Source: a virus. From it: DNA of 50,803 bases. The position numbers and the translations under genes were made by a program. The notes beneath the pieces were generated by a model. That model did not search any database, was not told the DNA's origin, and saw nothing but the letters and a program-made list of their open reading frames with translations. The stretch lies in the IMG/VR virus record IMGVR_UViG_3300025127_000062, positions 1 to 50,803 of that record, one strand, 5' to 3'. Positions 1 through 50,803 of the stretch are shown piece by piece. Every line of letters starts with the position of its first letter. Positions within the stretch are counted from its first letter, which is position 1.

Positions 1-24
1 GTCTAATTTTAAAAAAAGGTGCAT
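1..24 (-). CDS. 5' fragment of small 42-residue protein (complete copy at 41146-41274)
   Basis: An ATG at base 24 on the minus strand opens a frame whose first eight codons (MHLFLKLD) run off the window edge. The same start and flank occur at 41274, where the frame is complete (42 codons). This entry is only the truncated beginning of that gene, cut by the window end. Confidence 0.6.
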
Positions 25-127
25 ATTAAACGTGATGTAAAACTACTAGCCCTGAAGTAATGGTTATATTTGTAAAAACACCGTAAAGAACAGTCCCAGC
101 CGCAAGACCAGAAGTTTGTAATTTAGC
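1..127. repeat. Exact 127-bp copy of 41251-41377 at the window start
   Basis: Bases 1-127 are identical to 41251-41377. The first mismatch is at 128 (g versus a). Similarity continues at 295 of 301 bases to the start codon of the 91-residue gene and then falls sharply. The exact match starts at base 1 and has length 127, the usual largest SPAdes k-mer. This suggests the closing k-mer of a circular assembly graph rather than a biological repeat. Confidence 0.9.
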
Positions 128-301
128 GATATTTTCAACATTCAACCCGCTAAGTGCTGTAATAGTAGTGTCTTTTAGTATTTGAATAGCTCCAAAACGT
201 CCTTGTGCAGTCCCACCATTTACGGTAGTATCCAGGACTGTTGAACTTTTTGATTCAAAAGAAACTGCGTTATAAGAAGGATTAGGTAATCTAGTGCTCA
301 T
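26..301 (-). CDS. 91-residue small putative virion protein, copy 1
   Basis: This is a short protein of unknown function, rich in Thr, Ser, Gly and Val. Its alternating hydrophobic pattern in the C-terminal half (for example TVLYGVFTNITITSGLVVL) suggests beta strands. It lies directly downstream of the largest internal virion gene in the late operon, so a minor structural, decoration or tail role is plausible but unproven. It differs from the copy at 41276-41551 at three residues (SG versus DA, and I versus V). The start ATG at 301 follows an A/T-rich leader without a Shine-Dalgarno sequence. Gene reality is well supported by conservation of the frame in both copies. Confidence 0.8.
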   Translation of the reverse strand: MSTRLPNPSYNAVSFESKSSTVLDTTVNGGTAQGRFGAIQILKDTTITALSGLNVENIAKLQTSGLAAGTVLYGVFTNITITSGLVVLHHV

Positions 302-339
302 TGTAAAATTGTATAGGAATTAATGGTAAGTGTGTCAAG

Positions 340-3300
340 TCAGTCTGACCTGTTTTGATTAGAATTTGGAAGGCTAGTTACTACGTCATTTTGCATATCT
401 TGCAAGGTTTCAGCCATTACATAGCTAATAGCCTTCCCAATCACAGGGTATTGTTGTCCTGTAAGGGGCTTAAGACCCTTAGCAACGTCCCCAGAAAGCA
501 CATCTACTGCTGACCCAGTGATGGGGGATAGCGTAGACGCAGGACCAAACTGGACTGCATTTAGCCCTAGCTCGCCAATGCCCATAATTCCTGACTGACG
601 AAGAATCCGTGTAAGGTCAAAAAAGGTCATATCTGTAGGATCAATTGGCTCTTTAAACTTAGACAAATCCTTTAGAATTGTTGTCATATAAGCAAAAGCA
701 AGAGCAGCTCCTAAGTATGTAATTAAATGCGCCATCTTCATTGCGTTGTGCTTACCCTCTCCGTCATAGCCATACAAAAATCTACGGTAGACCACACGAG
801 ACATTCCCAGCATAAAGCTACTGTACTGCAGGGCTACACGAGCTGTTTCGCCTGTAATTGTTCCAGACTCTAACCCCAAGCGAGTAATCGCCATAGCTCC
901 TGCATCTGGCTCTATCACAGCCTCTTTCATGTAAGTAGTTAAAAACCCACTAAACTTTCGCTGTAATGGGGCATTGCTTATTCCAGAAGACCCAAGGCGA
1001 TATTTTAAATCTGGAGTTCTTTCTACATACTTAGCTAAAGCTTTTAACTCTTTGTCTACAAAACCAAATTCTCGCATACGAGCTTCAAGCACTGGATTTA
1101 ACTTGCCTGAGCGAAATTGCTCTCCAAGACTGTTTGTTATAATATCTAAAAACACCATTTGGTGCGTAGCTGTAATACGATTTAAGCCGTTTAACTCAAA
1201 CATTACTTGGTTTGCTTTAGCTATAAGACCGCCCTCTATAGACTCACCAGTAACAACACGTTGCGCTGTTTGACGAGTAATAATGTCAATCCCAGCACCC
1301 TGTGACCTAAACCACGCAGCAATCTCTTTGTTGTTACCGCGAAAATGTGAGCTAGCAGCTTGTTTGTAAGATGCTACAAAGTCTTTAAAAGTAACCTCAG
1401 TGCCTAAGTACTGCATGGTTGTTAGCATTAAAGGTATATCTGACAGCGCAGACAACCCTGATCCTGCTAAAAACAGAACATTAGATACTTGGCGAAGCTT
1501 CTGAAAGTTATTAGCAAGGTTTACATCTACTGGGTTGTCTAACATCCCAGTAACTTGCTTAGCAGTTGCCTCTAAAATACTGTAGCCTTTTTCGTTTTTT
1601 AAACCGCTTCTGTTAGCAACACCCATAACCATATTGTATGGGTCGTGCCCTAAATTCTTTACAAGAGCAATCTTCTCAGAACGATTACGTATCTGCTCAA
1701 GCATAAGACGACCTAGATTTTCAAAGTTACTAAGCGTAACCATAGCCTCGTTTCTGTGCTCTTGTTTGTATGCTAGCTTTGCTGCTTTGCGCATAGAACC
1801 CACGATAGATTTAGAACCCGACGCGTCTTCTTCCTCAAACTTTCCGCTAACAATCTCGTTGTAAAACCTTCTAAGAAACTCGTTTATTTCAAAACGATCA
1901 AATGTCAAAGACTGCTGTTTAGGCTTGCCGTCTGCGCCAAGGCTTTCAGTAGTTGGTCGATTAACCTTGGGATCAATAGCTCCCTCCATAATACCGCCGT
2001 GCAGTCGTTCTGTCTGTTCTACATCTAAAACCTTTAACATAAAGGTGATAAACTCAGCTTCAGACATGGCAGAAACTACTTGTCGGTCATACTTAGGAGT
2101 GTAACCACTGTAGTTTTTACGCTGACCCATGTTAACACCCAAGTGGTTAATCTCAGCCATTTGACCTAAATTAATTGTTTGGATTATATCGACAAGGTCT
2201 TCAAATACCTTCAGTCCCTCTAATCTCTTTGGCACTTCTCCACTAGAGATAGCATCCATAAGATCAAGATGTAGTTGCATAGAACCTTCTTTCAGATTCT
2301 CTCCGTAAACACGAGCAACTTCTGGGTCTTTTATAGTAGCGTCCCTGTAAGAAGACATATACTTAGTTGGATCTTCCCCTAAAAAAACTTCTAGTAAGTC
2401 GTTATTTACAAGAAACTCTATAAGAGGTGCTTGATCTTTAATAATTTGACCATCAACTAAACGTTGAATTGAAGTAGTACGATCAGTGTCTTTGCGAAGA
2501 CTACCGTCTAGAATAGTCTTAAGCTGTCTCATCTTAGAAGCTGAAGTTCTTTTGCCGCGCAAAACACCCATTAAAGTTTCAGCCACAGAAGCGTTATGCA
2601 CACTGCGTAACACCATTGCTAAGTTTTCTTGATAGAAGAAATCATTAACTTTGCCAAGCTTTTCAGCTGGAGAAAGATCTTTATCTAAGAGTATAAAACT
2701 AATCCGTTGCGCCATCTCTAATGGAGCTTTTACTTCTTTTAGATTACGAAGAGTTGCTATAACAAGTTCAGGAGTAGGAACTCCATTTCGTATAACCTTT
2801 AATATTGCTTTACGACGTTTCTCCGTCCCCATTAGGTTAACAAGTATGTCCTTCACGTACGGAGTTAGATGAGTCATTCCTGCTTTATCTAAATCTGCAA
2901 TAGCATCCGCAACATAAGTGTTAAGCTCTTTTGCAGTGGTAGGCAGATTGCTGGGCATCAAGGTTGGAATAGTTGACTCATCACCTACAACCTCTATGAT
3001 TGTATCTTCTAAGTACTTCTTAGGGTCGGCAGTGTATTTACGCATTTCTTCTGCTCGACTTTTAAAGTTAGGATTCTCGTAAGCAGTTTTTGCCTGTACA
3101 CTTGACCGCGCTGTTATATTTGTTCCGCCTCTATAAAGCTTCTTTATCTGCAAGGCAGGATTAGTTGCTTCTCGCAACTCTTTAACAACATCAGCAACTT
3201 GTTTAGCAACAAGATCTGGTTTCTTTATGTTTTTAAGAGACTTAAATCCACTTACTTTTAAAACATCTGCTGTGTAGCTAAGAAGATTTAAAACAAACAG

Positions 3301-5328
3301 TTTATACTTCGTAAACAGTCCAGGGTCTGTTTCTTTAAGAGCAGCCCAAAACTCTGGTCTTGATATAGCAAACTCCAATAGATGAGAGCCTGCTTCTTCT
3401 TCAAACACTTCTTTTGACTTACCATACCCGCGAGTTTTAAGAGCAGACTCTAATGCTTTTTTAACACCAGAACTCTGAGCCACTGTTAACAACTTAGCAT
3501 AGGCTGCTGGATTAATCTCCTGTATGTTGTGCCACCCTTCGTGAAACACAGTGCTGAGTAACTGGGTAGTTACAATTTCAGAAGTAGGAACTCTATCAGC
3601 TCCAATCTGAGATTGTTTTACATAAGCGTCCGCAAAAAACAAATGTGGTTGAGCTACATAATTGACTAACTCTCCAGGAACTTTCCAACCCATTGCAACG
3701 CCATCAACGTTTAAATTAGACGGCTGAGGAGCAATTCTAGCAGGTACTGCCTTTTCATCTCCAAACAAAACACCATTAACTATTCCATTAACGTCCTGCA
3801 CAGTCTGAGCGTAGGTTTCGCCAATAACTTTGTTAAAGACTTGTTTGTTTTTGTATATCTGCTTTCTTAAAGTAGAAGATAAATTTTTGTGATACTCTAG
3901 TTTTTCAACAAGTTTTTTTCTTCTTTCTACAAGATTAGCTCTAGATTGGTCCATTGGAACAAAATCTGAGTCAAGCAACGAATCTATTCTTTTAAGATCA
4001 CCCTCTATCAAAGATATATCTGATATATTGTCATTATATCTTTGTTCATCTATATAAATGTTGCGTGCTTCTTCAAAAACAAGAAGATTAGCTTGAGCTT
4101 CAGCTTTTGTAACAGTTCCATAGTTTTCTGTAATTGTGTAACCTTTATGAAGCTGGTTACCCCCTAAATTTGCCTTTATATCATCACCTGTTTTTCGAAA
4201 ATCAGTAAACCCACTATCTATAAGAACAGCCACATCGTCGTCAGTTAAGTTCTTAGACTTTCCAAACAACGAAGCTCCCGACACACGTTTAACTTGAGCT
4301 TCATATTCTTTAACTGTTTTAAGTATACTAACATCGCCTTGCTTAATCCTAGCTATATAACGCTCTGCCAAAGCTGACGTCATTTTTGCAGTCGCAGTGT
4401 TTATTTCATGCATTTTAAGAAAAGAGCCTATTTCAAGTATGTCATTTATTGTAATTTCATCTCGCTTGACTCTTCCTTCTGCTATATCTCTAAGGCGTTG
4501 ATTTTTCTTAATAGCATTTACTACGCCCCTACTGCCGTTCTCATACACATTGGCATACGCATCAAATATAGAATTATCACCTGCCATGAGTTTTATATAA
4601 GTGCTGTAATCATTTTTAGCTTTGGCTGCTTTGGCTGCATTACGAGCAGCTAAGCCTGCCGAACCACCAGCCAAGATACCTGCAAAAAGAGTATTCATCC
4701 CAGCAGCCATCTTAGCGTGCTCAAATGTGTATTGCTCTACACCCAGATCATTTGTCATGTACGCATAGGGTACTTCAAAAGCTGCGCCGTAAGCTAAAAC
4801 ATTCTTAAAAGTTCCTTTGCCTGTGTGGTAAGCAGCTGCAGCTCTCTTACCAGCAGCGGCATAAAGTGATCCTCGGGCTACACTTGCTCCCATGCCAACA
4901 CCTAGAAAGTTAACAGGGTCAGTAACAAGCCCAGTTCCTAGTGCTGTAAAAAACTGAGATATCTGTCTATCTTGACCTTGAGACACTTCATTATAGTGCG
5001 CAAGACTCGCAGCTCTCTGAACTCGACGTTGAAACGTGTATGGGTTTTCGTTAGCTCGAAAAGCTAAGCCATACCGCTGAGCAGGTGACTCCTCGTACTC
5101 TTCTCTTGTAACAGGGGCATACTTCCCCATTTTCATGTCTCTGCGCTCGTCATACTGCTTAAGCGCGTCAGCAGCAGTCATCGTAAAGTTACGTTGAAAC
5201 GCAGCAAGGCTGGTAGCTTTTAGACCCTCAACAAAGTCGTAGTCTGTGGGACTGTATGCACCTCTAGATATCTCGTTAAGAGTTCTAGGTTGATACAATG
5301 TATTAGGATTACGAAATGGTTGAGCCAT
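340..5328 (-). CDS. Giant internal virion protein (1662 aa) with HExxH metallopeptidase motif
   Basis: The position as the last and longest gene of the tail/internal-virion block matches the T7 gp16-type ejection protein, although no sequence match to gp16 is claimed. A zinc metallopeptidase signature HEGWH lies at residues 596-600. It is followed by a conserved acidic segment (VFEEEAGSHLLEF, about 641-653) that could supply the third ligand, with Glu645 the candidate. The homologue at 41589-46496 keeps the motif as HEMVH, which argues for function. Residues about 430-530 are charged and likely coiled coil. A hydrophobic stretch near the C-terminus (YLGAALAFAYMTTIL) may insert into membrane. 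Family knowledge predicts ejection into the host envelope with DNA. A peptidase acting on host envelope protein or peptide cross-links is inference. The start is 1 nt after the upstream stop. Confidence 0.75.
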   Translation of the reverse strand: MAQPFRNPNTLYQPRTLNEISRGAYSPTDYDFVEGLKATSLAAFQRNFTMTAADALKQYDERRDMKMGKYAPVTREEYEESPAQRYGLAFRANENPYTFQRRVQRAASLAHYNEVSQGQDRQISQFFTALGTGLVTDPVNFLGVGMGASVARGSLYAAAGKRAAAAYHTGKGTFKNVLAYGAAFEVPYAYMTNDLGVEQYTFEHAKMAAGMNTLFAGILAGGSAGLAARNAAKAAKAKNDYSTYIKLMAGDNSIFDAYANVYENGSRGVVNAIKKNQRLRDIAEGRVKRDEITINDILEIGSFLKMHEINTATAKMTSALAERYIARIKQGDVSILKTVKEYEAQVKRVSGASLFGKSKNLTDDDVAVLIDSGFTDFRKTGDDIKANLGGNQLHKGYTITENYGTVTKAEAQANLLVFEEARNIYIDEQRYNDNISDISLIEGDLKRIDSLLDSDFVPMDQSRANLVERRKKLVEKLEYHKNLSSTLRKQIYKNKQVFNKVIGETYAQTVQDVNGIVNGVLFGDEKAVPARIAPQPSNLNVDGVAMGWKVPGELVNYVAQPHLFFADAYVKQSQIGADRVPTSEIVTTQLLSTVFHEGWHNIQEINPAAYAKLLTVAQSSGVKKALESALKTRGYGKSKEVFEEEAGSHLLEFAISRPEFWAALKETDPGLFTKYKLFVLNLLSYTADVLKVSGFKSLKNIKKPDLVAKQVADVVKELREATNPALQIKKLYRGGTNITARSSVQAKTAYENPNFKSRAEEMRKYTADPKKYLEDTIIEVVGDESTIPTLMPSNLPTTAKELNTYVADAIADLDKAGMTHLTPYVKDILVNLMGTEKRRKAILKVIRNGVPTPELVIATLRNLKEVKAPLEMAQRISFILLDKDLSPAEKLGKVNDFFYQENLAMVLRSVHNASVAETLMGVLRGKRTSASKMRQLKTILDGSLRKDTDRTTSIQRLVDGQIIKDQAPLIEFLVNNDLLEVFLGEDPTKYMSSYRDATIKDPEVARVYGENLKEGSMQLHLDLMDAISSGEVPKRLEGLKVFEDLVDIIQTINLGQMAEINHLGVNMGQRKNYSGYTPKYDRQVVSAMSEAEFITFMLKVLDVEQTERLHGGIMEGAIDPKVNRPTTESLGADGKPKQQSLTFDRFEINEFLRRFYNEIVSGKFEEEDASGSKSIVGSMRKAAKLAYKQEHRNEAMVTLSNFENLGRLMLEQIRNRSEKIALVKNLGHDPYNMVMGVANRSGLKNEKGYSILEATAKQVTGMLDNPVDVNLANNFQKLRQVSNVLFLAGSGLSALSDIPLMLTTMQYLGTEVTFKDFVASYKQAASSHFRGNNKEIAAWFRSQGAGIDIITRQTAQRVVTGESIEGGLIAKANQVMFELNGLNRITATHQMVFLDIITNSLGEQFRSGKLNPVLEARMREFGFVDKELKALAKYVERTPDLKYRLGSSGISNAPLQRKFSGFLTTYMKEAVIEPDAGAMAITRLGLESGTITGETARVALQYSSFMLGMSRVVYRRFLYGYDGEGKHNAMKMAHLITYLGAALAFAYMTTILKDLSKFKEPIDPTDMTFFDLTRILRQSGIMGIGELGLNAVQFGPASTLSPITGSAVDVLSGDVAKGLKPLTGQQYPVIGKAISYVMAETLQDMQNDVVTSLPNSNQNRSD

Positions 5329-5329
5329 A

Positions 5330-8128
5330 TTAATCTAGGTATAGCCCAGCACTAAGGTTCCACACAGCATTTTGATTACCAGTGGCAGAGCTGAGAATGT
5401 CACCTAATGGCTGGTTAAAAGGAACCATGTCTGTAGCTCTACGAACTACCTCATCTAACAGACGATTAACATCTCTGACTGCAACGTATGTGCCTGCCCC
5501 TTCCTCGTAATTACCAGAAGAGTTTGCAAACTGCAGGTAGTAATACTCTCGTTCAACTACAGTGCCATCAGGTAGTTGTTCTGTTCTAAAAGTAGTTTCA
5601 GGAATATTAACAATTGGAATACCATCTCCTTTAGGTCCAAACAGACCTACACCAGCTTCAGAAAATTCGTTATTATTAAGTCCTTCAAAAAGTGCTCGTT
5701 GTTGCTTGTCTGTAATATCCTCAAGGTTTTCTGGAGGTTGTGGTCGTTCACCTTCTCCAGCACCAGGAGCTTGACCACCAAATTTTGAAAAACCAGGAGT
5801 TCGAAGGTCTGTACCAAGAGTGTAAGCCCTATCACTATAAGTAAGGTCAACATACAAATTCGGGTTTTGTCTCATAGCTAGCGCAATAACCGCAGCTTTA
5901 GTAAACTCAGCTAAGTCTCTTTCGTTTATTTTACCATCGCTTTCATTTTTAAAAGCGTAATAAAGTAGACCAAAAGGACCTGTTGACCGTGATTCATCAA
6001 CATCTAAAAATCTTTGAACTGTAGAAGGAGCAAGCCGAACATTATGACCTTGTGTACTTATAGCAGCTACACCGAACACAGGCGTTATAACCTCATCATG
6101 ATACTTTTCAGCAAGCTCAAACGCTTCTTCTGGAGATTTGCCTTGATTAAGACTCTGAGCTATATGTCCACGAAGTTGTTGTCTCCAGAACTCGCCCTCA
6201 GCATTATCTCTAGTGCCTTCTAGATTCTTAATCCTTGACAAATAAGTTAACCGACCTTTTTTGCGTTTGTGCTGAATATGAGAAGCGTTTCCTTCAGGTA
6301 CTACCTGAATTTCTCTATTTTCAATAATTTGATCTAGCTTCTTGTTGTCTTCATTAGCAACAGCAAGCTGCGCTCTTGAAGTCATTGCTTCTAAAATCTC
6401 AGGAACATTACCGCCACTAGCTGCAACCCGAAGAGCCATAGACTCAAGCAACCTTGTTTCAGATTTATCATTAAGTTGAGATATTGCAACTAAGGCTGCT
6501 CCTGGATTATCTTGGTTAGCTACAACCGTTGAAAGAACATCTTGAGTTGATTGTTCAGGGTTGTTTTCAAGGTCAACCTCTTTATCGCCAAGAACCGCCC
6601 ACTCTGTAGGAAGTCTTAGTTGTCCATTAAGAGTTCCCCTGCCTGTTATACCAGTAGGGGCTAAACCAGTGCTAATTCCTGTACCTGTGAGTTGAGGCAA
6701 TACAATGTCCTTGTAGAACATACGAACATTGTCCCAATCTCCTTTTTCAATAAGTCTTTCTAAACGAGGATACAGATTTCCAAGAGAAGTCAGATCGCCG
6801 TTGTTAACGCCGTCCATAACAAATTTTGTTCTCTTATCAATGTAAGCTTGCATCCTAGTTTGGATGTTATCTGGAAGATTCTCATACTGAGTTTTTAAGT
6901 CAATGCGAGCCTCTCTTGCGAGTTTTTGTTCTGCAGTTTCGCCCTCAACAGGTTTTTCATTTGCATCTATCAACGTAAAAAAGTCTTCTAAATTGCCAGT
7001 GTTTTTTACACCAAAACGTAAAAAACGAATAGCCAAATCATCAACAAAAGACTCTCCTACTACTGCACCAGTTTTGTCACGAGCAGGACTAAAAAGAGCT
7101 AAAGTTGCCATTAAGCCATCTATCTTTTCTTTGTTTTGTGCTGCATATTCTGGATGCTCCTCCATAAACTTAACAACAGCTGTTGCTGAATTATTAACCA
7201 TGCTAAGCATGTCACTTGCTTTTGTTACATCAAAAAAAGATGCAATAGAGGCGTCTAGTTTATCATACGCTTCTTTTCCAGCCGTAAGTTTGTACGTAGG
7301 ATCAGACAGTGCTTTCTTTTTTGCGTTATATGCGTTTTCAATCTTTTCTACACTAGACATAGGAAGTCCTAGTTTTTCTACAGATTGAGACACAAACTGA
7401 TCTGATATTTCTTTTCTGCGCTCTAGTTCATCAAGTGTTTGCGCAGTTTTTATGCTGTGCACAGAGATAGCAGTAGTATTACTGGCTAAGTCTGTGCCAA
7501 AACTTGCTTGTTCTTCTACAGTAGTTAAAGCGTCATATCGTTTTTGGTATGCTTCATCTTCACCGCTAAGCTCAGAATATACATTGTATAACGACTCATC
7601 ATCTAACCCGTTTGGATTGTTAAGAATAGCTTTTGTAGCAACGCTTCTTTTCTCTGTTTGATACTCGGTAGTTTGTCCAAAAATAATGCGCCTGTTTTTT
7701 TGTGTATCAAACGAAGCACGCGCTGCTTTCCAGTTAGCTTGCGTTCTTGCAGCAACACGCTGAGCTGCGTCCCCTTCTAAATCTAGATCAGGACTAAAGT
7801 AGTTTAAGCCAATAGTTTCAAGTTGATTAAAGTTAGTTTCAGCTTCTGAAATTTCATCGGGATTGCCTTTTGTAATAGCAGACGTAAGTGCGTCTGATCT
7901 TGTTTTAAACTCGGCATCATAGTCCTGTCCTGCCTTGTAAGCTAACAACCCTTGGGCTTTTTCTTTTTGCTGATTATTAGCTACTTGAATGTTTAATGCT
8001 GCTCCAGCTACTTTATCAAGCCCACGAGCCACATCAGTAAGACCACTACGATAATTCGAAGTAGTGTCAAAAGCACTAAATGGTGCTTTCTGTTGTTGAG
8101 CAGTTTGTGTGTTTAGTTGAATAGCCAT
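5330..8128 (-). CDS. Internal virion protein (932 aa), T7 gp15-like by position
   Basis: This large, mostly helical, charged protein has no recognised catalytic motif. The N-terminal segment (KAPFSAFDTTSNYRSGL) is shared with the 904-residue homologue at 46493-49207 (KAEFSAFDTNSRFTSGL), so the two are alleles of the same virion gene. It lies between the giant ejection protein and a small gp14-like protein, the usual order of three internal core proteins in short-tailed phages. The start codon overlaps the previous stop as TAATG, which suggests translational coupling. The role as part of the ejected trans-envelope conduit is inferred from position and size only. Confidence 0.7.
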   Translation of the reverse strand: MAIQLNTQTAQQQKAPFSAFDTTSNYRSGLTDVARGLDKVAGAALNIQVANNQQKEKAQGLLAYKAGQDYDAEFKTRSDALTSAITKGNPDEISEAETNFNQLETIGLNYFSPDLDLEGDAAQRVAARTQANWKAARASFDTQKNRRIIFGQTTEYQTEKRSVATKAILNNPNGLDDESLYNVYSELSGEDEAYQKRYDALTTVEEQASFGTDLASNTTAISVHSIKTAQTLDELERRKEISDQFVSQSVEKLGLPMSSVEKIENAYNAKKKALSDPTYKLTAGKEAYDKLDASIASFFDVTKASDMLSMVNNSATAVVKFMEEHPEYAAQNKEKIDGLMATLALFSPARDKTGAVVGESFVDDLAIRFLRFGVKNTGNLEDFFTLIDANEKPVEGETAEQKLAREARIDLKTQYENLPDNIQTRMQAYIDKRTKFVMDGVNNGDLTSLGNLYPRLERLIEKGDWDNVRMFYKDIVLPQLTGTGISTGLAPTGITGRGTLNGQLRLPTEWAVLGDKEVDLENNPEQSTQDVLSTVVANQDNPGAALVAISQLNDKSETRLLESMALRVAASGGNVPEILEAMTSRAQLAVANEDNKKLDQIIENREIQVVPEGNASHIQHKRKKGRLTYLSRIKNLEGTRDNAEGEFWRQQLRGHIAQSLNQGKSPEEAFELAEKYHDEVITPVFGVAAISTQGHNVRLAPSTVQRFLDVDESRSTGPFGLLYYAFKNESDGKINERDLAEFTKAAVIALAMRQNPNLYVDLTYSDRAYTLGTDLRTPGFSKFGGQAPGAGEGERPQPPENLEDITDKQQRALFEGLNNNEFSEAGVGLFGPKGDGIPIVNIPETTFRTEQLPDGTVVEREYYYLQFANSSGNYEEGAGTYVAVRDVNRLLDEVVRRATDMVPFNQPLGDILSSATGNQNAVWNLSAGLYLD

Positions 8129-8736
8129 TATGTTGTGCCCGTGTGATACATGTTTGCCATGCTACCAACAGTACCAATTGCAGAACCAAGACCAGATAGT
8201 CGTGTATTTGCTGCTTGATTCCTAAATTGAGTAGCCGTGTTTGCTGCAGAAGCAAGAGTAAGGTCACGAGCAGCCATTCCGTTGCTCCAAGCCAACCCGC
8301 TTTGACGCTGTGCCTCTGTAGATTGAATATTATAGCCATATGATGTTGCTGATGTTTCAAAATCAAAAGCAGCTAATCGGTTTTCGTAATCCTTAGTTGA
8401 CTGTGTAAACGTGTCTTCAAATGTCCCAAACGACGAGTTTATAGACAAACGTTCAGTCGCTAATTCAGCTCTTAATTTTCTATTAAGAACGTCTCTGTTT
8501 CTTTGAGCTTTTTCAAGGTCTCTAAACTTATTAGACTCTGCAACGGATTTATTAAAATTAGCCTGGTTTACAGCCTGTGTTGCGTTATTAACGTCAATCT
8601 GGGCGTTGTACTTACCCATCTCCTCAGCAGCATCCGCAGCATACTCTTGCGCTCTCGCGTTGTTTTCTGCTGCGCGATAAGATATAAAACCACTAACTGC
8701 GGTGGATGCTAATGCTACTGCTAATGCTACTTCCAT
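8128..8736 (-). CDS. Small internal virion protein (202 aa), T7 gp14-like by position
   Basis: The N-terminus is a hydrophobic Ala/Val/Leu segment (about residues 3-22). It is followed by an Ala/Gln/Asn-rich helical region with many NAQ/QAN motifs and a segment resembling QSGLAWSNGMAARDLTL. The homologue at 49210-49848 shares the order and the C-terminal segment RDLTLxxAANxAxQFRNQA. A hydrophobic N-terminus and an Ala-rich helix are common in the smallest ejection protein of T7- and BPP-1-like phages. It is coupled to the downstream gene by TAATG and separated from the tail tubular B gene by 1 nt. Confidence 0.7.
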   Translation of the reverse strand: MEVALAVALASTAVSGFISYRAAENNARAQEYAADAAEEMGKYNAQIDVNNATQAVNQANFNKSVAESNKFRDLEKAQRNRDVLNRKLRAELATERLSINSSFGTFEDTFTQSTKDYENRLAAFDFETSATSYGYNIQSTEAQRQSGLAWSNGMAARDLTLASAANTATQFRNQAANTRLSGLGSAIGTVGSMANMYHTGTT

Positions 8737-8737
8737 T

Positions 8738-11700
8738 TTAGTTCAAATCAGTTTTGGTTGTTAACGACGCAATTGTCAAGGGGTAAGGCTCTTCGTGTTT
8801 AATAGTCGGCACGTTTTCTACGCCAAAAGTAGAACCAGCCACAGGACGTTCTTTGTCAAAGCCTGTAAAGCCTCCTTCGTTACCATAAACAGAAGAAACA
8901 CGAACAGATTCAAATTTATCTTTAACTCCAAGTTTGTAAGTCCATGAATTAATTAAAAATGGTTTAACAGATATAATTCTAGCTGTGTCTGCACCATAGG
9001 CAGGTTTATTACGTGCATCCCACGTTGGAAACATCATCTGTAATTCTCCTGTGTATCTTAAGCCAACAACAACTCGAGATGCGTCTGCAGACTGTAGCGT
9101 GATATTACCGTCAGTAAGAGTCTGCTCTCCCGTGTATACGCCATCTTCAATAACAGCAACCGTATCCCCTGCGCCATAACGAACACTTACATCTGTGTCT
9201 ATAGTACCCTCTTGTGGCTTAACTAATTCTACGTAGCTGTCCAGCATAGGATAACTAGACAACTGTACTGGGTCTGTCTCTGCCAAAGCTTCAGTGTGTA
9301 TAAAACCATCTCTTTTGACGACAATCCATACCTGATCTAGCTCTGTGTCTGTTCCTCTGTGCAATATAGAAATATCAAGAACTTTTGCATCGGGTCCTAA
9401 ATCCTGTTGAGACCAAGCGTAAAACTCTTCTTGTCTGTGATAAGACAAACAAAATATTTTACCAGAAACAGTTCTTGCCCAAATTCTAGGTTGTGGCGTG
9501 TGCTGATAAGCAATCTGAGCAATGGAGTCTGTTAAAAAAATAGGATATATAAGCTTAGATACGTCATTAGAGGATGAGCTGTTTAAAGTCTGATCATACT
9601 TATACTCCATAAGACGAGTACCTGATTGATCAGGATAAAAAACAGAACTTGCAACAGTTTCTGCTTGTTGCTCACATGGCTCTTCTTCTGTAAGCTCCAT
9701 GCGAATTGTTTTAGGGCTAATACCATACTGATATTGATTTGGAACAATTCTATATATTCCACCAGTAGTTCCAATTACTAAGTCCTTAGCTGCATTCATC
9801 CAACGAACTCCTGCGTTCCTGTTAGAAAGTGCATACGTAATAGCATCCGTGTCTAAAACATCACCATCCTCTTGAGTTGGTTGAAAGCTAGTTTCATCAT
9901 CTGCGCGACTAAAGTAGATAAAGTTTGGATTACTATAGGTTCCTGCAAAAATTCTGCGTTGTTCAAACTTTGCTACAGTGCGTGGATAGTTTTCTTCGTA
10001 CCATGCTCCAAGTTTAACAGCTTCAAAATTACCCGCGTTTTCAAATGCAAGAGTCCTTTGATCTCTTGGAACAGGACTTATAAGCTGAACCACTACCTGA
10101 CGTGCGCTTATAAAGCGAACAATTTTCATAAACACATTGCCCGACTCCATACGACCAAATATATGCCGATCTATGTCTTCTGTTCTAAACGTATCCTCAG
10201 TAGAATTTATAAAGGCATCATTAGCTATAGGTGTTGATGTTATTCTGCTACTTGTTGGTGGACTAATTAAATTACCCGATGCGTTAACTCCTGGATTATA
10301 CTCCTCAACTTTTGGAACATTATCATCTGCGTTGTTGTAACATGCTACTACGTCAAATTGTTTTTGAGTAGACAAATTTCCAATTGTTGTGCTTAAATTA
10401 TTTGGAGGGTCGTTAACGCCACCTTGTTCAGAAAGAGCGTTTACAAAGCCATAAGTTCTGTTGCCATTAGGCTGAATAACAGCAGTCGCCGACGCTATGG
10501 TTCCAGCTGAGTTGGGACCCAGCATAAAGTAGGTTTTATCTAAAGGACCATAAACACGGTAAACACTACCAGCAGAATACACCCCGTTGTTGTAAGTTCC
10601 TCTGTAAAATTTTACAGGGTGATCTGAAGTTCCAAGATGTTCTTTGATCTTTACCCAACGAATAAGACTGCGATCCTGACCAACAACTACTTGGTTATTA
10701 CGCCTATCATCGGCAACACGAACCCACGAATTAACAAAACCTGATCCAAATACAATAGTATCAGACCTAAGATGAATTTGGTTGTCCTCTACTCCATCCA
10801 GCTTTAAAGCATTTGTGTCGTTCGCACCTGTAGCTTCTTCGTTGTCTAATAAAAACAACTGAGCTGTATTATCTTCAATGTTTAGCACAGAAACAACAGG
10901 TTCTACATATATAATAGTGTCTGTTGGGTCTTCAAGAGGATAGTTGGTTGAGCTACCTGCATGTACTGCTTTTGCTAAAAAATTATTACTATCGACCTTA
11001 TATTCAACATACCAAGATTTAGAATACGCCCCAGGCAAAACAGCTATATCAAACGAAAAATCTCCTGCATCGCCACCTAATAAGTCGTCGTTATCAATAA
11101 CTATGGTATCACCTACAGCGTATTCGTCGTTACCGCCAGTCATACCAGTTACCGTGCAAGCACCGTTAGCATCAACTACAATAGTAAAAGTTGCACCCGA
11201 ACCTGTACCAGTCGTGCTTTTTTGAAAAACTGTATAAGTGCCTTCGTCTCTAGTCGTATCTGCAGCACTAACATTCTCAACCTCAGGACTGTCAAAATCA
11301 GTAGCTATTGGAGCAAAATCTGTTGCGCTACTTTCAAGTTTTATAAATCTTTCGTTTTGTGAAATATTAAATTTATTAGACTCTGGCTCTTTTTCTAAGA
11401 ATGGTTCAACCTCAAAAGACAAATCCTCTAAAGTCCACGAATCATCTCCCTGAACCTCTGCGTTTGCTCTAAGCTCAAAAGGGGTATTAGTTCCAAAAGT
11501 TGTTTGGTTTCTAAAGTAAACATTATGAATGCTTAATGGGCTAATACCACCATCGCTTAGCTTACCAGACTGATAAAATGTTTTTACTCCACGAGCAAGT
11601 AAGGCTGAATAAAAATCAGCTGGAACACCTGTTCGTGTATGAGTAATGTTTGTATTATCAGTTATACTTCGCAAGGTTACCACTGCTTCTGTGTTTGCAG

Positions 11701-12673
11701 CAGTTGTTCCTACATTAAGTTTAATTTCAGCTTCAAGTACATCTGTTGCTATATCAGCCAAAGCTACTTCAGCCAAAGCACTGCTCATGTTGCTTTGATC
11801 GAATAGTTTAAGTTTATTATCTGAAAACTTAGCCGTAAATGACACATTAGGATATGTACCGTAATGTCCTGATTCTGTCTGATCTCCAAAATCGCCAATG
11901 TCCATTAGCGAGAATGTAAACATTCTTTCTGCGTCATTTGTAAGTGTACCTAATCCAAAATCAAACTTTGCTTTTGACAAGACTTGTTGTCCAGAGGTTG
12001 CTGCAACAATAGAAGTTGTTCGTATCAGCTTATAGTCTCCTGATGTTGACATCATACCCGTAGTTGGGTCTATCTCCCAGCCTCGGGTATTGTCATTTGC
12101 TATTTTCTGTCCTTCAAAAAACGAAGTATCTGCAGCAAAACCTGAAATATAACCCTCAGATGCGTCAAACGATGTATCAATCCCGTAACCTGCCGTAGAA
12201 AAAAGCTTAAGATTTGTACCATTAGCTTCTGTAGATTGAAGACCAAGCGATACAAATGTAATATCAGCTGTAAGTTTCCTAGGTCTATGGCGACCATGAG
12301 CTATATACAACTCACCAGTCTCCGAGCTAAATCGTAAGTCTTTAATATCTCCAGCGGAGTATGTTGTTGTAAGTATGTCCTTAGACACACCATTTGAATC
12401 AAAAATTTCAATCTGACCTGGAGTAAAAACAACTCTGTATGGCACGCTTGTTGCCAAAATAACGTCAACAGTTAAAACATCTTCAACTTCTGGAGCCAAC
12501 GTGTTGTAATATTTAAACCCAGTCCTGTATATAGCAGGACCCTGCAACGACGGAAAGAAGTTTTTAAACTTACGACCAGAATTAGCTATTCGTTTAATAT
12601 CAGTACGTCCTAAAACGTAATCGCTTACTAAACCGCCTGAAAAATCTGTTTGAACATTACTATACCTTGCCAT
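8738..12673 (-). CDS. Tail tubular protein B-like (1311 aa)
   Basis: This very long protein has a beta-rich, Asp/Gly/Thr-rich sequence and recognisable features of the tail tubular B/gp12 nozzle family: an N-terminal SGGLVSDYVLGRTDIKR-type start, KFKNFFPSLQGPAIYRTGF, and near the C-terminus QPRIWARTVSGKIFCLSYHRQEEFYAW. T7 gp12 is about 794 residues, so roughly 500 extra residues (about 200-700) look like inserted beta domains. It overlaps the tail tubular A gene by 14 nt. The last 317 residues have a close homologue at 49850-50803. It probably forms the distal tail nozzle. Confidence 0.85.
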   Translation of the reverse strand: MARYSNVQTDFSGGLVSDYVLGRTDIKRIANSGRKFKNFFPSLQGPAIYRTGFKYYNTLAPEVEDVLTVDVILATSVPYRVVFTPGQIEIFDSNGVSKDILTTTYSAGDIKDLRFSSETGELYIAHGRHRPRKLTADITFVSLGLQSTEANGTNLKLFSTAGYGIDTSFDASEGYISGFAADTSFFEGQKIANDNTRGWEIDPTTGMMSTSGDYKLIRTTSIVAATSGQQVLSKAKFDFGLGTLTNDAERMFTFSLMDIGDFGDQTESGHYGTYPNVSFTAKFSDNKLKLFDQSNMSSALAEVALADIATDVLEAEIKLNVGTTAANTEAVVTLRSITDNTNITHTRTGVPADFYSALLARGVKTFYQSGKLSDGGISPLSIHNVYFRNQTTFGTNTPFELRANAEVQGDDSWTLEDLSFEVEPFLEKEPESNKFNISQNERFIKLESSATDFAPIATDFDSPEVENVSAADTTRDEGTYTVFQKSTTGTGSGATFTIVVDANGACTVTGMTGGNDEYAVGDTIVIDNDDLLGGDAGDFSFDIAVLPGAYSKSWYVEYKVDSNNFLAKAVHAGSSTNYPLEDPTDTIIYVEPVVSVLNIEDNTAQLFLLDNEEATGANDTNALKLDGVEDNQIHLRSDTIVFGSGFVNSWVRVADDRRNNQVVVGQDRSLIRWVKIKEHLGTSDHPVKFYRGTYNNGVYSAGSVYRVYGPLDKTYFMLGPNSAGTIASATAVIQPNGNRTYGFVNALSEQGGVNDPPNNLSTTIGNLSTQKQFDVVACYNNADDNVPKVEEYNPGVNASGNLISPPTSSRITSTPIANDAFINSTEDTFRTEDIDRHIFGRMESGNVFMKIVRFISARQVVVQLISPVPRDQRTLAFENAGNFEAVKLGAWYEENYPRTVAKFEQRRIFAGTYSNPNFIYFSRADDETSFQPTQEDGDVLDTDAITYALSNRNAGVRWMNAAKDLVIGTTGGIYRIVPNQYQYGISPKTIRMELTEEEPCEQQAETVASSVFYPDQSGTRLMEYKYDQTLNSSSSNDVSKLIYPIFLTDSIAQIAYQHTPQPRIWARTVSGKIFCLSYHRQEEFYAWSQQDLGPDAKVLDISILHRGTDTELDQVWIVVKRDGFIHTEALAETDPVQLSSYPMLDSYVELVKPQEGTIDTDVSVRYGAGDTVAVIEDGVYTGEQTLTDGNITLQSADASRVVVGLRYTGELQMMFPTWDARNKPAYGADTARIISVKPFLINSWTYKLGVKDKFESVRVSSVYGNEGGFTGFDKERPVAGSTFGVENVPTIKHEEPYPLTIASLTTKTDLN

Positions 12674-13271
12674 AGTTCTGATGTGCGCTTATAAAACACG
12701 AGTTGTCGTCGTTGATGTACTGTTGAGCTGGTCCTTGCCTGCCCTCTAGCATACGTGCTCTTCGAAGAGCAAGAACATACTGCTTGTGCAGTAGCTCGTG
12801 TCTATTCTCGGAACCAGAAAGCTCAATACTCATGTTCTGCGCCATGTGCAAAGTAAGTAGCCTTGTAAGAAAAGCTGGGAGTCCTTCTGCTGAGGTTTCT
12901 AAGCTAGGGACATACGTGTATGTTAGTTTTAACTTTGTTTCATCAGCGTAAAGCTTTCCGTTTGCAAAGCGGTAGTTAGAGCAAAGATAGTCTTCTGTTG
13001 TCTCTACATACAGAAATAAATTAAAGTCAGATGGCAGAGTGTATTCGTATCCAAAGTTCGCAAACTCTGTAGACGTAACACCAGTCAGCGTTGATCGTTT
13101 TGTATTGTAATTGAATATATTGTCACCAAACAGTTCAGTAACTGCTTGCGCAAAAGCACGAGTGGTTATCTCGTAAGTGCTACTTGTTTCGTCGTCAGCA
13201 TCAATATGATAACTGCCCACCATGCGCAGGGCAGAGTTCAATATTTCTAGCTTGTTTGCTTCAATAGCCAT
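12660..13271 (-). CDS. Tail tubular protein A-like (203 aa)
   Basis: Size, position between capsid and tail tubular B genes, and the helical sequence starting EANKLEILNSALRMVG (similar to the LDAVNEMLAAIGE-type start of gp11 proteins) identify it as the tail adaptor under the portal. The family forms a dodecameric gatekeeper ring. The segment FLTRLLTLHMAQNMSIELSGSENR is typical of the C-terminal helices. The gene starts just downstream of the capsid terminator, so its transcription comes from read-through or from a promoter not identified here. It overlaps the tail tubular B start by 14 nt. Confidence 0.8.
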   Translation of the reverse strand: MAIEANKLEILNSALRMVGSYHIDADDETSSTYEITTRAFAQAVTELFGDNIFNYNTKRSTLTGVTSTEFANFGYEYTLPSDFNLFLYVETTEDYLCSNYRFANGKLYADETKLKLTYTYVPSLETSAEGLPAFLTRLLTLHMAQNMSIELSGSENRHELLHKQYVLALRRARMLEGRQGPAQQYINDDNSCFISAHQNYGKV

Positions 13272-13311
13272 AAGTAAAAGTAGCCTCCCCCGAATCTGAC
13301 AGGGGAGGCTA
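13272..13311 (-). terminator. Rho-independent terminator after the capsid gene
   Basis: On the minus strand a GC-rich hairpin (TAGCCTCCCC at 13311-13302 pairing with GGGGAGGCTA at 13290-13281) is followed by a T-rich tract, 13280-13272. It lies 10 bp past the capsid stop codon and before the tail tubular A start. Partial read-through would lower expression of the tail genes relative to capsid. Confidence 0.85.
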
Positions 13312-13320
13312 CAGACTAGA

Positions 13321-14424
13321 TTAAGCCTCTACGCAGCGAATTTCGCCAGTGACCTCACCCCACATACGAGATGCTTCAGCAGCAAGCTTGAAGTAAATGT
13401 AAGGGATGTTCTTCTTAGCGGGAACACGCCACATATCACCCTTAAGAGCCGAACCAACGGAGAGCTTAAGAGCACGAGGAGTGCAGACGATTACACGACG
13501 CTCATCGTTGTTAGTACCATCTGAGTTTAGTCCAAGACGCTCGGTTTGGATGAATCGGAAGCCCATGAACGTAGTGACTGAGCCTTCTGCAAGAGCCTTG
13601 CGAACAGCGAAGTCAGAGTTGATGATCTGCTCGATACTAAGAAGGTCATTGAACTGAGTTGATGTAAGGAAGCAGTTAACAACGTCATCCTGATTGATAG
13701 CTTCAAGGCGAAGCATTGTGCGACGAGCAGCTTTTAACTTCTCAAGGGTAAGACCCAGAGGAGCTGTGCTTCCAGTGTCAGTTTCGTCGTAGTTTGCACC
13801 AATAGAGAAACCTTCTTTATTACCAGTAACAATATCAATGCCGTTTTTCTTTGTCGAGGCATCATAAGTTGCAGTAACTGGATTAGCATCATTCTTGCTC
13901 AAAGCACCAATAGTGATATTGGTGTCACGAGTGGTGTCGGCGTCACGAGAGAAATCAACAGTTGTTCCACCGCTACGACCTGTGTATGCTTCTCCGAAGA
14001 TCTTGTCGATGATGATATCGTCAATCTTACGCTTACCAGAAGCAAGGAGAGCTTGTGTGTAAGCATTCATTGGATCAGTAAGAACTCTCTTGAGATCTTT
14101 CTCATCTACATACTTACCAAGCTCATAATCCTTAAGTCCGATACGACGACGATCATGTGCGATATCACTGTTAGGGTTATCACCAAAACGAGTAGCGTCC
14201 TCACTCATTGCTTCAGCGATGCCGATGCGGTCGAAGTATTGGAACTCTTCGTTTTGTGTTTCTTGTTCAAAATACGGCTGAAGCTTAGATTCAGTTTGCT
14301 GGTATGCTTGTTCAAAACCAGCTTTGAAAGCTTCAACGTATGCGGTATTTATGGCTCCACCGTTGCTAACTGCAGCAGCACCTGAGCCATTATCACTCAT
14401 GTAAGAGGGATTTGAATATGACAT
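13321..14424 (-). CDS. Major capsid protein, Phage_capsid_2 type (367 aa)
   Basis: The protein has the characteristic segments of the family: AHDRRRIGLKDYELGKYVDEKDLKRVLTD-like text near residues 90-120, then YTQALLASGKRKIDDIIIDKIFGEAYTGR, and a C-terminal MWGEVTGEIRCVEA. It should adopt the HK97 fold and form the icosahedral shell. The length of 367 residues is normal. It follows the scaffold gene and precedes the tail adaptor. Unlike the neighbouring genes, which overlap, it is isolated by a terminator on each side and has a 120-nt leader, so it is probably expressed as a separate abundant transcript. Confidence 0.9.
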   Translation of the reverse strand: MSYSNPSYMSDNGSGAAAVSNGGAINTAYVEAFKAGFEQAYQQTESKLQPYFEQETQNEEFQYFDRIGIAEAMSEDATRFGDNPNSDIAHDRRRIGLKDYELGKYVDEKDLKRVLTDPMNAYTQALLASGKRKIDDIIIDKIFGEAYTGRSGGTTVDFSRDADTTRDTNITIGALSKNDANPVTATYDASTKKNGIDIVTGNKEGFSIGANYDETDTGSTAPLGLTLEKLKAARRTMLRLEAINQDDVVNCFLTSTQFNDLLSIEQIINSDFAVRKALAEGSVTTFMGFRFIQTERLGLNSDGTNNDERRVIVCTPRALKLSVGSALKGDMWRVPAKKNIPYIYFKLAAEASRMWGEVTGEIRCVEA

Positions 14425-14455
14425 AATATTAAATAATTGAAGTTAAGTTTTAATT

Positions 14456-14496
14456 AGAAGTTTGCTTTTCGATGAGCTACCCTTTCGGACTCTTCT
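14456..14496 (-). promoter_or_regulatory. Possible structured 5' leader of the capsid gene
   Basis: On the minus strand AGAAG (14496-14492) can pair with CTTCT (14460-14456). The enclosed 31 nt can form two small hairpins: TCC-GAAA-GGG with a GNRA tetraloop, and GCT...AGC. This would be a compact three-way junction 32 nt upstream of the capsid ATG. A TATAAC-like -10 element lies just upstream near 14504, but I see no convincing -35. It could protect the transcript or mark an RNase III or processing site. The fold was done by eye only. Confidence 0.35.
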
Positions 14497-14541
14497 AGTT
14501 ATAACGGAACCAACGGCTATCTGAAGCTGACACTAGGACCT

Positions 14542-14574
14542 AAAAAAGGCTACCCCAATATGATTGGGATAGCC
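14542..14574 (-). terminator. Rho-independent terminator after the scaffold gene
   Basis: On the minus strand GGCTATCCCAAT (14574-14563) pairs with ATTGGGGTAGCC (14559-14548), with one G-T pair and a short loop. Six T residues follow (14547-14542). It separates the packaging, portal and scaffold genes from the capsid gene. Confidence 0.88.
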
Positions 14575-14600
14575 CTGTTTAAGTAAGATGTCAAGTCGTT

Positions 14601-15518
14601 TTACTGACTTGGATACAAATTAGCGTAAAGATTAGCACGCTGATCTAGTATTTGCTGTCTTTTAGTCCTATCTGCCATCGAAAGCGATGATGGATTAGAC
14701 ATAATAAGTTGTGCATTACTAGAGTCTAGCTCTTGGATTGCAGACTTAATGCTGTGAACATTTTCGGAAGCAAAGCCACTAGCTGGGTTGTTGTTTGCAA
14801 GAGGCAAAGCATCACCAGATACCTCCGCTATGCGATGAAACACCTTTAACACCGCTGGATGATTAGCAACCACTGCGTCTGATTCAATCAACTCCCTCAG
14901 TTCGGGAATCTCTGAAGTTAACGCCTCGTAAGCCTGATTAGCTTGCGCTAGGTTTGTGTCATATTTTTCGCCCCACTCATGTTGAATAGACTCGCGGTAT
15001 GACTTAACCTCTGCCTCTACTTGTTCTTGACCAAGTTGGCTTCCCTCCATATTCATCTGCATGTAACGTTCATACAGCATGTCGAATTGGTTTTGATTCA
15101 ACCCCATTTCTGCTGAGAAGTCTACAAGTTCTTGGATAGCTTCTTCTCCGACTTCAGGTGTATTCTCTGCTCCTTCGTAGGAAAGCTCATCTGGGATAGA
15201 GTATTCGTTGTCTTTCGGTCTTACGTTGCTGTAGAAATCCTCCCACTGTTCAGACGTCCAGTCTTCTTGTGGAGCTGCAAGGCGTTTAGTTCCTAGAGCA
15301 CTCTGTGCGTTAACAAGCTGATCCGCTAGTGCGTGAACAGATTTAGTGTTTCGTATTGTTTCATTAGCCTTAAGTGCATCAGGCAATGATTCATAAAACT
15401 GACCGTAAGACTCTTCTGATGCAAAATCATATGAGTTAGACGCAGTTGCTTGTTCAGAGGCTACCTCTGCGGGTGTTACACCGCCTAGACCTCCTGTTGT
15501 TTCTGTTTCTTCTGACAT
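14601..15518 (-). CDS. Capsid assembly scaffolding protein (305 aa)
   Basis: This acidic, Gln/Glu/Ser-rich, helical protein lies directly before the major capsid gene. It has a DFASEESYGQFYESLPDALK segment and a WTSEQWEDFYSNVRPKDNEY segment (about residues 85-105) typical of T7 gp9-type scaffolds. The middle is coiled-coil-like (MQMNMEGSQLGQEQVEAEVKSYRESI). The C-terminus, NLYANLYPSQ, is basic or neutral, as expected for a capsid-binding tail. It follows the Bbp19-like gene with a 1-nt gap and is followed by a strong terminator. Confidence 0.82.
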   Translation of the reverse strand: MSEETETTGGLGGVTPAEVASEQATASNSYDFASEESYGQFYESLPDALKANETIRNTKSVHALADQLVNAQSALGTKRLAAPQEDWTSEQWEDFYSNVRPKDNEYSIPDELSYEGAENTPEVGEEAIQELVDFSAEMGLNQNQFDMLYERYMQMNMEGSQLGQEQVEAEVKSYRESIQHEWGEKYDTNLAQANQAYEALTSEIPELRELIESDAVVANHPAVLKVFHRIAEVSGDALPLANNNPASGFASENVHSIKSAIQELDSSNAQLIMSNPSSLSMADRTKRQQILDQRANLYANLYPSQ

Positions 15519-15519
15519 G

Positions 15520-15786
15520 TTATTTATTCTCCATCTCTATTTTGTTAATTAATTCTTGTGGATCGTCTTGACCCAATAGAGTGAGAAAGCTCATGGCTAA
15601 GCGTCTGCGTCCTTCACATTCGCGGAGCTTAGCTTCGTCTGAATGGAACACAGGCTTAGTTACGTGACACTCACGCAATAACACAGTAAAGAACCGCTTA
15701 CCGTGCGGAGTCTCTAGTATGTTTATTAAATCTTCTTTAAGCTTTGCTTTTTCGCGGAGCTTAGTCAGGGAATCTAAAACTCGCAT
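15520..15786 (-). CDS. Bbp19-like phage protein (88 aa)
   Basis: The segment HGKRFFTVLLRECHVTKPVFHSDE followed by ECEGRRRLAMSFLTLLG matches the Bbp19 family of short-tailed phages (named after Bordetella phage BPP-1). Members sit between portal and scaffold or capsid genes, as here. The molecular role is not established; a head-associated or assembly function is inferred from the conserved location. It is separated from both neighbours by a single nucleotide. The length of 88 residues is normal for the family. Confidence 0.75.
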   Translation of the reverse strand: MRVLDSLTKLREKAKLKEDLINILETPHGKRFFTVLLRECHVTKPVFHSDEAKLRECEGRRRLAMSFLTLLGQDDPQELINKIEMENK

Positions 15787-15787
15787 G

Positions 15788-17404
15788 TTATATATTTAAC
15801 AACTGACCTACGCCTTCAGGGTCTAGTTGTTTTGCCTGAGCAACATCCTTCATAGCCCCACCAATCTGTGGAGCCATCTGCGCTGCCTGCATAACTTGTT
15901 CTTGCTCAGCAGCAGCTTCTTGTTCTTCAGCAAGTTGTTGCTCGGTCTTTACCACTTCTGGAGCTACATTGCGATACTTCGCATAGCTAGCCAGAAGTTT
16001 TTGTTCGTCAATTGCTCCCATAATATCAGGTCTAACCTGAGCCAATGGAGCTAAATCTCTCATAAAAGAGCTGATATCTGAAAGTCGAGTAGCAAACTGA
16101 GACTGCGATGCTGGGCTAGAGTATGCAATCTCTAACGAAGCACCAGCTAAGCTTTCAGGTTTTTCAGGCATACGACCAGAACGCTCAAGCAACTCAAACG
16201 TTGCCTCAATAGCTGGTCCTAAATACTCGGATTCCATTCGGTTGAGAAGAGGAGCCAGCTGATTGAGCATCTGTCCTCTTACGTCTTGAATCTCAGTTAC
16301 GCTTTGACGCTCCTTCTTCTCTTGTCGAATAATCTGATCAACAAAGAATGCACGGTTAACAGAGTCACGATACATACGTATCATCTCCATAACATACTGT
16401 GGCTGGTTGCCTGCCATAATTGGCTGTGGCTTTTCACTACCAGGCTCATGAAACATAATCTGACGAGAGCCATACTTCATTGGAAGCATGATGCTGTCTT
16501 CCTCAGCAGTAAGTGTTGGAAAATTTAAATACTCAGCAGATGTAAGGGCTTCTTTAACCATCTTATTGAGTGCGCGGATTTGAGACAAGCAAGAGAAGGC
16601 AGGACCACGCCCATACACTTCGTCTGCTAGCTTAGACCAGCGAGGGACTAGCATTGTAAAATAACTAGAACCACTTTCTTGTAGCGGCTCCTTAAGAGTA
16701 GGACACCAGTAAGTTACTTTGTATGGACGTCCTTTACCGACACGACCGCCCTTCTTAGCAACCTTATCTGTGTTTGGCTCAATAGTATAAACAAGCTCAT
16801 ACTTGTTGTGGACAGAGTCATCCTTATTAAAACCATCCATGCCCTCTACCTGAGGGAATGCTTGCATTAACTGACGCGCAGTTTTATAACAGCGATAGTA
16901 AACCGTGTCTACTGTGCCATACTGGTCTGTGTCAAAGAAGACGTCAGCTAGTGGACGCGACCGAAAATTAACAACTCCGTTAACTTCAGATATCTGAACA
17001 GGAGATGTTCCGTAAGCTCCAACGTCTAAGAAACACTCATGACTAGAACTATAGAACTGAGACTGCGGTAGAGCAAACTCGTGTAGAATGCGGTCAGCGG
17101 CTGCCTGCAGGTAAGCTCTTTCTTTCGGTGTAACCAATTCCTGAGGCTTGTTTACAATCCGTAGATAAAACCACCGATCAGATTTTGGGATTAAATTAGA
17201 ACTTAGACCGTTAGCAAACATCTGGTTACACCAGACCGCCGTATCATCGAACAATCCCCGAGATCCGTCTTCCTGCTTAGAGGTGTGTCCGTGATCGAAC
17301 TTGTTAGAGTTCGGACGGACATACTTCTGTGCATCATAGAACATGCTGTCGAGGTTAGACCTCAACAGCTTTAGTTCTTCGTATCGCTGTAATAGTCTAA
17401 CCAT
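15788..17404 (-). CDS. Portal protein (538 aa)
   Basis: This is a head-to-tail connector of the short-tailed phage type. Recognisable segments are the N-terminal WCNQMFANGLSSNLIPKSDRWFYL, the DVGAYGTSPVQISEV core, RGPAFSCLSQIRALNKMVKEA, and the C-terminal clip and barrel region VTEIQDVRGQMLNQLAPLLNRMESEYLGPAIE. The C-terminus is Gln/Ala/Glu-rich. I chose the ATG at 17404, which overlaps the stop of the upstream poly-proline gene. A GTG six codons earlier (17422) is possible but would extend the overlap without reason. Twelve copies form the portal ring through which the terminase packages DNA. Confidence 0.9.
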   Translation of the reverse strand: MVRLLQRYEELKLLRSNLDSMFYDAQKYVRPNSNKFDHGHTSKQEDGSRGLFDDTAVWCNQMFANGLSSNLIPKSDRWFYLRIVNKPQELVTPKERAYLQAAADRILHEFALPQSQFYSSSHECFLDVGAYGTSPVQISEVNGVVNFRSRPLADVFFDTDQYGTVDTVYYRCYKTARQLMQAFPQVEGMDGFNKDDSVHNKYELVYTIEPNTDKVAKKGGRVGKGRPYKVTYWCPTLKEPLQESGSSYFTMLVPRWSKLADEVYGRGPAFSCLSQIRALNKMVKEALTSAEYLNFPTLTAEEDSIMLPMKYGSRQIMFHEPGSEKPQPIMAGNQPQYVMEMIRMYRDSVNRAFFVDQIIRQEKKERQSVTEIQDVRGQMLNQLAPLLNRMESEYLGPAIEATFELLERSGRMPEKPESLAGASLEIAYSSPASQSQFATRLSDISSFMRDLAPLAQVRPDIMGAIDEQKLLASYAKYRNVAPEVVKTEQQLAEEQEAAAEQEQVMQAAQMAPQIGGAMKDVAQAKQLDPEGVGQLLNI

Positions 17405-17630
17405 ACAAGCCAGAACCACCACCTAGTGTGGCACGACCTTGGACTTTTTTATTAGTCTTTGATGCTTTTGGACGAGGCAACGTAGCCCCGCCAAACGCCT
17501 GAGCCGTTGTGGTCCTAGTACTTGCCTGACGCGCCTGCTTCACTGGTCTCCGAGCCATTGGCGCAGGAGGGGGAGGCGGTGCAGGTGGTGGTGGAGGAGG
17601 TGGTGGTGGTTTTGGTCTTGATGATCCCAT
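17397..17630 (-). CDS. Proline-rich small protein upstream of the portal gene (77 aa)
   Basis: After MGSSRPK there are two runs of nine and five prolines (about residues 8-22). An Arg/Lys/Thr/Gly-rich basic tail ending GGGSGLYG follows. It appears disordered and has no recognised domain. The stop overlaps the portal ATG, which supports a real gene in the packaging operon. The first 116 nt overlap the 164-residue frame (17515-18009) in another phase. Proline runs of this kind usually need EF-P for translation. The function is unknown. Confidence 0.6.
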   Translation of the reverse strand: MGSSRPKPPPPPPPPPAPPPPPAPMARRPVKQARQASTRTTTAQAFGGATLPRPKASKTNKKVQGRATLGGGSGLYG

Positions 17631-18009
17631 AATTCGATATACGTTTTAAAGAGTTCCAACTAAAAAATTTTTCCGAGTTTGGCTTGTTCATCCTGTGGTA
17701 TCGGGTAAACATGACCCTGTCAAGTGGAAATGGTGCAAGTTCGTAAAAGACTTCTAGTGTCTTACGAGGATCACGACTCGATGCGTAGGCTATCTTCCAG
17801 TATCGACCTTCGTCGTCCTCCAGCACTTCTCCCATTATAATGTAATTAGGCGAACTAAAATAATATCGCTCTTCTCCGTGTGGACAGTTCAAGTAGTAAT
17901 CCTGCAACCACACAAAATCCTGTTTTTGTGTGTGGTACAACACCACAGCTTCATCCATCAGAGAAAGTCGGTAGTCTTCACCAACTGATGCTTGAGACTT
18001 GGTACTCAT
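17515..18009 (-). CDS. Unknown protein after the terminase gene (164 aa)
   Basis: The first 125 residues look like a folded domain: ERYYFSSPNYIIMGEVLEDDEGRYWKIAYA, then PLDRVMFTRYHRMN, then the basic SEKFFSWNSLKRI. The layout resembles small gp13/DUF2833-type proteins found near terminase genes in podoviruses, but the match is weak. From about residue 127 on, the sequence is a low-complexity Thr/Ser tail read out of frame over the poly-proline gene, so it may be a by-product of the overlap. It overlaps the terminase stop by 32 nt. Confidence 0.6.
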   Translation of the reverse strand: MSTKSQASVGEDYRLSLMDEAVVLYHTQKQDFVWLQDYYLNCPHGEERYYFSSPNYIIMGEVLEDDEGRYWKIAYASSRDPRKTLEVFYELAPFPLDRVMFTRYHRMNKPNSEKFFSWNSLKRISNYGIIKTKTTTTSSTTTCTASPSCANGSETSEAGASGKY

Positions 18010-19291
18010 GTTTTGATGCCTTTTTGTCTAACTTTGGTTGTTTTAATCCGACTGCTAATGTTCTAAACGCATCCGCGCCATGAGAATTAGAATCATGGAC
18101 GGGCGTTTTTCTAAAAACACCACGAGAGCTATCAAACTCCTTGTGGTATCCTTTCAAAGCTTCGATGCCTGCATAGCAATCGTTTTTTGAGAACCAACAC
18201 TTCGGTAGAATGTTACGGACGGCTTCAATGCCGTCAATAATTGACAGCTTCTTGACTGCCATAAATTTTAATCCCAGCCCTCTGGCTGTCTCAAGGCGAG
18301 ACTTGCCTGTACCAAGCTCTCGCACTTTGATGTCGTGCGGTGCGTAATGCTTCCCGTACGTTACATCTCGCTGGGCTGACCACCTATGCAACACTCGTGC
18401 GTAGTGAGGCAGACCCTCCCCGCTGTTCTCGTAGTAGTTTACAACTCTAATCTCGTTACGATACAGCTGTATAAACCAGATGGTAGTCGCGTCATCCATC
18501 CCTAAATCCCACGCTGTGTGCACAGGCAACAGGGGGTCTACCGCAATAGAGTCAACAATGCGCTTTTCCTTATACGCCTTGTTGATCTGCGCCCCATAAT
18601 ACGCACCCTCAACAGGCGTCTTAAACGAGCACATGTATTCCGACTGGAATCTAGCTTCATTGTTTAGCTCATTGCGTGCTTTGCGGAGTTCGTCAGGCAG
18701 GATAGCCTTTGTATCTTTGACTGACAGATGACTGCTATACCAGGTGCTATCTGCTTTAGCCTTCAACAGCATCTTGTAGAAGTGGTTCTCACCACGAGGC
18801 GTGCCGTTAAACAGTGCCCACCCGCCGTTCTCCGCTAGGATGGGGTTGATTAACTGCCACGCGCTGGGGTCGGAGATACTGTACTCCGAGAAAACAACGC
18901 CGATGGGGTTAGCACCTACCATCTTGTCAGGGTCGTCAGATCCCATGAGCTGGATAACACTGCCATTCTTCAAATGAATGCGCATCTCCTGCTCACTCTT
19001 CTTCTCGACTAGCTCCCTTGGGAAGTAGTCGATAAACTTCTTGCCCTCGCCAGTCATGCCATTCCAAACAATACGACGTGCCTGATTGCCGTAGGGCAAC
19101 ACATACCAGTAAGTACCCACACGCTGCAACGCTTTGATTGCAACGATATTGACACAGGTTAGATCCTTGCCTGCACGACGATGCCACGCAACTACTGCTC
19201 GTAGGCTACGCTTCTTCTGAGACATGTACTTCAGCAGTGGGAGTTGATATGGTCTCGGCTCCCACCCCTGTGCAGGGACACTAATATTCAT
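17978..19291 (-). CDS. terL: Terminase large subunit (437 aa)
   Basis: This is the ATPase and nuclease of the packaging motor. A Walker A-like motif, WHRRAGKD (residues 36-43), and a Walker B, GVVFSEYS with Ser135-Glu136, mark the N-terminal motor. A short coupling region, GTPRGENHFYK, follows. The RNase H-like nuclease starts at TAWDLGMDDATT (about residue 243), and SHGADAFRTLAVGL near the C-terminus carries a further catalytic Asp. The length is slightly short but complete. It overlaps the 89-residue gene at its start (11 nt) and the 164-residue gene at its end. Type VRR-G-K-D terminases of this kind often belong to headful-like or T7-like packagers, and the mode cannot be settled here. Confidence 0.93.
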   Translation of the reverse strand: MNISVPAQGWEPRPYQLPLLKYMSQKKRSLRAVVAWHRRAGKDLTCVNIVAIKALQRVGTYWYVLPYGNQARRIVWNGMTGEGKKFIDYFPRELVEKKSEQEMRIHLKNGSVIQLMGSDDPDKMVGANPIGVVFSEYSISDPSAWQLINPILAENGGWALFNGTPRGENHFYKMLLKAKADSTWYSSHLSVKDTKAILPDELRKARNELNNEARFQSEYMCSFKTPVEGAYYGAQINKAYKEKRIVDSIAVDPLLPVHTAWDLGMDDATTIWFIQLYRNEIRVVNYYENSGEGLPHYARVLHRWSAQRDVTYGKHYAPHDIKVRELGTGKSRLETARGLGLKFMAVKKLSIIDGIEAVRNILPKCWFSKNDCYAGIEALKGYHKEFDSSRGVFRKTPVHDSNSHGADAFRTLAVGLKQPKLDKKASKHEYQVSSISW

Positions 19292-19550
19292 CTAGGTCTA
19301 GATCATCTAGATCGTCTTCGTCAGCTACTTCCTCCCACTCCCAATCACTCATATCGTCCTCTTCTCCTCCAGCTGACAAAAATTTTTCGTGATAATCTTG
19401 GGCAGATTGTAGTAAGCCTGAAGCAGCATATGGGTCACTGAACCGAACATCGTAGGCTAGGGGGTTGTCGTCATCTGACGCTATTATCACGTAATGACGA
19501 AAGTGCTCCCCTAACACCGCGATTGCCTGTTCTATTGGTTCAAGACTCAT
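19281..19550 (-). CDS. Small acidic protein between the terminase subunits (89 aa)
   Basis: No family was recognised. The N-terminal half (EPIEQAIAVLGEHFRHYVIIASDDDNP) looks folded. The C-terminus is a strongly acidic tail, DWEWEEVADEDDLDDLDLDEY. The gene overlaps both terS (11 nt) and terL (11 nt), which indicates coupled translation and a packaging-related role. An acidic tail could mimic DNA or contact the terminase, but that is inference. Confidence 0.65.
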   Translation of the reverse strand: MSLEPIEQAIAVLGEHFRHYVIIASDDDNPLAYDVRFSDPYAASGLLQSAQDYHEKFLSAGGEEDDMSDWEWEEVADEDDLDDLDLDEY

Positions 19551-20076
19551 TTTTTTCTTCTTCGCTTAAAAACTCTTCATATCCGTCGTCGTTGTCAAGC
19601 ACCTCTGCGTCAACCACCGTTGCTAAGTCCGCTTTGGCTACCTTACTGTAGTCCACAGTCATTATCTTCATCTCGCCCGTAATGTTCTGCTGGACGTCTA
19701 CACTCTTGAGCTTGGGCTGCGTGTAGCTTGCCAACTCCTTCCATATAGATATTCTTTCTTTCAGGGGAACCTCTTCGTTGGCTGTAAAGTTCATTAACTC
19801 CTCAATTGGATTGATCCCCTTGTCCGCAAACAGCGCAAGCAATGCCTTACGTTGCTCGGCTGGGGTCGGAGCTTCGCTCATCATGTCTAAGAACTGCTGC
19901 TTGATCGTCAGGTTCTTCTCTACCTTAGCTAGCTCTTTCTGTGCTATCTTCATGTCCTCTTCTGCTTTCATACGTTTGCGATGACACCTAGTTCGCTTAG
20001 CGTTCTGTTGCTTTACTACCTGCTTGGGCTTTTTACCTGCAGCGTAGGATCTTCCATCTGGTTTCTTGGTCGGCAC
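19540..20076 (-). CDS. terS: Probable terminase small subunit (178 aa from a GTG start)
   Basis: The position directly upstream of terL suggests the small, DNA-recognising packaging subunit. A basic N-terminus (KKPDGRSYAAGKKPKQVV...KRTRCHRKRMK) is followed by a helical or coiled-coil stretch (about residues 36-60). The segment LKERISIWKELASYTQPKLKSVDV, with ITGEM after it, is typical of TerS C-terminal regions. The longest frame starts at 20190, but its first 38 codons overlie the repeat array and a TATAAT-like promoter. I therefore prefer the GTG at 20076; the ATG at 19971 is a further alternative. Function by context is fairly safe, but the start is not. Confidence 0.65.
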   Translation of the reverse strand: MPTKKPDGRSYAAGKKPKQVVKQQNAKRTRCHRKRMKAEEDMKIAQKELAKVEKNLTIKQQFLDMMSEAPTPAEQRKALLALFADKGINPIEELMNFTANEEVPLKERISIWKELASYTQPKLKSVDVQQNITGEMKIMTVDYSKVAKADLATVVDAEVLDNDDGYEEFLSEEEKNES

Positions 20077-20115
20077 TGAACCATGTAAATCAAATGGTGA
20101 ACATAAAGTCAAGCC

Positions 20116-20365
20116 TGTCACACTTATCACACCTGTACCACAGTATATTTGGGTATGTGTGACTAATTCTATTATATGTATAATAAGCACTTATGGAATC
20201 TGTCACACAAATCACACTTTATTTAGGGGTATGGCAGTTACAAGTGTTAGGGGGTCAGAAAAAGTGTGATTTGTGTGATAAATCTCGTAAGTCATTGATA
20301 AAGATACTGCTTAATAAGTCACACTCGTCTCAAAAAAGTGTGATGCTGGTGTGATAAGTGTGACA
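20116..20365. repeat. Nested inverted repeat array of TCACACT/AGTGTGA sites
   Basis: An 18-bp element, 20116-20133, is the perfect inverse of 20348-20365. Inside it, 20201-20220 is the inverse of 20261-20280 at 19 of 20 positions. Inside the right half, TCACACT (20319-20325) faces AGTGTGA (20337-20343). A further TGTGTGA lies near 20156. About eleven TGTGA/TCACA half-sites lie in 250 bp between the divergent late and early modules. Such arrays usually bind an initiator or a repressor. It is a candidate replication origin or master operator. Confidence 0.8.
20171..20199 (-). promoter_or_regulatory. Candidate late promoter for the packaging operon
   Basis: On the minus strand there is a perfect TATAAT (20176-20171) with ATTCCA, a weak -35 (3 of 6), 17 nt upstream. 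It lies inside the repeat array, so a protein bound to the TGTGA sites could block or activate it. The call rests on motif and position only. Confidence 0.3.
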
Positions 20366-20593
20366 GATATTGTAAAACTACTGATCACCTGAGCACTAGA
20401 ACATCCAAAATCCCTGAAAATTGAAAAATGGATTTGCTGGTAGGGACTCTTAAGGTGCAAAGTTTCTGATTTCCCCCATGCACCCCTCTTGAGTCCTGTT
20501 CCTTGGACCGTTGGCAAGTTTTGCAGTGCAAATCCGAGCCACGACCCACCCTTCATGCACCTCTAGATCCCACGACCTTTTCAGCCCCAACAA

Positions 20594-20698
20594 ATGACGA
20601 GAGATGTTGTTGAGTATCATGAGTTTACAGCCGCTAACGAGCTTGAATCCGAGCATCACGCAAGATTCGACACCCTATTGCCGTTTCCAGCACCATAA
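20594..20698 (+). CDS. Possible 34-residue protein in the GC-rich region
   Basis: The frame MTRDVVEYHEFTAANELE... has a protein-like, acidic amphipathic composition, unlike the surrounding frames. It ends LLPFPAP. There is no Shine-Dalgarno sequence and no homologue that I recognise. It may be a chance frame in a structured non-coding region. Confidence 0.25.
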   Translation: MTRDVVEYHEFTAANELESEHHARFDTLLPFPAP

Positions 20699-21040
20699 CT
20701 CTAAGCCCCACAACAACTTCCGCCGCCCACCACACCATACAGCAAGGGAACCTCTCAGCCCGTCCTCGGATGGTGCAGGTCACACTGCCCGTGCGTCCTC
20801 CTGCCGTGTTCTACGGTCATACGCCTACGTCACCGTCTGCACCTCGGTGATCGCCTCATGTGCCAGACCTGAGTTAGTCGACCATCATCGGCACAGCTGG
20901 CTGTTGGGTTCTTTCTATCGTTCCTCCTGCGGCTTGACGCCCAACTGCCCCGCCTTCCCTCGTGACTGGATCCGAGCCTTGAACGTCAGATTTTTCTTAA
21001 CGCTTTATTCGACATGTATTTTTGTTTATCTGATCGTGTT

Positions 21041-21058
21041 GTTGCTCAGGTGAGCAAC
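21041..21058. promoter_or_regulatory. Palindrome upstream of the first early gene
   Basis: GTTGCTCA-GG-TGAGCAAC is an 8-bp perfect inverted repeat with a 2-bp centre. It lies 28 bp before the first clear early gene and just after an A/T-rich stretch suited to a promoter. The tiny centre argues for a dimeric protein operator rather than an RNA hairpin. Confidence 0.4.
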
Positions 21059-21085
21059 ACGCTCATCTAACCAAAAATAAATATC

Positions 21086-21316
21086 ATGTCAAATAAAACT
21101 AAAAAATCAGAAGTTCAAGTCTCCCAGTCACAAGGAGAAGTCGTTGCAGTCGGACCTCAATCCGCAGAGAAAGAATACCCAACCACCATCCGCACCACTG
21201 ATGGGGACTACCTCAAGGTATGGCACGGTGAGTCGCTCAAGCGAGGCACATCCGTCACCGTAGACGAAGTGACCTGGGAAAACGGCTGGAGGGACACGTT
21301 CATCGTGACCTGCTAA
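21086..21316 (+). CDS. Small early protein (76 aa), unknown
   Basis: The N-terminus is polar and Lys/Ser/Gln-rich. The C-terminal half is compact and beta-like (YPTTIRTTDGDYLKVWHGESLKRGTSVTVDEVTW). No family was recognised. It is the first rightward gene after the divergence region, where phages often encode host-takeover proteins. It has an A-rich leader without a Shine-Dalgarno sequence and is followed by its own terminator 8 bp after the stop. Confidence 0.6.
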   Translation: MSNKTKKSEVQVSQSQGEVVAVGPQSAEKEYPTTIRTTDGDYLKVWHGESLKRGTSVTVDEVTWENGWRDTFIVTC

Positions 21317-21323
21317 CCACCCT

Positions 21324-21349
21324 GCGGGGGGACTGAGAAGTCCCCTCGC
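21324..21349 (+). terminator. Terminator after the 76-residue early gene
   Basis: GCGGGGGGACT (21324-21334) pairs with AGTCCCCTCGC (21339-21349) over 11 bp with one G-T pair and a GAGA loop. A short T-rich stretch (TTTCT) follows. The T tract is weak, so it may be leaky. Confidence 0.7.
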
Positions 21350-21380
21350 TTTCTGGTGTTCACCAAATCCAAAAACCAAC

Positions 21381-21403
21381 CCACAAGATATACTAATTAT
21401 GAA
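21381..21403 (+). repeat. Leader repeat, copy 1 (CCACAAG...TATACTAA...ATG)
   Basis: This 23-bp block matches 21676-21698 at 20 of 23 positions. It includes CCACAAG, TATACTAA and the start codon of the next small frame. A further TATACTAA occurs at 23318-23325. It could be a phage promoter -10 region or a translation signal replacing Shine-Dalgarno. Confidence 0.6.
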
Positions 21404-21500
21404 TCAAGTATTACTAGCTTACCTAATCTTCGGACCAATTGTCATGGTCTATTTAGGATTGTTTATCTATCTCTATATAAAACTAACCCAAAACAAATAA
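21399..21500 (+). CDS. 33-residue single-span membrane protein
   Basis: The frame begins MNQVLLAYLIFGPIVMVYLG and continues through a hydrophobic segment to a short Lys/Asn/Gln tail, a typical one-span small membrane protein. It starts inside the conserved leader repeat and is followed 4 bp later by the next small gene. Small early membrane proteins can alter host physiology or act in lysis control. The role here is unknown. Confidence 0.55.
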   Translation: MNQVLLAYLIFGPIVMVYLGLFIYLYIKLTQNK

Positions 21501-21504
21501 CATT

Positions 21505-21675
21505 ATGGTAACTGAAAAAATAACACCACTAAAAGTAATGCAATCAGCAGCTGGATACTACGTAGGTAGAGAATACTACGACGAGGAGATAGGATGCTGG
21601 TTGCCGTATTCGCGTAACAGTGAGTATTTCGCAACTGAAAAGGAAGCTGGAGAGTGCCTTAGGTATCTGGGTTAA
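21505..21675 (+). CDS. 56-residue soluble early protein
   Basis: The frame contains SAAGYYVGREYYDEEIGCWL, PYSRNSEYFATEKEAGECL and RYLG. The aromatic-rich layout (G-Y-Y-V-G-R pattern, then a Y-F-A-T-E-K-E-A segment) resembles small phage proteins that wrap around a YFxTxEEA motif. No function is known to me. It has an A-rich leader and a good protein-like composition. Confidence 0.6.
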   Translation: MVTEKITPLKVMQSAAGYYVGREYYDEEIGCWLPYSRNSEYFATEKEAGECLRYLG

Positions 21676-21698
21676 CCACAAGTTATACTAACAATGAA
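21676..21698 (+). repeat. Leader repeat, copy 2
   Basis: This is the second copy of the 21381-21403 block, matching at 20 of 23 positions. It begins right after the stop of the 56-residue gene and ends with the ATG of an 11-codon frame. Confidence 0.6.
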
Positions 21699-21729
21699 CA
21701 CAAACCAAAAACAAACTTTCGATGCGTAA
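21694..21729 (+). CDS. Possible 11-residue leader peptide
   Basis: MNTNQKQTFDA starts within the repeated leader motif. Its stop lies 8 nt before the first arm of a long hairpin (21738-21788), which itself precedes the 315-residue gene. The arrangement of short peptide, hairpin and gene is what translation-controlled attenuators look like. The peptide shows no obvious run of one amino-acid codon. Confidence 0.35.
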   Translation: MNTNQKQTFDA

Positions 21730-21737
21730 ACCTTCTG

Positions 21738-21788
21738 GATATGTGACCTGCTCCGTGCGGTGGCACGGGTGCGAGCAGGTCACATATC
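21738..21788 (+). promoter_or_regulatory. Long perfect hairpin before the 315-residue gene
   Basis: GATATGTGACCTGCTC (21738-21753) is a perfect 16-bp inverse of 21773-21788. The 19-nt loop contains an extra CGTGC/GCACG stem. There is no T run after it, so it is not a standard terminator. It could be an RNase III cleavage site, an mRNA stabiliser or an attenuator. It ends 36 nt before the ATG at 21825. Confidence 0.75.
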
Positions 21789-21824
21789 ATAAAGATTTTC
21801 ACCAACACAATAACATATATAACA

Positions 21825-22772
21825 ATGCAAGAAGAAATCAAAAACATCATCACAGAAATCAACTCAACTGAACGTTACTCAGAAGAGAACAAAGCAGCTT
21901 GGCGATCTCTGTTTCAACTAGCCAAAAACTACGCATACAGACTCAAAACCAAAAGCAAGTATTCCAAAGATCTAATCACTCGTGATGTAGATGACACTAT
22001 GGTCTCTATCCTAGTTGATCAATGGATGGCTGAGTACAACAACCACTACCAGTCACACTCTAACCCACAAGATGATCGCCAAGCAGGCGACATCAGTTGT
22101 GTTCAAGCAATGGAACAAACAGCCAAAGAAGATGCAATCGCAGCTATCAAAGAGTTGTTCTCAACCAACCCCAAACCATCATTCAAAGCAGCTGTTCGCA
22201 AACGTCTCAGTGATCAAATAGCTGGCTCATCACCACGCCTAGCTGAGTTTCTCAAGCACGCATCTGACCAATGGCTAGCCGACAATGCCAGTGAGATTGT
22301 AAACAAGGCTATCAAGTATACAAACTGCGACATCACAGCTTACGTATCTTACGGTCAATCAGCTAACGAACGCAACAACCTACAGTTCTCAGAGTATGAC
22401 TCACTAGATTCAGCTGACCAATCAGCTATTACTCAGGAGTATGCAGAGTCGTTCTATCAAGATCCAGAGTGCGATCCAGATGATGCTCGCTACCTCGGCA
22501 CACCACCACGCAGTGACGAATGGGAAGACAAGATGCGTTCCAATCAGGTTGATCGCAAACGTGGCTCAGGTGGTGTTCTCAATGGACTCTATCAAAACAC
22601 ACTACCTGAACCTAGCTACTACACCAAAGAGTCACGCAATCGTTTACGCATGACATACCTAGATTCAGACAACGTATGTGATATTATGGTTGGTGCTTAT
22701 ATGAAGCGTATGAATCCCATACGTCGCAACAACCTCATCAGAAATCGCATACAAGAAAACATCAACGCATAA
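21825..22772 (+). CDS. Unknown early protein (315 aa)
   Basis: This is a soluble, Asn/Ser/Asp/Gln-rich protein with a helical N-terminal half (EEIKNIITEINSTERYSEENKAAWRSLFQLAKNYAYRL). The C-terminus is basic (YMKRMNPIRRNNLIRNRIQ). The middle carries acidic patches, DPECDPDDARYLG. No domain was recognised. A C-terminal Arg-rich helix could bind nucleic acid. Its codons favour C and A more than the replication genes do. It is likely an early host-interaction protein by position, but this is inference. Confidence 0.7.
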   Translation: MQEEIKNIITEINSTERYSEENKAAWRSLFQLAKNYAYRLKTKSKYSKDLITRDVDDTMVSILVDQWMAEYNNHYQSHSNPQDDRQAGDISCVQAMEQTAKEDAIAAIKELFSTNPKPSFKAAVRKRLSDQIAGSSPRLAEFLKHASDQWLADNASEIVNKAIKYTNCDITAYVSYGQSANERNNLQFSEYDSLDSADQSAITQEYAESFYQDPECDPDDARYLGTPPRSDEWEDKMRSNQVDRKRGSGGVLNGLYQNTLPEPSYYTKESRNRLRMTYLDSDNVCDIMVGAYMKRMNPIRRNNLIRNRIQENINA

Positions 22773-22776
22773 CTAA

Positions 22777-23094
22777 ATGGAAATTGTAATCTTCTCATTC
22801 ATCTCAGCACTAGGTCTACTCCTAGTGCTGACTCGCACAATCGGTCTAAAATATACCTTAAAATTCAGGAAGATGTTGGATGTGATTGTAACGTTTGGCG
22901 TGCCAATACTCTTCGTTGGCACGTTCAGCGGCATGATCACCGCGTTCTTTACAGGTCTTTGGTTTACCATACTTACTTGCTTGCTTAATGTATTGGTAAA
23001 CCCACCACAGGCGTTGCTGGCTCAAACAGCTTCCTATGGTAAGCAAGACAACCACACAGAAAGTCTTGAGGGTAATCGTCCCTCTCGCTCTTGA
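22777..23094 (+). CDS. Small membrane protein with several inverted repeats in its gene (105 aa)
   Basis: Three hydrophobic segments (about residues 2-18, 36-57 and 58-74) predict a polytopic inner-membrane protein. It has a polar, charged tail (TASYGKQDNHTESLEGNRPSRS). No family was recognised. The start ATG is 4 nt after the previous stop. The gene contains three perfect inverted repeats: 22806-22829 (9 bp arms), 22900-22922 (7 bp arms) and 22961-23002 (9 bp arms). This is unusual for coding DNA and suggests RNA structure. Confidence 0.6.
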   Translation: MEIVIFSFISALGLLLVLTRTIGLKYTLKFRKMLDVIVTFGVPILFVGTFSGMITAFFTGLWFTILTCLLNVLVNPPQALLAQTASYGKQDNHTESLEGNRPSRS

Positions 23095-23181
23095 TGTAAT
23101 AAAGTGTGCCCTCACTAGATATACGTATAGAGTTCTAAGAGAAAGTGATAATCGGAGACGACATCAAGACTTCTAGTAAAA

Positions 23182-23213
23182 GCAGTCTCACTCATTAAGT
23201 TGGGTGAGGCTGC
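23182..23213 (+). terminator. Terminator 1 upstream of the Ubl cassette
   Basis: GCAGTCTCAC (23182-23191) pairs with GTGAGGCTGC (23204-23213), 10 bp with one G-T pair, followed by CCATTTTA. It probably ends the early transcript upstream. Confidence 0.65.
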
Positions 23214-23225
23214 CCATTTTAGAAA

Positions 23226-23253
23226 AGCAACCTGCCCCAAAGGACAGGCTGCT
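23226..23253 (+). terminator. Terminator-like hairpin 2 upstream of the Ubl cassette
   Basis: AGCA, CCTG and CC segments pair with GG, CAGG and TGCT around an AAA loop, with two mismatches. No T run follows, so it may support the first terminator or act as a processing site. Confidence 0.45.
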
Positions 23254-23405
23254 CAACCAAGTAATATAACAATAACAACACAATCAAACCGACAGACCTG
23301 ATTGTGCGTCAACTATGTATACTAATATATACTTTGTCAATAGTAAAAAAGAGATGTATTTGGACTCGTTAGAGTCAGAAACAAAAACCAAAACCCACCA
23401 GTAAA

Positions 23406-23639
23406 ATGGATAATAACAACACAGTAACCATCCGCTACGGTCTTACTAACACAGTAACCCGTGGTTTTTCCAACGAAGCTACAGTCCGCGACTTGCTCGC
23501 TGACCGCAGCATTCTTGCAGCCTTGTCTGCACCAGAATCGGTATCCGCTGTTTCTAACGGCGTTACCTTGTCACCTGACGCATACGTCGGTGGCTATACA
23601 ACCATCACCTTGGAGCAGCAAGCTTCAAGCAAAGCTTAA
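23406..23639 (+). CDS. Ubiquitin-like (beta-grasp) protein, PRTRC protein C-like (77 aa)
   Basis: The predicted order is strand (TVTIRYG), strand (NTVTRGF), helix (TVRDLLADRSILAAL), strand (VSAVSNG), then GGYTTITLEQQ. This fits a beta-grasp Ubl of the ThiS/Prok_Ub type, whose last strand typically reads G-D-T-I-T-L-E. It is the first gene of a set whose other members resemble E2, E1/ThiF and JAB proteins, the same partners as in plasmid PRTRC systems. There is no C-terminal Gly-Gly (it ends QASSKA), so conjugation would need trimming or a different mechanism. It lies between hairpins on both sides, so it may be made in excess over the enzymes. Confidence 0.6.
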   Translation: MDNNNTVTIRYGLTNTVTRGFSNEATVRDLLADRSILAALSAPESVSAVSNGVTLSPDAYVGGYTTITLEQQASSKA

Positions 23640-23698
23640 CACCAGTCCCTCCTGAGCACGAGATGAAACTGCTCACCTTGTGAATCAACACCTACCAA

Positions 23699-23759
23699 GT
23701 CTCTGTGCGTGTGAGATACCGATGAGTGGTCACGAAGAACCCAGGCGTCGCACAGAGAC
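23699..23759 (+). terminator. Long hairpin after the Ubl gene
   Basis: GTCTCTGTGCG (23699-23709) is the perfect inverse of CGCACAGAGAC (23749-23759), followed by ATTTTATT. The loop is 39 nt. It could protect the 3' end of the Ubl mRNA or help terminate it. Confidence 0.5.
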
Positions 23760-23793
23760 AACATTTTATTGTTAGTTAGTGTTATATATGTGT

Positions 23794-23835
23794 GTCTGTC
23801 GTCCTAAGATCGGGGCGGCAGACTTTACTTTTTTT
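23794..23835 (+). terminator. Terminator/attenuator just before the E2-like gene
   Basis: GTCTGTCGTCC (23794-23804) pairs with GGGCGGCAGAC (23813-23823), 11 bp with two G-T pairs. It is followed by TTTACTTTTTTT. The T tract ends only a few bases before the ATG at 23841, so read-through must be controlled for the enzymes to be made. Confidence 0.75.
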
Positions 23836-23840
23836 ATCTT

Positions 23841-24707
23841 ATGAGCGAACAAACCAACCAAGAATATGTCCTACATGCAGACGGCAACTTCTACAAACGT
23901 ACAGTTTACGAAACGCTAGTTAGGAATCAAGAAGCAGCTATTGCTGCTATCAAAAGCAAACCCATGTTCCATGTGAGCGTGTTTTCACCTACGTTTACTG
24001 TGACTTCTCACGGTAATGAACTAGAGTACAAGGCATACCAGACGCTAAATATTAACCCTGCGGAACCTAGCAATGCAGAGACCTTCTTTATCAAAGCACC
24101 TAGGTTTTACTTCACTGGTGCACACCTGTATGAACTACATGCACAAAGCAGTAAGTATACTATGTATATACATGGTAGCGGAGACAGACCACTACCCGAA
24201 TCCACTGACGAACATAACTTCGTTAACAGAAGTAATCTACCTGAACCACTGCACTGGACTCCAGCAGCAGATGGGCTGCAGCTATACTTTATGTTTCCTG
24301 TAGCACGACAAGGTGACAGAACAATACTCATGTCATCTCCTTACATGTTTGTCTATGATAAAATATCACAGCAATCGTATGCTCCTAACATACCAAATGT
24401 ATTTGATCGCGGTGACATTTGCACAGGTCATGGCTTTCCTACGTCAACAATAGACTACGCAATACAGCCCGATGATCACTTATCACTAATCAAAAAAGGT
24501 ATTAATGATCTTAACTCATCTACGTGCAACGCTGATCTGCGTAGAACAGAGTATGAGTTTAAGTATCTAAACTTTGATGAAACTGGTAATACACTAAAAT
24601 GCTTAAATGACCAAGGTATTACTAAAGAAGACAAATACTTCTATCAACCTGTAACTCATGAATCCATTCTAAACTTTACATCATGGCTCAACAATACCCA
24701 GACTTAA
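23841..24707 (+). CDS. E2-like protein, PRTRC protein B / Prok-E2_D-like (288 aa)
   Basis: The C-terminal half carries SYAPNIPNVFDRGDICTGHG (about residues 178-197). This parallels the APxxNVxxxGxVCxG block of PRTRC protein B, a family grouped with prokaryotic E2-like folds. Cys194 is the candidate thioester-accepting residue. Beta-rich segments before it (LQLYFMFPVARQGDRTILMSSPYMFVY) fit the E2 sheet. The N-terminal 100 residues are less clear. The gene sits between the Ubl gene and the E1/ThiF gene, and its end overlaps the next gene by 25 nt. The assignment is by motif and neighbourhood, so an inactive scaffold role cannot be excluded. Confidence 0.6.
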   Translation: MSEQTNQEYVLHADGNFYKRTVYETLVRNQEAAIAAIKSKPMFHVSVFSPTFTVTSHGNELEYKAYQTLNINPAEPSNAETFFIKAPRFYFTGAHLYELHAQSSKYTMYIHGSGDRPLPESTDEHNFVNRSNLPEPLHWTPAADGLQLYFMFPVARQGDRTILMSSPYMFVYDKISQQSYAPNIPNVFDRGDICTGHGFPTSTIDYAIQPDDHLSLIKKGINDLNSSTCNADLRRTEYEFKYLNFDETGNTLKCLNDQGITKEDKYFYQPVTHESILNFTSWLNNTQT

Positions 24708-25015
24708 AAACTGCGTTGGACAACCAACAAGCTGTATTCAATCAAGTTCATGTAAATAGTTCCTATGGCTCTGTTAACAATTATGATCTTAATAGATACA
24801 ATGAAATGCTTGAAGCTCAACACAGAGTAGCATCGGATACTTACAAAGTTAATCATGGTTTATCTGATGCAGAGATGCGTATTTTGCATAAGATACTTGC
24901 AAAAGATCTACCAAATTGTGGTCGCAAACGCGGTGCTATCCTTCGATATATTAAAGCATATCAACCAGACAATCCAAACTATGGTATACAACTATACCGT
25001 TCACTATCATCATGA
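24683..25015 (+). CDS. Small helical protein within the Ubl cassette (110 aa)
   Basis: This is a polar protein with an amphipathic central part (LNRYNEMLEAQHRVASDTYKVNHGLSDAEMRILHKILAKDL). It also has a basic CGRKRGAILRYIKAYQPDNPNYG segment. No family was recognised. It overlaps the E2-like gene by 25 nt, and its stop overlaps the E1 start (ATGA), so it is translated with the cassette and may be an accessory or adaptor subunit. In PRTRC systems, extra small proteins (E and F) accompany the core set, but I see no direct match. Confidence 0.6.
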   Translation: MAQQYPDLKTALDNQQAVFNQVHVNSSYGSVNNYDLNRYNEMLEAQHRVASDTYKVNHGLSDAEMRILHKILAKDLPNCGRKRGAILRYIKAYQPDNPNYGIQLYRSLSS

Positions 25016-25728
25016 AACCTAAACTAAACGCAGTAATCATTGGTGCTGGCGGTGTTACAAGCTACATGCTGCCTGCACTTAAAAATACATTCGATCTCAC
25101 AGCAACTATCGTTGATGGAGATATACTCGAAAAACACAACCTTGATCGCCAACTATTCAAAAACAACGCAGTTGGTCAATACAAGTGTGCAGCTTTGCTA
25201 AAGCAATACAACTTTCGTAAAAACGAAGGTCATGCTATCCGTCAATACTTTGACGAAGACATGCTTAATACAGAATACAAGTTGTTCTTTGCTAATGCTG
25301 ACGTATACATCTGTGCAGTCGATAACCACCCAGCACGCAAAGCAGTTATTGCTGCAGCTAAACAATACAAAAAACCTGTAGTTATTTGTGCTAACGAATA
25401 CCACACAAGTCAGGCTATGTATTTTGATCCCAATCTTGCTCAAGCATATCCAATGATGGATCCAATTGCTCGTTACCCGTCAATTGGTACAGACACATCA
25501 GGCAGCCCACTTAGCTGCCAAGGTCTTGCACTTGAGTCTGAACCACAACTTGCTATCGCCAATCAGGTTGCAGCTAGCTTTGGTAACTTTCTGCTCTGGA
25601 CTTGGCATGGTATAGATGCCGACCCTGCGCTCATTGACTACATGCCTGTCGAGTACCAGAGCACCTTTTCTCGTTTACAAACAATTACTGTCGAAGACAT
25701 AATCGGCATGGAACAAAAAGTATCATGA
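25012..25728 (+). CDS. ThiF/E1-like adenylating enzyme (238 aa)
   Basis: A Rossmann start IIGAGGV (residues 9-15) gives the ATP-binding loop. VDGDILEKHNLDRQLF (34-49) carries the acidic residue and the arginine (Arg46) typical of E1 enzymes. Lys58 follows in GQYKCAALL. CAVDNHPARKAV is the later D-N-x-x-x-R block. A Cys lies in PLSCQG. The zinc-binding CxxC pairs of MoeB/ThiF are absent, as in short PRTRC ThiF proteins. It should activate the C-terminus of a Ubl by adenylation. It overlaps both neighbours by 4 nt (ATGA), a tight operon with the E2-like and JAB genes. Confidence 0.8.
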   Translation: MKPKLNAVIIGAGGVTSYMLPALKNTFDLTATIVDGDILEKHNLDRQLFKNNAVGQYKCAALLKQYNFRKNEGHAIRQYFDEDMLNTEYKLFFANADVYICAVDNHPARKAVIAAAKQYKKPVVICANEYHTSQAMYFDPNLAQAYPMMDPIARYPSIGTDTSGSPLSCQGLALESEPQLAIANQVAASFGNFLLWTWHGIDADPALIDYMPVEYQSTFSRLQTITVEDIIGMEQKVS

Positions 25729-26876
25729 TTGAAGAAACCATAGTATCAGATAACAAGTTATACAAGAAGCTAGACTTCCCGCTGTTTACTACGTATCAGG
25801 AATTAAACGCAGTAGAACAAAAAGAACTTGTTCCCGTATTCAAAGGTAAGCCTATCCCACGGCAAATGTGGAAAAGGATTCTATCTTACATGAAACAGTC
25901 TTACGATCATTTGAAATCAGAGACACTTGTGTTTCTGTTCTACGATGAGTCAAAAGACCAGCCGTGGAGCTGGTGGATTCCACCACAAGAAACATTGGGT
26001 ATGACTGTAAAATCACTACCCGACGATCCAGAGTATGCTAAACAACGTGCAAACTATCCTGACACAATGTTTGGCACTGTTCACCACCACTGCTCCGCGT
26101 CTGCATTTCAATCAGGCACAGACGAATCAGATGAAGTAAATCGCGAAGGTATACATTTTACAATAGGTAACCTAAACACAAACGCATTTGATATACACTG
26201 TCGTATTACAATTGGCAGCTGTCATTCAGATATACCTGCTGGTACGTATATTGCTCAAGCTGCTGACCCGTTTAAAAAGACTGCAAAAGTTCCAGACAAC
26301 ATACGTAAACAAGTTATAGATCATCTGCACACCTTAGACATTGTTGCTCTTAACGACAACTACCTAGAAGACACATTTTCTGACGCAAAAAATGTATCTA
26401 AAAGAGTATACACAGCTCCAGTCAACAAATACACACAACCAGGTCTTGGTTGGAACAACTATGACGAATATGCTATATCAAAAAAAAACAGCCCAACCAT
26501 TCTAGACGAAGAAACAAGCAGCGAAGACGCTGCTGAAGATCTTGTAGACACAATTTTATCAGACTATGAATATGAAAATATCCTTATCAACTATTATACT
26601 TTCCGCAACGACGTTGAAAACAATCGCAAGTTGTATACCGCAGAACTCGAAAGCACAGAAATTGTCAAAGACTTGTTACGACTCTTTGAAGACGAAGAGT
26701 TCCAAGTTACTAGAGAAGGCAAAGAAACCTTGGATACAATTAACAAGTTTATTAGACAACAGAAAAACTACGGACTTGACATCACCATCGAAGAACTCAT
26801 ACATGGACTCTCAACCTTACGATACGATGAAGACGGAGAAAGAGTTCAACCAGTGGATACGAAGAATGTTCTATGA
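25725..26876 (+). CDS. JAB/JAMM metalloprotease, PRTRC protein A-like (383 aa)
   Basis: The sequence at residues 120-133 (HHHCSASAFQSGTD) fits the JAMM motif H-x-H-x7-S-x2-D exactly: His120, His122, Ser130 and Asp133. Glu in the N-terminal segment (YDESKDQPWSWW, or PPQE) could be the remote catalytic residue. GIHFTIGNLNTNAFDIHCRITIG afterwards fits the JAB core sheet. The last about 190 residues are an acidic extension without recognised domain. JAMM enzymes cleave isopeptide bonds or trim Ubl precursors. With a Ubl lacking a terminal Gly-Gly upstream, a processing role is attractive. It overlaps E1 by 4 nt and the nuclease gene by about 74 nt. Confidence 0.8.
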   Translation: MIEETIVSDNKLYKKLDFPLFTTYQELNAVEQKELVPVFKGKPIPRQMWKRILSYMKQSYDHLKSETLVFLFYDESKDQPWSWWIPPQETLGMTVKSLPDDPEYAKQRANYPDTMFGTVHHHCSASAFQSGTDESDEVNREGIHFTIGNLNTNAFDIHCRITIGSCHSDIPAGTYIAQAADPFKKTAKVPDNIRKQVIDHLHTLDIVALNDNYLEDTFSDAKNVSKRVYTAPVNKYTQPGLGWNNYDEYAISKKNSPTILDEETSSEDAAEDLVDTILSDYEYENILINYYTFRNDVENNRKLYTAELESTEIVKDLLRLFEDEEFQVTREGKETLDTINKFIRQQKNYGLDITIEELIHGLSTLRYDEDGERVQPVDTKNVL

Positions 26877-27225
26877 ATGTCTTAATACTAAAGCTGTTAT
26901 ACAACGTATCGAAACTACTACATCTAATGGTGTCCCTGATCTTCTGGTCTGCCTACCCACTAAAATTATGCTTATTGAAAGCAAGTATGAGACTAGAAAG
27001 ATACGTCCAGAGCAAGGGGCTTTTCAAATCAAAGCAAACTCTGTTATCAAAGGATCAATCAACAGATGTATAACACTCGCAGCCTATCCAAAAACTAAAA
27101 GGTTTATAATGATGGAGTTTGATCCAAGCTGCATTACTGAGAATGGCATAGAGTGTGAACAAGAAATAACTTTTACACTAGATAAAGCTGGCTTTGCTGA
27201 CTTTATCAATTACACAACTAAATAA
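26803..27225 (+). CDS. VRR-NUC-like/RecB-fold nuclease (140 aa)
   Basis: TSNGVPDLLVCLPTKIMLIESKYE carries the G-x-P-D...E-x-K signature of the PD-(D/E)xK superfamily, and RPEQGAFQIKAN adds the downstream Gln. Such small nucleases in phages resolve branched DNA or degrade host DNA. I chose the ATG at 26803 (MDSQPYDTMKTEKEF), which overlaps the JAB gene by 74 nt. The frame is open further upstream to 26566, but that part is a shadow of the JAB gene. The ATG at 26827 is an alternative start. Confidence 0.75.
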   Translation: MDSQPYDTMKTEKEFNQWIRRMFYECLNTKAVIQRIETTTSNGVPDLLVCLPTKIMLIESKYETRKIRPEQGAFQIKANSVIKGSINRCITLAAYPKTKRFIMMEFDPSCITENGIECEQEITFTLDKAGFADFINYTTK

Positions 27226-27412
27226 ACTTTGGCAAGCATCCACCCAGTATCAAGGCTTCACAGCTTTATAAGCGGTCCGATTACGCCACAGCGACTCTGC
27301 GCGGCTGTTAACTGCGTAGACTAGGCGACTTGTGACCTTCGTAATGACGAATTGTATCCGTGTCCTTCCTAGATAACGGAACCAGTTTCTACACTGGTTT
27401 CGCCAATTTACT

Positions 27413-27700
27413 ATGAATGATCCAATCGAATCCATCCCCCACAGCGACTCTTCTATATCAGAAACATTAGACATAGTTGAGATAGGCATAGAGCGAATGC
27501 ACAAAAATGACGTTTATGAAAAATACAGAAAAGCTGCTCAATGGGGTGTAGCCAGTGGACTCATTAAATACAAGAGTGAGTCTGATATTAACTATGAAAT
27601 GCGGTCTAAGCCGTGGCTTGATGTTAACCGAAAGATAAAACAAAACGAGAAACTAGGTAATGTTGATAATGACAATGATACTAGCACTAATCCAGGCTGA
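27413..27700 (+). CDS. Small hypothetical protein (95 aa)
   Basis: The N-terminus is acidic (NDPIESIPHSDSSISETLDIVE). It is followed by a helix with basic residues (IERMHKNDVYEKYRKAAQWGVASGLIKYKSESD) and a polar tail. No family was recognised. A 187-bp gap without a clear gene precedes it, with an AACCAG/CTGGTT hairpin near 27389-27408. The end overlaps the lytic transglycosylase start by 41 nt. Confidence 0.6.
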   Translation: MNDPIESIPHSDSSISETLDIVEIGIERMHKNDVYEKYRKAAQWGVASGLIKYKSESDINYEMRSKPWLDVNRKIKQNEKLGNVDNDNDTSTNPG

Positions 27701-28118
27701 AAGCTCAGGTAACGATCTAGCAATCGGTGACAACGGCAAAGCTTACGGATGTCTACAAATCCACAAAGTATACGTAGAAGATGTTAATCGTATACTAGGT
27801 TATGAAAAATTTACGCACAGTGATGCTTTTGATCGCGTTAGCTCAGTTCATATGTTTATTATATATACTGATTTTTACGCTACTGCTGAACGTCTCGGTC
27901 GGGAACCTACCGTAGAAGATAAAGTCCGCATCCATAACGGAGGACCTAACGGCTGGAAAAAACAATCAACAATACATCATTGGAACAAAGTTAAAAATAT
28001 ACTAGACAACCATGCAAGAAACCCTCTTTCAAACTTTTCACAGCGAAAGACCAGCTCTCGACTTACCCGCCAAGATGCAGCCCAAATGCACATGGCGACC
28101 TCCTGCCCAGTTACCTAA
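27660..28118 (+). CDS. Lytic transglycosylase/lysozyme-like protein (152 aa)
   Basis: ALIQAESSGNDLAIGDNGKAYGCLQI matches the SLT/goose-lysozyme fold core. Glu14 is the catalytic acid, followed by the G-x-x-Q-I segment. VRIHNGGPNGWKK matches the conserved N-G-G-P block near the end of the fold. The product should cleave peptidoglycan glycan strands. The catalytic Glu is very near the start and there is no clear signal peptide, so it probably depends on a holin. It lies in the early/replication module instead of with the holin-like genes. Its last 107 nt overlap the DNA polymerase frame, so the C-terminal tail may be overlap-derived. Confidence 0.75.
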   Translation: MLIMTMILALIQAESSGNDLAIGDNGKAYGCLQIHKVYVEDVNRILGYEKFTHSDAFDRVSSVHMFIIYTDFYATAERLGREPTVEDKVRIHNGGPNGWKKQSTIHHWNKVKNILDNHARNPLSNFSQRKTSSRLTRQDAAQMHMATSCPVT

Positions 28119-29886
28119 GTTTCAAGAAGTCATAGCTGTTGACTTAGAAACTTGTGATCCTGATCTTAAACAATATGGACCCTCATACAAACGAGGACAA
28201 GGCAAAGTAGTTGGTATCGCCATTGCAGACGAACACCAAGAGGTATACTTACCAATTGATCATCAAGGTGGTGATAATTTAGATAAGAATCTAATTCTTA
28301 ATTACGTAACTAATGTAATAAAAAACAGTAAAGAAATACTCTTTGCAAATGCTGCGTATGACTTAGGTTGGCTAGCTATACTAGGCATAAACATATCATG
28401 TCCAGTTCGAGACGTACAGATTGCAGAAGCTTTAATCGATGAAGAACAGTTTTCTTACAGTCTAAATAACCTATCTAAAAAATATCTAAAAAGAACTAAG
28501 TTTGAAGATAAACTTAAACAAGCTGCAGAAGCTTATGGCGTAGACCCCAAAGGCGGTATGTGGAAACTACCAGCTAGATATGTAGGCGAGTATGCAGAGA
28601 TAGATGCTCGTAATACTTGGGATGTGTATCAAAAACAAATACCTGTTCTTAAAGAACAAGACTTGTGGAATATATGGGAACTAGAGTGTAGGCTAACACC
28701 TGTCCTAGTGCACATGACTCTAAAAGGTGTCCCTGTAGATTTAGACCGAGCTGAAATATTAAACAAAGAGTTAAAAGCTAAAGAAACAAATTTAAAACAA
28801 AAATTTAAACACTTGGACATATGGTCACCTGTTCAACTTGCACGGCACGTAGAAAGTCTTGGGCTTGTTGTGCCTAAAACAGAAAAAGGTAACCCATCTG
28901 TATCTAAAGATTTTCTAACCAACTGTAACCACCCTGAAGTTAAATTAATACATGAAGCAAGAAGCATTAACCGATTACGAAAAGTCTTTATTGAAGACAC
29001 TATCCTTAAACAAAACTACAAAGGGCGTATTCACGCAGACTTTAAACAAGTGGCGTCAGACACTGGTGGCACTCGTTCAGGCAGGCTGTCTTCAGCTAAC
29101 CCCAACATGCAACAAGTTCCAAAACGTAGTAGCATTGGCAAAGCAATCCGATCACTGTATGTTGCAGAACCAGATAAGCTGTGGTGCAAAGCAGACTACA
29201 GTTCTCAAGAACCGCGTCTCCAAGTCCACTATGCACTTATTGGTGAGTTCGGGCGTCCTTTGCCTAAAGCAGTAGAGGCAAAAGAAGCTTTTGAACGTGG
29301 AGAAAAACTCTACACTTTCTTTGAAAAGACTACAGGATTACCATACGACACCTGTAAAATGCTATGTTTAGGCATCAGCTATGGCATGGGGATGAAAAAG
29401 ATGGCTAAGACATTAGGCATCTCAGAAGATCTGTGCAGATCTACTATGGATAGATTTAATACAGAAGCTCCTTTTCTTAAAGTATTGTTCGACAACGCTA
29501 TGAACGTAGCAGACGGACGTGGCTATATTAAAACAATTATGGGACGTAGAGCTAGGTTTGATTTTTGGACACCAAGCTTTGACGACTCACCCGTCAAAGG
29601 TTACGGACCAGCTAAAGGTAAATACCCAAACAAAATGCTACAACGTGCATTTACAAGTAAAGCACTGAACAGACTTATACAAGGTAGTGCAGCTGACCAG
29701 GCTAAAAAAGCTATGGTAGATGCGTACGATGCTGGCTTTGATATGAGATTACCAGTGCATGATGAAATTAATTGCATGGTTAATTCAGAAAAAGAAAGTT
29801 TAGACTTGAAATTAATAATGGAAAATGCTATACAACTCAAAGTGCCAGTTATTGCTGACATAGACCTTGGACCAACTTGGTGCTAA
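28012..29886 (+). CDS. Family A DNA polymerase with 3'-5' exonuclease (624 aa)
   Basis: The exonuclease domain is seen in AVDLETCDP (Asp44, Glu46), ANAAYDLGW and YAEIDARN. The polymerase domain has motif A, DYSSQEPR (Asp395), in place of the usual DYSQIELR. Motif B is K-M-L-C-L-G-I-S-Y-G with Leu453 at the position of E. coli Phe762. Motif C is VHDE (583-585). No 5'-3' nuclease domain is present, as in T7-type replicases. Starts at 28012 or 28075 both fit; the first overlaps the lysozyme gene by 107 nt. It should be the main phage replicase, together with the primase and helicases downstream. Confidence 0.95.
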   Translation: MQETLFQTFHSERPALDLPAKMQPKCTWRPPAQLPKFQEVIAVDLETCDPDLKQYGPSYKRGQGKVVGIAIADEHQEVYLPIDHQGGDNLDKNLILNYVTNVIKNSKEILFANAAYDLGWLAILGINISCPVRDVQIAEALIDEEQFSYSLNNLSKKYLKRTKFEDKLKQAAEAYGVDPKGGMWKLPARYVGEYAEIDARNTWDVYQKQIPVLKEQDLWNIWELECRLTPVLVHMTLKGVPVDLDRAEILNKELKAKETNLKQKFKHLDIWSPVQLARHVESLGLVVPKTEKGNPSVSKDFLTNCNHPEVKLIHEARSINRLRKVFIEDTILKQNYKGRIHADFKQVASDTGGTRSGRLSSANPNMQQVPKRSSIGKAIRSLYVAEPDKLWCKADYSSQEPRLQVHYALIGEFGRPLPKAVEAKEAFERGEKLYTFFEKTTGLPYDTCKMLCLGISYGMGMKKMAKTLGISEDLCRSTMDRFNTEAPFLKVLFDNAMNVADGRGYIKTIMGRRARFDFWTPSFDDSPVKGYGPAKGKYPNKMLQRAFTSKALNRLIQGSAADQAKKAMVDAYDAGFDMRLPVHDEINCMVNSEKESLDLKLIMENAIQLKVPVIADIDLGPTWC

Positions 29887-29893
29887 TAACAAC

Positions 29894-30148
29894 ATGGATA
29901 TATTAAAGACAGCCTTAAAATTAACCACTGGTGAACGCCATGAAGAATATGGTGACTGCAACACTGAACTTGACAGAGTAGCAACCATGTGGTCTGTAAT
30001 TTTTGAAACCGACATTACCCCCAACCAAGTAGCTTTAGCTATGATTGCTTTAAAAATAACTAGGCAAATGCACACCAATAAAAGAGATAATTGGGTGGAT
30101 ATTGCTGGTTACGCAAGAATAGGTGACATAGTAAACAACCAAAAATAA
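29894..30148 (+). CDS. DUF6378-like small protein (84 aa)
   Basis: LTTGERHEEYGDCNTELDRVATMWSVIF, ITPNQVALAMIALKITRQMH and DNWVDIAGYARIGD follow the pattern of DUF6378 proteins found in many phages (R-x-x-x-Y-G-D ... D-N-W-x-D-x-A-G-Y). Some relate these folds to MazG/dUTPase-like helical hydrolases, but the activity is not established. I start it at the ATG at 29894, which has an A-rich leader, rather than at the upstream in-frame ATG within the polymerase end. Confidence 0.7.
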   Translation: MDILKTALKLTTGERHEEYGDCNTELDRVATMWSVIFETDITPNQVALAMIALKITRQMHTNKRDNWVDIAGYARIGDIVNNQK

Positions 30149-30152
30149 TAAT

Positions 30153-30737
30153 ATGACAGATGAATTGTTACAAGAAAGCGATGTTATTCCTATCGCAAAT
30201 ATACAAGGAATTGACACCAGCGGAGTCCCTCAAAATGATTTGGCTGAAATTAAAGAACTGGGCGACAGTCTTAAAGACTTGGATAACGCAATCCTTAGTC
30301 AGGAAACTGAACTCAGTAATCTTAAAGCTAAGCGCAAAAAAGTAGCAGAAGAGTTGTTACCTGAGCTAATGAATAAATCAGGACTCAAACTTATTCAGCT
30401 AAACAATGATACCAAGATTCAGCTAAACAACTTTGTAGACGCTAGAATCAAAGACCCTAATATAGCATTTAGTTGGCTACGTGACACTAACAATGACTCT
30501 ATCATCAAAAACCAAATTACTATTACATTAGATAGGGGTGATGACAGTGTCGCTGAAGAACTTACTAGCAAACTAAAAGAAGAGTATGATATTGATGCTG
30601 ATCGTAAGATCGCAATACATCACTCAACTTTAAAATCTTTCTGCCGTGATGCACTGGATAATCCAGAGCTGGCAGAATCCTTACCTCGTGAAGCTTTTGG
30701 AATCTACGAAGGTCAACGAGCGAAAATAACCCGATAA
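30153..30737 (+). CDS. Coiled-coil protein in the replication block (194 aa)
   Basis: Residues about 28-72 form a heptad-rich coiled coil (DLAEIKELGDSLKDLDNAILSQETELSNLKAKRKKVAEELLPE). A folded part with NNFVDARI, AFSWLRD and FGIYEGQRAKI follows. The layout recalls Gam-like and other phage proteins that bind DNA ends or replication partners, but no family match is claimed. It is co-directional with the polymerase and the ssDNA-binding candidate, with short spacers. Confidence 0.6.
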   Translation: MTDELLQESDVIPIANIQGIDTSGVPQNDLAEIKELGDSLKDLDNAILSQETELSNLKAKRKKVAEELLPELMNKSGLKLIQLNNDTKIQLNNFVDARIKDPNIAFSWLRDTNNDSIIKNQITITLDRGDDSVAEELTSKLKEEYDIDADRKIAIHHSTLKSFCRDALDNPELAESLPREAFGIYEGQRAKITR

Positions 30738-30760
30738 ATAGAAAGAAGAAATATAGAATC

Positions 30761-31495
30761 ATGGCATTCGATATATCAACAGTAGCAGGTCAAGGAACAG
30801 AGAATCTGGACACAGGTTCTTCCTTGCCCTTCATCCGCATCCTGCAAGACTTGAGTCCTCAACTTAAGCCACAAAAAGACGAATACGTCGAAGGCTCAAA
30901 GTCTGGCGATCTATTCTTTGCTAAAACGCAAAGTATCATAGAACAGCCTGCAGAGATTATTCCTTGTTACACTAAGTCCATCTACACTGAATGGGTTCCC
31001 CGTTCAAAAGGTGGCGGCTTCAAGGGCAATCACCCCCTAACAATTGTTAGCAACCCTAACTATGAAAAGGGACGTGAACGTCAATATGATGAATGGCTTG
31101 GAGAAAACGAGCTTAAGTTTACAACTTACTGGTTCGTGCTGTTAAAGCTTGACGGTAAATGGGAACAAGCAGTTATCCCGTTTACTTCATCACAGCTTCG
31201 CGTCTCTCGCAAGCTGACAACCGACATCAACCGTTTCCGCTATGAAGGAATGGATGTTGTTCCACCACTCTATGCACAAGCATGGAAGCTAGGCTCTGTT
31301 ATGGAGACTAGCAAAAATGGTGACGACTACTTCAACTTCTCATTCGAAGAACCAAAAGTTCTCGACTTCGAAGAAGATGAAGCTACACTCACCCTTGCTT
31401 CCGAAACATACAACACTGCTTCGGATACACCGCTACTACAGACATCCAATGAGTCCAAACCAGAACTGGTAGACTCAGCTGCGATGCCTTACTAG
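30761..31495 (+). CDS. Probable ssDNA-binding replication protein (244 aa)
   Basis: The protein begins FDISTVAGQG and has LPFIRILQDLSPQLKPQKDEYVEGSKSGDLFF, then beta-rich segments. It ends in an acidic and polar tail (about residues 200-244) with DFEEDEATLTLASE. An acidic C-terminal tail on a beta-rich domain, together with a place between polymerase and primase, fits a single-stranded DNA-binding protein like T7 gp2.5. The homology was not recognised directly, so this is a contextual call. A strong terminator follows the stop, which suggests a highly expressed end gene. Confidence 0.5.
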   Translation: MAFDISTVAGQGTENLDTGSSLPFIRILQDLSPQLKPQKDEYVEGSKSGDLFFAKTQSIIEQPAEIIPCYTKSIYTEWVPRSKGGGFKGNHPLTIVSNPNYEKGRERQYDEWLGENELKFTTYWFVLLKLDGKWEQAVIPFTSSQLRVSRKLTTDINRFRYEGMDVVPPLYAQAWKLGSVMETSKNGDDYFNFSFEEPKVLDFEEDEATLTLASETYNTASDTPLLQTSNESKPELVDSAAMPY

Positions 31496-31508
31496 GTAGT
31501 AAACACTT

Positions 31509-31554
31509 GCCCTCATCCCCTTATGAGTTTCGGGGGATGGGGGCTTTACTTTTC
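31509..31554 (+). terminator. Terminator between the ssDNA-binding candidate and the primase gene
   Basis: GCCCTCATCCCC (31509-31520) pairs with GGGGATGGGGGC (31533-31544), with one G-T pair. TTTACTTTTC follows directly. The primase ATG is at 31557, so the primase depends on read-through. Confidence 0.85.
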
Positions 31555-31556
31555 TA

Positions 31557-33098
31557 ATGATACCAGTAGCAGACCTAGCATTTAAATTTTACGACCTCTT
31601 CGTAAGCAATCCATCTGTTCACGGACAGACATCACTTACTGGCAAGACTCGTGACCGAGACGGTAAACAAGATTCTAAATCCTTTCTTGTAAAAACTCCG
31701 CTAACAACAAACATCTGGGAAGAACACCTTAAAGGTGATAAGATAATTGGCTGTACCCCTTTAATCAACGAAGACCGTGTTCGCTGGGGTGCACTAGACG
31801 TAGACGTATATCAAGACAATAATACAACCGAGGACATTGTAGCTAAGGTAAAAGAACACAATCTGCCGTTTATTGTGTGTCGATCCAAGTCTGGTGGTGC
31901 ACATGTATACTTGTTCTTTTCTGAAGAAATATCTGCAGCTACTGTTATTGACAAACTTAAATCGTTCTCTGCATTCTTTGGTCAGGGTGCATGTGAGATA
32001 TACCCCAAGCAACCCAAGATAGGTGATCGTAAGGACAACAGCAAGTATGGTAACTGGATCAACATGCCATACTCTGGCAACCCTACGCTGCAGTACGCAT
32101 TCAACGACAACGGTGAGTTCTTAAATCCGCTGCAGTTTTTAGAGCTTGCTGCTCAAAAACAACTTAACAAAGAAACCTTTGAAGCACTTGAAGTGCCATC
32201 ACTATCAACAGAAGAGTTACCTGATGGTCCACCTTGTCTAAATTACATATTTCATAATCGTACACAGCATAGCGAGTCTCGCAATGTAACATTGGCTAAT
32301 GTTGCTGTGTATCTTAAAAAAGCCTATCCAACTGACTGGCAACACAGACTTACTCAATATAACCGTAAATTTTCTGAACCTCTAGCCGACAGAGAAGTTG
32401 AAGCATTGGTTAATTCTTATAGCAAGAAAGACTACAAGTATCAGTGTTCTAGTCAACCACTGTGCAAATATTGCGACGCCAAACTTTGTGGACAACGTAA
32501 ATATGGCATTGGTGGTGAAGAGTTTTTACCAAACAACAGATCGCTTATGCAGCTTAAAAGCGATCCACCGCTGTGGTTCTTAACACTAGATGATTCTGAA
32601 ATACAGCTTACAACAGAACAGTTCGACAACTTTAACTTATTCAACCAAAAAGTAATGGAACGACTGTTGTTTAAATATCCACCCATCAAGCAAGAAGATT
32701 GGGTTAAGCAACAAAACTTGTTATTAAAAAACTGCACACAAATAGAGATACCGTTTGAGATGACCCCCATTGGTCAACTTGTAGAATATGTCACTATGTT
32801 CTGTGCAAGTGCTAGCGAAAACCCAAATAATATTAAGAACGGTCCTATAAAATTTAACAACAGCTTTTACTTCCGTATGGTAGATCTTAAAGACTACCTA
32901 AGTCAGCAACGATTTAAAGAATTACCTGACAACCGAATACTATCTGTAATTAAACAAGTACTAAAAGCAGACGCAGTGACACACACCATCAAAGAGCCAA
33001 CAAGACTCAACGTTAGATGTTGGCGGGTGCATGAGTCTGTTCTGCACACCAACCCAACAACAACAATGCCCGACTTAAACAATCATGACGAATACTAG
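31557..33098 (+). CDS. Archaeo-eukaryotic-type (AEP) primase (513 aa)
   Basis: WGALDVDVYQ gives the metal-binding D-x-D (Asp81, Asp83). CRSKSGGAHVYLFF gives the s-x-H nucleotide motif (His116). GNWINMPYSG is the third conserved block. The order fits the AEP superfamily, especially TOTE-like primases. A helical PriCT-like part (about 220-290) is followed by a Cys cluster, CSSQPLCKYCDAKLCGQ (about 301-317), that could bind zinc or Fe-S. The C-terminal 190 residues are unknown. It would make primers or even prime-polymerise for the family A polymerase. It overlaps the helicase gene by 14 nt. Confidence 0.85.
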   Translation: MIPVADLAFKFYDLFVSNPSVHGQTSLTGKTRDRDGKQDSKSFLVKTPLTTNIWEEHLKGDKIIGCTPLINEDRVRWGALDVDVYQDNNTTEDIVAKVKEHNLPFIVCRSKSGGAHVYLFFSEEISAATVIDKLKSFSAFFGQGACEIYPKQPKIGDRKDNSKYGNWINMPYSGNPTLQYAFNDNGEFLNPLQFLELAAQKQLNKETFEALEVPSLSTEELPDGPPCLNYIFHNRTQHSESRNVTLANVAVYLKKAYPTDWQHRLTQYNRKFSEPLADREVEALVNSYSKKDYKYQCSSQPLCKYCDAKLCGQRKYGIGGEEFLPNNRSLMQLKSDPPLWFLTLDDSEIQLTTEQFDNFNLFNQKVMERLLFKYPPIKQEDWVKQQNLLLKNCTQIEIPFEMTPIGQLVEYVTMFCASASENPNNIKNGPIKFNNSFYFRMVDLKDYLSQQRFKELPDNRILSVIKQVLKADAVTHTIKEPTRLNVRCWRVHESVLHTNPTTTMPDLNNHDEY

Positions 33099-34602
33099 CA
33101 CAATCTTTGTAGCTAGCGCAGGAACTGGTAAAACCACCACATTGATGGAACTGCTTACTGACTGCCTAGAAAAAACATCTCCAAATAAAATATGTTTTAC
33201 TACATTCACCAAAGCTGGTGCAACAGAAGCAATTGACAGAGCCTTAATCAAAAACGACACGTATGCTCAATCCGACTTTGAAGCCTTTAGCACACTGCAC
33301 GCTCTGTGTTACAGACGTATACCGCGCAAGCAAATGCTTACTGTCCAAGACTATAAACAAATCGGTGAGCTTACAGGCTACCCAATATCAGGTAGTGCTG
33401 CATACTCATCTAAAGATGGGTTAGTGTACAACAGTAACGCTGGAGACAAAATACTGTATTACGACAGCTTGATGCGTAACTTAAAGATAAGTGCTGAAGA
33501 AGTAATTAACTCGCAAATTGGTGCTCGTGTAACATCAGATCAACTAACTGAGTTTAGTAGGTTCTACAAAGACTATAAACTAAAAAAAGGTAAGTATGAC
33601 TTTACTGACCAACTAGAAAAGTATCTTGACCAAAACATACAGCCTAACTTTGACTACGTATTTGTTGACGAAGCCCAAGACTTGTCCCCGTTACAATGGG
33701 ATGTAGTTGACTTCGTCAGTAAAAACGCTGTAGAAATATTCATTGCAGGTGACGACAAACAAAGCATATTTAAGTTTGCTGGTGGTGATCCTAGCTCACT
33801 AATCAATCGCGTTGGGAATAGAGTTGTTCTAGATACATCTTACAGATTACCTCAACCTGTTCTTGAGTACGCTGAAAAAGTTGCTAATCAAATTAAAGAA
33901 AAGCAAGACTATACAGTTAAAAGCAACAACTCTCACGGCTCTGTTACTCACATACACAGCCTAAGTGACATTGACCTAAGCAAAGGAACGTGGTTCTTGC
34001 TGTGCCGTAACAAAGCGCATATGCAAATCTTTGAACACTCTCTAATAAAAAAACAACAGTTGTTTGTATCAGCCAGTAATCACTCGTTGTTCAACCAAAA
34101 ACAAATAGACTTTATTCTTATGTGGGAACAACTCCGCAGAGGTTACAAATTCAGAGCATGTGACTTAAAAGTGTTGTATCGTGACTTTCTCCCCTCTGGA
34201 CACGTAGTTGCCCGTGGATGTAAGAACTTATTAGACTCTATGCCCGACAACGAGATGTTCGACAAAGATCAACTAGTAGACAATTTTGGCTTAAAAACTA
34301 CTGCCAAATGGGATACAATATTTAAACTGCCTGAGTTTACTAAAGAAGTATTACTTAAAGCAGAAGCAAACGGAACATTAGAACGCAGTGCTGATGTAGA
34401 AATAAACACCATCCACGCTACTAAAGGTAGAGAAGCTGATAATGTTGTTGTTCTGCCAGACATAACAGAAACAACATACAAAGGTATGCTCAAAGACATG
34501 GACAACGAACATCGTGTATTCTATGTTGCAGTAACTCGTGCTCGCAAAAACTTGTATGTGCACTCTCCAACAACTAATCGTTTTTACCAAATGCCCAAAT
34601 GA
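33085..34602 (+). CDS. UvrD/Rep-like SF1 helicase (505 aa)
   Basis: The motifs appear in order. Walker A is ASAGTGKTTT (Gly13-Thr17). Walker B is FVDEAQD (Asp195-Asp199). Next come GDDKQSIFKFAGG, TSYRLPQPV, INTIHATKGREADNVVV and the Arg-finger motif YVAVTRARKNLYV. It is a 3'-5' DNA helicase type, here probably the replicative or recombination helicase, since no DnaB-type ring helicase was seen. It is shorter than UvrD (about 720 residues). The stop overlaps the SNF2-like gene start (4 nt). Confidence 0.92.
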   Translation: MTNTSTIFVASAGTGKTTTLMELLTDCLEKTSPNKICFTTFTKAGATEAIDRALIKNDTYAQSDFEAFSTLHALCYRRIPRKQMLTVQDYKQIGELTGYPISGSAAYSSKDGLVYNSNAGDKILYYDSLMRNLKISAEEVINSQIGARVTSDQLTEFSRFYKDYKLKKGKYDFTDQLEKYLDQNIQPNFDYVFVDEAQDLSPLQWDVVDFVSKNAVEIFIAGDDKQSIFKFAGGDPSSLINRVGNRVVLDTSYRLPQPVLEYAEKVANQIKEKQDYTVKSNNSHGSVTHIHSLSDIDLSKGTWFLLCRNKAHMQIFEHSLIKKQQLFVSASNHSLFNQKQIDFILMWEQLRRGYKFRACDLKVLYRDFLPSGHVVARGCKNLLDSMPDNEMFDKDQLVDNFGLKTTAKWDTIFKLPEFTKEVLLKAEANGTLERSADVEINTIHATKGREADNVVVLPDITETTYKGMLKDMDNEHRVFYVAVTRARKNLYVHSPTTNRFYQMPK

Positions 34603-36011
34603 TCTACAAAACAAAACCATTTAAACACCAAGAAGACGCAGTAAGGCGTTTCGTAGACAAACCCTATGGAGCTTTGTTTTGCGAGATGGGAACAGGCAAG
34701 ACTAAAATAGTCCTAGACATTGTTCAAAATGCTGAAGAAGCTGTCGATGTAGTAGTCATTGCGCCTAACGGACTACACCACAACTGGGCAATCAATGAAA
34801 TACCTCAACATTACAAAAAACCTATAGATGTGTTTTGTTGGAAAGGACCTATCAAAACAATAAAAGCTAAAAAAGAGTTTCAATGGTTTCTTAATGGACA
34901 CAAGAAATCTAGAATGATTCTAATTAACATTGAAGCTTTACGCACAGCCTCTGGATTTACCACAGTCAGCCAATTTTTAGACTCAGCAAATCATGAAATA
35001 CATATGATTGTAGATGAGTCTACTTGCATTAAAAATCCAAAAGCTTTGCAAACCAAACGAGTGCTTGAGTTGTCTAAAAGAGCCAACTGTAAGTGGATTC
35101 TTAACGGCACACCCATCACTCAAAGCCCTTTAGATTTATTTAGCCAATGTCGTTTCTTAGACAAAAACGCTGTCCCTTACAACACATACACTGCGTTTAA
35201 GCACGCCTTTGCCGTTGAAACTGTAATAACAATGGGTAGTCGGGCTTTCCGTAAGGTTGTTGGATACCAGAACCTAGAACAATTAACCAAGATACTTGAA
35301 CCATTTAGCCTAAGAATTGAAAAAAAAGACTGCTTAGACCTCCCTGAAAAAACTTTTGTCAAACAAGCAATTGAGCTGCATCCACAACAAAAGCGGATGT
35401 ATGACAGTATGAAGGACGATTGTCTTGCAATGCTACAAAGTGGTGAACTCGTCACATCAACCTTGGCACTAACCAAGATTGTTAAGTTACACCAGATACT
35501 AACTGGATTCATAACTGACGATGAGGGTGCAGAACACGCCATTGAAAACAACAGGATAGCTGCTCTCATGCAAATAGCTGAGACCACAAAGCCTTTGGTT
35601 GTGTTCTGTGCTTACCGCCACAATGTTCGAACTGTCTGCGACGCACTAGCCAAAGAGTATGGTAGACACCAAGTTGTAGCATTTAGCGGAAACGAATCTA
35701 GCACTCAGCGCAACAAAGCTGTCAAACACTTTCAAAACGGACAAGCAACCTTTTTTGTTGGCACATCTGCAGCTGCTAAAGGGTTGACACTGCACCGTGC
35801 GTCTACAATGATTTACTACTCTAACAACTACAGCTTAGAGACTAGACTACAAAGCCAAGACCGCATACACCGTATTGGTCAAAAAAACAAATGCACGTAT
35901 ATTGATTTAGTTGTTCCTAACACAGTAGACGATGCAATACTTAAAAGACTCAAACAGAAAAAAGAACTATCTAACATGGTGTTAGATGATCTAATCGAAA
36001 TAATTAAATGA
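34599..36011 (+). CDS. SNF2-family SF2 helicase/ATPase (470 aa)
   Basis: ALFCEMGTGKTKI (Walker A, 31-35), IVDESTCIKN (DEST box, Asp139-Glu140), LNGTPITQSPLDLFSQ, VGTSAAAKGLTLHRAS and QSQDRIHRIGQ (Arg fingers, from about 419) are the SNF2 signature. Enzymes of this family translocate on double-stranded DNA without strand separation. Many lytic podoviruses carry one in the replication block, with a probable role in remodelling protein-DNA or branched intermediates. It has ATGA overlaps at both ends. Confidence 0.92.
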   Translation: MIYKTKPFKHQEDAVRRFVDKPYGALFCEMGTGKTKIVLDIVQNAEEAVDVVVIAPNGLHHNWAINEIPQHYKKPIDVFCWKGPIKTIKAKKEFQWFLNGHKKSRMILINIEALRTASGFTTVSQFLDSANHEIHMIVDESTCIKNPKALQTKRVLELSKRANCKWILNGTPITQSPLDLFSQCRFLDKNAVPYNTYTAFKHAFAVETVITMGSRAFRKVVGYQNLEQLTKILEPFSLRIEKKDCLDLPEKTFVKQAIELHPQQKRMYDSMKDDCLAMLQSGELVTSTLALTKIVKLHQILTGFITDDEGAEHAIENNRIAALMQIAETTKPLVVFCAYRHNVRTVCDALAKEYGRHQVVAFSGNESSTQRNKAVKHFQNGQATFFVGTSAAAKGLTLHRASTMIYYSNNYSLETRLQSQDRIHRIGQKNKCTYIDLVVPNTVDDAILKRLKQKKELSNMVLDDLIEIIK

Positions 36012-36199
36012 CCATACCTTCAACCAATCGACCACTATTTCAACAATCATCCTACACGATACTAGAACGAGCACTGCATTCAATGACTCTAGCTTGTGAA
36101 GCCATGACTAAAGAAAACGAACAACTTCGTGAGCAAGTAGCTAGCTTGACAGCTGAAATAAATAGGCTTAAAGAAGCTACAGTTTTAAACCCAGAATAA
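36008..36199 (+). CDS. Small coiled-coil protein (63 aa)
   Basis: Residues about 30-57 are a clear heptad coil (ACEAMTKENEQLREQVASLTAEINRLKE). The N-terminus is polar. It overlaps the SNF2-like gene by 4 nt and ends 2 nt before the phosphoesterase gene, so it is part of the replication operon. It may oligomerise or bridge partners. No family was recognised. Confidence 0.65.
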   Translation: MTIPSTNRPLFQQSSYTILERALHSMTLACEAMTKENEQLREQVASLTAEINRLKEATVLNPE

Positions 36200-36201
36200 T
36201 T

Positions 36202-37179
36202 ATGAAAAAATCAGACGTAGTAAGGAAGTATGTAGAAAAGTTCCCCGAGCATGGTAATAGAACCCTTGCTTCGTTAGTTTTAAAAGAAAACCCTAACTTG
36301 TTCACATCCATAGACTCCGCTAGGTCTAGTGTTCGATATGTTCGAGGCAACCAAGGCAAACACAATAGAGGCTTTCGAGAAAAACAATCAAACCTTTTTA
36401 AACCAAATGGCAAAGCAGGTGAATACAAAATACCAAAGTCGTTAACTCCTAAGAAACGTATTGTTCGTATACCAGACGGCAAAACCTTACTGCTGTCAGA
36501 CATACATCTGCCTTACCACGATATTGAAGCCTTAGAATGTGCACTAGATCACGGACATGATGCTAACAATATCATACTTAACGGAGACACAGTAGACTTT
36601 TATGCTGTTAGCCGTTGGGACACTGATCCCAACCACCGAGACTTAGCAGGAGAACTACAAGCTGCTAGACAGTTTCTTATGCACCTGCGTGAAAGATTTC
36701 CAAGTGCCAATATATTTTTTAAGATTGGCAACCACGAAGAACGATGGGAAAAGTTCCTATGGCGTAAAGCTCCTGAGCTGTGTGGTGTGCCTGACTTCAA
36801 GATGGAAAAGCTGTTAAGGTTTGAAGACCTAGACATCCAAGAGATTGGCGGTCGTCAGCTAACTAAAGCAGGTGGGTTGTGGATACTGCACGGACACGAG
36901 TTCTTTAATACCTTTGACCCAGTAAACTTTGCTCGCACTCTGCAAGTAAAGACTGGAGTGTGCACCATCGCTGGTCACAAACACAAAAGCAGTCAACACT
37001 CTGTTAAGTCAATGGACAGCAACACTATAGCCTGTTGGTCAGTTGGCTGCTTGTGCGACCTTGAACCTGACTATATGCCCGTAAATCAATGGAACTTAGG
37101 CTTTGCTGAGATTACCCACAAAGGTAAAAAGTTTGATGTAAACAACTACCGTATTATTGACGGTGAAGCTTACCGCTAA
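36202..37179 (+). CDS. Calcineurin-like metallophosphoesterase (325 aa)
   Basis: The motifs are in order: LLSDIHLPYHD (Asp100, His102), LNGDTVDF, GNHEERW (176-182), ILHGHEF and GHKH near the C-terminus. These are the ligands of a dimetal phosphoesterase. The first about 90 residues form a basic N-terminal region (VVRKYVEKFPEHGNRTLASLVLKENP) resembling a winged or HTH-like DNA-binding part. Phage enzymes of this class are thought to process nucleotides or DNA ends. It is the last gene of the rightward operon. Its stop abuts the stop of the convergent fibre gene with no gap. Confidence 0.88.
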   Translation: MKKSDVVRKYVEKFPEHGNRTLASLVLKENPNLFTSIDSARSSVRYVRGNQGKHNRGFREKQSNLFKPNGKAGEYKIPKSLTPKKRIVRIPDGKTLLLSDIHLPYHDIEALECALDHGHDANNIILNGDTVDFYAVSRWDTDPNHRDLAGELQAARQFLMHLRERFPSANIFFKIGNHEERWEKFLWRKAPELCGVPDFKMEKLLRFEDLDIQEIGGRQLTKAGGLWILHGHEFFNTFDPVNFARTLQVKTGVCTIAGHKHKSSQHSVKSMDSNTIACWSVGCLCDLEPDYMPVNQWNLGFAEITHKGKKFDVNNYRIIDGEAYR

Positions 37180-37911
37180 TTACAGTAGTTTAAAAATTTG
37201 GACTTCAGTATTAGAAATATAAACAGTCCTTGCTTGCCCAGCTGCCCCATTCTGCCAATATCTTATATACAAATTAGTTGAATTAGGTATATATACAAGT
37301 CCACTAGTATCCTGGCTTGAGCCAATAATATTACTAAAAGAGTTATCTTGTTCTAATCTAAGAACTCCAGAATGAAGAGTATTGTTGTTCCAGACCACTG
37401 CAGATGTGTAAGTTGTACCAAAACTTACTTGAATTCTACCATTTGTATATCTACCTACTGATAAATCAGTTGATAAATTAATTGCGTATACTCCTTGTGC
37501 TATAGTTAAAGAAGCTCCAGAGCCAGTTATATTATTAGAGCTTGAATTACTCATTAATACATCCTCAGGAGACTCACCAGCTTGAGTATTTACCCAACTT
37601 TTTTGTTGATCATCTGTTTGTGACAGAATATCTACGTTTGTAGCAAAACCAAAAACTTTATTAACAAGTCCACTAGTTGGAATAGAACTATCTGTAGATG
37701 TTAACTGACCGCTAGAAGTCTCTAACGTAGTTGGCGTAAACGAGTTAACAGTTAAAATGTTACTTGAAGCTAACCCATCTATAGCTGTTTTAACACCCTG
37801 ACTAGTCACCATGTTATCACTACTAGCTGTTGGTATGTTGTCTGCAGAAACTACTCGTGATATAGCAGAGTCAATATCAGCAGCTGTATTGTTTAGCGTA
37901 AATGAATTCAT
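37180..37911 (-). CDS. Tail-fibre-like paralogue 3 (243 aa)
   Basis: The N-terminus (LNNTAADIDSAISRVVSADNIPT, then VTSQGVKTAIDGLAS) is shared with the next two upstream genes. A second related block is FTPTTLETSSGQLTSTDSSIPTSG. The C-terminal about 110 residues are beta-rich (GVYAINLSTDLSVGRYTNGRIQVSFG). This looks like a trimeric fibre or adhesin with a shared attachment domain and a variable tip. It is the last gene of the leftward tail-fibre operon, ending back to back with the phosphoesterase gene. Receptor binding is inference. Confidence 0.65.
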   Translation of the reverse strand: MNSFTLNNTAADIDSAISRVVSADNIPTASSDNMVTSQGVKTAIDGLASSNILTVNSFTPTTLETSSGQLTSTDSSIPTSGLVNKVFGFATNVDILSQTDDQQKSWVNTQAGESPEDVLMSNSSSNNITGSGASLTIAQGVYAINLSTDLSVGRYTNGRIQVSFGTTYTSAVVWNNNTLHSGVLRLEQDNSFSNIIGSSQDTSGLVYIPNSTNLYIRYWQNGAAGQARTVYISNTEVQIFKLL

Positions 37912-37915
37912 ATTC

Positions 37916-38371
37916 TTAAGTTAGCTTTAATTTTTTAAATCTTACGGTAATAGGCACAGCCAGATTAGTGGTGCTTGACGCTATAACGCTATAAGATTCA
38001 TCTTTAGCTATTGGAAGACATATTTGCTGAATATTTGGTCCTGAATCTGCCGCACTAAAACTAGTTGAACCAATAGTAATACTAACAGAAACTGTAGAAA
38101 ACCCTGAACCTACACCTCCTACTTGAATAAGTAAAAATCCAGCGGAAGTTGCTGTTCCAGAGTTTGTTAAACCAGTATACCCACTAGGAAAACCAAAGCC
38201 TGTTTCCATGTCAGTTATACGTGAATCTAATCCATCTACAGCTGTTTTAACACCTTGACTAGTAATCATGTTCTGGCTATTAGCCGTTGGCTCAGTATCT
38301 GCTGACGTTACTCGTGTTATTGCAGAGTCAATGTCTTGAGCTGTGTTTGTAAGTGTGTAAATATTAGACAT
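37916..38371 (-). CDS. Tail-fibre-like paralogue 2 (151 aa)
   Basis: The N-terminal 50 residues match the paralogues on either side (TLTNTAQDIDSAITRVTSADTEPTA, MITSQGVKTAVDGL). The C-terminal domain (TNSGTATSAGFLLIQVGG, ending ESYSVIASSTTNLAVPITVRF) resembles that of the 186-residue paralogue. It lacks the middle FTPTT-block, so it is a shorter version of the same design. It lies 4 nt from the gene at 37911. Confidence 0.65.
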   Translation of the reverse strand: MSNIYTLTNTAQDIDSAITRVTSADTEPTANSQNMITSQGVKTAVDGLDSRITDMETGFGFPSGYTGLTNSGTATSAGFLLIQVGGVGSGFSTVSVSITIGSTSFSAADSGPNIQQICLPIAKDESYSVIASSTTNLAVPITVRFKKLKLT

Positions 38372-38383
38372 TGTTGTTTTACG

Positions 38384-38944
38384 TTAAAAAAGTGGTCTAA
38401 ATAGTATTAGTGTATTACTACTATAGCGAACAACAACAGAATAAGATTCACCCTGTTTAATAGGAACAGTTACACTTTGAAACATGCCGTTAAAGTAAGT
38501 AGACTTAAAAGATCTACCAGCAACAGTAATAGTCATATGACCACCTTCGCTCACTCTGCCTTGAGCAGTAGCGATTAAAAACCCATCACTTGTTGCAGTG
38601 CCAGAACCTGTTTGATTATTAAGCTGATTGGTTTGAAGAGCTACAGTTACCCAACTTTTCATAGTCGAAACAGAGCTAGTTACATGATCAGCAACAGCTT
38701 TACTAGTCGGAATAGAACTATCTGTAGCTGTTAACCCATCGTTAGAAGTTTCTACTGTAGTTGGCGTAAACGAGTTAAGAGTTAAAGTACCACTTGAAGC
38801 TAATTCATCTATAGCTCCTTTAACACCCGAGCTAGTTACCATGTTATCACTATCAGCTGTTGGTGTGCTGTCTGCAGACACTACTCTTGTTATTGCAGAG
38901 TCAATAACCGCCGCACTGTTACTTAAAGTATATTCGTTTGCCAT
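38384..38944 (-). CDS. Tail-fibre-like paralogue 1 (186 aa)
   Basis: It has the shared N-terminal block (LSNSAAVIDSAITRVVSADSTPTA) and the FTPTTVETSNDGLTATDSSIPTSKAV block, which is an internal repeat of the same S-x-P-T-x-S-x-A-V theme. The C-terminal domain is SGTATSDGFLIATAQG...QGESYSVVVRYSSN. The three tandem genes with shared ends and different middles suggest duplication and shuffling of an adhesin module. Confidence 0.65.
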   Translation of the reverse strand: MANEYTLSNSAAVIDSAITRVVSADSTPTADSDNMVTSSGVKGAIDELASSGTLTLNSFTPTTVETSNDGLTATDSSIPTSKAVADHVTSSVSTMKSWVTVALQTNQLNNQTGSGTATSDGFLIATAQGRVSEGGHMTITVAGRSFKSTYFNGMFQSVTVPIKQGESYSVVVRYSSNTLILFRPLF

Positions 38945-39184
38945 TTAGCACTTCCATTTACGAAGAGCCAACGCTTTGCGAGTTGGTCTGCCCTTTGAAT
39001 CTTTCATGGGTCCTTTAACACCGCCCATACGAGCACAAAAAGATTTACGTCGCTTAGAAGCTTTAGAGCCACGTTTGACTCTACCAGTTACAGGAGGTTT
39101 AAGATTAGCTCCCTCTTTAGCTTTAAAATAACGACGACCAGCAGCAGTCAAGCCACCAGTTTTACTCTTGTGTTCTTTACGCAT
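38945..39184 (-). CDS. DUF6321-like basic protein (79 aa)
   Basis: The segment GGLTAAGRRYFKAKEGANLKPPVTG, with SFCARMGGVKGPMKDSKGRPTRKALALRKW, matches a Lys/Arg-rich small protein family (DUF6321) common in marine phages. The very high positive charge suggests nucleic-acid binding, possibly with packaged DNA, but this is not shown. It is coupled to the next gene upstream by a TAATG overlap at 39184. Confidence 0.75.
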   Translation of the reverse strand: MRKEHKSKTGGLTAAGRRYFKAKEGANLKPPVTGRVKRGSKASKRRKSFCARMGGVKGPMKDSKGRPTRKALALRKWKC

Positions 39185-39330
39185 TACACCTTACGAGCTT
39201 TGACTTTCTTTCTGCCCTTACCTTTTGTAGCAGCAGCAATGATATCTCCGCGTGTAACTTTGTTCTTGTCGCCATACATAGCAGCAAGGTTGCTTTTTTT
39301 TGATTTATTGTGACCGTAGTGACTAGGCAT
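39184..39330 (-). CDS. Small Lys-rich protein (48 aa)
   Basis: I start it at the ATG at 39330 (MPSHYGHNKSKKSNLAAMYGDKN), which has an AT-rich leader. The open frame reaches 39381, but that part would overlap the CDGSH gene end. It ends KGKGRKKVKARKV. The tail shares the VKARK motif with two neighbouring small proteins. The function is unknown. Confidence 0.65.
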   Translation of the reverse strand: MPSHYGHNKSKKSNLAAMYGDKNKVTRGDIIAAATKGKGRKKVKARKV

Positions 39331-39349
39331 AATATAATTGGGTTGGTGG

Positions 39350-39448
39350 TTATTTCTTTTTAGGACAGTGACTTCCGTCACAGTAAGGCATTGTCTTAGA
39401 CTTGCCGCAAGTACATTTTTTACGAGCTTTTATTTTTTTTCTGTGCAT
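39350..39448 (-). CDS. 32-residue CDGSH-type iron-sulfur miniprotein
   Basis: The frame reads MHRKKIKARKKCTCGKSK and continues TMPYCDGSHCPKKK. Residues 12-27 fit the CDGSH consensus C-x-C-x2-S-x3-P-x-C-D-G-S-H exactly, giving the three Cys (12, 14, 23) and one His (27) that bind a 2Fe-2S cluster in mitoNEET-like proteins. A basic N-terminal arm precedes it. The start overlaps the stop of the upstream gene (TAATG), which supports translation. It is far below the usual length of a CDGSH protein, so it may dimerise or bind zinc instead. It is easily missed by gene finders because it is under 40 codons. Confidence 0.75.
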   Translation of the reverse strand: MHRKKIKARKKCTCGKSKTMPYCDGSHCPKKK

Positions 39449-39723
39449 TATTTATTTCTCCTTATCGCTTTTACTCGGCGAGGCTTTCCCGCAGGTTGAC
39501 CAATTCTCTTCTTCTGAGCAATCCTTGATCGTTTCTCGCTTGCGGATAACTCCCCTGAGGTGGCAGGTGTTTTTGAACTTACACGTTTGGAGGGTCTGCA
39601 ATAAGGCGTTCCTCGCTTTTCGCCCTTTTGTCGTCCGCAGGGCTTCCCAGATCGGACATCCACCCACTTTTCCCTGAACCATCGTTTAAGGTTTGCGCCT
39701 TCTTTTGTTTTACGAACTGCCAT
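39448..39723 (-). CDS. DUF5872-like basic protein (91 aa)
   Basis: KEGANLKRWFREKWVDVRSGKPCGRQKGEKRGTPYCRPSKRV, with SSKTPATSGELSASE, fits DUF5872-type proteins seen in phages and large viruses. It is strongly basic with two Cys, which may bind a metal or nucleic acid. TAATG overlaps couple it to both neighbours (39448 and 39723). Confidence 0.75.
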   Translation of the reverse strand: MAVRKTKEGANLKRWFREKWVDVRSGKPCGRQKGEKRGTPYCRPSKRVSSKTPATSGELSASEKRSRIAQKKRIGQPAGKPRRVKAIRRNK

Positions 39724-39857
39724 TATTTTTTCCTCGCTTTAACAGTTCTACGTCCTCCTCTTTTTTTACGACACTTGGCAATTGCTCCAGACGCATAGGC
39801 TGAGGGAAACACTCTGTACTGTGCTTTTACTTTGTAATAACAGGCGTCTTTTGGCAT
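39723..39857 (-). CDS. Small basic protein (44 aa)
   Basis: The frame begins MPKDACYYKVKAQYRVFPSA and continues YASGAIAKCRKKRGGRRTVKARKK. The aromatic-rich start and C-K-x-K/R tail recur in small phage proteins that lie near DUF5872 genes. It has two Cys and a VKARKK end. It is linked by TAATG to both neighbours. The function is unknown; DNA-binding is possible from charge. Confidence 0.65.
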   Translation of the reverse strand: MPKDACYYKVKAQYRVFPSAYASGAIAKCRKKRGGRRTVKARKK

Positions 39858-40012
39858 TACTTTTTACGTTTGTTGTGAAAATCAAAAAGAACTTTTACTT
39901 TTTCTGATAATGATTCAAGGTTATAGTGCATCCTAGCTAACACAATTATTAGTGTAATAACTGCAATTAGGACTGGGGTAAGGGCTGATATAACTTGTAA
40001 AAATTCATTCAT
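39857..40012 (-). CDS. Small membrane protein, lysis candidate (51 aa)
   Basis: The frame has one hydrophobic segment, VISALTPVLIAVITLIIVLA (residues 7-26), a short linker and a charged C-terminal helix (ESLSEKVKVLFDFHNKRKK). This is the layout of a class III holin, a spanin-like or an antiholin protein. The start overlaps the stop of the 131-residue gene (ATGA) and the stop overlaps the next start (TAATG). The lysis role is inferred from membrane topology and the neighbouring holin-like genes. Confidence 0.6.
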   Translation of the reverse strand: MNEFLQVISALTPVLIAVITLIIVLARMHYNLESLSEKVKVLFDFHNKRKK

Positions 40013-40404
40013 TTAATGGTTGATGACCCAAAATAAAATCCAACAATAGCTAAAACTGTTTGGCGAACTTCTGGCAGTATAAGATATCCGTTAAGAGTCT
40101 GGTATTTGACTCCTCCAAATAATCCAAAGAAACCCTTTGTCTCTTGTCCCACCGTAACACCCTCTGGGCTGTGAGCCAGTATAAATGGGGCTATAACGAC
40201 CGCAAACAGGACAGTGCATACTATGACCCTTCTGACCCACTCACCACCCCTTGTAGCGGCTTTCTGGTGGCTTTCATCAGCGACTGCTTGCTTCTTAAGC
40301 ATAGCGTCTACTGTACCTTGCTGATTAGCAACAAGCTGCCCAATCAACTTAAACACAAATCCAGAGGCTCCACCCCCAAGCATTGCTATAAGTTCTGTAG
40401 TCAT
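40009..40404 (-). CDS. Putative holin-type membrane protein (131 aa)
   Basis: The N-terminus is GGGASGFVFKLIGQLVANQ with a helix after it. The transmembrane segment VRRVIVCTVLFAVVIAPFILAHS lies at about residues 58-80. A second hydrophobic part, VRQTVLAIVGFYFGSSTIK, is at the C-terminus. This design (GG-rich start, central span, C-terminal helix with FG) is common in marine phages and is annotated as holin or unknown membrane protein. It overlaps both neighbours by 4 nt. Confidence 0.6.
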   Translation of the reverse strand: MTTELIAMLGGGASGFVFKLIGQLVANQQGTVDAMLKKQAVADESHQKAATRGGEWVRRVIVCTVLFAVVIAPFILAHSPEGVTVGQETKGFFGLFGGVKYQTLNGYLILPEVRQTVLAIVGFYFGSSTIK

Positions 40405-40556
40405 CTAAGCTCTTTAACTAATTTATAAATTGATAGCCCTAAGAAAACAAAAGTCATTACACCCACAATAAAACTAATTGCTCCGTTAATTCCTTGTAGA
40501 CTTAAACAGGCAAAAAACCCTGTTGACCCCACAGTTCCTCTGAGCATAGTGTCCAT
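40401..40556 (-). CDS. Small two-span membrane protein, holin candidate (51 aa)
   Basis: The frame begins MDTMLRGTVGSTGFFACLSL and continues through QGINGAISFIVGVMTFVFLGLS to YKLVKELR. It has two hydrophobic stretches and a basic end, the layout of a class II holin. It starts 2 nt after the fibre-like gene and overlaps the 131-residue gene (ATGA). The lysozyme-like enzyme is encoded separately at 27660. Confidence 0.6.
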   Translation of the reverse strand: MDTMLRGTVGSTGFFACLSLQGINGAISFIVGVMTFVFLGLSIYKLVKELR

Positions 40557-40558
40557 TA

Positions 40559-41143
40559 TTAATGCAGGTTAACCCAGCCTCCGTTTGCATAACCTTGAAA
40601 CTTACCAGCAGAGCTGTTATAAATAATCATTCCATTTTGAGGACTACTTGGTTGAGAAGTGCCAACTAAGCTAAGAACAGATGGACCTTGGATCTTTCCG
40701 CCCTGCATGTTAAAATTGCCTGAACCTGACATAGTAAAATTTGAGTCATCTTCAATTTCTATAGGACCATTTACCATAAGATCGCCGCTAGTTATACTAG
40801 CATCACCGTTACATGAAAATCCAGCAAGAACCGTTTCATCTTCACATTCAAAAGACCCTTCACACGTAACGGAATCTTGAAACGATGCTTCGCCATTTAC
40901 AGTTATGTTTGAAACCTCCATGTCATCCTGAAAGTTAGTAGTGCTTTCAAAATTTACATCTTCGTTAAATTCAACTGCGTCGTTACAAGTAACCTGTGAG
41001 TCAAATGTAATATCATCTCCAAAAGTTACAGAAATATTTTCAAGATCAGCTGCGCTTAGTGCACCAATTCTCTGGCGAATGTTAGAATTGTTTGTGCCTT
41101 GTAGCATATTATCTACTGCGGAGGATACGGTAATGTTTGCCAT
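40559..41143 (-). CDS. Tail fibre/structural beta-repeat protein (194 aa)
   Basis: The protein is rich in Asn, Asp, Thr and Val with short repeats of the type FxxDVxFESTTNFQDDMEV and TVNGEASFQDSVTCEGSF. This predicts a beta-solenoid or intertwined fibre shaft. The end, PSSPQNGMIIYNSSAGKFQGYANGGWVNLH, is the widespread tip motif of phage fibres and collars that reads GxIxYNxxxxxFxGYxxGxW. The N-terminus (TVSSAVDNMLQGTNNSNIRQRIG) is also typical. It is probably a tail fibre or a tail-associated spike. Confidence 0.7.
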   Translation of the reverse strand: MANITVSSAVDNMLQGTNNSNIRQRIGALSAADLENISVTFGDDITFDSQVTCNDAVEFNEDVNFESTTNFQDDMEVSNITVNGEASFQDSVTCEGSFECEDETVLAGFSCNGDASITSGDLMVNGPIEIEDDSNFTMSGSGNFNMQGGKIQGPSVLSLVGTSQPSSPQNGMIIYNSSAGKFQGYANGGWVNLH

Positions 41144-41145
41144 AA

Positions 41146-41274
41146 TTATTCGGGTCTAATGTATTTTGATCCAGTGGGTGTTAAAAAGAAACCTGATCCA
41201 GAACTTCTTATGTAAAAAAAGTTACCAACAGGTCTGCGTCGTCTGCCAAAGTCTAATTTTAAAAAAAGGTGCAT
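41146..41274 (-). CDS. Small 42-residue protein between structural genes
   Basis: The frame begins MHLFLKLDFGRRRRPVGNFF and continues YIRSSGSGFFLTPTGSKYIRPE. It has aromatic and Arg residues and predicted beta turns. It lies 1 nt after the 91-residue gene stop (copy 2), and its stop is 2 nt before the fibre gene ATG, so the spacing fits an operon gene. A start fragment is seen at base 24. Function unknown. Confidence 0.55.
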   Translation of the reverse strand: MHLFLKLDFGRRRRPVGNFFYIRSSGSGFFLTPTGSKYIRPE

Positions 41275-41377
41275 ATTAAACGTGATGTAAAACTACTAGC
41301 CCTGAAGTAATGGTTATATTTGTAAAAACACCGTAAAGAACAGTCCCAGCCGCAAGACCAGAAGTTTGTAATTTAGC
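41251..41377. repeat. Second copy of the exact 127-bp repeat of bases 1-127
   Basis: It is identical to 1-127. The distance between copies, 41,250 bp, would be the unit genome length if the contig is circularly closed. Past 41377 the sequence follows a diverging version of the first 9.5 kb. Confidence 0.9.
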
Positions 41378-41551
41378 AACATTTTCAACATTCAACGCGT
41401 CAAGTGCTGTAATAGTAGTGTCTTTTAGTATTTGAATAGCTCCAAAACGTCCTTGTGCAGTCCCACCATTTACGGTAGTATCCAGCACTGTTGAACTTTT
41501 TGATTCAAAAGAAACTGCGTTATAAGAAGGATTAGGTAATCTAGTGCTCAT
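41276..41551 (-). CDS. 91-residue small putative virion protein, copy 2
   Basis: It is the same gene as 26-301, with six base differences over 301 bp and three residue changes. The upstream flank diverges right at the start codon: 30 nt beyond 41551 there is no clear alignment to the sequence past 301. This marks an abrupt change of similarity at the gene border. The function is unknown. Confidence 0.8.
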   Translation of the reverse strand: MSTRLPNPSYNAVSFESKSSTVLDTTVNGGTAQGRFGAIQILKDTTITALDALNVENVAKLQTSGLAAGTVLYGVFTNITITSGLVVLHHV

Positions 41552-41588
41552 ACGGTTATGGTATATTAATGTAAAAAATTATGTCAAG

Positions 41589-44500
41589 CTAGTCTGCTTC
41601 TGCAGCCCTTGCTGTTTCTTCGCCTACGAAATTAAAAATAGTCTCATGAGCCACGTGAGCTGCTTGTTTGATAACAGGACCCACTAGGGGTAAAAACTGC
41701 CCTGTATACGGCTCTACAGCGTCTCCAAAGTCCAAAGAGGCTATGTCCGTAGCTGTGCCCACTGCAGGTCCAAAAGCGGCATCTGTGCCAAATTGTGCAG
41801 CATTAAAGAAGGGTTCGTAGTAGGACAACAGCCCTGACTGACGAACTATACGCATCCACTCCTGTTCAGTCATGTCTAGAGGGTTCATAGGCTCTTTGAA
41901 TCTAGACAGGTCTTTCAAAACAGTAGCTAAATACGAAGCTGCTAAAGCCATTCCAAGGTATGTATACAAATGAGCATTTCTAAACGCAGCTCCTTTTTTG
42001 TCGCCATTATAACCGTATAAGAATCTGCGATAAACTACACGACCCATAGCAATCATAAAACTAGAATACTGTAGTGCAAGACGAGCCGTCTCACCACCCA
42101 TCGTCCCTGCTTGAAGACCAAGACGAGACATTGCTTGTGCCCCTACGTCTGGCTCAATAACACCTTCGCGCATATACTGGTTCATAAATGCACTTAGCTT
42201 TTTCTGTAAAGATGCGTTTTTAACAGTAGAGGGTCCAATGCGTTCAATGCCGTCAGGGGTCTTTTCTATAGATTTTGCAAGCTGAGTTATCTCTCTATTA
42301 GTAAAACCAAACTCGTTCAGTCGCTCCCTAGTCACAGGGTTCATATTCTTGCCCTTGCTTAATTCAGTAGCCAAACCACTAGTAAGCATATCAATAAACA
42401 ACTGTTGATGAGCCGCTGTCAGACGATTAAGAAAGTTAATCTCAAACATAAAATCATTTGCAGTGTTAATCTTACCACCCACACCTGAGTCGTCAGTTAC
42501 AACACGTTGAGCCATGCTTCTAGTTACTAAGTCAAAAGCAGCACCTTGAGCACGAAACCACTGAGCCATCTCCTTTTTATTGCCACCAAACTGAGTAGAG
42601 ATAGCATCTTGATACCTACTAAAATAAGCTGCCATGCCTTCAGAGCCAACTCCTAAGAACTGAAGAGTTGACCAAACTAAAGGAATGTCTGACAAAGATG
42701 AAAATCCAGCACCGCCTAACATAGCAATATTCTGCACCTGACGGACATTCTTAAAGATGCTGTTTAAGTTAGCATCAATAGGAGTGTCTAAAAGCCCTGT
42801 AACTTGATCTATAGTGCCCTTGGCTGTAAGCCTCGAAGCAACAGTAGCACGAGGATCAATAAGCCCTGTAAGGATGCCATTAGCATCGTGCCCCACATGT
42901 CTTACTAGAGCAATGCTTTCAGCACGTTGAGCAATCTGTTCAAACATAAAACGCCCCATGTTTTTGCGATTGCCAAATTCAATTAACGCGTCTATTCGAT
43001 ACTCAGGCTTAAACACTACCTTAGCTGCTTTGCGATAACCCCCGAGCATAGACGGATTTGTTTGATCTGGGTCTTTAACAAAGTCGCCTTCGACTATTTC
43101 ATTATAGAGTCCACGAAGAAAGGTGTTCTTATTAAACTTCTTATGACGACCAGCATCTTTTAACTTGGAAGTTTTAGCGTCAGGGCGTTCAGCCATCAAA
43201 CCGCCGTGTGCTTTAGCAGTTGCTCGCATGTCAATCATTTCAAGCATCCTTGCTTGAAAAGCATCAAACCCCATAGACTTCACATAAGCTCGGTCGTATG
43301 TCATACTGTATCCTAAGAATCCCTCACGATCTCGTATTGACAGACCTAAACGATTCATTTGTCCTAGCTGTGACTTGTTTGTCTTGCGGATAACGTCTAT
43401 AAGCCCTTCCCAAACTTTTACGCCTTGCCACTGTTTAGGTAACTCACCCGTAGATAATGCTGTCATAATATCTCGGTGCATAAGTATAGAAGCTTGTTTT
43501 AGCTCCCTGCCATACAAAGCAGCCAAATCTTTATTGCCAATCGTGTTGTTTACATACGAAGACATATAATGACTGGGGTCTTCTCCAAAGAAGATATTTA
43601 AAAGATCGTTCTCTACTAAATAGTCTAGTAATGGATTTTGGTCTAACTGCTTTTGAACTGTTTTATAACTTTGCAAAGAAGGACCTATAGTCACTGTTTT
43701 GCGTCGGCTACCATCCATGAAAGTCTTTAGCTGGTCTACTCTAGCCTGTCCTGACTTTTGACTGTTTATTGTGTTGGTTAAGGCTTCTACAGTAATAGCA
43801 TCGTGAATCTTACGTAAGATTTGAGCGTGCGATTCTTCTTCAAGAAATCTAGTTATGCGACTTATCTGTTTAGCACTACCACCTGTTTCGTCTAGTAGGA
43901 TATAACCAATTCGTTGAGCTGCTTCTAACGGCAAGCCTCTATCAGCCAACCCTGCTAATTTATCACGAACACTAGCAAAGTCTTTAGAACTTAAAACTAT
44001 CTTTGAAATATCTCTGCCCCGTTTACGAGAAGCTTGGAGTGTAACAACTATATCTTGAGCAAGCTCTTGAGTCATCCACGTATGACCTTTTTCTTGCATA
44101 CCCTCTACATACGTGTTTATAGCAGGAGGCATCTCTTTTGCACGGAGAGTCGAAAGCTGTAAAAGCGAAGATATTGCTGTTTCGTCTCCGCCTAATAAAT
44201 CAGCAACTGCTCTATCAAAGAAACCAATAGGATCACTCATTCTATAATCCTGATCTTTGGCGTTTGTCTCTAGTAAACTAAAAGCTCTTTGATCGTTAAC
44301 TTCTAAAGCATTTAATTGAGCATCGTCTGCATCCATAAACCTTTCTAAAGAGCTAGTAAAGTTAGCATTATCGATTGCGTCTTTAAGTTTAGCTTGTGTA
44401 GTCGAGCTGTTTCTTATCTCAGTAAGAACCCTAGAAACCTCAGAAGCTAGTTTACCTCCATCCTGTGTTTTCTTAATTACAGCATTAATTCTGGTATTAT

Positions 44501-46496
44501 TATACTTACCTACTGTTTCATACAGATTTTTAGCTAAAAAATTCATCATATCTGCCATTTTATTATAAAGGTCAGGATCAGTATTTTTTAACGTATTCCA
44601 AAACTCTGGTTGAGTAACTGCATACTCTACAACAAAAGCAGGGATTTCGGAACTAAGAACTTCTCTTATAGAATAACCCCGTGAACGACCCTCTCTTATA
44701 AGACCTTTTGCAGTTCTTAAAGCTTTGATTCTAGAACCGCTTGCATTTGCAGCAGCTTGGTATAGTTTTAGATAAGCATCAGTATCGATTTCTTCTAAAT
44801 GATGCACCATTTCGTGCATGAGAAGACGAAACACAGCAACAAACGCTCGTTCATCGCGTGTGTTAGCCACACCCGCTTCGTCAAACATAGTTCTAAGTTG
44901 TGCTTCAGAAAGAGCAACTAGCTTACCTTTGGCATCACGCTTTCTTAAATTAAAGTCTTCTCTTATAATCCGTGAAAAAACAAAGAAAGGCTCGTTCATG
45001 TAAGTTATAAGCTCCTTTTTGTTTCCTAAAATGTAGGCATACATTTGCTCTCTCTTTTTTGGATCAAGGCTTGTTTCAGAAACTTGCTTTACTGTAATAA
45101 CGCCTTCTTTACCAAAAAAGATTTGATCAACAACTTTTTGTGCATCTTGTAGAATTAAACCAAAATTTTCTCCCACCATCTGATTTATCTCTGCAACCTT
45201 CATATCAAACACTTCTTGATTAAGTTGTTTCTGTATTGGAAGAATATCAGGATCAAGAAAGTCTTGTTGAGCCTCTAACGCATCATTAACAAGTTCATAC
45301 AACTTATCTCCATAAACCTTTGCAGCGTCAGGTATGAAGCCAACACCTGGAACAATAGACTTAATCTTAGGATGAACTTGAGTGAAATCTGTTATCACAT
45401 AACCATTTTCTTTTAGAAGAGCTGCGTCTCTAGGCGTAATCCTTTCAGCGTTCAATCCATTAAGAACTAGCTCAGTCAATCTAGCTGCTTGTCTACGTTG
45501 AACACCAAGTAGTCTAGAAACGCTTGATTTCTTAGCTCTGTCAGCTAACTTACGAGCTGCTTTGACCGACAATGCTCTTGCTTCTAAATGCTTCTGGTGC
45601 ATAAATAAGATGCCCTTAGCTTTCTCAAACTGTTCACGAGTTATAGGAGTAGTGCTACGCCCTTCAGCCCAATCACGAAGTTCTGGATTTTCTTCAAACA
45701 GCCGCTTAATAACAAAGTTTTCACTGTCTAAAGCAGTGCTTAGAGCAGTGCGCTGATCATCAGCCTCAAAAGCTCTATTAAACAAATCCATCTGATTAAC
45801 AATGTGATTGCTTCTACCTGCATTTTTAAAGGCTGAATACCCGTGAATACCACCAAAAAGCCCTGCAGCCCCAACATTAAAACCTACAGACATCTTTAGA
45901 TGATCAAGAGTATACTCCTGAACACCCAGATCGTTCATCATAAGCGCGTAAGGAACTTCATACGCTGCATTAACAGCCAAAACATTTTTAAAAGTAGATG
46001 CAGCTTGATGGTAAGAAGCTGCTACTCTATTTCCTGCTAGTTGATGTAACTTAGAAAGCTTTGCTCCCTTACTAGGAAGAGTAATCGGAGCAAGAGCCAA
46101 AGGGTCTGTCAACATACCTCCTGCAAACCCTGACCCTAGATTTCTAATAGTTCTGTCCTGCCCAGACATATACTCATTATTTAACGCACCTATAGCTGCC
46201 TGATGGATGCGATGCTCTAACTGAGGCATAGTTTCAGTAGAGTTAAATTCTAAACCAAGTCGAGGAGCATGTGAATTATTATAGTCCTCTTCTGTAACTG
46301 GATCTCCAACACCTTTTAGAGAGTTCTTAATAATCCAGTTAGACAAGGTCATTGTCATGTTATTATGAAACCCATTGCTAAAGGCAGCTTGCATTCCTTT
46401 CCAAGCCCCATAGTCGGTCATACTATGTAGGTTGTTTGCTTGCTCAAAGCTTTTAATCTCTGAGTAACGAGCATTATTCGCTGGAGCTAATATCAT
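41589..46496 (-). CDS. Giant internal virion protein, strain-B allele (1635 aa)
   Basis: It is homologous to the 1662-residue protein over its length: shared AAGxxxxxFKNVLAxxAAxEVPYAxMxNDLGVxxYT near the start, shared SMRKAAKxxxKxExR-type segments, and shared AAYLGxALAxxYxxTxLKDLSxFKEP near the end. It keeps the HExxH as HEMVH at residues 561-565, with a conserved Glu in the downstream SSEIPAFVVEY block. Its many substitutions mean it is a distinct allele, not a recent duplicate. It overlaps the next upstream gene by 4 nt (ATGA) where copy 1 has a 1-nt gap. Confidence 0.75.
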   Translation of the reverse strand: MILAPANNARYSEIKSFEQANNLHSMTDYGAWKGMQAAFSNGFHNNMTMTLSNWIIKNSLKGVGDPVTEEDYNNSHAPRLGLEFNSTETMPQLEHRIHQAAIGALNNEYMSGQDRTIRNLGSGFAGGMLTDPLALAPITLPSKGAKLSKLHQLAGNRVAASYHQAASTFKNVLAVNAAYEVPYALMMNDLGVQEYTLDHLKMSVGFNVGAAGLFGGIHGYSAFKNAGRSNHIVNQMDLFNRAFEADDQRTALSTALDSENFVIKRLFEENPELRDWAEGRSTTPITREQFEKAKGILFMHQKHLEARALSVKAARKLADRAKKSSVSRLLGVQRRQAARLTELVLNGLNAERITPRDAALLKENGYVITDFTQVHPKIKSIVPGVGFIPDAAKVYGDKLYELVNDALEAQQDFLDPDILPIQKQLNQEVFDMKVAEINQMVGENFGLILQDAQKVVDQIFFGKEGVITVKQVSETSLDPKKREQMYAYILGNKKELITYMNEPFFVFSRIIREDFNLRKRDAKGKLVALSEAQLRTMFDEAGVANTRDERAFVAVFRLLMHEMVHHLEEIDTDAYLKLYQAAANASGSRIKALRTAKGLIREGRSRGYSIREVLSSEIPAFVVEYAVTQPEFWNTLKNTDPDLYNKMADMMNFLAKNLYETVGKYNNTRINAVIKKTQDGGKLASEVSRVLTEIRNSSTTQAKLKDAIDNANFTSSLERFMDADDAQLNALEVNDQRAFSLLETNAKDQDYRMSDPIGFFDRAVADLLGGDETAISSLLQLSTLRAKEMPPAINTYVEGMQEKGHTWMTQELAQDIVVTLQASRKRGRDISKIVLSSKDFASVRDKLAGLADRGLPLEAAQRIGYILLDETGGSAKQISRITRFLEEESHAQILRKIHDAITVEALTNTINSQKSGQARVDQLKTFMDGSRRKTVTIGPSLQSYKTVQKQLDQNPLLDYLVENDLLNIFFGEDPSHYMSSYVNNTIGNKDLAALYGRELKQASILMHRDIMTALSTGELPKQWQGVKVWEGLIDVIRKTNKSQLGQMNRLGLSIRDREGFLGYSMTYDRAYVKSMGFDAFQARMLEMIDMRATAKAHGGLMAERPDAKTSKLKDAGRHKKFNKNTFLRGLYNEIVEGDFVKDPDQTNPSMLGGYRKAAKVVFKPEYRIDALIEFGNRKNMGRFMFEQIAQRAESIALVRHVGHDANGILTGLIDPRATVASRLTAKGTIDQVTGLLDTPIDANLNSIFKNVRQVQNIAMLGGAGFSSLSDIPLVWSTLQFLGVGSEGMAAYFSRYQDAISTQFGGNKKEMAQWFRAQGAAFDLVTRSMAQRVVTDDSGVGGKINTANDFMFEINFLNRLTAAHQQLFIDMLTSGLATELSKGKNMNPVTRERLNEFGFTNREITQLAKSIEKTPDGIERIGPSTVKNASLQKKLSAFMNQYMREGVIEPDVGAQAMSRLGLQAGTMGGETARLALQYSSFMIAMGRVVYRRFLYGYNGDKKGAAFRNAHLYTYLGMALAASYLATVLKDLSRFKEPMNPLDMTEQEWMRIVRQSGLLSYYEPFFNAAQFGTDAAFGPAVGTATDIASLDFGDAVEPYTGQFLPLVGPVIKQAAHVAHETIFNFVGEETARAAEAD

Positions 46497-49207
46497 AATT
46501 CGTCTTCGTCTTCAAACATAGGTTGGAAAGTTCGACGAGCTTTCAAACCTTCCCGTTCTGCAAGAATATCAAGAAAAGTAGCTATCATTATACCTTCATC
46601 ACGAATACCAAAAGCAGCGGCTTCTTCAAAACCAAGCGTAGTCGCAACTGGAGAAGTAGTTCTACGCACATACTCATCTAACAGTCCTTGAACTTCTTTT
46701 AAGTTTACTTGAATATTCTTACCTTTATTATCTGTAAGACGCGCAGCATCCCGAAGTCCTAACATAGCTTCAAGAGCAACAACCTGTTCAATGCCTTTTC
46801 CGTCTGCAGTTCTTTGCCACGTAGGATGACCAATCCTAGCAGTAGGTCTATCTTGATTGCCTTCTTTACGAGTATTATTTAAAACGCCCCTAGCCAGTGC
46901 ACCCATAAAAGCTCTCTTTTCATTAAAAAGCTGCTGTTCTGTTTTTTCAGGTGGTTCTACATTTGCTACTGGGTAAGAAGAAAATCCTGCTCCTAAGTAA
47001 ATTTCACCCTCTAAGTCCCCATAGTTAGCAATTATCCCTTTTAAATCTGAAGCCCTGTCTATATCAAAGTTGTAAGCACTAAGAACAGCTACAGCCGTTG
47101 CATAGGCATCTACGGCTTCTTGTCCACTCAAAGAGTTATTAAAGCTTTTTTTAATAAAACGCAGTGCACGTTCAAAATAGCCGTAGTCATCTAAAGTAGG
47201 GTCTACATACTTTTCAGCAACAACAGGAGGAACCGAAACATTGGCTGAACTGTTAGTAGTTCCAGTATAACCAAACAAAGGATTTAAATATGTTTTTTCC
47301 TGTAGCTTAACATGCTCTAAAACTGAGTCATAGTCTTTCTCATCGGAATCTACAATTAGACCTAAAGTAAATAGATTTAAAGCAGCAGAAAAATTTGGAT
47401 CTGCACTTAATTTAACACCTTCAGCAGCGACTGTTAACGAAGTTGCACGTTCATCTGTCATCCGTTTAAGTATTTCCCTATCTTCTGAAGTAGCTTGCTC
47501 AGAAAGCTGAAGTGCTAAAGCACCATACTCTAGTGCATTAAAGTTAACAGCTTCACCTGCCTGTGCTCTGTTTATAAGACTTGTGTTTGCCCAGAGCAGT
47601 TGATAATACGCTTGTTCTCGGACACTAGCGCGACCTTGATTAATCTGTGAAGCAGCATACACATTAGTGCTAAATGTAGTGTTCTGATTAACTTCATTAT
47701 TCATTCTCTCGACTAACGCATCTTTTTCAAAAACCTCTGGAAGAGGGTCTTTCAAAGGGATGTGCACTACAGAAGGAATAGAAAGCCCAAATATTGTTGG
47801 ACGCTGTTTTCTAAGTTTAGCATATCTTTGTTCAAGCTGTGCTCTTGCTAGCTCACTACCTCCTTGAGCTTTGTCATAAAGCATCTTATCTGCAAAAGAA
47901 AGCCTACGAATAAAGCTAGCATTACCATCTCTGATTTCATTTGTAATGTCGGTCTTTGTAGTAGAAAGCCAGTCCCGTAACTTACTAAGCGCAGAAGAGT
48001 CTAAGTCAAAGTTGCTAGCGTCTCCTGCTACTTCATTAAAAGCATCCATGACGCTAACATCCTCTGGCAAGAGAAGAAGCTGTTCGACCATTAAGTCAGC
48101 CTCAGTCGGCTCATTTATTAAAACTCTAACATCTCCATTCTCTAAAGTTTCAGTCTTTGGTGCAAACAAAGTAGTAAGACCTGCCATAGCTTTAAGCCTT
48201 TTAAGCTTAGCGTTGTCCTTAGGAAGCACTTTCTCTGCCTCAGTCAACAACTCTTGAGCAAGAACTTGCTTTTCAAGAGCCTCTGTAGGATTTTTTGAAG
48301 ACGTAGAAATAAAAGCTTCGGTATCTACAACCAACGTAGATATCTGCTCTTCAAACTCATCTATTAGACCCGAAATATTGCCAGCAGCTTCAATGGCTTT
48401 TTTATACTCGTCGTCAATTTTGCCCATATCGCTAACATCAAACTTCATATAAGTATTATTCTGTATGAAGTCTCTAGCGAGTTCTCTTTTTTGTTTTAGA
48501 AGTTCGGGATCTTTTGTATTTTCAAGGTCTTCAACAATGAAACCTAGCATTATACCGCGATTCCCCTTAACATACGTATCTGCACCTGTTTGAGTTAGCC
48601 CTTCAGAAATACCTCTAATCCCGTTCTCTTCGTCAATAATGTGAGGATTGTATAAAATACTTTGGAACCCCTCAATAGGAGCACCTTGCGGGTTCATATT
48701 TATAGTTCTTACAGCTTGGAGCTGATACTCATCAGATTTTTTATTAGCATCTGAAATAAGAATTGCCTGATCTTGTTTAGACTCAAGCCCTGCATAAAAC
48801 GAAGCATTAGCCTTTTTAAAAGCACTATCATAAAAAGCTATTGCCTCCTCATCGTCTAAAACGCCTCCTGCGTTTTCACTTTGAAAGGATGGCAAAGGTC
48901 TACTAGAAATTGCTTCTAGCTCTTTACGAGCATTTTTTATAGCCTCAGTATCACTACCAGCTAAAGCATCATTATAAACTTGACGTTTTTCTGCAAGCTC
49001 TACTGATCGGTTTGCATCAGCGTCTCTAGCTAAGTTCTTCTGAGCTTTTTTATGCTTATCTTTAAGAGATGTGGCAAAAGTAGCAGCTGTTCGACTAACG
49101 CTGCTCAACGCATCGCTTACACCCTCCAATCCGCTTGTAAAACGAGAGTTTGTGTCAAAGGCAGAGAACTCAGCCTTTCTTTGTTTTGGTGTGAGTGGAA
49201 TTGCCAT
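46493..49207 (-). CDS. Internal virion protein, strain-B allele (904 aa)
   Basis: It is homologous to the 932-residue protein. The N-terminal KAEFSAFDTNSRFTSGL block is conserved. The rest is more divergent, with charged helices and long loops. It is slightly shorter than the first copy. The order and tight spacing are the same. Confidence 0.7.
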   Translation of the reverse strand: MAIPLTPKQRKAEFSAFDTNSRFTSGLEGVSDALSSVSRTAATFATSLKDKHKKAQKNLARDADANRSVELAEKRQVYNDALAGSDTEAIKNARKELEAISSRPLPSFQSENAGGVLDDEEAIAFYDSAFKKANASFYAGLESKQDQAILISDANKKSDEYQLQAVRTINMNPQGAPIEGFQSILYNPHIIDEENGIRGISEGLTQTGADTYVKGNRGIMLGFIVEDLENTKDPELLKQKRELARDFIQNNTYMKFDVSDMGKIDDEYKKAIEAAGNISGLIDEFEEQISTLVVDTEAFISTSSKNPTEALEKQVLAQELLTEAEKVLPKDNAKLKRLKAMAGLTTLFAPKTETLENGDVRVLINEPTEADLMVEQLLLLPEDVSVMDAFNEVAGDASNFDLDSSALSKLRDWLSTTKTDITNEIRDGNASFIRRLSFADKMLYDKAQGGSELARAQLEQRYAKLRKQRPTIFGLSIPSVVHIPLKDPLPEVFEKDALVERMNNEVNQNTTFSTNVYAASQINQGRASVREQAYYQLLWANTSLINRAQAGEAVNFNALEYGALALQLSEQATSEDREILKRMTDERATSLTVAAEGVKLSADPNFSAALNLFTLGLIVDSDEKDYDSVLEHVKLQEKTYLNPLFGYTGTTNSSANVSVPPVVAEKYVDPTLDDYGYFERALRFIKKSFNNSLSGQEAVDAYATAVAVLSAYNFDIDRASDLKGIIANYGDLEGEIYLGAGFSSYPVANVEPPEKTEQQLFNEKRAFMGALARGVLNNTRKEGNQDRPTARIGHPTWQRTADGKGIEQVVALEAMLGLRDAARLTDNKGKNIQVNLKEVQGLLDEYVRRTTSPVATTLGFEEAAAFGIRDEGIMIATFLDILAEREGLKARRTFQPMFEDEDEL

Positions 49208-49209
49208 GA

Positions 49210-49848
49210 TTATGTAAAGGTTCTTTTAACAGCACCTGCAAAGTCGTTTTCAGCGGCAAAAGCAGCGGTAGAGGCAATGCCACTAAGTGCACCAGTCACG
49301 GCTTGAGTCCTATAAGCAGATGCTTGGTTTCTAAACTGAACAGCGTTATTAGCTGCAGTGCGGAGAGTAAGATCACGGTCAGCCATGCCCCTTTGATACG
49401 CATATCCTAGCTGACGATTTGCGTCTGTAATTGAAGACGAAAGAGCTGCTGTTTCCTGAGAAACTCCAAAATCAAAAGAAGCAAGCCTGTCATAAGCTGC
49501 GTTCTCTTCAGCTGCAAAAACAGAAGAAAAAGTTCCTCCAAAAGTTGGAGCTTTTAATTTTGACTGTGCCAGCTTACCAGCAAGTTCTGTTTTAAGAGCT
49601 TTACGATCTGCTTCAGATCTTGCTAAAAGTTGATTCTTTTTAAGTTCTTCAGCCCTTTGTGCAAAACGTATATCGTTTTGCTCTGCGACCATGTTGTTAA
49701 CCGCGATCTGTGCATTATATCTGCCTTGTTGCTCAGCAGCAGTTGCAGCATACTCCGCTGCTTTGGCTTGTCGTTGTGCACCAACATAAGCAGTAGCTGT
49801 GGAAGCTACTGAAGATACTACGGCTGCAATTGTTAACGGATCTGCCAT
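49210..49848 (-). CDS. Small internal virion protein, strain-B allele (212 aa)
   Basis: It shows the same design as 8128-8736: a hydrophobic Ala/Val N-terminus (ADPLTIAAVVSSVASTATAYVGA), a YNAQIAVNN helix and the RDLTLRTAANNAVQFRNQA segment. It has ten extra residues, mainly at the C-terminus. It starts 1 nt after the tail tubular B stop. Confidence 0.7.
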   Translation of the reverse strand: MADPLTIAAVVSSVASTATAYVGAQRQAKAAEYAATAAEQQGRYNAQIAVNNMVAEQNDIRFAQRAEELKKNQLLARSEADRKALKTELAGKLAQSKLKAPTFGGTFSSVFAAEENAAYDRLASFDFGVSQETAALSSSITDANRQLGYAYQRGMADRDLTLRTAANNAVQFRNQASAYRTQAVTGALSGIASTAAFAAENDFAGAVKRTFT

Positions 49849-49849
49849 T

Positions 49850-50803
49850 TTAGTTTAAGTCAGTCTTAGTGGTTAATGATGCAATCGTCAAGGGGTATGG
49901 TTCTTCATGCTTAATAGTGGGAACATTGTCTACACCATAAGTAGACCCAGAAACAGGGCGTTCTTTATCAAACCCTGTAAAACCTCCATCAGCACCATAT
50001 TGTTCAGAAACAGTAATAGTCTCAAAAGAAGATTTTACCCCAAGTCTATATGACCATGAGTTAATAAGGAATGGCTTTACAGAAATAACACGAGCCGTGC
50101 TAGAGCCGTATGCAGGTTTATTTGAACCATCCCACGTTGGAAACATCATCTGCAACTCTCCAGTATAGCGAAGCCCTACAAAAACACGTTGAGCAGTAGA
50201 TGGGTTATTAAGAGTTACATTATCGCTCGTAAGTGTTTGCTCTCCTATGTAAACATCATCTTCAATGACAGCGACAGTATCTCCTGCTCCAAAGCGAGGG
50301 CTAACATCAGTGCTAATTGAACCATCTATGGGTTTTACTAACTCTAAGTAACTATCTAACATAGGATAGCTTGTAAGCTGAATAGGATCCGTCTCAGCCA
50401 GAGCTTCAAAATAAGTCTCATTGTCGCGGTCAGCAACAATCCACACTTGATCTAGCCCTGTAGCACTTCCCCTGTGCATAACGCTTATGTCTAAAACTTT
50501 CGTATTACTTCCTAAATCTTGTTCTGACCAAGCATAGAACTCCTCTTGTCTATGATAAGATAAACAATACAACTTACCAGAAACTGTCCTTGCCCAGATA
50601 CGAGGCTGAGGCGTGTGTTGATATGCAATCTGTTCGATAGAATCCTCTAAGAAAATAGGATAGATTAACTTAGTAACGTCATTAGAAGATGAGTTATTTA
50701 TAGACTGATCATACTTATACTCAAGAAGCCGAGTTCCTGATTGATCAGGATAAAATATAGAGCTGCCTATTGTTTCTCCTTGTCTATCGCAAGGTTCTTC
50801 TTC
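49850..50803 (-). CDS. Tail tubular protein B, strain-B allele, partial (at least 317 aa)
   Basis: The frame is open to the window edge, and the first codon at the edge reads Glu of EEPC. The 317 visible residues align closely with the C-terminal part of the 1311-residue protein (GSSIFYPDQSGTRLLEYKYDQ, IWARTVSGKLYCLSYHRQ, GFTGFDKERPVSGSTYG, ending SLTTKTDLN). It is much better conserved than the internal virion proteins next to it. It is truncated by the window, so no start is visible. Confidence 0.85.
   Translation of the reverse strand, partial: EEEPCDRQGETIGSSIFYPDQSGTRLLEYKYDQSINNSSSNDVTKLIYPIFLEDSIEQIAYQHTPQPRIWARTVSGKLYCLSYHRQEEFYAWSEQDLGSNTKVLDISVMHRGSATGLDQVWIVADRDNETYFEALAETDPIQLTSYPMLDSYLELVKPIDGSISTDVSPRFGAGDTVAVIEDDVYIGEQTLTSDNVTLNNPSTAQRVFVGLRYTGELQMMFPTWDGSNKPAYGSSTARVISVKPFLINSWSYRLGVKSSFETITVSEQYGADGGFTGFDKERPVSGSTYGVDNVPTIKHEEPYPLTIASLTTKTDLN

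Follow-up and report, generated by a model that had tools for sequence, protein, structure and literature searches.

Conjugation of ubiquitin-like (Ubl) proteins in bacteria has so far been encountered mainly in anti-phage defence or in uncharacterised plasmid operons. Among the latter is the PRTRC plasmid system (A, B, C, and ThiF; TIGR03735-TIGR03738), which, like the locus described here, brings together a JAB protease, an E2_D-like protein, a Ubl, and a ThiF protein. The type 6d operon (Iyer, Burroughs and Aravind 2006; PMC1779556) likewise has separate Ubl, JAB, E1, and E2 genes plus one diverging extra protein. In its E2, the active-site Cys is followed by a His that is absolutely conserved, conserved Arg and Trp residues mark the N-terminal domain of its JAB, and its diverging protein is alpha-helical with conserved charged residues (PMC1779556). 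A partial search of the literature, which did not extend to bioRxiv, returned no description of a phage E1-E2-Ubl-JAB set. The five genes examined here lie in a viral genome (IMG/VR record IMGVR_UViG_3300025127_000062, whose whole stretch of 50,803 nucleotides is hereafter called the window), and they probably constitute a complete phage pathway for Ubl conjugation and deconjugation.

Organization and evolution of the cassette

All five open reading frames (positions 23406-26876; Table 1) are intact. The small protein/ThiF and ThiF/JAB junctions each overlap by 4 nt, and the E2-like and small protein genes overlap by 25 nt. Every reading frame, overlap, and motif given in a preliminary description of the locus is present, and the observation proved stronger than had been claimed, although that description omitted two short RNA features between the Ubl and E2-like genes.

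Table 1. Genes and RNA features of the cassette (window coordinates)
Feature	Position	Strand	Details
Ubl	23406..23639	+	77-aa beta-grasp modifier, C-terminus ...TLEQQASSKA-COOH
H-type RNA pseudoknot, 3'-UTR	23649..23675	+	10 nt past Ubl stop; P1 CTC/GAG, P2 TGAGCA/TGCTCA
Intrinsic-terminator-like hairpin	23794..23823	+	12 bp, 7 G-C, T-run; between Ubl and E2
E2-like conjugating enzyme	23841..24707	+	288 aa, Cys194 in PNVFDRGDICTG
Small protein	24683..25015	+	110 aa, invariant GRKRGA-LRYI block
E1/ThiF-fold adenylating enzyme	25012..25728	+	238 aa; GAGG, NLDRQ, VDN, Cys169
JAB/JAMM metalloprotease	25725..26876	+	383 aa, ~200-aa C-terminal extension; Glu66, His120, His122, Ser130, Asp133

The gene order recurs in other uncultivated viruses: over 70 IMG/VR contigs and a single MAG contig keep it, and 39 contigs (the window counted) have complete five-gene synteny. 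Because of this synteny and because dN/dS is well under 1 for every gene, the cassette is not a chance assembly. The ratios are 0.05-0.16 for Ubl, 0.03-0.04 for ThiF, 0.12-0.21 for JAB, 0.23-0.49 for the E2-like protein, and 0.22-0.51 for the 110-aa protein. Ubl and E1 thus evolve slowly; E2 and the 110-aa protein change quickly, as a target-recognition pair would be expected to do. Rapid evolution of these two proteins also fits an arms race, and the phage Ubl or E2 might instead be a decoy that competes with host Ubl immunity (Bil, CBASS Cap2/Cap3) and performs no tagging of its own. Host Bil and CBASS systems do counter phages by Ubl conjugation, as cited in two reports (PMC13373217, PMC11153139). 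However, a decoy has no need for the intact, strongly constrained E1, the E2 Cys, and the JAMM motif that occur together in all complete cassettes, and we consider this explanation quite improbable.

The 110-aa protein is encoded by all 39 complete cassettes, and no counterpart is recognisable in eight divergent ones. It diverges fast while retaining its GRKRG block, has no credible family or PDB match, and is possibly an adaptor or E3-like helper.

The cassette sits on the same strand and side as the replication genes, with the virion operon divergent, which fits its earlier placement in an early block. It lies in the replication-side operon, and tagging would therefore probably occur early or mid infection. 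No integrase was seen among the phage genes scanned, and the label 'lytic' rests on this. The named podovirus closest by terminase has no cassette in the corresponding region, so the kit is not among the core genes of this group of phages.

Of the two RNA features, the pseudoknot is found at the same site in most cassette loci. Its P1 stem is paired in 99.7% of cells, with 203 instances and 9 main pair types, and it has no match in Rfam. It is probably a general viral element that is separate from the cassette. A role for an RNA element 3' of Ubl in stop-codon readthrough was ruled out, since the readthrough peptides vary among loci. A G+C-rich hairpin resembling the terminator-like structure is present in loci L001, L002, L003, L005, L007, and L018. 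The Ubl gene has a terminator-like hairpin to itself, which suggests that more modifier than enzyme is produced.

The modifier and its enzymes

Direct searches of Pfam, PHROGs, NCBIfam, and PADLOC gave families only for ThiF and, weakly, for JAB; they gave no confident family for Ubl, the E2-like protein, or the small protein. Likewise, profile searches of the E2-like, JAB, and small proteins against solved structures returned nothing credible. The preliminary description had staked its interpretation on a beta-grasp fold for the 77-residue protein, and such a fold is predicted here. The AF2 model (pLDDT 81.5) has the fold of the Ubl/ThiS superfamily, its best Foldseek matches are ubiquitin variants (E 1.5e-4), and VIA aligns it with Ubl/ubiquitin chains at Z 9.4-10.2, with the tail extending to ubiquitin residue 76.

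The tail TLEQQASSKA is invariant as protein while its codons vary, and all close homologues end in SSKA rather than Gly-Gly. Ala is an unusual residue to be adenylated, which counts against a conjugation reading. Divergent phage Ubl tails have KA followed by a short extension (SKA|V, TKA|EPALVV, RKA|ELACA, KKA|TAELAHA). Locus L032 encodes a tandem Ubl with DKG both at the junction and at the end, and L149 also encodes a tandem di-Ubl. Because the window Ubl has no extension, its processing by JAB would be unnecessary. The L149 protein matches the window Ubl profile with E 1.3e-17 and scores above the Pfam ThiS cut-off (28.1 versus 22.5 bits). Comparison of Ubl with the PRTRC_C profile gave no signal (prob 0.7%).

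The ThiF protein matches Pfam ThiF at 1.2e-15, and its GAGG, NLDR(46)Q, and VDN motifs leave the ATP site intact. The GAGG motif and Arg46 region, both singled out in the preliminary description, are invariant in the 14-15 viral homologues over which catalytic-residue invariance was scored for the E2-like, ThiF, and JAB proteins. The same is true of the exact JAMM motif of the JAB protein (H120-x-H122-x7-S130-x2-D133), to which an invariant upstream Glu66 can be added. In the E1, the column of Cys169 holds Cys in 11/11 plasmid, phage, and MAG ThiFs compared. The JAB protein matches PRTRC_A at 5.7e-4 (NCBIfam) and by hhalign (prob 90.9); its Trp49 is invariant, and Arg46 is present in part of the family only.

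Eukaryotic E2 enzymes share a register in which the catalytic Cys has an Asn upstream. The 288-residue protein fits this register with Cys194, within GDICTG (PN-x4-G-x-I-C), and Asn186. Both residues, along with Gly196, Asp232, and Leu233, are invariant in 23 divergent E2-like homologues, and Cys194 is found in all homologues, as the original E2 proposal demanded. The position of the HPN His is taken by Ile, Leu, and others, with Asn186 retained. Cys229 was considered as a second catalytic Cys replacing the type 6d His, and was ruled out because this position is A, I, S, W, or F in divergent homologues. By hhalign, the E2-like protein matches PRTRC_B (prob 88.9, E 2.4e-6; unrelated proteins ≤2.6) and a protein of phage Arash (82) that itself matches Pfam Prok-E2_D (0.024). 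The structural match is weaker: VIA places UEV/E2 chains as most of the top matches to the AF2 model, yet weakly (Z 3.7-4.9), and Foldseek found no match for it among solved structures. Our assignment of a putative E2 fold, which the preliminary description also required, is upheld only weakly and relies mainly on the PRTRC_B profile match.

These components might alternatively serve sulfur transfer, with a ThiS/MoaD-like Ubl, ThiF as its adenylase, JAB in maturation, a biosynthetic step being fed, and a 288-aa protein that is not an E2. ThiF does match ThiS-adenylase models at 1e-12, and the divergent L149 Ubl matches Pfam ThiS as noted above. However, the solved E1 structures that best match the E1 profile are the conjugation E1s of SUMO, NEDD8, and BubCD, with Cap2 also among the relatives, and not MoeB/ThiF. 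Furthermore, only truncated or frameshifted cassettes lack the E2-like protein and its invariant C-x-G motif, the window Ubl has no C-terminal Gly-Gly, and no biosynthetic gene or sulfurtransferase was seen among the matched neighbours. A sulfur carrier is thus very unlikely.

A candidate conjugation pathway and its targets

The cassette resembles a complete miniature ubiquitin system (tag, E1, E2, protease, and helper), which suggests that phages covalently tag proteins during infection. For this conjugation pathway, we infer the catalysis, order of steps, targets, and role as follows. The E1 would adenylate the C-terminal Ala77 of Ubl with ATP and then form a thioester on Cys169, from which Ubl would be handed on to Cys194 of E2. 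The E2, probably with the 110-aa protein as adaptor, would then place Ubl on an amino group of the target. JAB would take Ubl off targets, and in relatives with an extension or tandem Ubl it might also trim precursors. Within this scheme, it is the choice of target that would change fast.

Host proteins are perhaps the leading candidates for targets, if tentatively so. Next in likelihood, and more doubtful, are proteins belonging to defence systems or to rival phages, and the phage's own virion proteins are less likely still. A related proposal is a virion system in the spirit of lambda Ubl and JAB, in which the phage attaches Ubl to its own structural proteins or else packages the enzymes and injects them. 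The distant E1 and E2 of Arash (gp246c, gp248c) are labelled 'structural' in GenBank, Arash virion mass spectrometry includes Gp246-Gp248 (PMC10585845), and lambda-type phages have Ubl and JAB within the tail cluster (PMC1779556). However, 116 proteins were detected in that study (PMC10585845), and its gene numbers partly disagree with the GenBank labels, which leaves room for carry-over or misnumbering. Because the cassette here sides with replication genes and not the virion operon, we regard a virion system as unlikely. It is reasonable to speculate, but with less than even confidence, that unrelated tailed-phage groups wield a Lys-Ala-ended Ubl pathway, with fast E2 and adaptor, as a re-targetable covalent weapon against host or rival-phage proteins.

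If the complete pathway is real, then bacterial viruses too use covalent protein tagging, and they offer small natural systems in which the evolution of E1, E2, and Ubl can be studied. Because Ubl and E1 change slowly whereas E2 and the candidate adaptor change fast, target recognition can be tested directly. As predicted from the tail sequences, a trypsin cut after Lys76 would leave only an Ala remnant (+71 Da) on the modified lysine. PRTRC-type systems would leave Gly (+57 Da), which equals the common carbamidomethylation mass. Both remnants would escape standard Gly-Gly searches.

Relationship to described systems

Bil, Bub, and CBASS (Cap2/Cap3) systems share with the cassette the logic of E1, E2, and JAB. 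However, their E1 and E2 are often fused, whereas those of the phage are separate proteins, and Bil and CBASS protect the bacterium, whereas the cassette is phage-borne. Lambda-type tail proteins I and K are also a phage Ubl and JAB, but they occur in a tail cluster without E1 or E2. DAC15, Fpv3, ME3, and Salmonella phage Arash, which are very distant and belong to unrelated phage groups, have a distant ThiF with a JAB neighbour (hhalign JAB: DAC15 76%, Fpv3 17%, Arash 95%), and Arash also has the matching E2.

The preliminary description matched the gene set to PRTRC systems. Distant homology of E1, E2, and JAB is upheld, including a common E2 motif (N-V-x3-G-x-[IV]-C-x-G) and a shared alignment column for the E1 Cys, but membership is not. 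ThiF scores 41.2 bits against TIGR03736 (cut-off 144.75) and JAB 19.5 bits against TIGR03735 (cut-off 101.8), both far under the cut-offs, and Ubl and the E2-like protein have no NCBIfam match to TIGR03738 and TIGR03737. When the cassette was scanned with NCBIfam together with three genes flanking it, no match to PRTRC B, C, E, F, or ParB emerged. The gene order also differs (Ubl-E2-small-E1-JAB versus C-F-B-A-ThiF), the cassette JAB has 200 additional residues, and the Ubls have no sequence match. PRTRC Ubl tails end in K-G and those of the cassette in K-A; PRTRC protein C ends in GxKG with or without an extension, like the divergent phage tails. A search of 398 genomes with PRTRC_C served only for collecting tails. 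As in type 6d, the cassette E2 has no HPN His. It differs from both type 6d and PRTRC in also lacking the His that follows the active-site Cys; the corresponding position holds Cys, Trp, Phe, Ala, Ile, or Ser. Given scores under the PRTRC cut-offs and the absent type 6d His, the cassette is a relative of the PRTRC and type 6d systems rather than a member.

Gene content, conservation and selection

The phage-borne ubiquitin-like cassette is real, complete and conserved, and its catalysis is predicted. The preliminary description had placed five genes here, and a check of the open reading frames in the window found all of them intact at those positions. The 50.8-kb window is a virus record of its own with a podovirus-type gene set apart from the cassette. 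Its minus strand encodes a large terminase, T7-type head-tail adaptor, major head protein and large virion protein, and its plus strand encodes DNA polymerase A, primase, helicases and a metallophosphoesterase. The cassette comes first in this plus-strand block on the replication side. A scan of part of the window's genes revealed no integrase.

Features of the window
Feature	Position	Strand	Remark
315-aa protein gene	21825-22772	+	Upstream of Ubl
105-aa probable membrane protein gene	22777-23094	+	Upstream of Ubl
Ubl	23406-23639	+	77 aa
3' RNA pseudoknot, H-type	23649-23675	+	27 nt; between Ubl and E2
Terminator-like hairpin	23794-23823	+	Between Ubl and E2
E2-like	23841-24707	+	288 aa
Small protein	24683-25015	+	110 aa
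ThiF (E1)	25012-25728	+	238 aa
JAB	25725-26876	+	383 aa
VRR-NUC nuclease ORF	26566-27225	+	Out-of-frame overlap with JAB gene, up to 311 nt from first ATG; only 11 nt from later ATG at 26866
Three consecutive paralogous small proteins	37180-38944	-	151-243 aa; DNA repeats up to 86% identity
Window end repeating its start (1-9688)	41251-50803		41251-41551 is 98% identical to 1-301

Searches with ThiF, Ubl and JAB matched 74 distinct IMG/VR contigs, a count that includes one (L099) with a 19-residue match and no support in a later profile scan. All five genes occur in the order Ubl-E2-small-ThiF-JAB in 39 contigs, including the window; in one of the 39, the frames of both E2 and JAB are split. 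Ubl, E2, ThiF and JAB are also present in eight divergent contigs (L147, L149-L155), in which the small protein is not recognisable. In the remaining contigs, the missing parts fall where the sequence stops. Two genome-binned contigs were also matched. The first, L031 from a Sneathiella MAG, also encodes a terminase and is therefore probably a phage contig. The second, the phage-like L032 from a Cloacimonadota MAG, encodes a tandem di-Ubl, JAB, E1 and E2 (3785-7556) in a gene order different from that of the window, and thus the kit is not limited to one phage lineage. By terminase, the nearest named phage is MW202510 (50% identity), and the stretch of its genome that corresponds to the cassette holds unrelated genes.

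All cassette genes are under purifying selection, which indicates that the cassette is in use. Among close relatives, ThiF has a dN/dS of 0.03-0.04, Ubl of 0.05-0.16, JAB of 0.12-0.21, E2 of 0.23-0.49 and the small protein of 0.22-0.51; the value for DNA polymerase is 0.045 between the window and the related contig L001. E2 and the small protein thus change several-fold faster than Ubl and E1, which we read as targets that change while the tagging chemistry stays constant. We therefore propose the small protein as a putative adaptor for E2.

Several other aspects of the window deserve mention. The two genes upstream of Ubl are syntenic with the cassette in every contig that extends that far. 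No recognisable Shine-Dalgarno sequence precedes any of the five cassette starts; ATC lies directly 5' of the ATG in three, and ATCTT in a fourth. This may point to the host or to another initiation signal. After 41551, the terminal repeat continues as diverged homologues of the virion operon at the start (34%, 27%, 39% and 76% amino acid identity). Either the contig is an assembly chimera that rounds a genome of about 41 kb into a related strain's copy, or the genome has two virion operons. The three minus-strand paralogues resemble a fibre-type or variable-region cassette that undergoes shuffling.

Predicted proteins

The beta-grasp identity proposed for the 77-residue protein is borne out by its AlphaFold model (13 sequences, pLDDT 81.5), which has the order beta-beta-alpha-beta-beta. 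The best solved Foldseek matches are ubiquitin variants (E 1.5e-4), and VIA-align scores the similarity to BAG6, ubiquitin, ISG15 and SUMO at Z 9.4-10.2 and places the tail of the model on the end of ubiquitin. The Ubl of the divergent contig L149, a tandem di-Ubl, matches the un-iterated window Ubl profile at E 1.3e-17 and exceeds the Pfam ThiS cut-off by itself. The C-terminus lacks Gly-Gly and instead reads TLExQASSKA, a protein sequence that is kept while its codons vary. In divergent homologues, SKA is followed by V, TKA by EPALVV, RKA by ELACA, and KKA by TAELAHA or TVELALA, and in L032, DKG closes each of the two tandem Ubls, once at their junction and once at the terminus. Most simply, the mature protein would end in Lys-Ala (or Lys-Gly), with JAB trimming the residues beyond it.

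ThiF matches Pfam ThiF at 1.2e-15, and its ATP-site residues are invariant among viral homologues. Against solved structures, its profile ranks SUMO, NEDD8 and BubCD E1s (4e-6 to 3e-5) above sulfur-carrier E1s. The Cys169 column is also Cys in E1s of plasmid PRTRC systems, of phages DAC15, Fpv3, ME3 and Arash, of a Cytobacillus plasmid and of L032. In JAB, Glu66 and the previously noted JAMM residues His120, His122, Ser130 and Asp133 are invariant among viral homologues, and about 200 additional residues form the C-terminus. JAB profile matches are PRTRC_A (91), Arash (95), DAC15 (76) and Fpv3 (17).

Eukaryotic E2 enzymes carry the block HPN-x4-G-x-I-C. The E2-like protein has PNVFDRGDICTG, in which P, N, G, I and C are in register with that block. 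All 23 divergent homologues compared keep Asn186 and Cys194, so that the proposed active-site Cys is indeed conserved; the His of HPN is missing from these proteins. Profile-profile comparison matches plasmid PRTRC_B (probability 88.9, E 2.4e-6) and an Arash protein (82), which itself matches Pfam Prok-E2_D at E 0.024; a Cytobacillus Prok-E2_D protein reaches 7.8 and unrelated-protein controls at most 2.6. The E2 identity is supported by the PRTRC_B match, but the structural test is weaker. The AlphaFold model is fair (pLDDT 83.5), Foldseek found no match among solved structures, and VIA ranked the TSG101 UEV domain (Z 4.9) ahead of many E2s (Z 3.7-4.3), values too low to trust alone.

RNA features between Ubl and E2

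A G+C-rich hairpin akin to the terminator-like hairpin lies at the equivalent place in 6 of 13 other loci examined. Termination after Ubl would yield Ubl in excess of the enzymes, as a modifier pathway needs.

The pseudoknot consists of P1 (NNC/GNN), P2 (TGAGCA/TGCTCA) and an A-rich loop (AAAC), and its pattern matches at least 120 stretches in IMG/VR. The search pattern fixes P2 and part of the loop, and therefore only P1 is an independent test; across 203 distinct instances with nine main pair types, P1 pairing holds in 99.7% of cells when the register is correct, compared with 25-40% at other registers and 70% with partners shuffled, although part of P1 is also pattern-fixed in many instances. 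The element almost never falls within long ORFs, lies no more than 20 nt 3' of a stop codon in 65 of 146 cases, and has no match in Rfam. Its features suggest a viral 3'-UTR element not yet described. It also occurs in L012, L031, L042, L156-L235 and other contigs.

Possible role and relation to known systems

Because the cassette shares its strand and side with replication genes, action in early or middle infection is favoured. The most natural targets are proteins of the host, its defence proteins, or those of rival phages. Virion proteins are possible, though less likely, targets. Two distant relatives of cassette proteins in Arash are labelled structural in GenBank, and mass spectrometry of the Arash virion lists Gp246-Gp248 (PMC10585845); that study, however, detected 116 proteins, and its numbering is partly at odds with the GenBank labels.

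Among named phages, the distant E1s of Fpv3 and ME3 are annotated as thiamine biosynthesis proteins, that of DAC15 as hypothetical and that of Arash as structural. In all four, the ThiF gene is clustered with a JAB protein gene, and these labels are therefore probably misleading. The N-terminal part of the ME3 JAB is annotated as PRTRC system protein A; a tRNA and other ORFs separate it from a possible downstream piece.

A limited literature search found no description of a phage-encoded E1-E2-Ubl-JAB set. Iyer and colleagues (PMC1779556) reported only a Ubl and JAB pair from lambda-type phages, and from bacteria operon type 6d, which comprises Ubl, JAB, E1, E2 and a helical protein. PRTRC plasmid systems resemble type 6d. 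In lacking the His described after the E2 Cys, the phage cassette differs from type 6d. Tails of plasmid PRTRC protein C end in GTKG, GDKG or GAKG, some with an extension. The match to plasmid PRTRC systems put forward in the preliminary description thus holds in part: the phage cassette scores below the PRTRC cut-offs, but it is related to PRTRC and type 6d through E1, E2 and JAB.
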